The notes under the pieces are model-generated. The model searched no databases and was not told the DNA's origin. It worked only from the letters and a program-made list of their open reading frames with translations. A stretch of 32,581 nucleotides of DNA from Clostridia bacterium. GTDB lineage: Bacteria; Bacillota; Clostridia; Oscillospirales; CAG-272. Below are positions 1 through 32,581 of the stretch, in pieces. Within the stretch, counting starts at the first letter, position 1. Each line of letters starts with the position of its first letter. Position numbers and translations under genes: made by a program. The stretch lies in the NCBI GenBank assembly GCA_017451915.1, contig JAFTNJ010000041.1, positions 1-32,581 on the forward strand, read 5' to 3'.

Positions 1-24
1 CAAAGGGAGAGCCTTTCTGATAAA

Positions 25-141
25 CCCCGTTTACGGGGTGCAGTGCGTGTGATGCGATGATATAATTCGGTGCCCCTTTTAGGGGTTAAGCCGGTAATAG
101 CCCCTTACAGGGGCTGTGCAAACCACCGGTTGAACCGGTGG
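25..141 (+). repeat. Hairpin-rich intergenic element (left copy)
   Basis: Four short perfect hairpins follow one another: CCCC-rich stems at 25-38, 73-85 and 99-115, and CCACCGG/CCGGTGG at 123-141. The core TGTGCA-A-ACCACC...GGTGG...GATTGC matches, on the opposite strand, the element at 32450-32540. No open frame is present. The stacking of small hairpins recalls the ends of IS200/IS605-type elements, but no transposase is nearby, so this is only a suggestion. Confidence 0.55.
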
Positions 142-206
142 CTTTGATTGCTGACAAACTCCATTATGAAAAAAGCAGTTCGTTAAATAGTACAAATTTG
201 TTAGCC

Positions 207-336
207 ACTTTTTCTTTGAAGCCAAAGGCGCAAAGAAAAAGTTATCAAAAAGAAACGCCGAAAAGAGAATTTCGCCGCCTGCGGGCGTCGAGGAGGGCTC
301 CGCGCCCTCCACTGCGCAAGCTTTTAAAAAAGCTTG
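207..336. repeat. Intergenic multi-hairpin repeat
   Basis: Three perfect inverted repeats lie in a row: a 12-bp stem at 207-218/231-242, a 7-bp stem at 292-298/304-310, and a 9-bp stem at 317-325/328-336. The architecture looks like a dispersed non-coding repeat of clostridial genomes. The short open frames across it have no ribosome binding site, so I see no gene between 1 and 482. Confidence 0.55.
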
Positions 337-387
337 ACCAAAACTTTTCGTTATTTTGATAGCACTAACACCTTTATCAGCAATCTG

Positions 388-423
388 AGATCCTCCACCG
401 CGGTTGCGGTGGAGGATCTTTTT
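388..423 (+). terminator. Rho-independent terminator, 60 nt before ddl
   Basis: A perfect 14-bp stem (388-401 with 406-419), a GGTT loop and a T5 run make a very strong plus-strand terminator. It sits between the repeats and ddl. It may end a transcript from left of the window, or act as a leader attenuator for ddl, since no clear promoter follows it. A TGN-extended TATAAT at 61-66 is the only candidate promoter upstream, and it has no good -35. Confidence 0.85.
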
Positions 424-482
424 CACCCTCCCCGCCGCCGCGGCATACGCTGTTTATCAAAAGCCGAAAGGGGAGAGAACGC

Positions 483-1520
483 ATGAATATCGTGGTTTTG
501 GCCGGAGGGGCTTCTCCGGAGCGGTGGGTGTCCCTGTCCTCGGGGAGCCAGATCGCCAACGCTTTGCTGGAGCGTGGACATCGGGTGCTGCTATTGGATC
601 TGTACGAGGGGATCCCGGAGCTCCCGCCGGATCCCGCGTCCCTGTTTTTGCGTGGGGAGACACGCTATGCCGTTCCCACCGTTCCGCGGGAAAAGACCCC
701 CGGAGGCGCGGCGTCGGTTCCTGCGGGGCGACCTTTGATCGGCCCCAACGTGCTACGTCTGTGTGGGCTGGCCCACGGCGTTTTTTTGGCACTCCACGGC
801 TCCATTGGAGAGAACGGTTTGCTCCAGGCCACCCTGGAGTGCCACGGCATCCCCTACACCGGGTCGGACGCCGTGGGGAGTATGCTGGCTATGGATAAGG
901 ATCTGAGCAAGCGTCTCTTTCGCCAGGCAGGGATTCCTACCCCTCCCTGGAGAATGGCCGACGCGGGTCTTTCGGCCTCGGCCGTGGCCAGTCGGGTGGG
1001 CTTTCCCTGCGTGGTCAAGCCCACAGGATGCGGCTCCAGCGTGGGCATTGCCCTGGTGCGGAGCGCGGAGGCGTGGGACGAAGCCTTTGCCAACGCCGCG
1101 GCTTGGGGAAGCCCGGTCATGGCCGAGGGCTATGTGAGCGGTCGGGAGCTGACCGTGGGGATCCTTAACGGAAAAGCCCTCCCCGTGGTGGAGATCCGAC
1201 CAAGGGAAGGCTTTTACGATTATCAAAATAAATATGACGGAAGTGCCGAGGAGCTTTGTCCCGCGCCCATTCCTCCCGTGATCGCCGCCCGTGCCACCGC
1301 CTTTGCTTTGCGAGGCTTTGCGGCTCTGCGACTGCGCGGCTATGCACGCTTCGATTTTTTGATGGATCACACCGAGGGGCTTTGGTGCCTGGAGGCCAAC
1401 ACTCTGCCGGGAATGACACCCACCAGCCTCTTTCCTCGGGCCGCCGCCGCGGCGGGAATCTCCTACGGGGCGCTTTGCCAGGCTATGCTGGAGGCCTCCG
1501 GGATCCGGGAAGGTCAATGA
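483..1520 (+). CDS. ddl: D-alanine--D-alanine ligase
   Basis: This 345-residue ATP-grasp enzyme joins two D-alanines for peptidoglycan precursors in the cytoplasm. Family landmarks appear in order: N-terminal GGASPERWVSLSSG, LHGSIGENG (usually GEDG, so Asn replaces Asp), YTGSD...AMDK, the ATP-binding VKPTGCGSSVGI, the omega-loop FYDYQNKY, and the metal-binding FDF...LEANTLPGMTPTS. The Tyr-bearing omega loop fits D-Ala-D-Ala rather than the D-lactate (vancomycin-resistance) type. The start follows AGGGGAGAGAACGC. Its 3' end overlaps the convergent tcdA-like gene by 7 nt. A terminator lies 60 nt upstream with no obvious promoter after it, so expression may depend on read-through. Confidence 0.93.
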   Translation: MNIVVLAGGASPERWVSLSSGSQIANALLERGHRVLLLDLYEGIPELPPDPASLFLRGETRYAVPTVPREKTPGGAASVPAGRPLIGPNVLRLCGLAHGVFLALHGSIGENGLLQATLECHGIPYTGSDAVGSMLAMDKDLSKRLFRQAGIPTPPWRMADAGLSASAVASRVGFPCVVKPTGCGSSVGIALVRSAEAWDEAFANAAAWGSPVMAEGYVSGRELTVGILNGKALPVVEIRPREGFYDYQNKYDGSAEELCPAPIPPVIAARATAFALRGFAALRLRGYARFDFLMDHTEGLWCLEANTLPGMTPTSLFPRAAAAAGISYGALCQAMLEASGIREGQ

Positions 1521-2254
1521 GCCCCCTTTGCCAGATCCAATAGGATCTCTCCCGCCATCAGATAGCCCGCCACCGGGGGAACGAAGGAAAGGGATCCCGG
1601 CGCGCGGCGTTGGTTCTTTTGTGCCGCGGGATGGTCCTCGGCGGGGGCGTCGGAGGGCAGAGGCGCGGCGGGCTCGGGAGAAAAGACCACCTTCAGGTGT
1701 TGGATTCCCCGTGCCTTCAGCTCCCGCCGCATGGTTCTGGCCAGGGGACAGCCCTCGGTCTTGCTGAGGTCGGTTACGCAAAAGCGGGAGGGATCCAGTT
1801 TGTTTCCCGTTCCCATGGAGGCGATGAGGGGAACGCCCGCCGCCTTGGCCCGCAGTGCCAGCTCGATCTTGGCGGCTACCGTGTCAATGGCGTCGGCCAC
1901 GTAGTCGTAGCCGTCCAAAGGGAAGTCGTCGGCGTTTTCGGGGAGGTAAAAGACGGGAAAGACCCGCACCTCACAGTCGGGATTGATCTGGGCAATGCGC
2001 TCCTTCATCACGTCGGTCTTAAGGCGTCCCACCGTGGAGTGGAGGGCAATGATCTGGCGGTTGATGTTGGAGAGCGACACGGTATCGTTATCAAAGAGAT
2101 CCAGCCGTCCCACTCCGGCACGCGCCAACGCCTCACACAGCGCGCCGCCCACGCCGCCAAGGCCAAACACCGCCACGTGAGCGCGGCGCAAGGCCTCCAA
2201 GCTCTTGGTTCCCAGCACCATGGCGGTGCGAATATCCTGTTCTCTGCAATCCAT
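1514..2254 (-). CDS. tcdA: tRNA threonylcarbamoyladenosine dehydratase-like E1 enzyme (ThiF/MoeB family)
   Basis: This 246-residue cytoplasmic adenylating enzyme would cyclise t6A37 in tRNA to ct6A, the role of TcdA (CsdL). Visible motifs are the Rossmann GLGGVGG near residue 32, the acidic D-N-D ending the second strand, NINRQ, the DAIDT substrate/Mg segment and GTGNK. The start is the ATG at 2254 because GGGAGG sits 8 nt before it; an in-frame ATG 21 nt upstream would place that site inside the gene. A low-complexity Ala/Pro insert occurs near residues 197-222. A TTGAAA-17-TATACT promoter lies just upstream. HesA/MoeB-type activation is the alternative, but length and motifs favour TcdA. 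Confidence 0.85.
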   Translation of the reverse strand: MDCREQDIRTAMVLGTKSLEALRRAHVAVFGLGGVGGALCEALARAGVGRLDLFDNDTVSLSNINRQIIALHSTVGRLKTDVMKERIAQINPDCEVRVFPVFYLPENADDFPLDGYDYVADAIDTVAAKIELALRAKAAGVPLIASMGTGNKLDPSRFCVTDLSKTEGCPLARTMRRELKARGIQHLKVVFSPEPAAPLPSDAPAEDHPAAQKNQRRAPGSLSFVPPVAGYLMAGEILLDLAKGAH

Positions 2255-2285
2255 TTTCTCGGCCTCCCAAAGCATTCTTTGCTTC

Positions 2286-2314
2286 AGTATAGCAGAAAAT
2301 CATCTTTTTTTCAA
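2286..2314 (-). promoter_or_regulatory. Sigma-A type promoter for tcdA
   Basis: On the minus strand TTGAAA (2309-2314) is followed by 17 nt and TATACT (2286-2291). It lies about 30 nt upstream of the tcdA start and back to back with the promoter of the Nudix gene. Confidence 0.75.
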
Positions 2315-2321
2315 GACCTTC

Positions 2322-2350
2322 TTTACAAAAGCGGGTTTTTGTTATATAAT
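2322..2350 (+). promoter_or_regulatory. Sigma-A type promoter for the Nudix/DUF1934 operon
   Basis: TTTACA (2322-2327), a 17-nt spacer and a perfect TATAAT (2345-2350). Transcription would begin near 2357, giving a leader of about 28 nt before the ATG at 2385. Confidence 0.8.
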
Positions 2351-2384
2351 GATGGGAGCAAGCAAAGAAAGAAGGAACAAAAGC

Positions 2385-2957
2385 ATGGAATATAAAGAAT
2401 CCAATTTGGTGGAGCGCTGTTTGCACTCCGAGCTGGTTTACGACGGCGATGTGGTGCATCTTTACGTGGACAAGGTAGCCCAGCCCGACGGAACCTGCGG
2501 CGTGCGGGAATACGTCAAGCACATTGGTGCGGTGGCGGTGCTTCCCCTGACCGCCAACGGGGAGGTGGTTTGCGTACAGCAGTACCGCTACGCCCATGGT
2601 GTGGTGATGACCGAGATCCCCGCAGGCAAGCTGGATAGCCGCGAGGAGGATCACGTAGAGGCAGCCCTGCGGGAGCTGCGGGAGGAAACCGGCGCTACTT
2701 GCGAGCGGCTGACTTATCTGGGGCTGTTTCGTTCTACCCCCGCCATCCTGGACGAGAAGATCGACCTCTACCTTGCCGAGGGGCTGACCTTTGGCGAGCA
2801 GGATCTGGACGATGACGAATTCCTCAACGTGGTTCGCATCCCCCTGCAGACCCTGGTAGACCGGGTGATGGAGGGCAAGATTGCCGACGGCAAGACCCAG
2901 GTGGCCGTGCTCAAGACCAATGAGCTTCTGCGTCGCAGAAACGAGGGCAGAGCATGA
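2385..2957 (+). CDS. Nudix hydrolase, ADP-ribose pyrophosphatase type
   Basis: This 190-residue protein has the Nudix signature in the segment AGKLDSREEDHVEAALREL followed by REETG, with the catalytic REL-x-EE-x-G core intact. The loop between G and the first E is one residue longer than the textbook GX5E, a variant seen in many clostridial ADP-ribose pyrophosphatases. An upstream beta region with a QQYRYA segment also fits that subgroup. It likely hydrolyses ADP-ribose or a related NDP-sugar in the cytosol. The start at 2385 was chosen because it follows GAAGGA and lies just after a strong promoter; an earlier in-frame ATG at 2205 would begin upstream of that promoter. It shares ATGA with the next gene. 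Confidence 0.9.
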   Translation: MEYKESNLVERCLHSELVYDGDVVHLYVDKVAQPDGTCGVREYVKHIGAVAVLPLTANGEVVCVQQYRYAHGVVMTEIPAGKLDSREEDHVEAALRELREETGATCERLTYLGLFRSTPAILDEKIDLYLAEGLTFGEQDLDDDEFLNVVRIPLQTLVDRVMEGKIADGKTQVAVLKTNELLRRRNEGRA

Positions 2958-3469
2958 CGAAGAAAAAGGTAATGATCAAGATCCTGACCACCCGCTATGA
3001 GAGTGGACAGAATGGATTTGACGACGAGGGTGATGACGCCCTCTCCTTTGAGGAGCTTTCCACCGCCGAGGAGGAGGCCGAGACCTCCGAGATGTGGACC
3101 GAGGGCCGCCTGGTGGAGGGTGAGCAGAGGGTAGAGCTGATCTACGAGGAAAGCGAAATGAGCGGCATGGGCGGCTCGGTCACGTCGGTGGGATTTGATA
3201 AGACCGCCCCGGGACTGATCACCATGATGCGCACCGGACCGGTGTCCACCGCCCTGGTGTTTGAGGAGGGACAGCGGCACATTTGCGTGTATAACACCCC
3301 CTTTTCCACCATGGAGGTCTGCACCATCACCAAGCGGATAGAAAATCGTCTGCTCACCGCAGGGGAGATCGAGCTGGATTACCAGCTGGAGATCCAAGGG
3401 GCATACGCCGAGCGATGCCACATGAATATTTTCGTCCACCGCCAGGACCCCGGGTTGCTTTCCTTATAA
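2954..3469 (+). CDS. DUF1934 / YwiB-like beta-barrel protein
   Basis: This 171-residue cytoplasmic protein shows the DUF1934 pattern: an early beta strand (MIKILTTRY), TEGRLVEGEQRVELIYEESE, a T-x-x-G-F-D-K segment, an MMRTGPVS strand, a YNTPFSTMEV strand and ELDYQLEI near the end. Members are small lipocalin-like barrels of unknown role. The acidic stretch at residues 20-43 (about 15 Asp/Glu) is longer than I would expect. Its ATG overlaps the Nudix stop codon (ATGA), so the pair is translationally coupled. A terminator follows at 3502. Confidence 0.85.
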   Translation: MTKKKVMIKILTTRYESGQNGFDDEGDDALSFEELSTAEEEAETSEMWTEGRLVEGEQRVELIYEESEMSGMGGSVTSVGFDKTAPGLITMMRTGPVSTALVFEEGQRHICVYNTPFSTMEVCTITKRIENRLLTAGEIELDYQLEIQGAYAERCHMNIFVHRQDPGLLSL

Positions 3470-3501
3470 CAGGGAAGAAAAAAAGAAATTAAAGAAGAAA
3501 G

Positions 3502-3529
3502 AAGGAAGAACCCCGCGTTCTTCCTTTTT
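3502..3529 (+). terminator. Terminator of the Nudix/DUF1934 operon
   Basis: A perfect 10-bp stem (3502-3511 with 3517-3526), a 5-nt loop, and a T-run that merges with the stem end (3525-3529). Confidence 0.75.
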
Positions 3530-3530
3530 G

Positions 3531-3742
3531 TTATTTAGTGAAAACCACCAGAAGTGTTGTTGATTTCAAAAAGCTTTCGCTTTACACAGTTCTCCCTGTA
3601 GCGGGAGGCTAAAGAGAGTTACCACATTTACGACGGTTGGCGACTACCGCAAGTGGCGGATCCTTCGACGAGCCCATAGGATCAGCGTGTAGAATGTCCC
3701 AAGGGGCTCGTGCGAGCCATCGGCATGGCCGGTGGTCATGAA
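3531..3742. other. Non-coding stretch with repeat-like sequence
   Basis: No gene is visible here. The stretch around 3588-3615 (TTCTCCCTGTAGCGGGAGGC followed by purine-rich sequence) resembles dispersed repeats of gut Clostridia. Several short GC-rich inverted repeats follow up to 3740. I could not fold it into a known RNA family. Confidence 0.35.
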
Positions 3743-3791
3743 TTCATTCTCCAAATTTTCGTTTTGACTTCATTCTCCAAATTTTCGTTTT
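3743..3791 (+). repeat. Two tandem 23-bp direct repeats next to a promoter
   Basis: Identical 23-nt copies (TTCATTCTCCAAATTTTCG then TTTT) occupy 3743-3765 and 3769-3791, separated by GAC, so their period is 26 bp. The second copy ends 3 nt before the -35 box of the regulator promoter. This is the placement of an activator or autoregulatory operator. Confidence 0.7.
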
Positions 3792-3794
3792 CTC

Positions 3795-3823
3795 TTGCAA
3801 TTTCGGAAAAAATGTGATAGAAT
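3795..3823 (+). promoter_or_regulatory. Sigma-A type promoter for the LuxR-type regulator
   Basis: TTGCAA (3795-3800), a 17-nt spacer and TAGAAT (3818-3823). The predicted leader is about 78 nt and ends in an AAAGGAG ribosome binding site at 3895-3901. Confidence 0.72.
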
Positions 3824-3907
3824 AAAAGGTGTGAAAAATTTTGTCAAGTAAAAACGAAAGACAAGACCCGAATTCTATATTTGGATCTCCCAACAAAGGA
3901 GTCAAAA

Positions 3908-5191
3908 ATGGATTACATGAAGATCGTAGACGCCGCCGAGATCTGGAACGTTTCGGTTCGGCGGGTACAGATTCTTTGCAAGAGTGGAGCAATTGAAGGC
4001 GCGATCCGTATGGGGCGCGACTGGATGATCCCCGTGGATGCCAAGCGTCCCACCGACGGTCGCCGCAAGGAAAATCTATCCACGGAAGCAGTGATGAGCG
4101 ATGCGGAACCCATGGCGGAGGAGGAAGATCCCGACGAGGATATGCCCTTGCCCCGCAAAACGCCCTTCCTGACCATGACCGACCTCTACAATCAACCCGG
4201 AGGGGCTACCGAGAGTGCCATCAAGCTTTCGGGCAACCACGAGGCGCGGATCCTCTTTGAAGCCGAGATCGCCTACGCCCGAGGGGATATTGACGCGGTG
4301 TACAAGCACGCCAGCTATCTTTTGCAAAAGCATTCCGGGCCCTACGCGGTTCTCTCCGCGGGTATGCTTCTGGGGCTGTGCGCGGCCTGGAAAGGGGACG
4401 TGGAAATGTGGAACCAGGCCAAGCAGCACATTGGAGAGGCCCCTTGGAAAACCGATCTCGAGCGGGATATTCTCCTCTTTACCCTGACCGCGCTGGACAG
4501 TACGGTATACGACGTCCGTTCCTTCCCCGAGTGGTTCAAGATCGGCAATTTTGAGCCGCTGCATCCCGACGCGCTTCCGGCGGCCAAGGTATTCTATGCC
4601 CGCTATCTTTACAGTGCCGGCTATGGGGTGGCCACCAAGATCATCGACGTGGAAGGGGTGCAGGGACTTACTCTGATGAATATGCTCCCCTATACGGTAG
4701 AGCCCATGGTTTCCCAGGCGCGGGCCGACAAATCGATTCTGGCAGAGCTCTATCTGCGCTTGATCTGCGCCTCGATTTACTATTACAGCGGCAACCGAAC
4801 GCAGGCAATTCGACACCTGGACCGTGCCATTACGTTGGCCTTGCCCGACCGTCTATACGGGGTACTGGCCGAGCATCGACGGATGTTGGATAGTCTTTTG
4901 GATGAGCGTCTTGGCGCGGTTGATCCCGAGGCAGTGGATAAGGTGCAGGATCTTTACCAGGATTTCATCGTAGGATTTGCCAAGCTGCGGGGGTACATTC
5001 AAAACCGAAGCATTGACACCACGCTTTCGGTTCGAGAGCGGGAGATCGCCAAGCTGGCGGCCTTTGGAATGTCCAATGCCGAGATTGCCGAGCGGTTGCA
5101 CCTGTCCCTTGCTTCGGTTAAGCAGACGGTTCGCACGGCCATTTATAAGACCGGCGTAGAGAACAAAGCCGCCCTGGCTACCGTGCTTTGA
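3908..5191 (+). CDS. Multidomain regulator: N-terminal HTH, helical-repeat middle, C-terminal LuxR-type HTH
   Basis: This 427-residue protein opens with an excisionase/MerR-like HTH (AAEIWNVSVRRVQILCKSG, roughly residues 7-25, then a typical RMGRDWMIP wing). An acidic linker of about residues 57-85 follows, then a long alpha-helical region of about 90-350 that looks like TPR repeats. The end is a LuxR/GerE HTH at about 368-420 (LSVREREIAKLAAFGMSNAE...SVKQTV). The start at 3908 follows AAAGGAG; an in-frame ATG at 3881 lacks a site. Two DNA-binding heads on a helical sensor suggest a ligand- or peptide-responsive regulator. The only gene directly downstream on its strand is a 39-residue peptide 51 nt away. 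The target genes are unknown. Confidence 0.8.
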   Translation: MDYMKIVDAAEIWNVSVRRVQILCKSGAIEGAIRMGRDWMIPVDAKRPTDGRRKENLSTEAVMSDAEPMAEEEDPDEDMPLPRKTPFLTMTDLYNQPGGATESAIKLSGNHEARILFEAEIAYARGDIDAVYKHASYLLQKHSGPYAVLSAGMLLGLCAAWKGDVEMWNQAKQHIGEAPWKTDLERDILLFTLTALDSTVYDVRSFPEWFKIGNFEPLHPDALPAAKVFYARYLYSAGYGVATKIIDVEGVQGLTLMNMLPYTVEPMVSQARADKSILAELYLRLICASIYYYSGNRTQAIRHLDRAITLALPDRLYGVLAEHRRMLDSLLDERLGAVDPEAVDKVQDLYQDFIVGFAKLRGYIQNRSIDTTLSVREREIAKLAAFGMSNAEIAERLHLSLASVKQTVRTAIYKTGVENKAALATVL

Positions 5192-5242
5192 CGGTATTGA
5201 TATTTTTGAAACACAATGAAAGAAGGAAAAGGAGAAACGGAT

Positions 5243-5362
5243 ATGGAAATGAAAAAGAGCTATGCCTCCCCTTGTGTGGAGGTTACGATGATGGAGGAGC
5301 AGGATCTCCTCACGGTCAGCGGTGGATTTTCCGGTGAGGATGAGGAGCTGTTGAGCCTGTAA
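5243..5362 (+). CDS. 39-residue peptide with double-glycine-like leader
   Basis: A GGAG site (AAGGAAAAGGAGAAACGGAT) precedes the ATG, and a strong terminator starts at the stop codon, so this short gene is well delimited. It begins MEMKKSYASPCVEV, a pattern (K-x-Y-x-x-P-x-x-EV) seen in many tiny anaerobe peptides. It continues EEQDLLTVSGG, followed by the acidic tail FSGEDEELLSL. Counting back from GG gives G-1, G-2, V-4, L-7, D-8 and M-12, close to the double-glycine leader pattern cleaved by C39 peptidase transporters. No such transporter is in the window. One Cys is present. A secreted signal or RiPP-like precursor is possible; this is inference. Confidence 0.68.
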   Translation: MEMKKSYASPCVEVTMMEEQDLLTVSGGFSGEDEELLSL

Positions 5363-5413
5363 AAAAAGAGCCGTCGCTCATGCAATTCTGCATTTGCGAC
5401 GGCTCTTTTTTTT
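5361..5413. terminator. Bidirectional terminator
   Basis: A 17-nt arm (A7 plus GAGCCGTCGC, 5361-5377) pairs perfectly with 5396-5412. The stem is flanked by A-runs and T-runs on both sides, so it can stop the peptide gene on the plus strand and the acyltransferase gene on the minus strand. Confidence 0.9.
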
Positions 5414-5434
5414 ATGCAAGATTGGTTTGCTCTG

Positions 5435-6652
5435 TCAAAGTCCCAAAAATTCGGCCTGTTCTTCGCCTTTTAAAATATTTCGGCAACGGTGATAGAGATG
5501 AACGTATTTCAACGCATTGAAGCGTTCACTTCCGCGAATTTGATAGATGGTCTCCTTACCGTAGATGTTGAGCTTGTTCTTTCCCAGTACGGTAATGGCG
5601 GAGGTGGAGGCAAAGGGGAAGGTCAGGGTATCCTTGTCGGTGGCAATCTCCAAACGGTCCCCGTAGAGGGAAAGGGTGACTGCATCGGCCAGGGGCTTTT
5701 TCTTTTCGTAGGGAATGACCTCAAAGAGAGAGGCCGTCTCCCGATACAGGGGCTTGTCGGTTTGGGCGGTAACGTCCAGGGAATTGACGAAGCGACTTTG
5801 ATAATCGTACCAGTCGGCAACGAAGTGGAAGGGGAACTCTCCGTCCACGCCCTGCAGCTCCTTGGTGGGGAGGTAGCGAACCTGTTTGCCGCAGGTCTTG
5901 CAGGTGATCAAATCCCCGTGGCTCTCAAAGGTGGAAAGTCCGCAATGAGGGCAGACGTAGATGGCACGCTCCAAATATTCGGCTAGGCGTTTGTGGTGGA
6001 ATTCGCTATCGGCCACCGCCTCGTTGACGTAGAGCCCCTGCTCGATGAGCGCGAAGAATTCGTCGTCGGTCAATTTAGCGTATTCCTCGGGGGAGATCAC
6101 GCGGGAGACGTAACCGCGCATCTTGCCACGGCGGACCACGTCACTCCAGCGGGGATGCACGCCGTAGCCGCCCTCCAGGCGGTAGAGCGCCACGGGGAGG
6201 CCCAGCTTTCGCGCCAGGGGAGCAATGGCGTTGCTCATGTATTCGGTACGGCCGCTAAAGGTACGGTTGCCCTCGGGAGCAATGGCAATGGTGCCGCCCT
6301 CCTTGGCAACGCGGATGCAATTGAGAATGGCCTTGACGTCGGTGGTTTGCTTTTTGATGGGAATGGGAGCCACCAGATAGCGGATCAGAGAGGAGACCCA
6401 ACCCATGGAGAAGAGATCCTCCGAGGCCAGGTAGTAAACCGGTCCGCGGAAGGCCATGCCAACAAAGAATTGGTCAAAGGCGGTTTGGTGGTTGAGGAGC
6501 ACCAGGTAGGGGCGATCCTCCTGTTCCTTGAATTTTTCAATGTGAATGTGATATTTGATACGGGCGTAGGTCCCAAGGGTGATGTAGAGGAGATTCCGCA
6601 CGATGCGGTGACGGAATTTGATCCATTTTTTCTTTTTGTTGTTCTTTTTCAT
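5435..6652 (-). CDS. PlsC-family 1-acyl-glycerol-3-phosphate acyltransferase with C-terminal zinc ribbon
   Basis: This 405-residue protein should acylate lysophospholipid at the inner membrane face. The N-terminus is basic (MKKNNKKKKW) with a weak hydrophobic segment. The catalytic HX4D is at residues 55-60 (NHQTAFD) and the substrate motif PEGNR at 126-130. Family members usually end near residue 240. Here a CPHC...CKTC zinc ribbon (234-254) and about 150 more residues follow, with a PH-like beta-rich end (SLYGDRLEIATDKDTLTF). The start follows GGGAAAAGAG. It has its own promoter and no operon partner. The extension suggests binding to a partner or membrane surface. Confidence 0.87.
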   Translation of the reverse strand: MKKNNKKKKWIKFRHRIVRNLLYITLGTYARIKYHIHIEKFKEQEDRPYLVLLNHQTAFDQFFVGMAFRGPVYYLASEDLFSMGWVSSLIRYLVAPIPIKKQTTDVKAILNCIRVAKEGGTIAIAPEGNRTFSGRTEYMSNAIAPLARKLGLPVALYRLEGGYGVHPRWSDVVRRGKMRGYVSRVISPEEYAKLTDDEFFALIEQGLYVNEAVADSEFHHKRLAEYLERAIYVCPHCGLSTFESHGDLITCKTCGKQVRYLPTKELQGVDGEFPFHFVADWYDYQSRFVNSLDVTAQTDKPLYRETASLFEVIPYEKKKPLADAVTLSLYGDRLEIATDKDTLTFPFASTSAITVLGKNKLNIYGKETIYQIRGSERFNALKYVHLYHRCRNILKGEEQAEFLGL

Positions 6653-6710
6653 ACTCTTTTCCCGTCGTACTTGTAGGATTTGGTAGTGATCGTTGGCCGG
6701 TCACCATCTC

Positions 6711-6740
6711 ATTATACCACATCCGGGGGCGGTTCGTCAA
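6711..6740 (-). promoter_or_regulatory. Promoter for the acyltransferase gene
   Basis: Minus-strand TTGACG (6735-6740), an 18-nt spacer and TATAAT (6711-6716), about 58 nt upstream of the start codon. Confidence 0.72.
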
Positions 6741-6782
6741 TCGTTTTTCTCAAAAAAATGAACCGATCAACATGTTTTTTCC

Positions 6783-6826
6783 AAAAAGGAAGCCCCCGGC
6801 ACCTCGAGATGCGAGGCGTCGGGGGC
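6783..6826 (-). terminator. Terminator of the giant surface-protein operon
   Basis: The GC-rich hairpin at 6792-6826 has a GCCCCCG/CGGGGGC outer stem and a CCTCG/CGAGG inner stem. On the minus strand it is followed by TTCCTTTTTGG. It lies 30 nt after the stop codon at 6856. Confidence 0.8.
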
Positions 6827-6855
6827 AGATTGGGTTTTGCGATTGGGGTATCGGA

Positions 6856-9800
6856 TCAGGAATCGTAGATCACGAAATAGTAGGGAATCTCCATGACCTT
6901 GGTGCCGGTTGCGTCACGAACCGTAATCACCAAGCAATAGCTACCGTTGCGCTGTCCCGCCAAAGGAAGCACCAGGGTTGCTTTGTTAGCCCCCGAGGGG
7001 TCATCGATCCAGTGATCCTCTTTGTTTTTCAGATCATCCACGGATTGACCGGTGTTGGTGTAGTCATTTCCTGTATCGGCTTTTCTCATTACCACAAGGA
7101 AAAGCGCGTAGTCATCCGGCATGTCGTATTCCACGGTCAGCCTCATTGGCTCGCTCTGGCGATAGAGACCGGTGTCTCCGGTGATCCGTAGCGAGGGCTT
7201 GACGGCGGCCGCTCTGTGGAAGGTCACGCTGTTGACGGTTTGCCGTGCCGTACCCAGCATGGGAGCACGGGATGCCCGGGAACGGGAGGCGTAGAGATGA
7301 ATGTCAAATGCATGGGAAAGCACTTGGTCCAACGGGGTCAACTCGGAAACGAGCCGAAGCTCCAAGCTGGTGGCATCTTGAGAAACCGAAATGATAAATT
7401 GGTTCTCGGCATTGAGATAGTAGTTGGTGGTTTGAATCTTGGTACCCAAATTCTCCACGACCTCCAGGTGAAGATCGGGGGGAAGGTTGGCAAAGTCGTC
7501 TTGAGGAACCACTACCAATGCGGCGGAGCGGTGCTTCCATTTGGAGAGCACGCCCGTGGATTGGGCAAAGGAGGTGATGACCTCGGATTTCAAATTCACC
7601 GCCGGGTTTTGTACGTGCAACGCAAAGGTGACGTCCTCCAGAGTGACTTGAATCGGTGCCTCGACCAGCGGGGGAACCTCCGGTTCTTGCGTACTGTTTT
7701 GGGTTGCGGTCAGCCGGATTGCTAACAGATCCGGAGCCATGCCGTTTGCCGTTTGGGAGAAGTCCACAATGACCTGATAGTGAAGGGACACGGAAAGGTT
7801 GGTGTTCGCATTGGGGTCACCCAAAAGCGTAGTTCCACCCAGCGCGATGAAGTTCTTCAGATACAGAACCGACGCAGGGGAATCTACGTGCGTGTACCAA
7901 AAGCTACCGTCGTTCAGATCCTGTAGCAGAAGGGTGGTTCCTTGAGGTAACGAAAGGGCGTTGCCTGTGGAGGGGTCGGTGATCTCCAGCGCCAAATCCG
8001 TATAGGCATAGTAGTTTTCCACCTCAAAGCGCGCGGTAAAGCCGGAATCGCGGCCGATGACGGCGGTGTCGGAATCCACGGGAGTAAAGACGTGATCCTC
8101 GTCCACCGCAGGGGTGATGGAGGAGCTTGTGCGTACACCCGAAACATCCAGATAGATCTGAATGCTGATTTCCGTGGAAGGAATATTGTACATATGGAAC
8201 CAAGAAGAATCCTTTTTATCGATCTTGGGATATGCTTCTTGTACCACGGATCCCGGAGGACGAATGGATTCCACAATGATGCTGGTGTTGCTTCGGTAGT
8301 GGCCTTCCTCGGCGTAAACGTAAATATAAATACCGTCAATACCGTCGCCGTGGTTCATTTTGACGTACAATCCCGGTACACAGCTGGTAAAGATCGCAAC
8401 GTTTCCGCCGTAGTAGTAGGTTTGATCGGCACTCGTTGCTGCCGAGGCCAGGTAGTTCATGGTCTCTCCGTAGCGGATCTGCACGTAGTAGTTGGTGTAC
8501 AGCATATCCAGCGTTAACCGGTCAAGGTCGTCCCAGTCAATATACACCAGATCGTCGCCATTGAAATAATACAGGCGATACTCGTAATACTGATAATCCT
8601 TGGGGTTATCCTCCGTGGAGGGAAAAATGGTGATGATACGGGGGTCCTGACTTTCGTCTACGGTGTAGGTGGGTTTGTTCGGAGCTGCCTGCGCGGCTTT
8701 GAAGATCCGGTAGACCACCGAGGCCGTGGCATCGCCTTCGGTAATGCTGGCGGTATAGGTGCCGGCGTTTACGGGGACGGAATAGCCCAACAGATTGGTT
8801 CCGCTGTAATCAATGGACGGCAGGGTCCAGGGATTTTCGGAAATCGACGGACGGAACTCGTTTACGCTGGTGATCACCACCGCAGAGAGGGTGGCTCCGT
8901 GGGGATTCTCGTCATAGGTGGCGTTTTGCGCCGAGATGGTCACCTTTTGCCAATAGCCTCGGCAAACGCAGGTACGGGTCAGGGTATTGCCGCTGGCCGA
9001 GAAGGTAAAGGTCACCTCGCTTGCCTTATGCTCGCAAGGCTTCCATTGGGCGATCAGCTGAACCACGGCGTCCTTCTCGGTGGTCAGGTTGATAATGTTG
9101 GCCTGATCGGCAAGAAGAGGACTTGTGGTATTTTCCTGCAACCATCCCAAAAAGATGTAGCCCTGATATACAAAGGCGTTGGGGAGGAGCGTGTACTGCT
9201 TGTCGTATTCCAAACCCTCCATGGCGGGCATGGTGCCCGTGACCGTATCCCCGGGAAGGGGATTGGGAACGAATACCACCGAGTAACCCAATACCTCCCA
9301 GCTGGCGTACAGGATCAGGTCTCCGGGATGCAAATAGTCGGTTTTGGATCCGTCAAAGATACATACGTCGTTGACGGGAGTATACTTTTGACCGGTACCG
9401 TTCTGGTTTTCGTACCAACCCGAAATTTCATAGCCGGGGTGGTTGTAAATATTACCCGAAATGGTGTGCTCCTCGCCGTTCTGGATCTGGTACGCGGTGT
9501 ACTGACCCGAGGTCACGCCGTTCACGTCGGTAAAGTTTTCAAAGTAGATCAGCTTGTAGTAGGTGTGGGCTTGAGGACGGAAATCCCGATAGTCGCCCTG
9601 TCCCTCTACCACGTCAACGGTAATGGGGGATTGGAAGTAGGGGTTGACCATTTCGCCCGCCAGGGTGAGATAGCCGTTGGTAATATAGACCGTATTTTCA
9701 ATGTCGATATAGCCCATTCCGGCGTGGTGATTATAATCGTCGGCCGTGTCGCCGGTGCCGCTCGTGAGCTCTGCGGTGGAGATCAAAACACGACCGCCCT

Positions 9801-12800
9801 CCAGCTTCAGGAAGACGCCGCGCTGCTCACCGCCCTCGGCAACCTGGTTTTGGGTTTCGATCAGGCAGTAGATGTAAAGATTGGTATAGTCGTTGTTACC
9901 AAAGATGTAGATTGCGCCGGCCATGTCGGGAGCTACATTGCCCTCAATCACGGGACAGTTGTTGATCTCCTCCTCGCCTTCCCCGGTATGGTCGCAGGAG
10001 ACGTTGGAGCCGTTGATGGTGTGGTATTTGTTTACACCAATGGTAACCTTGATGGGCAGGATGGCGTATTTGTCACCGGTTACCGAGAAGGCGCCGCCGT
10101 GGGTTCCCACGGTGTTGTAGCTGATCGAGCCGCTGCAAATTTCTACGGTGGCGGCCGATCCACTGGCGGTGACGTAGATACCGCCGCCCGAGCCAGCGGT
10201 TGCCGTATTGCGGTCCACGTGGCCGCCAATCATTTTGTAGTCTCCGTTGGCTACGTAAATACCGCCGCCGTCATTGGTGGCCGTGTTGTAGGAAATGCTA
10301 CCGTCGATTACGTCTACGTTACCGCCGCTCACGTAAGCACCGCCACCGTTGGTTGCGGTGTTATGCTGAATGACAGATTCGTCATCGTTTATGGTCAGGT
10401 CTCCGCCTTTTATGTATAGGTTGCCGCCGCTGACGTAGGCACCGCCGCCGTTGTTGGTTGCGGCGTTATGCTGAATGGCAGCTTGGTCGTTCATGGTCAG
10501 GTCACCGCCGCTGACGTAGGCACCGCCACCGCTTTTTTTGGCTTCGTTGTGACCAATGGTTGACTGGCCGTTCATGGTCAGGGTACCGCCGCTGACGTAA
10601 GCACCGCCACCGTTGGATAAGGCAGTGTTGTTTTGGATGGATGACGTGTCATTCATCGTCAGGGTACCGCCGTTAACAAAGGCACCGCCGCCGCTGGCGA
10701 AGGCGGTGTTGTTTTGAATCAACGCTGTGCTACTGATATTCAACGCACCGCCACCCAGATAGGCACCGCCGCCGTTGTGGCTGGCCTGGTTGTTTTGAAT
10801 GGCACCGCCGCTCATGGTGAGGGTACCGCCGCCCAGGTAGGCACCACCACCGTTACTTTCGGCATCGTTGTTTTTTACAGTACCTGCGGTCATGTTGATT
10901 TTTCCGCTGGCAAGATATAATCCACCGCCGTTGTTTGCGCTATTATTTTGGATGGATCCGCCGTTGATGTTGAGGACTGCGTCACCCGTACCGCCCAGGT
11001 AGGCCGCGCCGCCGTTGGCGTTGGCGGTACAGTTGTTGATCGTACCCGTACCCGAAAGGGTAAAGGTACCGCCGCTCATGTAGACGGCACCGCCGTTTTC
11101 ACCGTTGCAGTTTTGGATGGTACCGCCGCTGATGTTGACCACGCCATTGGGATCGTCCATGTAGATGGCGCCGCCATTTTCTTGCAGAAAAATATATTGG
11201 CTTGCGTCTCGGCTACCGTTGTCGATGATGCCGTCGGTCATGGTCAGGGTACAGGGTTTGGAGCCTCCCGCCGCCATAATGAACTGGCCGGAGGTCGTGC
11301 CGCCGCTGATGGTGACCTCTGCATAACCAATGGTTCCGGTGGGATTGGTGGTAGCACCGCCGCCAATGGAGCCGGCGCGAATGGTGCCGCCCGAGATCTT
11401 CAGGGTGGCAACACCGCCGTTGCCGTTGATACCGCCCTTTCCTCCGCCAATGGCAACCGAGGCAGGGACTTTGATGGTGGTTCCGTCACTATAGGTTCCG
11501 TAATTGCTATCTGCAGTACTGCGCGCAATCACGGTACCGCCGGAAATAGTGATTTCGGCGCTTCCCGCACTGGTATTCACGCTGTTTCCGCCGCCGATGG
11601 CGCAACCGCCAAGGCTTTCGGCATACACGTAGCCGCCGCTGATGCTGACCTTTGCTGCGGTTTTGTTACCCGACTCCAAGATTGAGGAGCCGCCGCCGAT
11701 GGCCGTGCCGGGAATATGGGCTGCGGCTTTTTTAAATTCCTCGGATGCTCCGCTTCCGTAGGTTTTGATGATCTGATAGGCCGGTTGACCAAAGTTGTAG
11801 GCATAAACGGTACCGCCGCTAATCCGAACGTCGCTGGTTCCACCGTAACTGGTATGGGCAATGCCGCCGCCAATGGCGGTGCCGGTGGTGTGAGCCACGG
11901 CGGTGACCGTGCCGCCCGAGATAAAGACCTGTCCTATGCCGTTACCGCCGCCGCCAATGGCGGTGCAGTTATCAATGGGGGTAGCACCGGCATAGATCGT
12001 TCCGCCGGCAAATTTTAATCCGCGAACAGCATCATAAGAGTCGCTTCCGCCAATGACAGACATCCAGTGATTGGCGGCTACCTGTACGCTGTAGTTTCCG
12101 TTTCCGTGAAGATCGTCTTGAACACCGATGACCGTCAGGGAGCCGGTGTGCTTTTTATCTCCGTCGGCACTGGTAAAGGTGAGCGAGCTGGTTGTGGTGC
12201 CGCCGGTATAATAATAAATTTTGCTCATGCGGTTTTCGCCCTTGAGGCGTACCGTAACGTGCGTGTTTGCCGTGGAGGCATTTGTGACCATGATGCCACC
12301 ACCGTAGCCACCGGTGGAGGCGTGTGCCATGGTCCAAAGGCTATCAATGGTAATGTCCACCGTGGTGCCCCCGGCAGAGATGGTGATGTTATTACTATAG
12401 ATCTTGGTTCGCTCTTCGGCGGCAAGCGCATCCCACTTGGCGATGATCCCGGTGATATCGGTATTATTGGTGATATAGCTTCTCCAGGATTGGCCATCCA
12501 CCGTTAGGGAGGTATATTCCGGCAGGATCATCACGCCGTCCACTAAGCCGGTGGTGGATTTGTTTTTGGCGCTGGATTGATAGATGTAGTAGCGATTTTC
12601 GGGCTTGTGCTCACCGGTAACCGTTTTTTTGGTGGTGGTGCCGTTGACCGTTTCAAAGATGGCACCGCTGTAGGTGGTGGAGGTAATTTGGATGTAATCT
12701 GCGTAGAGATCCAAATAAATGTACTCCACGTCCTCGGCGGCGGTGGGAATCGCCTCAAAAGGAAGGAGGCAGACCGTCATGACTACTGCGCAGAGTACCG

Positions 12801-12846
12801 TTAGAAAACGCGCCAGGCGTTTTTTTACGCTCAAATGAGTTGTCAT
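6856..12846 (-). CDS. Giant secreted beta-helix repeat protein (putative adhesin or fibre-associated surface protein)
   Basis: This 1996-residue protein begins with a signal peptide (basic KKRLAR, hydrophobic FLTVLCAVVMTVCLLPF, likely cut after IPTAA). Residues of about 200-560 hold GGG/ISGGTV turns of a parallel beta-helix. Residues of about 555-900 hold 27-residue repeats (GGAYVSGGTLTMN...IQHN). Two InlB/Listeria-Bacteroides-like repeats (GWYE..., GWLQ...) lie near 1130-1265, then a Cys-containing segment (CEH...CVCRGYW), an MBG/YDG-like module to about 1390, and several beta-sandwich segments. The C-terminus (YYFVIYDS) has no LPXTG, membrane anchor or docking domain, so it probably attaches through partners. 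The site AAGGAGGTAGATTCCT precedes the ATG. It is last in an operon with TasA-like subunits and a SipW-like peptidase. Confidence 0.88.
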   Translation of the reverse strand: MTTHLSVKKRLARFLTVLCAVVMTVCLLPFEAIPTAAEDVEYIYLDLYADYIQITSTTYSGAIFETVNGTTTKKTVTGEHKPENRYYIYQSSAKNKSTTGLVDGVMILPEYTSLTVDGQSWRSYITNNTDITGIIAKWDALAAEERTKIYSNNITISAGGTTVDITIDSLWTMAHASTGGYGGGIMVTNASTANTHVTVRLKGENRMSKIYYYTGGTTTSSLTFTSADGDKKHTGSLTVIGVQDDLHGNGNYSVQVAANHWMSVIGGSDSYDAVRGLKFAGGTIYAGATPIDNCTAIGGGGNGIGQVFISGGTVTAVAHTTGTAIGGGIAHTSYGGTSDVRISGGTVYAYNFGQPAYQIIKTYGSGASEEFKKAAAHIPGTAIGGGSSILESGNKTAAKVSISGGYVYAESLGGCAIGGGNSVNTSAGSAEITISGGTVIARSTADSNYGTYSDGTTIKVPASVAIGGGKGGINGNGGVATLKISGGTIRAGSIGGGATTNPTGTIGYAEVTISGGTTSGQFIMAAGGSKPCTLTMTDGIIDNGSRDASQYIFLQENGGAIYMDDPNGVVNISGGTIQNCNGENGGAVYMSGGTFTLSGTGTINNCTANANGGAAYLGGTGDAVLNINGGSIQNNSANNGGGLYLASGKINMTAGTVKNNDAESNGGGAYLGGGTLTMSGGAIQNNQASHNGGGAYLGGGALNISSTALIQNNTAFASGGGAFVNGGTLTMNDTSSIQNNTALSNGGGAYVSGGTLTMNGQSTIGHNEAKKSGGGAYVSGGDLTMNDQAAIQHNAATNNGGGAYVSGGNLYIKGGDLTINDDESVIQHNTATNGGGAYVSGGNVDVIDGSISYNTATNDGGGIYVANGDYKMIGGHVDRNTATAGSGGGIYVTASGSAATVEICSGSISYNTVGTHGGAFSVTGDKYAILPIKVTIGVNKYHTINGSNVSCDHTGEGEEEINNCPVIEGNVAPDMAGAIYIFGNNDYTNLYIYCLIETQNQVAEGGEQRGVFLKLEGGRVLISTAELTSGTGDTADDYNHHAGMGYIDIENTVYITNGYLTLAGEMVNPYFQSPITVDVVEGQGDYRDFRPQAHTYYKLIYFENFTDVNGVTSGQYTAYQIQNGEEHTISGNIYNHPGYEISGWYENQNGTGQKYTPVNDVCIFDGSKTDYLHPGDLILYASWEVLGYSVVFVPNPLPGDTVTGTMPAMEGLEYDKQYTLLPNAFVYQGYIFLGWLQENTTSPLLADQANIINLTTEKDAVVQLIAQWKPCEHKASEVTFTFSASGNTLTRTCVCRGYWQKVTISAQNATYDENPHGATLSAVVITSVNEFRPSISENPWTLPSIDYSGTNLLGYSVPVNAGTYTASITEGDATASVVYRIFKAAQAAPNKPTYTVDESQDPRIITIFPSTEDNPKDYQYYEYRLYYFNGDDLVYIDWDDLDRLTLDMLYTNYYVQIRYGETMNYLASAATSADQTYYYGGNVAIFTSCVPGLYVKMNHGDGIDGIYIYVYAEEGHYRSNTSIIVESIRPPGSVVQEAYPKIDKKDSSWFHMYNIPSTEISIQIYLDVSGVRTSSSITPAVDEDHVFTPVDSDTAVIGRDSGFTARFEVENYYAYTDLALEITDPSTGNALSLPQGTTLLLQDLNDGSFWYTHVDSPASVLYLKNFIALGGTTLLGDPNANTNLSVSLHYQVIVDFSQTANGMAPDLLAIRLTATQNSTQEPEVPPLVEAPIQVTLEDVTFALHVQNPAVNLKSEVITSFAQSTGVLSKWKHRSAALVVVPQDDFANLPPDLHLEVVENLGTKIQTTNYYLNAENQFIISVSQDATSLELRLVSELTPLDQVLSHAFDIHLYASRSRASRAPMLGTARQTVNSVTFHRAAAVKPSLRITGDTGLYRQSEPMRLTVEYDMPDDYALFLVVMRKADTGNDYTNTGQSVDDLKNKEDHWIDDPSGANKATLVLPLAGQRNGSYCLVITVRDATGTKVMEIPYYFVIYDS
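10150..11190 (-). repeat. In-frame tandem repeats coding beta-helix turns
   Basis: About twelve units of roughly 78-84 bp encode GGA-Y/F-x-x-GG-x-L-x-M/I...IQ-N/H-N-x-A. Several neighbouring units (around 10320-10700) are nearly identical in DNA, including repeated GCCGCTGACGTA and GGCACCGCC strings on the plus strand. They are candidates for copy-number change by recombination. Confidence 0.8.
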
Positions 12847-12872
12847 AGGAATCTACCTCCTTTCTGTAAGGA

Positions 12873-13676
12873 TTATTCGGGGATTTTTTCGGTGGCCACG
12901 GTGCCTGCGCAGGTGGCGGTAAAGGGGTCTACGCCCGTGTAGGCATCGGTTTTGATGAAGCGATAGACGCGGGAGGAATAGGCCTCAAAGACGTGAGTGA
13001 ATTCTCCGTCGGCAGTCAGAATATCCTCCATATCGGGCCAGGTGTTGTCGGGGATCAGCCCGGCGGGGAAGGTCACGGTAACGTTTCCTTCCAGATTTTC
13101 GGTCCAGACGGTGAACAGGATGTAGGCGTCGTTGCTGTCGGCGTCGGTATGCTGATAGAGCTTTGCCTCCTTGGCAAGCACCACAAAGGTAGCTTTTAGG
13201 GTTTTGACAAAGCCGGCATCGCCGTTGGCGGTGACCGTGTAGGTGTGTCCGCTTTGCAGTCCCGCAAGGGTCACGCTGATATCACTTTGAACGCCTCCTG
13301 TCAGGGTTCCGGAGGTGGTGGATAACGTGGCGGGGCTTGTGGGATTGGTGGAGGAGGTCACGCTGACGGTGTATTGAATGGTATCGTCGGATTGCCGCAG
13401 CTCGTCGGCAAAATTTTGCAGAGTAAAGGAAAGGGATGTAACGTTGGGATTGAGATAATAAACCTTTCCGTTCGGGGTCAGGGTGTCGCTTTCAAAATAG
13501 AAATTGGGAGCCGAGACCACGGCACTTTGTTGCCGCCCGTACACGTAGCGGGCGTAGAGGGCGGTGCCCGTGATCAGGGAGAGGGAGAGAAGGGCAATGA
13601 CGAGAAAGCGGTAGCGTCCCTGCTTGGTGCCAAGAAAGGCGAGAAGCTTGGGCAATGCCCGGGAAGGCTTGGTCAA
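12873..13676 (-). CDS. TasA-like secreted subunit with SipW-type signal
   Basis: This 267-residue protein starts at a TTG (13676), chosen because an AAAGGACGG site lies upstream and longer starts would overlap the preceding gene. After a basic N-terminus comes a hydrophobic segment (FLVIALLSLSLITGTALYA), then RYVYGRQQS and SAPNFYFESDTL, which resembles the post-signal region of SipW-dependent proteins. The remainder is beta-rich with an Ig-like stretch (YTVSVTSSTNPTSPATLS, then TVTANGDAGFVKTL). There is no second membrane span. It lies between a smaller TasA-like gene and the giant beta-helix gene in one operon, so a minor fibre or adaptor subunit is likely. Confidence 0.65.
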   Translation of the reverse strand: MTKPSRALPKLLAFLGTKQGRYRFLVIALLSLSLITGTALYARYVYGRQQSAVVSAPNFYFESDTLTPNGKVYYLNPNVTSLSFTLQNFADELRQSDDTIQYTVSVTSSTNPTSPATLSTTSGTLTGGVQSDISVTLAGLQSGHTYTVTANGDAGFVKTLKATFVVLAKEAKLYQHTDADSNDAYILFTVWTENLEGNVTVTFPAGLIPDNTWPDMEDILTADGEFTHVFEAYSSRVYRFIKTDAYTGVDPFTATCAGTVATEKIPE

Positions 13677-13696
13677 AAATTCACACCGTCCTTTCT

Positions 13697-14170
13697 TTAG
13701 TCGGTTTGCGCTACAGTCAGATCCAGGCGGATCAAGTCCACCATGCCGGCAAACTCGGGAGAGGTGTTTGCCTCCTCCCATTTTACCGTCAGGGTAATGG
13801 TTTCGGTTTGTCCAATGCCGATCTGCGGCGTTCCATCCTCGGAGGTCACCTCAAAAACGAGGGGGAGGTTGGCCGTGATCCGCATGACCGACACCTCGTA
13901 TTCCACCTCCACCTCACTGTGGTTTTCCACGTGGAAGGTGTAGGTGTAGGGCTTGCCGGGGCGCACGGAAACGTTGAGATGCATGGAAAGCCCCGAAAAA
14001 TCCTCACGAATATCAAACTTTGCCACGCGAGCACTGTCCTGCACCGAGTCGCCGGTGCGGAAGCGGGCGTAGAGATTTTTGGTAAGAGAGGAATTTGCCA
14101 GGACCAGACAGATCAAGAGAAATATGGCGATATAAAAGAATACGGGGCTTTTTTTATTGGATTGCTTCAT
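13697..14170 (-). CDS. Small TasA/camelysin-like subunit
   Basis: This 157-residue protein has an N-terminal hydrophobic segment (FFYIAIFLLICLVLA), then LYARFRTGDSVQDSARVAKF. That closely parallels the AKYVTGDSASDTARVAKW of the 310-residue subunit at 16491, so both should be handled by SipW-like peptidases. The mature part is one beta-sandwich domain with NHSEVEVEYEVSV and TETITLTVKW strands. The start follows AAAGGACGG. It directly follows a SipW-like peptidase gene with a 37-nt gap. It is probably a fibre or cell-surface subunit. Confidence 0.72.
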   Translation of the reverse strand: MKQSNKKSPVFFYIAIFLLICLVLANSSLTKNLYARFRTGDSVQDSARVAKFDIREDFSGLSMHLNVSVRPGKPYTYTFHVENHSEVEVEYEVSVMRITANLPLVFEVTSEDGTPQIGIGQTETITLTVKWEEANTSPEFAGMVDLIRLDLTVAQTD

Positions 14171-14207
14171 GGAAAAAGCACCGTCCTTTCATGGAATTTC
14201 AAAGGGG

Positions 14208-14804
14208 TCAGGAGGGCGTAGAGTCGTCCGAGCCCGAGGAATTGCCCTTGATACGCTCAATTTCTTTTTTCAGCTCCTCCACCTCGTCCCGCTTTTGACG
14301 CTCCTCGCGGTTTTCCACCGAGTAGGATTTGATCAGCAGGATGCCGGCCAGCAACAGGATGGCACCGGTGCCCAGGGGCGATTGCATCCAGGAGATCACG
14401 CCGCCAAGACCGTCGATGTGGAACCATACTGTTCCCTTGATGTCGGTAATGCTGATGGGATCGTCGGCCACCGTGTTGGCCGTGCCTTGGGTGGTGACCG
14501 TGTTGCCCTCAATGGCAATGATCTTATGCACCACCAGAGAGGCTTTGTGCTGAAAGACCACCACGTCGCCTACGTCGTAGGAGGAGGCGCGCTTGACCAC
14601 GATCACGTCGTCGATGGAGAGCTCGGGCTCCATACTGCCCGATACGATCACTCCAACGCCAACGCCAAAGGGCATGGGCATGGGATTTCCCGCCAGGGCG
14701 GTTGCGTTCCAGGTGTAAAGGCCAAAGCCAAAGGCAAGACAGACCACCGCGCTGAGCAGGATGCGCAGGATCTTACGTGTTGTTTGTTTTCGTTTCATGT
14801 TCAT
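14208..14804 (-). CDS. SipW-like (ER-type) signal peptidase I, copy 1
   Basis: This 198-residue membrane protease has an N-terminal span (about residues 13-30), the catalytic serine in VSGSMEPEL (Ser57) and a histidine in VVHKI (His93). Histidine replaces the lysine of ordinary bacterial enzymes, which marks the SipW/archaeal/ER type. A later GTVWFHIDGLG box, a C-terminal span (about 145-160) and a charged coiled-coil tail follow. It would cut the unusual signals of the neighbouring TasA-like proteins. The gene follows the upstream one by 10 nt. Its ATG has no clear ribosome site (ATTCCTTCC precedes it), so translational coupling is likely. Confidence 0.85.
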   Translation of the reverse strand: MNMKRKQTTRKILRILLSAVVCLAFGFGLYTWNATALAGNPMPMPFGVGVGVIVSGSMEPELSIDDVIVVKRASSYDVGDVVVFQHKASLVVHKIIAIEGNTVTTQGTANTVADDPISITDIKGTVWFHIDGLGGVISWMQSPLGTGAILLLAGILLIKSYSVENREERQKRDEVEELKKEIERIKGNSSGSDDSTPS

Positions 14805-14814
14805 GGAAGGAATG

Positions 14815-15681
14815 TTACCACTTTTTGAGACGCTTGTTCATGAGCCAAGCCACGTAAAAGATGAGGACGCCGGTGTTGATAAAGAGCATGGTGAGCCACA
14901 GCCAGCGAATGGTGCCGCCGTACTCCTGGGTGCCCTCCACGGCCATACGGATACCGCCCTGCGCCTCGGGCTCCACGTGCTCCTCGGCGTAGGTGTTAAT
15001 GCCAAGGGTCAGGGTTACGCCCTTTTCGGCGGCCAGATCCCCGTAAAGGGTGTCCAGCTCGTCGTTTCCGCCTTCAAACTGCCAAAGCAGCTCCAGAGTA
15101 AAGGTCTCGTAGGAGTTGGCGCCAAGAAGGCTGACGTGGCGGGAGAGGATGGCGTCGGCTACGTTGACCCATTCGTCCTCGCCGCCAATGAGGTAGTCGC
15201 CGCTTTCGTTGGTGAGGCGAACCTGAAGGGGGAATTCGTAGTCCTTTTGCTTTTCGTTGCCGATCTTGAGGGTAAAATCCAGATCGGTTTCGTAGAGGAC
15301 GGCCATGTTACCGCTGTTGCACATGGTAAACTGATAGGTGGCAAGGGTTCCGGGGGCAATGACCTTGGTGCCGTCCTGGGAGACCACCGTGGGGGTGCCT
15401 TCCCCGTTTTGATAGGAGGCCTGGAAGATGTTGACCTGCTGGCCGGTTTGCCAGGAGGGGATTTCCGCGTCGCCCACGTCCACGTTGGGATTTTTGCCAA
15501 CGATAAAGAGGATGTCGGTGTTTTCGGGGAGGTAGTTGCCAACGCGCAGGGCAATAATGCCAAGGGTCATAAGGAGCAGAACAAAAACGATGTTTACCAT
15601 CAGCATAATATACATCCATTGCTTCCGCGGGCCGGGCTTGGGGGCTTCGGGAAGGGAATGCTCGGGATGCTCGGTTGTCAT
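14815..15681 (-). CDS. TasA-like domain protein with N- and C-terminal membrane spans
   Basis: This 288-residue protein has a Pro-rich cytoplasmic start (HPEHSLPEAPKPGPRKQW), a span (MYIMLMVNIVFVLLLMTLGIIAL), an extracellular domain of about residues 50-255, and a C-terminal span (WLWLTMLFINTGVLIFYVAWLM) ending in KRLKKW. The extracellular part carries VIAPGTLATYQFTMCNSG, matching the IVAPGTMNTIGFQVK region of the 310-residue subunit. The start at 15681 follows AAGGAGGTGGCCCC; an upstream in-frame ATG would sit in repeat DNA. As first gene of the operon and membrane-tethered at both ends, it could be the fibre anchor, a role like that of TapA. This is inference. Confidence 0.68.
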   Translation of the reverse strand: MTTEHPEHSLPEAPKPGPRKQWMYIMLMVNIVFVLLLMTLGIIALRVGNYLPENTDILFIVGKNPNVDVGDAEIPSWQTGQQVNIFQASYQNGEGTPTVVSQDGTKVIAPGTLATYQFTMCNSGNMAVLYETDLDFTLKIGNEKQKDYEFPLQVRLTNESGDYLIGGEDEWVNVADAILSRHVSLLGANSYETFTLELLWQFEGGNDELDTLYGDLAAEKGVTLTLGINTYAEEHVEPEAQGGIRMAVEGTQEYGGTIRWLWLTMLFINTGVLIFYVAWLMNKRLKKW

Positions 15682-15747
15682 GGGGCCACCTCCTTTTTTG
15701 GAATTTTTTATGTTGTGTATTGATTCAGCGAAATATTTGGTTAATAC

Positions 15748-16129
15748 CGTAGGGGCGTTCTTTGAACGCCCGCGGGCGACCACAGGTCGCCCCTACGGGG
15801 GAATGCAAAACGTTCGCTTAACGTGTCATCTCAGAGCAGGCTCGCAAGCTCGCCCGAACCCGACCCAAGGGAGGGCGGCATGCGTAGCATGACGGGATCT
15901 TGTAACAAATCCTGCAATCCTTCATGTGCCAACAAAAGTGACACACTCGTAGGGGCGTTCTTTGAACGCCCGCGGGCGACCACAGGTCGCCCCTACGGGG
16001 GAATGCAAAACGTTCGCTTAACGTGTCATCTTAGAGCAGGCTCGCAAACTCACCCGAACCCGACCCAAGGGAGGGCGGCACGCGTAGCATGATGGGATTT
16101 TGTAACAAATCCTGCAATCCTTCATGTGC
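15748..16129. repeat. Tandem duplication of a 182-bp cruciform-forming repeat (period 200 bp)
   Basis: Copies at 15748-15929 and 15948-16129 are nearly identical, with a handful of substitutions, and are spaced exactly 200 bp. Each begins with CGTAGGGGCG and, 50 nt on, closes with CGCCCCTACG. Inside are two smaller inverted repeats (GGGCGTTC/GAACGCCC and GGGCGAC/GTCGCCC), so the strand can fold as a three-way junction. No transposase or reading frame with a ribosome site is present. Confidence 0.85.
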
Positions 16130-16417
16130 TATGAAGATTACTTTTCCTACAAAAAGCCGGCAGAACTCTTTCGTGGATCCCTTCGTCGCTATCGCTCCTC
16201 GGTTTGCTCCGCTCAACATTGCGTTGCAACTGTTTCGCCTGCGCAAACTTCGACTCCGCTTCGCTCCGCTCAGGATGACACTGTCATCCCCGTGTTTTGC
16301 GATGAATCCCTTACAGGGGAATGTTTGCATTTATCAATCATGTCGCAAAATAGCATAGATTTTTGAAAAGGAACCGCGGCGGAGCCGGGGCAAAATCCAT
16401 CCGATCATGGGACATGG
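16130..16417. other. Non-coding stretch with degenerate repeat
   Basis: No gene was found. A segment near 16249-16278 (GACTCCGCTTCGCTCCGCTC then AGGATGACA) is a palindrome-rich sequence of a kind dispersed in many bacterial genomes. The open frames crossing it lack start sites. Confidence 0.4.
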
Positions 16418-16463
16418 AAAAAAAGAAGATCGGTTCCCGCCCTGCCACGTAGGGCGGGAACCG
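16418..16463 (-). terminator. Terminator of the upstream TasA/SipW operon
   Basis: A perfect 13-bp GC-rich stem (16431-16443 with 16451-16463), 7-nt loop, then TCTTCTTTTTTTCC on the minus strand. It begins 28 nt after the stop of the TasA-like gene. Confidence 0.88.
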
Positions 16464-16490
16464 CGTGTTCATTTCGATTCGGTTAGGAGA

Positions 16491-17423
16491 TTAGTCGACC
16501 TGAACTACATTGACGGAAATATCGAATTTAACATCAATGTTGTAATTGGTTTGATCAACAACCTTGGTGTAGTTTGCACCAGAATCAGTAGTTACAACAA
16601 CAACCTGACCGGCCTCAGCAGCGATGATGTTACCAAGAATGGTGTCCTTTTTATTGGTGGTATCATCTACTTCAAATTCCCACTTCCAAGTAAGGGTGTA
16701 GGTTTCGTTAATCGAATTTTCAGCATTTCCATCTCTTGCATCCTCGTTGAAATAACCGACCATGGTGCTTACAACGGTATTCAGATTGGTGGAGTATGCA
16801 ACGGTACTTCCTTTAACAGAAACACCCCATTGAATGGGATAATAACGATCTTCCGTAACCTCAACAGCATCTACCAAACGGTAGTAGTGCTCGTTTTCGG
16901 AAAGTGCTACATACGCATCCAATTTTTCGAAAGCTCCAGTTGTTTCATTGCCTTTATAAATCTTCTCGGCTGCAAATTTTGTTGCAACATTGATAGCTGT
17001 ATCATCGGGTACACGAACCATTACGGCATAACTTCCTTTTGCAAGCCAAATATCCTCGATGGAGGATTCGGTTTTAGCGGATACATCATATGCTACTTCG
17101 GGTTGGCCGGTAATTTTGACTTGGAAGCCGATAGTATTCATGGTGCCGGGAGCAACAATGTTTGCACCGTCCAGTGCGGAAACGCTCACAGATGTAGCGG
17201 CTACAATTCTGTCTGCGGTGTCAGCGGTGCTATGCTTTTCATAATCAGAACCGAACAATGTACCACTCGTAGATACATCGATTCCCCACTTTGCTACGCG
17301 AGCGGTGTCGGATGCGCTGTCACCGGTTACGTACTTTGCAAAGGTGGTGCCAATGGCACAGGTGCTTGCAAGACAAAGAACAAGCAAACCGGAAGCAAGT
17401 TTTAAGAAAAGATTCTTTTTCAT
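16491..17423 (-). CDS. TasA-like major fibre subunit candidate
   Basis: This 310-residue secreted protein starts at 17423 after AAGGAG. Its signal region is a KKNLFLKL start, a hydrophobic ASGLLVLCLASTCAIGTTFA, then KYVTGDSASDTARVAKWGID, the hallmark region of SipW-dependent TasA-family proteins. The mature domain has TasA-like strands including IVAPGTMNTIGFQVKITG and TYTLTWKWEFEVDD, and ends in beta structure (NIDVKFDISVNVVQ) without an anchor. Codons are more AT-rich than in the neighbours. A SipW-like peptidase lies upstream with a 186-nt gap and a terminator follows. It is probably the abundant fibre subunit; the abundance claim is inference. Confidence 0.78.
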   Translation of the reverse strand: MKKNLFLKLASGLLVLCLASTCAIGTTFAKYVTGDSASDTARVAKWGIDVSTSGTLFGSDYEKHSTADTADRIVAATSVSVSALDGANIVAPGTMNTIGFQVKITGQPEVAYDVSAKTESSIEDIWLAKGSYAVMVRVPDDTAINVATKFAAEKIYKGNETTGAFEKLDAYVALSENEHYYRLVDAVEVTEDRYYPIQWGVSVKGSTVAYSTNLNTVVSTMVGYFNEDARDGNAENSINETYTLTWKWEFEVDDTTNKKDTILGNIIAAEAGQVVVVTTDSGANYTKVVDQTNYNIDVKFDISVNVVQVD

Positions 17424-17522
17424 TTTTTTCTTTATCTCCTTATAAAGATTTTCCTTTGGAATAGGATAAAGATTTATTCTTCCCGTGTTGGGGGAGAAAA
17501 ATTGTCGGGTCAATGCCCAGAG

Positions 17523-17542
17523 TTGTCGCATTGCCGCGACAA
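17523..17542. other. Perfect 7-bp hairpin between peptidase and subunit genes
   Basis: TTGTCGC at 17523-17529 pairs with GCGACAA at 17536-17542 around a 6-nt loop, in the 186-nt gap. It has no T-run. It may protect the 5' end of the subunit mRNA after processing, or bind a regulator. I found no confident promoter in this gap. Confidence 0.35.
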
Positions 17543-17609
17543 TTTATGTATATTCATCACCCCGAGATACGTGGCTTCCGAGGGAAGAATACTACAATGG
17601 GAGAGGGGC

Positions 17610-18350
17610 TCACTCCTCGGTGGGAGGATCCTGGGGGGCGGGCTCCTCGGCAGGAGCCTCGGGGGCAGGTGCTTCGGAGGGAGCCTCAGCTTCGGACGCG
17701 TTGCCCTGCTGTGCGGCCTTGAGAGCCTCCAGCTCGGCGCGCAGGGTGTCAATGTCACTCTGCTTGGCGTTGTCCTGCTTTTTGCGGCGGATCACCTCGT
17801 AGATCACAATGGCCGCTACGGGGAGCAGTACGCAGATCACCAATCCAAGGGTGGATTGCATAAACATGATCACGCTGCCCAGGTGGCCAATGCGGGTGCC
17901 TTCCCAAATTCCCACCAGATTGGAGGCGGGAACCGCCAGGCGATCCTCCAGGTTGTTGTTATCACCCTTGGTGCGGAAGAGGCGCTCCCCCGTGGAGGGA
18001 TCGGTCTCGATCTGCAGCACGCGGTGGGTTACCACGCTGGTGCCGTTGCCCTCGGGATCAAAATAGGAAATTACGTCGCCCACCTTTACCTCGGAGGCAT
18101 CAATGACCTTACAAACGATCATATCTCCCGAGCGGATCTCGGGATCCATGGATTCGGTAAGAACGATCAGCGGGATGTTTCCGCCAATGCTGGGGACTTG
18201 ATCCTCGTGGATCGCGCTTTGAATTAAGAGAACACAGTTGACGATCAGGATAGGAACCAGAAGGATGCAAAGAACTATACCAATGATGTTAAGTACGTTC
18301 CCGCCGTTGTTCTTTTCGCCCGGAGGTCCTGCTTTCTGTTTTTTCAGCAT
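17610..18350 (-). CDS. SipW-like (ER-type) signal peptidase I, copy 2
   Basis: This 246-residue membrane protease has an N-terminal span (about residues 19-44), catalytic LTESMDPEI (Ser67) and VTHRV (His109), and the TKGDNN box (127-132) typical of signal peptidase I. A C-terminal span (about 157-183) and a cytoplasmic tail follow. The tail ends in an Ala/Pro/Glu-rich stretch (APSEAPAPEAPAEEPAPQ). His in place of Lys gives the SipW type. It shares only core motifs with copy 1 at 14208, so the two are old paralogues rather than a recent duplication. The start follows GAAAGGTAG. It is the second gene of the operon and probably cuts the 310-residue TasA-like protein. Confidence 0.88.
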   Translation of the reverse strand: MLKKQKAGPPGEKNNGGNVLNIIGIVLCILLVPILIVNCVLLIQSAIHEDQVPSIGGNIPLIVLTESMDPEIRSGDMIVCKVIDASEVKVGDVISYFDPEGNGTSVVTHRVLQIETDPSTGERLFRTKGDNNNLEDRLAVPASNLVGIWEGTRIGHLGSVIMFMQSTLGLVICVLLPVAAIVIYEVIRRKKQDNAKQSDIDTLRAELEALKAAQQGNASEAEAPSEAPAPEAPAEEPAPQDPPTEE

Positions 18351-18396
18351 ATCAAATCTACCTTTCTATTGTGGTAAGGGGGGGATGGGCGTGGAA

Positions 18397-19173
18397 TCAA
18401 GCTTCTTCCTCGGCGGCCTTGCGCTTTTCCTTGCGCTTTTCCTTGGCAAGCTCCTTTTTGTAGGCTTTGTCCTCGGCGATCTGGGTGCAAACCAGATCAA
18501 TGCCGTCCTTGGCGGCGCCCACGCCTGCGGGCTCGGTCACCTTCATAGAGGAGGCCGACTGCTTCATTTTTACGTTGCTGGCATTGGCGTAGTCCAAAAT
18601 ATCGCGGTCGATAAAGTTGAACTCACAAACGATCTCTCCGCGCTTGATCATCATGCGGATCACGCGATAGGAGCCGATCTTGTAGTCGTGGGAGTTGTTG
18701 TGCTTGGCTTCCTTCACACCTTCCTTGGAGAGGGCGTGGCGAACGATGTCATCAAAGTAGCGCTTGTACTCGGTGGAGAGGGCGGCGTACTTTTCCTCCA
18801 TGGTCAGGGTGTGGGTAGAGAAGGTAACGGCACCGTCATCGACCTCGGCGGGAGCAGGCTCCTCGGCCACGGGCTCTACGGGGGCGGGTTCCTCTACCAC
18901 GGGTGCGGGTGCGGGCTCGGGTTCAGGCTCCGGCTCGGGTTCCGGCGCGGGTGCGGGGGTTGCCACCACGGGAATGGCCTCGGGCTCAACCTTTGCCGCT
19001 TGGGCGGCTAACTCCTGAGCGCGGTAGAATTCTCTCTCCTCCCGTTCTCTTGCCATACGTGCCTTGCTGTTCTCGTGAATGATGTCGCGCACGATCACGA
19101 TCACGGCAAAGAGGCAGAGGGAGCAAAGGAAGAGCATGAAAACGACTACAACAGCTTGCAACATGGTTTCCAT
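18397..19173 (-). CDS. Bitopic membrane protein with Pro-Glu linker and a conserved-looking cytoplasmic domain
   Basis: This 258-residue protein has one N-terminal span (about residues 5-28, AVVVVFMLFLCSLCLFAVIVIV), a charged helix (ENSKARMAREREEREFYRAQ), a Pro/Glu/Ala repeat linker (about 60-115, with EPEPEPEPEP) and a globular domain from about 120. The domain contains EYKRYFDDIVRHALS and HDYKIGSYRVIRMMIKRGE. This recalls a clostridial domain of unknown function that has the pattern Y-x-x-L-K...F...GRK...RGK-x-L. The end is Lys/Glu-rich. It is the first gene of the operon after a consensus promoter, and AAAGGAG precedes the ATG. I do not recognise its function; it may organise the secretion site. 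Confidence 0.65.
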   Translation of the reverse strand: METMLQAVVVVFMLFLCSLCLFAVIVIVRDIIHENSKARMAREREEREFYRAQELAAQAAKVEPEAIPVVATPAPAPEPEPEPEPEPAPAPVVEEPAPVEPVAEEPAPAEVDDGAVTFSTHTLTMEEKYAALSTEYKRYFDDIVRHALSKEGVKEAKHNNSHDYKIGSYRVIRMMIKRGEIVCEFNFIDRDILDYANASNVKMKQSASSMKVTEPAGVGAAKDGIDLVCTQIAEDKAYKKELAKEKRKEKRKAAEEEA

Positions 19174-19352
19174 TTTGTTTTTCTCCTTTGTGAATGAAAT
19201 GTTTTATAAAAATGTAAAGGACAACAATTGGAGGGGATGTATCTCCCATATATTAACCGGTTTACATGATTTTGTGTATATTAACTGTTTTTTTTTTTTT
19301 TTTGTTAATAAATTTTGTACATTTGACCAAATTGTATAATTTGGAGCAATTT
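19174..19352 (-). promoter_or_regulatory. Long AT-rich 5' leader with a 16-nt A tract
   Basis: The transcript from the promoter at 19353-19381 has a leader of about 172 nt. It contains a perfect 16-base homopolymer (A on the transcript, 19288-19303) flanked by TTAAC and GTTAA arms, and a CCAAATT/AATTTGG inverted repeat at 19328-19345 near the start point. No open frame with a ribosome site is visible in it. Confidence 0.6.
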
Positions 19353-19381
19353 ATTATAGCACATTTTGGGCTTTTTGTCAA
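19353..19381 (-). promoter_or_regulatory. Perfect consensus promoter of the upstream TasA/SipW operon
   Basis: Minus-strand TTGACA (19376-19381), a 17-nt spacer and TATAAT (19353-19358) match the sigma-A consensus at all twelve positions, so a high basal rate is expected unless a regulator intervenes. Confidence 0.9.
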
Positions 19382-19412
19382 TATTTTTGAACAAAATATC
19401 AACCGTGTGTTT

Positions 19413-19432
19413 AAACGGTGAAGAAACGGTGA
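19413..19432 (-). repeat. 11-bp-spaced direct repeats upstream of the consensus promoter
   Basis: AAACGGTGA occurs at 19413-19421 and 19424-19432 (TCACCGTTT on the minus strand), one helical turn apart. An inverted ACCGT half-site lies close by at 19402-19406. They lie about 30-50 bp upstream of the -35 box, a place typical of activator sites. Confidence 0.45.
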
Positions 19433-19551
19433 TTTTTGTGGCGCAAAAACCGATATTTGAGGCTGTCAACCACACTTTCCATCGGTATTTTTATGCACGA
19501 ATGTAATCATTTTTGTGCACGTTGTTCAAACTCCGAGGGGACGGTGGGGGC

Positions 19552-19583
19552 AAAAAACGCCCGGAGAGCTTCCTCTCCGGGCG
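19552..19583 (-). terminator. Terminator of the GH2 gene
   Basis: A perfect 10-bp stem (19558-19567 with 19574-19583), a 6-nt loop and T6 on the minus strand, 16 nt after the stop codon. Confidence 0.9.
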
Positions 19584-19599
19584 ATGCTTTATGCTCGTA

Positions 19600-21876
19600 T
19601 TACTTTTTCTTGGGTTTCTTGATGCGGTTGAGCTTTTTGTTCATTTTGAGGAGCTCTTCCTTGGTGAAGGTGACACCCATCATACCCATCATGGAGGAGA
19701 GGCGAAGAACGCTGAAGCCGCCCAGCATTTCCATCATACCGCCCATATTGCCACCCTTCAGATCGACGTCAAAGCCACCCGACTTCTTCTCGCCGGCTTT
19801 TTCGCTTTTTTTCTTTGCGTCCATCTTTTTCTTGATCTTCAAACCAACACCCATGAACCACATCTTGCCGCGCTTGGATGCCATGATATCCGAGATCTTG
19901 TCGTTGATCGAGAATCGTCCCTCAACCTCAACCACGTCAAACCAGTTGAGCACCGCTCCTACTTCCTTGAGGACGTAGTCCATGTTCCGCTCTGCCACCT
20001 TGCGGATCTTGCCCTCGTCGGTCAGGTCTCCCGCCTTGGCCACAATGGTGCTCTCGCCCACGTTGGGAACGTCAAAATAGAAGAAGTGATCGGGAGCCGT
20101 CTTCTTGCCAATGCTCTCGCCGTTGACGAAGAGCTCGACCTCGGGCTGGTTGGAATATACCGTTACCTTGGTCACGTCCTCCACGCGGTCAATATATCTC
20201 TTGCCGCACAGGTGGACGAAGGGATCGTCGGAGAGCCATGCCTTGTAGGCGTAGAAGGCGTCCTTTTTGTACTTTCGGTCCATGGTGATCAGACCCTTGT
20301 GGTTCTGGCCGTTCTCGCCGCCCTCGGCTCTGGCGTCGGCACCAAAGTCGAACATATTCCAAACGTGGGTTGCCCAGATATACTTGCGTCTAAAGAGCTG
20401 CTTGATCAGCTCCTCGTGGTAGTATGCCTGGTATTCCTCGGTGTAGTCGCCCTGCTTGGGATCGCTGGTGTGCCAGTTGAGGGCCTCGCAGCCGTATTCG
20501 CTGATGCCGATGGGAATATTGGGGTGGGTCTCGTGGAATTTATCAAACCAGGGGCCGTTCATCGACGTGTCGCCGCCGTACCAACCAAAGTAGTGGTTGT
20601 AGGAGACTACGTCGGGGATGAGCAGGTAGGGATCGTCCATCTTGCACATGGATACCGCCGCGATGGTGGTCAGGCGGGTCTTATCCATTTCGTGAACCAG
20701 GTCGTTGAGGATGCGGTGGTTTTCCAGCAGATCCTCGTCCGAGCCGCCAATGGAGATCTCGTTGGAAAGACCCCAAACGAAGATCGACGCGTGGTTGTAG
20801 TTCTGGGTGATCAGCTCCTTCATCTGGGAGACGGTGTTCTCCCGTCCGCCGGGCAGATGCTTGGAGATATAGGGGATCTCGGCCCAGATCACCAGACCCT
20901 TTTCGTCGCACAGATCGTAGAAATACTGATCGTGCTGATAGTGGGCCAGACGGATGGTGGTAGCACCCACCTCCAGGATCAGGTCAATGTCCTCGGCGTG
21001 GTGCTCGGGAAGCAGGGCGTTACCGATGCCCAGGCGATCCTGGTGACGGGAAACACCGCGCAGGGGGTATTCCTCACCGTTGAGGATGAAGCCGTTGTTG
21101 GGATCAATCTTGAAGCTGCGGCAGCCAAAGCGGTTGCACACGTTGTCCAGCACTTGGCCGTTTTCCACGATCTCCACCTCACAGCAGTAGAGGTAGGGAT
21201 CCTTGCGTCCGTGCCAGAGGTGAACGTTCTCGAGCTTGAAGTTCACCTTGGTGTTGGTGGATTCGATCTTTTGCAGCTCGTTTTCTTCTTTGTCATAGAT
21301 CGCGTAGACCAGGGATTGGCCCGCGGAAAGGGGCGTGGTAAAGACCTCCACCTCTACGTTGGCGTCCTTGCCGTTGACCGTGGGGGTGATCTTCAGCCCG
21401 GAGCCGCCAAAGTAGTCCAGGTCAAAGTGGGGCTTGTTGACGGCAATCAGATTGACGTCACGGTACAGACCGCCGTAGAAGGTGAAATCGGCCATCTGGG
21501 GGTAGACGGTTTCGTTGGGGGAGTTGTCTACGGTAACGGCAATCACGGTTTCGTCGGCAATGCGGTCGGTCAGATCCACGCGCCAGGTGGAGTAGCCGCC
21601 GTCGTGGTGGGCCAGCTTTTCACCGCCCACGTAAACGTCTGCCGAGGAGTTGGCACCGCGCAGCTCCAGGTAGTAGCAGTCAGCGGCGGGCAGATCGGCC
21701 TTGCGAAGCGTTTTTACGTAGAGGCAGGTGCCGCGGAAGTAGTCGTTTCCGCCGTCCTGGCCGTCGGTGGCGTTCCAGGTATGGGGAAGGGAAACGGTCT
21801 CGCCCTCCCGCAGGGTGATGTCGGTGGTGTCCTTAACAAACAGCCAGTCCTTATTCAAATTTAAAACAGTTCTCAC
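19600..21876 (-). CDS. Glycoside hydrolase family 2 enzyme (beta-galactosidase/beta-glucuronidase-like)
   Basis: This 758-residue retaining glycosidase has the GH2 order: sugar-binding jelly roll (about 1-150, with LNLNKDWLF, SLPHTWNA and GGY), an Ig-like domain (about 155-260), a TIM barrel from RGVSRHQD, the acid/base in WGLSNE (Glu373) and the nucleophile in SEYGCEA (Glu460). A C-terminal domain follows, ending in a Gly/Met-rich and Lys-rich tail (MLGGFSVLRLSS...KKPKKK) common in clostridial members. There is no signal peptide, so it acts inside the cell. It starts at GTG after AAAGGA. The GPH symporter gene upstream likely imports its substrate. Motifs do not settle galactoside versus glucuronide. 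Confidence 0.92.
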   Translation of the reverse strand: MRTVLNLNKDWLFVKDTTDITLREGETVSLPHTWNATDGQDGGNDYFRGTCLYVKTLRKADLPAADCYYLELRGANSSADVYVGGEKLAHHDGGYSTWRVDLTDRIADETVIAVTVDNSPNETVYPQMADFTFYGGLYRDVNLIAVNKPHFDLDYFGGSGLKITPTVNGKDANVEVEVFTTPLSAGQSLVYAIYDKEENELQKIESTNTKVNFKLENVHLWHGRKDPYLYCCEVEIVENGQVLDNVCNRFGCRSFKIDPNNGFILNGEEYPLRGVSRHQDRLGIGNALLPEHHAEDIDLILEVGATTIRLAHYQHDQYFYDLCDEKGLVIWAEIPYISKHLPGGRENTVSQMKELITQNYNHASIFVWGLSNEISIGGSDEDLLENHRILNDLVHEMDKTRLTTIAAVSMCKMDDPYLLIPDVVSYNHYFGWYGGDTSMNGPWFDKFHETHPNIPIGISEYGCEALNWHTSDPKQGDYTEEYQAYYHEELIKQLFRRKYIWATHVWNMFDFGADARAEGGENGQNHKGLITMDRKYKKDAFYAYKAWLSDDPFVHLCGKRYIDRVEDVTKVTVYSNQPEVELFVNGESIGKKTAPDHFFYFDVPNVGESTIVAKAGDLTDEGKIRKVAERNMDYVLKEVGAVLNWFDVVEVEGRFSINDKISDIMASKRGKMWFMGVGLKIKKKMDAKKKSEKAGEKKSGGFDVDLKGGNMGGMMEMLGGFSVLRLSSMMGMMGVTFTKEELLKMNKKLNRIKKPKKK

Positions 21877-21900
21877 GGTGGTAGTTCCTTTCTGTGTTTT

Positions 21901-21931
21901 GCTATATTGTAGCAGGAGATTTTTAAGTCAA
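21901..21931 (-). promoter_or_regulatory. Possible promoter for the GH2 gene
   Basis: Minus-strand TTGACT (21926-21931) is followed by TACAAT (14-nt spacer) or TATAGC (19-nt spacer). Neither spacing is ideal, which would fit an activator-dependent promoter such as one controlled by the nearby AraC-type protein. Confidence 0.35.
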
Positions 21932-21943
21932 TGTGAACTTTTT

Positions 21944-21981
21944 TAAAATCGGCGTCCGACGGTCAGGAACGGTCGGACGCC
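21944..21981 (-). terminator. Terminator of the GPH symporter gene
   Basis: A perfect 10-bp stem (GGCGTCCGAC at 21951-21960 with 21972-21981) and then GATTTT on the minus strand, just after the stop codon at 21990. The T-run is short, so some read-through into the GH2 gene is possible. Confidence 0.75.
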
Positions 21982-21989
21982 ATGAAGGA

Positions 21990-23579
21990 TTATTCTTCGT
22001 CTTGAGAGGCGTGGCGAGCTGCCAGCTCCTCATTCATCTGGTTCAGGGTCTTCTTGTCCAGATTATAGATCACGGCCAGGCCGATGAACTGCATAATGGC
22101 ACTGAACATATACAAACCGGCAACCAGCCAGCACATATTGTGTGCGGTTTGCGCGCTCTGCCCGATGGTTCCGTACTTGGAAACGTATCCCAGCGCTCCC
22201 ATGATCAGGAGAACAACGGAGGGACCTACGCCCTGCGCCAGCTTACGGAAGAAGGAGTGGAGGGAGTAAACGGTGCCTTCCTCGCGGGTGCCGAATTTCC
22301 ATTCGTTGTAGTCAATGGCGTCACCCATCATTGCCCAGGATACACAGGTGTAAACACCCATACCAACGCCAAAGAAGATCAGACCGATCAGATAAACGAT
22401 CAAGGCTACGGATGCGCTGCTGATCATGGGGAAGATCAGCATGATCACACCGCCGAATATCGAAACCAGGGTTCCGAACACGGAGGCTTCTTTTTTACCG
22501 AACTTTTTAACGATCTTGGTGATGAAGGGCATAAAGAAGAACATGGGGAGGAAGCCGATCATTTGCACCAAGCCGGACAAGGACGCCATGTTAAAGTAGG
22601 TGGCAAACATAATGGTATTTGCCGTGGTAGCCGCATTCATGCCCAGGAACATACCCATAGCGGCAACGGTTGCGCCAACGGCGGGACGGTTCTTCATAAA
22701 TTTACCAAAGGCTTCGATCACGTTGAACTTTTGGCTCTCGCCGTTGGTCTTTACGGTGCTTTCATCCACGCGTACCGTAATCAGCTTGAGCATGAGCATA
22801 AAGGAAAGGAATCCGATCACACCCATAATCAGCGCGGTCCAGAATACCTTTTCGCCCAGGAGAACCTCGAGCTGCTTACCGGTCAGAGGGCTCAAAACGG
22901 CCTCGCCCATCTGGTAGGCCTCTCCCGTAACGGGATTGGTATGGAATTTATCGGGGCTGAACAGATCCTCCGCGCCCTCAGGGATTTCAATTTTATCCAG
23001 GAATCCGGTGGTGCCGTCGTAGGTCACCTTCTGCCAGATCAGCATGGGGAGAATGATGCCGGGGAGCAGGTTGCCAACCATGGAGCCAATGGATCTCCAG
23101 GTGGAAAGCTGTGCGCGTTCTCCCACGTCCTCGGTGATCACCGAGAGCATAGAGCCGTAGGGCACGTTTGCAATGGTGTAAAAGGCATCCCAAACGATGT
23201 ATCCGAGAACGAACAGGACTGCCTTGAGCGCTACGGGCGCGCCGGGGAAGGGAAGGAATACCGCTGCGCCGCCGACCAAAAGGCCGCATGCGCCAATGAA
23301 GATGTAGGTCTTGAATTTACCCATCCGATATTTTCTCTTGTCGTTATCGATGAGGGTACCGATCAGCGGATCGTTCACGGCATCCCAGATCTGAACGAGC
23401 AGGAGAAGCGCGGAGAGCAAGCCGGTTTCCAGCATCATAAACACGAGCCAGAAGGTTTGAACCGTTCCCTTCAGGGAAAAGCTCATGTTGCAGCCAAGGT
23501 CGCCGGCGGCATACGCTATTTTGTCGCGTATACCAAATTTGCGCTTGCCGTTTGCGTCAAGCTTTTGTTCTTTTTTCAT
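21990..23579 (-). CDS. GPH-family sugar:cation symporter (MFS superfamily)
   Basis: This 529-residue transporter has about twelve hydrophobic spans and the glycoside-pentoside-hexuronide hallmark WDAVNDPLIGTLIDNDKR in the first loop region, followed by YRMGKFKTYI. A conserved YAAGDLGCN segment lies near the start, as in MelB/GusB-like proteins. A larger hydrophilic loop of about residues 215-270 is longer than usual. The start at 23579 follows AGAGGAAAAAGTG; an upstream in-frame ATG lacks a site. It probably imports a glycoside cleaved by the GH2 enzyme encoded next on the strand, 113 nt downstream. Confidence 0.9.
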   Translation of the reverse strand: MKKEQKLDANGKRKFGIRDKIAYAAGDLGCNMSFSLKGTVQTFWLVFMMLETGLLSALLLLVQIWDAVNDPLIGTLIDNDKRKYRMGKFKTYIFIGACGLLVGGAAVFLPFPGAPVALKAVLFVLGYIVWDAFYTIANVPYGSMLSVITEDVGERAQLSTWRSIGSMVGNLLPGIILPMLIWQKVTYDGTTGFLDKIEIPEGAEDLFSPDKFHTNPVTGEAYQMGEAVLSPLTGKQLEVLLGEKVFWTALIMGVIGFLSFMLMLKLITVRVDESTVKTNGESQKFNVIEAFGKFMKNRPAVGATVAAMGMFLGMNAATTANTIMFATYFNMASLSGLVQMIGFLPMFFFMPFITKIVKKFGKKEASVFGTLVSIFGGVIMLIFPMISSASVALIVYLIGLIFFGVGMGVYTCVSWAMMGDAIDYNEWKFGTREEGTVYSLHSFFRKLAQGVGPSVVLLIMGALGYVSKYGTIGQSAQTAHNMCWLVAGLYMFSAIMQFIGLAVIYNLDKKTLNQMNEELAARHASQDEE

Positions 23580-23747
23580 CACTTTTTCCTCTTTTCTTTT
23601 TGTTTTTGTGTTTGCAAGGGTCTGCAGTCTAAAACCAAAAATAAGGCAAGAGTACCGCATCTTTAAGTATAAAGTATTTTTAAATAGGGCGTGAGTATTT
23701 TTTTACGCTGTTTTTGTATTATTTTCAGGTCTTTGTAAAAAAATATG

Positions 23748-23776
23748 TTGTAATTGAACAAAAAGCATGTTATAAT
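23748..23776 (+). promoter_or_regulatory. Promoter for the AraC-type regulator operon
   Basis: TTGTAA (23748-23753), a 17-nt spacer and TATAAT (23771-23776), giving a leader of about 67 nt. The 23580-23747 region must also hold the divergent symporter promoter, for which I see only a TATACT on the minus strand without a clear -35. Confidence 0.7.
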
Positions 23777-23849
23777 AGGTGTGAGGCATTGGGAAATTTT
23801 TCACCTTGCCTTCACCGACCCCCACCGTTTATTCCCCGGAGGAACCGAT

Positions 23850-25088
23850 ATGAAATACAACGACGAGCTTTTGCTTTTGCAGGATACTCTTCGCAAATGC
23901 CACCTGCGCAGTTGGGTGGAGGCCCCCGAGACCCTGGAGGCGCGCCTTGCCGAATATGGGATCGAGGCGGCGTTGGGGACCCTTTCTCACCGCCCTGAGC
24001 TGCCCCGTCGCTTTCCGCGGATTCTTGCGCCGCAAACCGTGTATAAGGTGACCGATGCCTTTGGCTTTTCCTATATCGGTCTGCGTCTGCCCGAGACCGA
24101 CGCGCCGCAGATCCTTTGCATAGGCCCCTATCTTGGAGCCGTTCCCTCCGCCCAGCGACTGCTGGAGCTGGGGGAAAAGAATCGCATCCCCCCCAAGCAG
24201 CAGAGGTATTTTGAGGAATACTATACTGCCACACCGGTGCTGACCGAGGGGGACCGTCTGTTTGTGCTGCTGGATTGCTTTTGCGAGCGCATCTGGGAAA
24301 GCCCCTCCTTTTCCATTGTGGATCGGAATCGGGAGGGACAGCTTCCCGCATCTCCCATCAACGACATCGACCAGGGTGACAGCTTTCACGATACCCTGGT
24401 CAACGTCAAGGCTATGGAGAATCGCTACCGCTTTGAAAACGAGCTGATGCAGGCGGTCTCCCTGGGACAGATCCACAAGGAGAAGCAGCTGCTGGCGGCT
24501 TTTTCCGAAAGCTCCTTTGAAAAACGCGTGGCCGACCCGTTGCGGAACGCCAAGAACTACGGCATTATTATGAACACCCTGCTTCGCAAGGCCGCCGAGC
24601 GGGGAGGCGTGCATCCGGTGTATCTGGATCGGGTGTCGTCGCGCCTGGCGCAGCAGATCGAGCAGCTGCCCTCCCTCTCGGAGAACACCGCGCTGATGTG
24701 CTCGATCTTCCGCACCTATTGCCGTCTGGTGCGCAACCATTCTCTGCGGCAATATTCTCGGGCGGTGCAAAAAACCATTCTGCTCATTGATTCGGATCTC
24801 TCTGCCGATCTCTCTCTCAAGCGTCTGGCCGATCGGCAAAACGTGAGCGCGGGGTATCTTTCCGCCATCTTCCGGCGGGATACGGGCAAGACGGTGTCCG
24901 AATATATCCGGGAGAAGCGGATCCGTCACGCGGCGCATCTCCTGACCACCACCCAACTGCAGATCCAAACCATTGCTCTACATTGCGGTATCATGGACGT
25001 TCAGTATTTTTCCAAGACCTTCAAGAAGCTGACCGGGAAGACCCCCAAGGAATACCGTGAGGCCATGAAGCAACCGCAACCCATATAA
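23850..25088 (+). CDS. AraC-family transcriptional regulator
   Basis: This 412-residue regulator has an N-terminal sensing region of about 300 residues with no family I can name. The C-terminal double HTH of about 310-405 is clear: LSLKRLADRQNVSAGYLSAI, GKTVSEYIREKRI, then IQTIALHCGIMDVQYFSKTF and TGKTPKEYR. The start at 23850 follows GGAGGAACCGAT; an earlier in-frame ATG at 23754 lies at the promoter itself. It is divergent from the symporter and GH2 genes and 15 nt ahead of the CrtC-like gene. It most likely senses a sugar and controls both sides, which is inference from position. Confidence 0.88.
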   Translation: MKYNDELLLLQDTLRKCHLRSWVEAPETLEARLAEYGIEAALGTLSHRPELPRRFPRILAPQTVYKVTDAFGFSYIGLRLPETDAPQILCIGPYLGAVPSAQRLLELGEKNRIPPKQQRYFEEYYTATPVLTEGDRLFVLLDCFCERIWESPSFSIVDRNREGQLPASPINDIDQGDSFHDTLVNVKAMENRYRFENELMQAVSLGQIHKEKQLLAAFSESSFEKRVADPLRNAKNYGIIMNTLLRKAAERGGVHPVYLDRVSSRLAQQIEQLPSLSENTALMCSIFRTYCRLVRNHSLRQYSRAVQKTILLIDSDLSADLSLKRLADRQNVSAGYLSAIFRRDTGKTVSEYIREKRIRHAAHLLTTTQLQIQTIALHCGIMDVQYFSKTFKKLTGKTPKEYREAMKQPQPI

Positions 25089-25103
25089 ATTTTGGAGGTT
25101 GTT

Positions 25104-26207
25104 ATGAGAAAAACACAAAATGCAATCCACCCGGACGACGATATCCATTATCAACGCATGGGGCTGACCCGCGGGACCGTGGAGCCCTGGGAGGACGGGA
25201 TGCGTACCGACGGTTCCAAGGGAACCTACGAGTGGTGGTATTACGACTCCCATTTTCCCGATGGGACCGTGATGGTCATCATCTTTTATTCCAAGTCGCC
25301 CATTGAGGTCAACGGACCCATCAAGCCCCAGGCCACCCTGGAGCTGACCCTGCCCGACGGCACCAAATACGTTGACGAGGTTCACGCCACCCTTGCCGAG
25401 AGCTCCTACGCCACCCATTGCTGTGACGTGCGCATTGGAAAGAGCCGTATCACGGGAGATCTGAAGCACTACGATATTGAGTTTTGGGGCGAGAAGATTC
25501 GCGCCAAGGTGTCTCTGGACGGTACCGTTCCCGCCTGGCGCTCCCAAACCGGCAGTATTCTCTTTGGCGATCGGGAGGAGGATTATTTCGCCTGGCTTCC
25601 CGCTATTCCCGAGGGACGGGCGGTGGCCGACGTGACTTATGAGGGTGGCGAGCTTCACCTGGAGGGAAGCGGCTATCACGATCACAACTGGGGCAACGTC
25701 ATTATGCTCAAGCTGATGCACCACTGGTACTGGGGACGGGCCAAGATCGGTGACTACAAGGTGATCTCTGCCTGGATCACGGGAGAAAAGAAATACGGCT
25801 ACAAGGAGTTTGACGTGTTTATGCTGGCCAAGGGAAACGAGATCCTTGGGGACAACAGCAATCACACCCTAAAGTTTCTTTCCACCGACGAGTATTTCGA
25901 CGAGGCGAGCGGCAAGCCCATCTATCAAAAGGTGATCTACGAATACACCACCGAGGCCGGGGAGCTGTATCGCATTACCTACCATCGGCAAGGGGATATA
26001 TCCAATCAGAATTTTATCGACCTGCTGTCGGGGATCCCCAAGCTGGGGGCCAGACTCATTGGCTTTTCGGGCTCTTATACCCGATTTGAGGGGACGGCCA
26101 CCATTGAGCGGATCGAAAACGGAGCCGTGGTAGAGCGGGTCAGCGAGCCGGCGGTTTGGGAACTGATGTACTTTGGCAAGGCCGGTGCCGACAAGAAGAA
26201 CGTATAA
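25104..26207 (+). CDS. CrtC/AttH-like lipocalin-domain protein
   Basis: This 367-residue protein has the CrtC/AttH lipocalin-like pattern: early YEWWYYDSHFPDG, then VMVIIFYSKSP, a middle LEGSGYHDHNWGN and a HHWYWGRAKIGDYKVISAWI strand. In phototrophs CrtC hydrates carotenoids (acyclic 1,2-hydratase), but no other carotenoid gene is visible, so another hydrophobic ligand or substrate is likely. No signal peptide is present. The start ATG follows TTGGAGGTTGTT, 15 nt after the AraC-type gene, so they are co-transcribed. A terminator follows at 26226. Confidence 0.75.
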   Translation: MRKTQNAIHPDDDIHYQRMGLTRGTVEPWEDGMRTDGSKGTYEWWYYDSHFPDGTVMVIIFYSKSPIEVNGPIKPQATLELTLPDGTKYVDEVHATLAESSYATHCCDVRIGKSRITGDLKHYDIEFWGEKIRAKVSLDGTVPAWRSQTGSILFGDREEDYFAWLPAIPEGRAVADVTYEGGELHLEGSGYHDHNWGNVIMLKLMHHWYWGRAKIGDYKVISAWITGEKKYGYKEFDVFMLAKGNEILGDNSNHTLKFLSTDEYFDEASGKPIYQKVIYEYTTEAGELYRITYHRQGDISNQNFIDLLSGIPKLGARLIGFSGSYTRFEGTATIERIENGAVVERVSEPAVWELMYFGKAGADKKNV

Positions 26208-26225
26208 TCAAAGATACATAAAAAA

Positions 26226-26268
26226 GGACGTCCGCAATGCGTTTTTTGCATTACGGGCGTCTTTTTTT
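26226..26268 (+). terminator. Terminator of the AraC/CrtC-like operon
   Basis: An imperfect hairpin (GGACGTCCGCAATGC with GCATTACGGGCGTC) around a T-rich loop, then T7 at the end. It is 18 nt after the stop codon. Confidence 0.82.
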
Positions 26269-26311
26269 GCGGGAGACGGATCGTTGTCGGCCGCGGTTCG
26301 TTTGAATTCGT

Positions 26312-26938
26312 TTATGTACGGGATGCCGGTTCGGGAACCGAAGCCAAGGCGTCCTTTTCGATGCGGGCTTGGTGCTCTTCCCGCTCCAGGCTACGGCGGT
26401 AGAGCTTGCGCAGGGGCATGGTGTTGGAGCGCAGAACCATGACCGGCAGCCAACTCAGGATCATGTTCACCACGGCAATGGGAAGCCCCATGGTCAGGGG
26501 ACGGAGAAAGGGGAGCAGCAGGATCGCATAGCCGAACAGCGCGCCGCCCACGTGTCCCGCCACGCCGTAGTTGGATTCCAGCAGGAAGCGGCCGAGATAG
26601 GTACTGTCGTTGGGGGATTGCACCTTGTCCTTGTGAAATCCGGTGAAGCAGCCCCATTCGGGAACGTGCTTTTTCCAGATCTGAATCTTAATTTTGCGGT
26701 AGAAATTGCGTTCTTTGATTCCCACGGAGAAGATTTTTGCCTCGGGCAAAAACCACTTTTCGGGCAACCGCCGAAGAATGAACGCCAGAATCCCGTCCAC
26801 GGCAATGACCGCCGCTACCCCCAGGGTGGTAAAGAGCAGGTGCTCTCCGTAGGCGTAGAGGCTCCAAAGCCCGTCCAAAAGCAGGTTGAGCAATGCGATC
26901 AGCAGGGTTGCCGACGCAATGGTGATAAAGTAAAACAT
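26312..26938 (-). CDS. CrtO-like membrane acyltransferase
   Basis: This 208-residue protein has four or so membrane spans (about 4-22, 35-55, 128-145, 150-165). Between them is WKKHVPEWGCFTGFHKDKV, followed by YLGRFLLESNYGVAGHVGG and, later, RSNTMPLRKLYRR. This pattern matches the family of glycosyl-4,4'-diaponeurosporenoate acyltransferase (CrtO), whose homologues are common in Firmicutes without carotenoids. Glu and His of the ESNYGVAGH segment are likely active-site residues. It lies 65 nt downstream of the ABC ATPase gene and may be the last gene of the polysaccharide operon, acylating a glycan or lipid carrier. The start follows AAGGAA. Confidence 0.7.
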   Translation of the reverse strand: MFYFITIASATLLIALLNLLLDGLWSLYAYGEHLLFTTLGVAAVIAVDGILAFILRRLPEKWFLPEAKIFSVGIKERNFYRKIKIQIWKKHVPEWGCFTGFHKDKVQSPNDSTYLGRFLLESNYGVAGHVGGALFGYAILLLPFLRPLTMGLPIAVVNMILSWLPVMVLRSNTMPLRKLYRRSLEREEHQARIEKDALASVPEPASRT

Positions 26939-26977
26939 GGTTCGGTTTATTCCTTACACGTAAAGTTTTGCGGAGAG

Positions 26978-27004
26978 AACGGGAAGGATTTCTTCCTTTC
27001 CCGT
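26978..27004 (-). terminator. Weak hairpin at the end of the ABC ATPase gene
   Basis: AACGGGAAGGA (26978-26988) pairs with TCCTTTCCCGTT (26993-27004) with one bulge, overlapping the stop codon. The minus-strand continuation is TCTCTCC, not a T-run, so it is a partial terminator at best and could lower expression of the acyltransferase. Confidence 0.35.
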
Positions 27005-27735
27005 TACCGTTGTTGCGTTTTCATATAGGCGTCGCAGAGTTCCTCGGTTTCTCCAATGGCAACGACCTTGCCGTGGTCCAGCCAGATCACGCGGTCGCAA
27101 AGACGGCGAACCTGGTCGATGTTGTGTGACACCAGCAGCACCGTGGTGCCGTGGCTCATCAGCTCCATCATGCGGGCGTAGCTCTTTTCCTGGAAGGCGG
27201 CGTCACCCACCGCCAGGATCTCGTCCACGATCAAAATGTCGGGGACCACCTGGGAGGCAATGGAAAAGGCCAGGCGCATGATCATACCCGAGGAATAGTT
27301 TCGCACGGGGATATCAATGAACTCTCCCAGCTCGGAGAACTCCACGATCTCGTCGTATTTTTCCTTCAGGAACTTCTCGGAGTAGCCCAGAATGGCTCCG
27401 TTGAGGAAGATGTTCTCCCGCCCCGAGAGATCAAAGTCAAAGCCGCTTCCCAGCTCCAGCATGGGAACCACATTGCCCTCCAGGGTCACCGATCCCGTGG
27501 TGGGGCGCAGGATCCCGGAGATCACCTTGAGCAGGGTACTCTTTCCGGCGCCGTTGCTTCCAACGATGCCAATGACCTCGCCCTTTTCGATCTCAAAGCT
27601 CACGTCCTGCAGGGCGCGGAACTCGTCGTACTTCAGTTTTCGCTTGAGCAGAGCCACCAAGTATTCCTTGATGCTTTGAATTTTGTCGTTGGCCATACGG
27701 TAGCATACCGTAATGTTTTCTGCTTTAATCATCAT
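27004..27735 (-). CDS. ATP-binding protein of a polysaccharide/teichoic-acid ABC exporter (TagH/Wzt type)
   Basis: This 243-residue ATPase has Walker A GSNGAGKST (about 59-67), signature YSSGM (about 147), Walker B ILIVDE (about 167) and the switch histidine in VLLVSHN (about 201). The N-terminal segment (AENITVCYRMANDK...FRALQDVSFEI) is typical of Wzt/TagH. It lacks the C-terminal carbohydrate-binding domain of long Wzt proteins. Its partner permease is encoded just upstream. AAAGGA lies 18 nt before the double ATG, which is long; an ATT codon 12 nt upstream of the ATG is an alternative start. Confidence 0.92.
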   Translation of the reverse strand: MMIKAENITVCYRMANDKIQSIKEYLVALLKRKLKYDEFRALQDVSFEIEKGEVIGIVGSNGAGKSTLLKVISGILRPTTGSVTLEGNVVPMLELGSGFDFDLSGRENIFLNGAILGYSEKFLKEKYDEIVEFSELGEFIDIPVRNYSSGMIMRLAFSIASQVVPDILIVDEILAVGDAAFQEKSYARMMELMSHGTTVLLVSHNIDQVRRLCDRVIWLDHGKVVAIGETEELCDAYMKTQQR

Positions 27736-27775
27736 AAGAAGAGCAATATGCGTCCTTTCTTTGGTTATGAGAGGA

Positions 27776-29260
27776 TCAGATGTTCAAAACGAACTTGTCC
27801 TCGTTCTTTCGGAAGACCACAAGACCGATCAGGAAGGGGATCAGGCAAAGCACCGCGCAGTACAGGTAGGCTTTGGGCTCCAGGGAAACGCCGTCGATGA
27901 GGATACTGCGCATAAAGCGGATCACGTGATACAGGGGGTTGAGCTTATAGATGCTCATAAAGCGATCGGGAATGATGGTATCGGGGTAGAAGATGGGGGT
28001 CATATACATCAGGAGCATGGAGAAGATGTTCCAGAGGAACTGGGTATCCCGGAAGAAGACCATCATGGTTGCCAGGAGCAGGCCCACGCCGTAGCTGAGG
28101 AAAAAGAGCATCAGAAGGGCGAAGGGAAGGAGCAGAATGGCAGGGGTGATGGGGGTACGGGTGATCAACAGCATGATCAACAGAGGCACCAGGGAGAGGA
28201 GCAGATTGATGCCCGAGGAAATGGTGCGGGAGAAGGGATAGATATACTTGGGAACGTAGACCTTATTGATCAGGGAGGCGTTGCCGATGATGCTGACCAG
28301 ACACATGCTGGTGGCCTCGCTGAAGAAGTTGAAGCAGATGATACCCGTGAGCAGGTAGATGATAAAGTTGGGAATGGTGGACTTGAAGATGGTAGAGAAG
28401 ACCACGTACTGGATGCTCATGGTGAGCAGAGGGTTCAAAAAGCTCCAAAGCATACCCAGCACCGAGCGCTTGTATTTGGATTTGAAGTCTCTGGATACCA
28501 GCTGACGGATCAAAAAGCTGTATTTCTGGATCGAGAGTGCCACGGAAAGGATCAGGGTTTTCTTCCCCTTTTGGAAGCAGAGATACTGGTACGCCAGACC
28601 AAGGAGAAGCAACAGAGCTCCGCCGGCATAAAGGAACCAGTAGTATTTGCCAAACCAGTGATTGTCGGTGCCGTTGAGGGAGAGGCAAAGCTGGCAGATG
28701 TTGCCCTCGGTGTCCTTAAAGGGAACAAACTTGTCCCCCTCGTAAACGCATAGGGCGTCGGCCTCGTCGATCTGGGTATTAAAATCAAAGCGGCCGGTGT
28801 CCACGGAGTTTCCGTAATAGAAGCAGATGGCATTCTTAGGGGCACCGTAGCGGCTGGTCAGCTGCAGTACAAATCGCTGTCCCCGCGCCTCGGTAATGGG
28901 GGTGGGAAAAACCACGGTGTAGGCGGTGTTGTCCTTCAGCTTGGCGGTGGCCATGCGAATGGGCTCAATCACGGCCTGTCCGTTCTCGTCCAAAATCTCC
29001 ACCAGGATCATATCGTTGTTTTCCCGGGCGTTGGTTCCCACCAGCAGAGAGATGGAGGTCAGCTCGTCGAACTCACAAACAAAGCTTTGTCGGATCTTTT
29101 CTCCGGCGGTAAATTCTCCAAGACTGGCTTTGGCGGTCACGGTTTCAATGGAATTGGCCGTTGCGTGCAGGCTGTCGCCGGCGATAAAATAGAAGGCGAC
29201 GCCAAGGATCAGGTAAAGAGCCATGGCAACAAGGCAAATCCGTATGGCTTTGTTTTTCAT
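27776..29260 (-). CDS. ABC-2 polysaccharide export permease fused to an N-terminal extracellular domain
   Basis: This 494-residue protein ends in a normal Wzm/TagG-type permease (about 245-494): RDFKSKYKRSVLGMLWSFLN, then six or so spans, with YMTPIFYPD and LNPLYHVIRFMRSILIDG landmarks. Before it lies an extra module: a span (about 7-27), a beta-rich domain outside the membrane (about 30-200, IRQSFVCEFDELTSISLLVG, later RFVLQLTSRYG) and a second span (about 205-228). Typical permeases are only about 260 residues. The start follows GGAAAGGATTTGTT. The domain may recognise or modify the exported glycan; that is inference. Confidence 0.88.
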   Translation of the reverse strand: MKNKAIRICLVAMALYLILGVAFYFIAGDSLHATANSIETVTAKASLGEFTAGEKIRQSFVCEFDELTSISLLVGTNARENNDMILVEILDENGQAVIEPIRMATAKLKDNTAYTVVFPTPITEARGQRFVLQLTSRYGAPKNAICFYYGNSVDTGRFDFNTQIDEADALCVYEGDKFVPFKDTEGNICQLCLSLNGTDNHWFGKYYWFLYAGGALLLLLGLAYQYLCFQKGKKTLILSVALSIQKYSFLIRQLVSRDFKSKYKRSVLGMLWSFLNPLLTMSIQYVVFSTIFKSTIPNFIIYLLTGIICFNFFSEATSMCLVSIIGNASLINKVYVPKYIYPFSRTISSGINLLLSLVPLLIMLLITRTPITPAILLLPFALLMLFFLSYGVGLLLATMMVFFRDTQFLWNIFSMLLMYMTPIFYPDTIIPDRFMSIYKLNPLYHVIRFMRSILIDGVSLEPKAYLYCAVLCLIPFLIGLVVFRKNEDKFVLNI

Positions 29261-29295
29261 AACAAATCCTTTCCAAAAAAATTAAAACGGTCGGG

Positions 29296-30333
29296 TTATC
29301 CAAACAGGCGGTGCAGGGCTTTGCGGAGAACGATAAAGGGGAAGCGCCAGGGACCGTAGGTGCGGTAGATGCGCTGGAGCTTTTGCCCAAAGGTCAGCTT
29401 GAGCACGGCATCCTCCTTTGCCTCGCCGCTTTCCAGAGCTCTGCGCTCGGCGTTGGTGGTCACGTAGGGGATGGTGTCCAGCTTGTCCATAATATACTTG
29501 CGGTTGCGCAGCCATTCCGACTCCCGGTGCAGGGTATGGGAGGTCTCGGTGTTCTGCCAGAGACGGTAGAGGAAGGTGATCTTTTTGGTATCGTGAACAC
29601 CGCAAAGGAGCATGGAGCGCATGAGGAAATCCCAGTCTTCGGCGGTGGTCAGGGTCTCGTCAAATTCAATACCGAACACCGAATAGCAGGCGCGGGGAAG
29701 GGCGACGCAGGAGATGGGAGTGTAGTTGTCGGAAAAATGCTTGCCCAGGTCAAAGGGCTGGCAGTAGGCGGGCTGAGGAGCCGCCGAGGATTGCAAAACC
29801 TTGGGACCCTTCTTGTTCTCATGTACCGTCCAGAATTGGGTCATGCCGTAGCAACGAATGGCCATACCGTCCTTTTCCCGCGCGGCCTCGTGAAAGGCCT
29901 CGATCCAGTTTTCAAACACCACGTCGTCGTCGTCCAGCATGGCAATATAACGCCCTCTGGCATGGGACAGAGCCAGATTGAGGGGGGCGGAGCGGGTACC
30001 GGTTTCGAGTACGAAATGGCGCACACGGGCGCGCATGAAGGGGGAAAGCTGACCCAGGAGCCGCTTGGTTTCTTCTTTATCGCTTTCGGTGGGACGGTGG
30101 ATCACCAGGATCACCTCAAAATCCGAGTCGCTTTGCGCCTCCAGGGAGAGCAGAGCCTCCATCAGGGTCTCCTTGCGCTTGCCCTGGGTCCGCATCAGGA
30201 CCGAGAGGAAGGGGGCGTCGGGATCCTCGGGCTGCCCTCGGTGGGTCTGGGAGTGCTCGCTCAGCCACCGAATATAGAGAGCGGGCGCCGATTCGGCACC
30301 GGTAAAGGGAATGGTTGCGGGGGTTTCCATCAT
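29296..30333 (-). CDS. Family 2 glycosyltransferase
   Basis: This 345-residue GT-A enzyme has SVLMRTQGKRKETLMEALLS at the start of the fold and a DXD-type MLDDDDVVFENWIEAF cluster. A typical ED segment lies in TTAEDWDFLMR, with a C-terminal basic, partly hydrophobic tail. It would add a sugar to a growing surface glycan. The start at 30333 follows AAAGGATATTCG; a GTG 15 nt upstream overlaps that site. The gene follows the next transferase by 23 nt and precedes the exporter permease by 35 nt. Confidence 0.87.
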   Translation of the reverse strand: MMETPATIPFTGAESAPALYIRWLSEHSQTHRGQPEDPDAPFLSVLMRTQGKRKETLMEALLSLEAQSDSDFEVILVIHRPTESDKEETKRLLGQLSPFMRARVRHFVLETGTRSAPLNLALSHARGRYIAMLDDDDVVFENWIEAFHEAAREKDGMAIRCYGMTQFWTVHENKKGPKVLQSSAAPQPAYCQPFDLGKHFSDNYTPISCVALPRACYSVFGIEFDETLTTAEDWDFLMRSMLLCGVHDTKKITFLYRLWQNTETSHTLHRESEWLRNRKYIMDKLDTIPYVTTNAERRALESGEAKEDAVLKLTFGQKLQRIYRTYGPWRFPFIVLRKALHRLFG

Positions 30334-30356
30334 CGAATATCCTTTCACAAGCCGAG

Positions 30357-31262
30357 TTACATGGTGTAACGGTTTTTCAGGTGGGATTGCTTGAATACGT
30401 GGGTACTGCCGGAAACGCAGGAGAGCGTTCCCTCCGCCACCCGTTTTTCATAGGCGGCCAGAGCGGCACGTTGGTTTTCGTCTCCGTTGCGGCAGACGGA
30501 AATGAGATAGGAGAGCATACGCTTTTGATTCCACTTGTGGGCCAGAATGATCTGGGATTCCACCGAATAGCGCAGCTCGGTATAGGTGTGCTCCAGCTCG
30601 CCCGTGCGGTCGTCAAAGCGTTTGCCGTGGTACACGGGGGCCGAGGGACGGTAGATCAGCTTTTTGCCTGCCTGACGGATGCGGAAGGAAAGATCCACGT
30701 CCTCGCAGTACATAAAGAAGCTTTCGTGATCAAAGCCGCCCAGGGAGCGGTAGAGCTCGACGGGCATCAGGAAGCAGGCGCCCGAGGCCCAGGGCGTTTC
30801 CCCGGTCTTTTTGTTGTAGTGCTTGGGATGCTCCACAGGGGTCTGTCTGGCCTCGGTCAAGCCCACCGCGGGGTTGGCAAAGGGGGCCAGCATTTCCTCA
30901 AAGAAATTGTGACACACCACGATGTCGGGGTTGAGGACCATCAGTACGTCGGCCTCACAATCGGCAAACAGCAGGTTGTGTCCCTTGCCGTAGCCGGTGT
31001 TTTCGTTGAAGAAGCGGTACTCCAGGGTCAAAGGCGTCAGAACAAACTCCTCGGTCAGCCGACTGTTGAGCGCGTCGATCTCCTCCGAGGTGTATACGGG
31101 GGAGGGGGAAGCGTCGCCCCAAAGCAGGCGGACGTCTCCCAGGAGTCCCAGCTCCCGGGCGTAGCGGACCGCGTTGGCCAGGGAGAACAGGGAGCGCTCC
31201 AGGGCCGCGGTGGCGTTTTTATAAAGAACTGCTTGAATTTGCAGGGTTTTCGTTTCTTTCAT
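30357..31262 (-). CDS. Family 2 glycosyltransferase, rhamnosyltransferase-like
   Basis: This 301-residue protein shows the WbbL/RfbF-type pattern: ENTGYGKGHN (nucleotide-binding loop), VLMVLNPDIVV in place of a classic DXD, WASGACFLMPVELYRSLGGF, and the catalytic YCEDVDLSFRIRQAGKKL. The start follows GAGGATACT. It sits in the same operon as the two other glycosyltransferases, with gaps of about 23 and 31 nt. dTDP-rhamnose is the usual donor for this subgroup, but it cannot be proven here. Confidence 0.87.
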   Translation of the reverse strand: MKETKTLQIQAVLYKNATAALERSLFSLANAVRYARELGLLGDVRLLWGDASPSPVYTSEEIDALNSRLTEEFVLTPLTLEYRFFNENTGYGKGHNLLFADCEADVLMVLNPDIVVCHNFFEEMLAPFANPAVGLTEARQTPVEHPKHYNKKTGETPWASGACFLMPVELYRSLGGFDHESFFMYCEDVDLSFRIRQAGKKLIYRPSAPVYHGKRFDDRTGELEHTYTELRYSVESQIILAHKWNQKRMLSYLISVCRNGDENQRAALAAYEKRVAEGTLSCVSGSTHVFKQSHLKNRYTM

Positions 31263-31293
31263 AGTATCCTCGTTAGCGTAGAAAGATGGGGGA

Positions 31294-32256
31294 TCACAGG
31301 ACCCCTTTTTGGATCATTCGAACCACCAGCCCAAAGAGGGGCTTGGGAAGACGCAGGACCACCAGCTCCAACAGGGAGGTTTTGAGGTCGGTTTTTCGCA
31401 GCTTCCAAAGGGCGCGGGCACCGCCGCGCTCTCGGCGGTAGTTGCGGACGCGGGCATCGGCCCAGGCGCGTGCCGCGGTGAGGGCGGGGAGATCGTTGGT
31501 AACGGCGGTCAAAGCCTGCAACCGCTGTTCAAATACGGCGATGCGGCGTTGATAGTAGGCTTCCTTGGAGGTAATGCCGGCCATGACGCCGGTTTGGTTG
31601 CCGCCGTAAACGCGGTAACGCATCTGGGGCTCCTCCAAATAGTCGATGGCACCGCGGGTGGCGGCGCAAAAGGCCAGGTAGTGATCGTGTACCACGGCTG
31701 CGGGGAAGGGCAAGCAATCCAGCGCCACCCGTCGTTCCATCACCATGGTACAGCCCATGGCAAAATTGCGGTGGATCAAGGCGGGGGCAAGTCTGGTGCC
31801 GCGCAAAAAGGTGTGGCGGCGTCGGTGGGCCTCCATGCGAGGGGCAATCTCCACACCGTCCCCGTCCATCACGCGGACGTTGGTGCATACCAGGAGGGGA
31901 TGCAGGGGGCTGGACAAAAGAAGCCCGAGGGTGTTCTCCAGCTTGTTGGGAAGCCAGATATCGTCCTGATCGCAGAAGGCTACATAGGGCTCCTGGCAAT
32001 CCTCCACCAGGGCCCCGAAGGTGCCGTTGGAGCCAAGGTTGTTTGCATTGCGATGAAGGACGAAGGGGAATGCGGTAACGTGTTTTTTTAACAGCGCCTC
32101 CAGACGCTCCAGGGGGTAATTGGGGGAGGCGTCGTCCCGTACGTAGAGCTTGAGGGAGGGGTAGGTTTGGGCGTTCAGGGATTGCAAAAGCTCCACGAGC
32201 CAATCCTCACGCGGATCGTAGGTGGCCAGCAGAATGGCAATGGTTGGCGTGCTCAA
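31294..32256 (-). CDS. Family 2 glycosyltransferase (first gene of the polysaccharide operon)
   Basis: This 320-residue GT-A enzyme has AILLATYDPREDWLVELLQS, YVRDDAS, NLGSNGTF, the DXD-type FCDQDDIWLPNKLE and VVHDHYLAF, as in WcaA/RgpB-like transferases that build rhamnose-rich or capsule glycans. The start is a TTG at 32256 because AAGGAGGAA lies 6 nt before it; an ATG 21 nt upstream has no site and would put that Shine-Dalgarno inside the gene. A promoter lies at 32329-32357. Confidence 0.88.
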   Translation of the reverse strand: MSTPTIAILLATYDPREDWLVELLQSLNAQTYPSLKLYVRDDASPNYPLERLEALLKKHVTAFPFVLHRNANNLGSNGTFGALVEDCQEPYVAFCDQDDIWLPNKLENTLGLLLSSPLHPLLVCTNVRVMDGDGVEIAPRMEAHRRRHTFLRGTRLAPALIHRNFAMGCTMVMERRVALDCLPFPAAVVHDHYLAFCAATRGAIDYLEEPQMRYRVYGGNQTGVMAGITSKEAYYQRRIAVFEQRLQALTAVTNDLPALTAARAWADARVRNYRRERGGARALWKLRKTDLKTSLLELVVLRLPKPLFGLVVRMIQKGVL

Positions 32257-32328
32257 TACGCGTTCCTCCTTCCTCATTTTTCGCGGCGAAAGCTCAATCT
32301 ATCCTTATGATTGTAAGCATACAAAGTC

Positions 32329-32357
32329 ATTATAACACAGTAGAAACAAAAAAGCAA
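32329..32357 (-). promoter_or_regulatory. Promoter of the polysaccharide operon
   Basis: Minus-strand TTGCTT (32352-32357), a 17-nt spacer and TATAAT (32329-32334). Transcription would start near 32322. Confidence 0.75.
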
Positions 32358-32449
32358 CAGTTTTTCAAAAAAAGTAGCCGCATGGAGGCTCGGAATGCCC
32401 AATTTTACAAAAAAAGAAATGCGGCATCCGGCCGCAAAGCAAATCACAA

Positions 32450-32540
32450 CCACCCGTCAAACGGGTGGTATGCACAAGGGCTAAAAGCCCAATAGGACTG
32501 GCCAGCGGCTCAAGCTGCCGGCTTTTGCTTTGCAAAAGCT
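32450..32540 (-). repeat. Hairpin-rich intergenic element (right copy, inverted)
   Basis: Consecutive hairpins: CCACCCGT/ACGGGTGG (32450-32468), GGGCT/AGCCC (32478-32490), an imperfect CCAGCGGCT/AGCTGCCGG (32502-32521) and GCTTTTGC/GCAAAAGC (32521-32539). Read on the minus strand it repeats the TGTGCA-N-ACCACC...GGTGG...GATT core of the element at 25-141. No gene lies between 32278 and the window end. Confidence 0.55.
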
Positions 32541-32581
32541 TTGAGCAAACTCCCCCTCCATAATCGAGAGTGCAAACAACA

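What the first reader, a model, noticed from the sequence alone, without database searches (positions are those of the whole stretch)
6856..19173. Twin SipW/TasA-type operons building a surface structure around a 1996-residue beta-helix protein
Seen: two adjacent minus-strand operons, each with a Ser/His signal peptidase (Ser57/His93 and Ser67/His109) and secreted proteins sharing a post-signal pattern (A-K/R-Y/F-x-T-G-x-S...D-x-ARVAK), ending in a giant beta-helix protein with no anchor. Known: in Bacillus, SipW matures TasA and TapA into matrix fibres. Inferred: this is an expanded version with a membrane-tethered anchor candidate (14815), two minor subunits, a major subunit (16491) and a very large passenger displayed through the fibre. 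I know of no described system with this gene set.
Basis: partly seen in the sequence, partly recalled or inferred. Interest (0 to 1): 0.78.

Follow-up and report, generated by a model that had tools for sequence, protein, structure and literature searches.

The report
Seven-gene surface-fibre cassette with RNA brackets
A conserved block of seven genes in uncultured gut Clostridia looks like a kit for building an anchored surface fibre that carries a giant, probably sticky protein, and the gene for the fibre's likely main subunit is framed by two RNA hairpins whose loops can pair with each other.

Summary
The order SipA-TasM-Tas322-SipB-Tas157-Tas302-giant recurs: 19 single-contig loci carry the first five genes, and 11 genomes have Tas302 followed by a giant with the same C-terminal region. 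That region was found in 3 of 394 genomes of the order, each time in this cassette. The Tas322 ectodomain is homologous to TasM (hhalign 99.3%); the protein ends in a membrane helix (window), a sortase-type P-x-T-G signal or S-layer domains, so it is probably the anchor. Other cassettes carry an unrelated giant.

I read them as a kissing-loop bracket stabilising the major-subunit message.

Not shown: TasA fold, donor-strand exchange, fibres. Structure prediction was off; no Pfam, NCBIfam or PDB sequence match links TasM to TasA.

The parts
17610..18350 (-). SipA: SipW-type signal peptidase (Ser67, His109), first gene of the conserved cassette
   Evidence: TIGR02228 96.5 bits, cut-off 51.85; catalytic columns 57 of 57
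17552..17595 (-). 5' RNA element: hairpin 15 nt after the SipA stop, loop GCCACG, about 150 nt before the TasM start
   Evidence: word present upstream of TasM in 20 of 20 loci; covariance model R2 finds it and two sites outside its training set
16491..17423 (-). TasM: putative major subunit with SipW-type signal (FAKYVTG..SDTARVAKW) and C-terminal VVQVD
   Evidence: 19-member alignment A2
16430..16464 (-). 3' RNA element: 13-bp hairpin 26 nt after the TasM stop, loop ACGUGGC, T-run a few bases on
   Evidence: covariation score 0.521 vs 0.233 +/- 0.033; only site of the model in this genome at E<=0.1
14815..15681 (-). Tas322: anchor candidate; N-terminal helix without the cleavage pattern, TasM-like ectodomain, C-terminal membrane helix
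   Evidence: hhalign to TasM 99.3%, E 5e-20; hydrophobic stretches; homologues end in P-x-T-G or SLH
14208..14804 (-). SipB: second SipW-type signal peptidase (Ser57, His93)
   Evidence: TIGR02228 65.3 bits
13697..14170 (-). Tas157: minor TasM-like subunit with SipW-type signal
   Evidence: alignment A7 of 16; HMM cross-hit with TasM
12873..13781 (-). Tas302: secreted adaptor candidate paired with the giant; true start uncertain (probably near 13650)
   Evidence: alignment A3; neighbours
6856..12846 (-). Giant passenger, 1996 aa, beta-helix-like Gly-rich repeats (by eye and pattern count), List-Bact repeat
6859..7908 (-). Conserved C-terminal ~350-residue region of the giant, ending in YYFVIYDS
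   Evidence: alignment A4 of 10 giants; in 394 genomes of the order found in 3, all in the cassette
19353..19381 (-). Promoter-like site TTGACA-17-TATAAT upstream of the 258-aa ORF and SipA
   Evidence: 12 of 12 matches; a consensus match only

Best explanation
The block is one operon for a SipW-dependent, cell-anchored surface fibre with an exchangeable giant passenger. SipA and SipB cut the special signal peptides of TasM, Tas157 and Tas302 (inferred). TasM, freed of its signal, polymerises, probably by handing its new N-terminal strand to a neighbour as TasA does (inferred). Tas322 is a TasM-like unit fixed at the cell: in the window by its membrane helices, in other genomes by sortase-type signals or S-layer domains (shown by sequence), so it is the base on which the fibre grows (inferred). 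Tas157 and Tas302 are minor units; Tas302 and the conserved C-terminal region of the giant form the coupling that puts the beta-helix-like protein on the fibre (inferred from their pairing). The TasM message is framed by two hairpins with complementary loops; pairing of the loops closes the TasM segment and, with the strong 3' stem, protects it and damps read-through, so that many TasM are made per anchor and giant (pairing supported by comparison, effect inferred).
For: Gene order conserved at 19 single-contig loci. Tas322-TasM homology. Anchor swaps: P-x-T-G in the second half of Tas322 in 18 of 27 genomes, 16 of them with a sortase; of 9 without it, 6 lack sortase (Fisher p 0.006; p 0.0002 for the narrower P-x-T-G-[D/E], chosen after seeing the data; kinship ignored); SLH E 1e-35 in one; sortase genes next to the cassette in three loci. 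Tas302-giant pairing in 11 genomes and C-terminal region confined to the cassette in the order search. RNA brackets: 26 of 29 TasM loci; 0 of 525 other ORFs in the same loci have the 3' hairpin; stem covariation; loop-loop compensation, permutation p 0.0012. Clostridial precedents: sipW-bsaA with a terminator after bsaA (PMC7395162, sections 5 and 14 read) and 3' stem-loops setting subunit ratios (PMC4423207, abstract and passages).
Against: No sequence link of TasM to TasA, camelysin or any solved structure. No structure prediction was possible. Nothing shows expression, polymer or display. Tas302 shares only its signal region with TasM (hhalign 16.8%), so its place in the fibre is a guess. 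The giant has an ordinary-looking signal peptide (by eye) and could simply be secreted. P-x-T-G and sortase do not match perfectly: G004 and G027 have PLTGG/PITGG without a sortase, and G228, G139 and G248 have a sortase without the motif. One locus (L094) keeps the core without the RNA brackets. The 13 sites found by model R1 were in its training set; the permutation test of loop pairing rests on a few variant loops and ignores kinship.
Confidence: 0.58

Rival explanations
1. A biofilm-matrix system of the Clostridium perfringens sipW-bsaA kind: TasM makes loose extracellular filaments, and Tas322, Tas302 and the giant are accessory matrix proteins not built into the fibre.
For: Same opening order (peptidase, filament protein, terminator-like hairpin) and a sortase gene just upstream of SipA in two relatives, as in C. 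perfringens; BsaA polymers form without BsaB, BsaC or the sortase and are mostly extracellular.
Against: A protein with TasM-like ectodomain and cell anchor is conserved and its anchoring end changes type; BsaA homology to TasM was not testable here as no C. perfringens sequence was fetched.
Confidence: 0.25
2. The giant is a free secreted adhesin or enzyme that merely shares the operon.
For: No membrane stretch besides the signal; ordinary-looking signal peptide; 10 of 19 five-gene loci lack it.
Against: Tas302-giant adjacency in 11 genomes and confinement of its C-terminal region to the cassette in the search of 394 genomes.
Confidence: 0.15
3. The two hairpins are independent protein-binding sites or plain terminators, with complementary loops by descent or as a shared inverted recognition sequence.
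For: Loops are nearly invariant; several 3' hairpins are followed by T-runs.
Against: L092 and L098 have A-U where most have G-C; L100 has UGCCGC/GCGGCA in the two loops; L038, L093 and L039 have G-U. Two fixed protein sites would not be expected to co-vary.
Confidence: 0.3

Closest known systems
Clostridium perfringens sipW-bsaABCRSD operon with srtB upstream (PMC7395162; abstract and sections 5 and 14 read)
   Same: SipW-type peptidase first, filament protein second, predicted terminator after the filament gene with read-through, sortase gene nearby in some relatives of the window's cassette
   Different: One peptidase; no anchor of this kind and no giant named in the sections read; sequence homology of BsaA to TasM not tested here
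Bacillus subtilis tapA-sipW-tasA and B. cereus sipW-calY operons (PMC9674648 and PMC10151520, passages; PMC13082335, abstract)
   Same: Dedicated SipW, major fibre protein plus accessory assembly protein; N-terminal donor strand after signal removal is a plausible common principle
   Different: No family or profile match of TasM to TasA/camelysin; two peptidases; an anchor that is itself TasM-like; a giant passenger
Selective RNA processing and stabilisation by 3' stem-loops, cip-cel operon of Clostridium cellulolyticum (PMC4423207, abstract and passages)
   Same: Strong stem-loop behind the gene of the (here presumed) abundant subunit in an operon for a multi-subunit surface complex
   Different: The main text of that paper holds neither 'kissing' nor 'loop-loop'; here the 3' loop is fixed and matches a second hairpin in front of the gene
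Sortase-built pili of Gram-positive bacteria (recalled)
   Same: Anchored fibre with major, base and tip subunits
   Different: TasM carries no sorting signal; only the anchor does in some genomes, and no sortase was found in the window's genome

Membership tests
TasA/camelysin fibre system | SipW-type Ser/His signal peptidase encoded with its substrates | tested here: met
   TIGR02228 above cut-off for both; Ser and His invariant in 57 of 57; that TasM is the substrate is inferred
TasA/camelysin fibre system | Major subunit recognised by TasA/camelysin sequence models | tested here: not met
   0 of 19 TasM proteins match such a model in Pfam or NCBIfam at E<=0.1; no PDB sequence match of the profile at E<=1
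TasA/camelysin fibre system | Jellyroll/Ig-like subunit with N-terminal donor strand | not testable with these tools
TasA/camelysin fibre system | Forms extracellular fibres | not testable with these tools
   needs microscopy
C. perfringens sipW-bsaA operon type | sipW followed by filament gene and a terminator-like hairpin | tested here: met
   gene order and hairpin; that TasM is a filament protein is inferred
C. perfringens sipW-bsaA operon type | Filament protein homologous to BsaA | not tested
   no BsaA sequence was fetched
Sortase-anchored surface protein (Tas322) | C-terminal P-x-T-G, membrane helix, positive tail, and a sortase in the genome | tested here: not met
   not met in the window (no motif, no PF04203 match); motif and sortase together in 16 of 27 genomes
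Rfam RNA families | Match above a family's gathering score | tested here: not met
   only sub-threshold hits around both hairpins of the window

The most novel reading that the evidence does not exclude
Cassette and RNA form one device: a long-range kissing-loop bracket (5' loop GCCACG, 3' loop CGUGGC, about 1.1 kb apart in the window) turns the major-subunit cistron into a closed, protected mRNA segment and so sets the ratio of fibre subunit to anchor and giant. This would be a new RNA architecture dedicated to one fibre system, in which the fibre's cargo and its mode of attachment to the cell are freely exchanged between lineages.
Probability: 0.45. Interest if true: 0.82.

Novelty: new variant of a known kind. 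Interest (0 to 1): 0.72.

Why it matters
It shows a modular surface-fibre kit in uncultured gut Clostridia, with one core, at least two unrelated giant cargoes and three ways of being anchored. It makes testable how SipW-type fibres are fixed to cells and carry other proteins, which to my knowledge is open outside Bacillus. The paired hairpins offer a clean genetic test (swap one loop, then both) of whether mRNA can be closed on itself to set subunit ratios.

Tried and rejected
PDB sequence searches with the TasM profile and the giant gave nothing. Pfam, NCBIfam and Rfam gave no TasA-like or RNA family. A relation of Tas302 to TasM beyond the signal, or to the giant's C-terminal region, was not found by profile comparison. 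A DNA-recombination reading of the hairpins (sites for exchanging the TasM gene) was considered: TasM with both hairpins lies apart from the Tas322 cluster in G112, G166 and G355, but the two stems are unlike each other and some loop pairs are G-U, so RNA is preferred. The 258-aa ORF was dropped as not conserved. Weak TasM/Tas322-profile hits in G027:C42 and G314:C37 belong to other SipW loci; the pattern scan reported no brackets for them, as they lack the TasM-type signal pattern; they are not in the 29. A control scan with permuted loop letters gave 2 to 15 hairpins against 28 for the real loop in 763 kb, so position counts more than mere presence. My first sortase table, by eye, scored G004 and G027 as lacking the motif (p 0.0002); the strict count replaces it (p 0.006), and I lowered the overall confidence from 0.60 to 0.58 for that.
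Full report
What is there. The window is contig C36 of a 2.2-Mb, 87% complete genome. On the minus strand, reading downstream: 258-aa ORF (18397-19173), SipA (17610-18350), TasM (start probably 17423, end 16491), a gap of about 800 bases, Tas322 (15681-14815), SipB (14804-14208), Tas157 (14170-13697), Tas302 (to 12873), and the giant (12846-6856). From Tas322 on, genes are 10 to 40 bases apart or overlap. The names TasM, Tas322, Tas157 and Tas302 are mine. The peptidases are of the Ser-His type of TIGR02228 and are the only two found in the genome.

Conservation. SipA as query matched 40 of 60 relatives, many of them at other kinds of SipW locus. I fetched 20 stretches, then 18, 7 and 1, and named genes by profiles built from the window. 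A Tas322 alignment matched 22 of 394 genomes of the order and 6 of 35 of the genus, both counts including the window's; some hits are to TasM-like genes. Tas302 matched 4 of 394. A scan of named genomes with Tas302 gave 11 loci, 7 of them titled as goat, sheep or buffalo hindgut MAGs. In all, 19 loci show SipA-TasM-Tas322-SipB-Tas157 on one contig (window, L033, L035, L037, L038, L087-L094, L100, L115, L116, L117, L119, L122). L098 has the first four. L034/L051, L036/L149, L099 and L120 are cut by contig ends. Departures: L102 and L123 lack Tas322; L095-L097 lack TasM at the cluster, TasM lying elsewhere in those genomes; L039 has one SipA with four TasM-like genes; L101 has a lone Tas322; L124 is a partial contig.

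Passengers. Tas302 is directly followed by a giant with the same C-terminal region in 11 genomes (window, G003, G022, G178, G349 and the genomes of L115, L116, L117, L119, L120, L122; L122 was put into the alignment by its end motif, and G022 scored E 5e-25 against it). The giants differ in length (1521-2700 aa) and N-terminus; of ten scanned, nine carry SGG-type repeats and L122 none. The C-terminal region (A4, mean column identity 35%) was found in 3 of 394 genomes of the order, each time in the cassette, and in 2 of 291 of the class: the window and one weak 115-residue hit that I did not follow. Of the 19 five-gene loci, 9 have this giant. Five others (L038, L088, L089, L091, L094) have another large protein; four of these (not L094) are related to each other by BLAST, as is one in L104 outside the core, and none of the six matches the first kind. 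L123 has Tas302 without a giant, and in G060 a weak Tas302 relative stands beside another large protein without the core.

Anchor. Tas322 has an N-terminal helix without the cleavage pattern, an ectodomain homologous to TasM (probability 99.3%, E 5e-20, 186 columns) and a C-terminal helix. Of 27 genomes whose Tas322 was read, 18 have P-x-T-G in its second half; 16 of these have a sortase, G004 and G027 (window's genus, PLTGG and PITGG) have none. Of 9 without the motif, 6 have no sortase and 3 do (G228, G139, G248). Fisher p is 0.006; for P-x-T-G-[D/E], chosen after seeing the data, 15 of 15 have a sortase against 4 of 12 (p 0.0002); kinship is ignored. No sortase was found in the six cassette genomes of the window's genus. 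In G349, also without sortase, the protein has three SLH stretches (E 1e-35); in G003 it has a tail like ribosomal L15 (E 2e-6). Sortase genes lie beside the cassette in G425, G423 and the genome of L119. One protein kept at the cell by changing means is good evidence for an anchor.

RNA brackets. A strong terminator-like hairpin follows TasM. Of 25 TasM loci, 22 have within 120 bases of the stop the loop N[C/U]GUGGC in a hairpin whose stem sequence varies; 20 of these have 8 or more pairs with at most one mismatch, L037 and L119 have more mismatches. L100 and L102 have loop variants and L094 none. The ungapped alignment of 21 (near-duplicate L099 left out) shows changes on both sides in 13 of 13 pairs and covariation 0.521 against 0.233 +/- 0.033 in shuffles; a slide of +1 gives 0.467, so two registers coexist. 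In 24 genomes the model hit at the TasM site in 13 of 17 cassette genomes (all 13 sites are in its training set) and, at E<=0.1, elsewhere only once in those 17 (E 0.076); 2 of 7 other genomes gave weak hits (E 0.013, 0.084). In 325 genomes of the order at E<=1e-3 it hit 9, all at TasM genes, two of them (G112, G166) not known before; known weaker sites such as that of G192 were missed. Both searches scored only part of the candidates in many genomes.

In front of TasM, 20 of 20 loci have GCCAC[G/A] within 260 bases, in a hairpin; in 16 of the 19 with SipA in view it begins within 60 bases of the SipA stop (coordinates). The rule was then met in loci not used to make it: L039, L099 (as L145), G022, G112, G166 and G355, six of six with both halves; L039's 3' side was already in the 3' alignment and L099 is nearly identical to L091. 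The model of the 5' hairpin (R2) found one site below E 0.01 in each of its 20 training sources and, outside, G112 (E 2e-6) and G022 (E 2e-4); it missed the 5' sites of L039, G166 and G355, and found none in L094, L100 and L102. The 3' model missed G022 and found G355 only at E 0.03. In total 26 of 29 loci have both halves. Of the rest, L100 has UGCCGC with GCGGCA, a six-pair match in the two loops, L102 a five-base match, and L094 neither. L092 and L098 pair A-U where most pair G-C; L038, L093 and L039 have G-U. One search scored L100 in another register as 5 of 6; permutation of 26 loop pairs gave p 0.0012. Among 525 other ORFs of the same loci, 26 had the upstream word, 13 the downstream word, 1 both, and 0 the hairpin; of 40 ORFs with the TasM-type signal (Tas157-like ones included), 22 had word and hairpin. 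Rfam has no such family at its thresholds.

How it may work. Shown by sequence: gene set, anchor types, passenger modules, hairpins with complementary loops. Inferred: polymerisation, display of the giant, and the effect of the hairpins. In C. perfringens, secretion of BsaA depends on SipW, BsaA forms filaments, and a predicted terminator follows bsaA with read-through (PMC7395162, sections 5 and 14). TasA polymerises by an N-terminal donor strand, with TapA proposed to supply the first strand (PMC9674648, PMC10151520, passages). In C. cellulolyticum, 3' stem-loops set the ratios of complex subunits (PMC4423207, abstract and passages). TasM behind SipA and before a strong stem-loop fits an abundant fibre subunit.

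Novelty. Searches of the held open-access library (listings of the best hits only) showed no paper on this gene set or on paired hairpins around a tasA-like gene; most subscription papers and preprints are not held. The protein system is a new variant of SipW-dependent fibre systems; membership of the TasA family is not claimed, since the sequence test failed and the fold test could not be run. The RNA bracket is the more novel part.

Noticed in passing
window 15783-16430: The gap between the 3' hairpin and Tas322 is filled by short repeats (by eye, two copies of a roughly 150-base unit and palindromic pieces); the TasM-Tas322 gaps of 20 other loci are only 85-391 bases.
   Followed up: no
L045, L046, L123: Another SipW-linked gene set: SipW-like peptidases, in L045 and L046 with large proteins, and a protein with a similar hydrophobic N-terminus that in L123 reads by eye as an ATPase.
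   Followed up: no
L037:5384-6532: The anchor protein of G003 has a C-terminal tail matching ribosomal L15/L18e (E 2e-6) after its membrane helix.
   Followed up: no
L037:1059-3079: Two genes upstream of SipA in G003 look by eye like a LytTR-type regulator and an AgrC-like kinase; C. perfringens has bsaRS in its operon.
   Followed up: no
L038:8965-14177; L088:3470-9163; L089:4320-9161; L091:10477-15774: A second passenger module: a 1400-1700 aa protein ending near WLNG or WLSG plus a small signal-bearing protein of about 190 aa.
   Followed up: partly
window 27004-32277: Minus-strand cluster of an ABC transporter pair and three glycosyltransferases, likely surface polysaccharide export.
   Followed up: no
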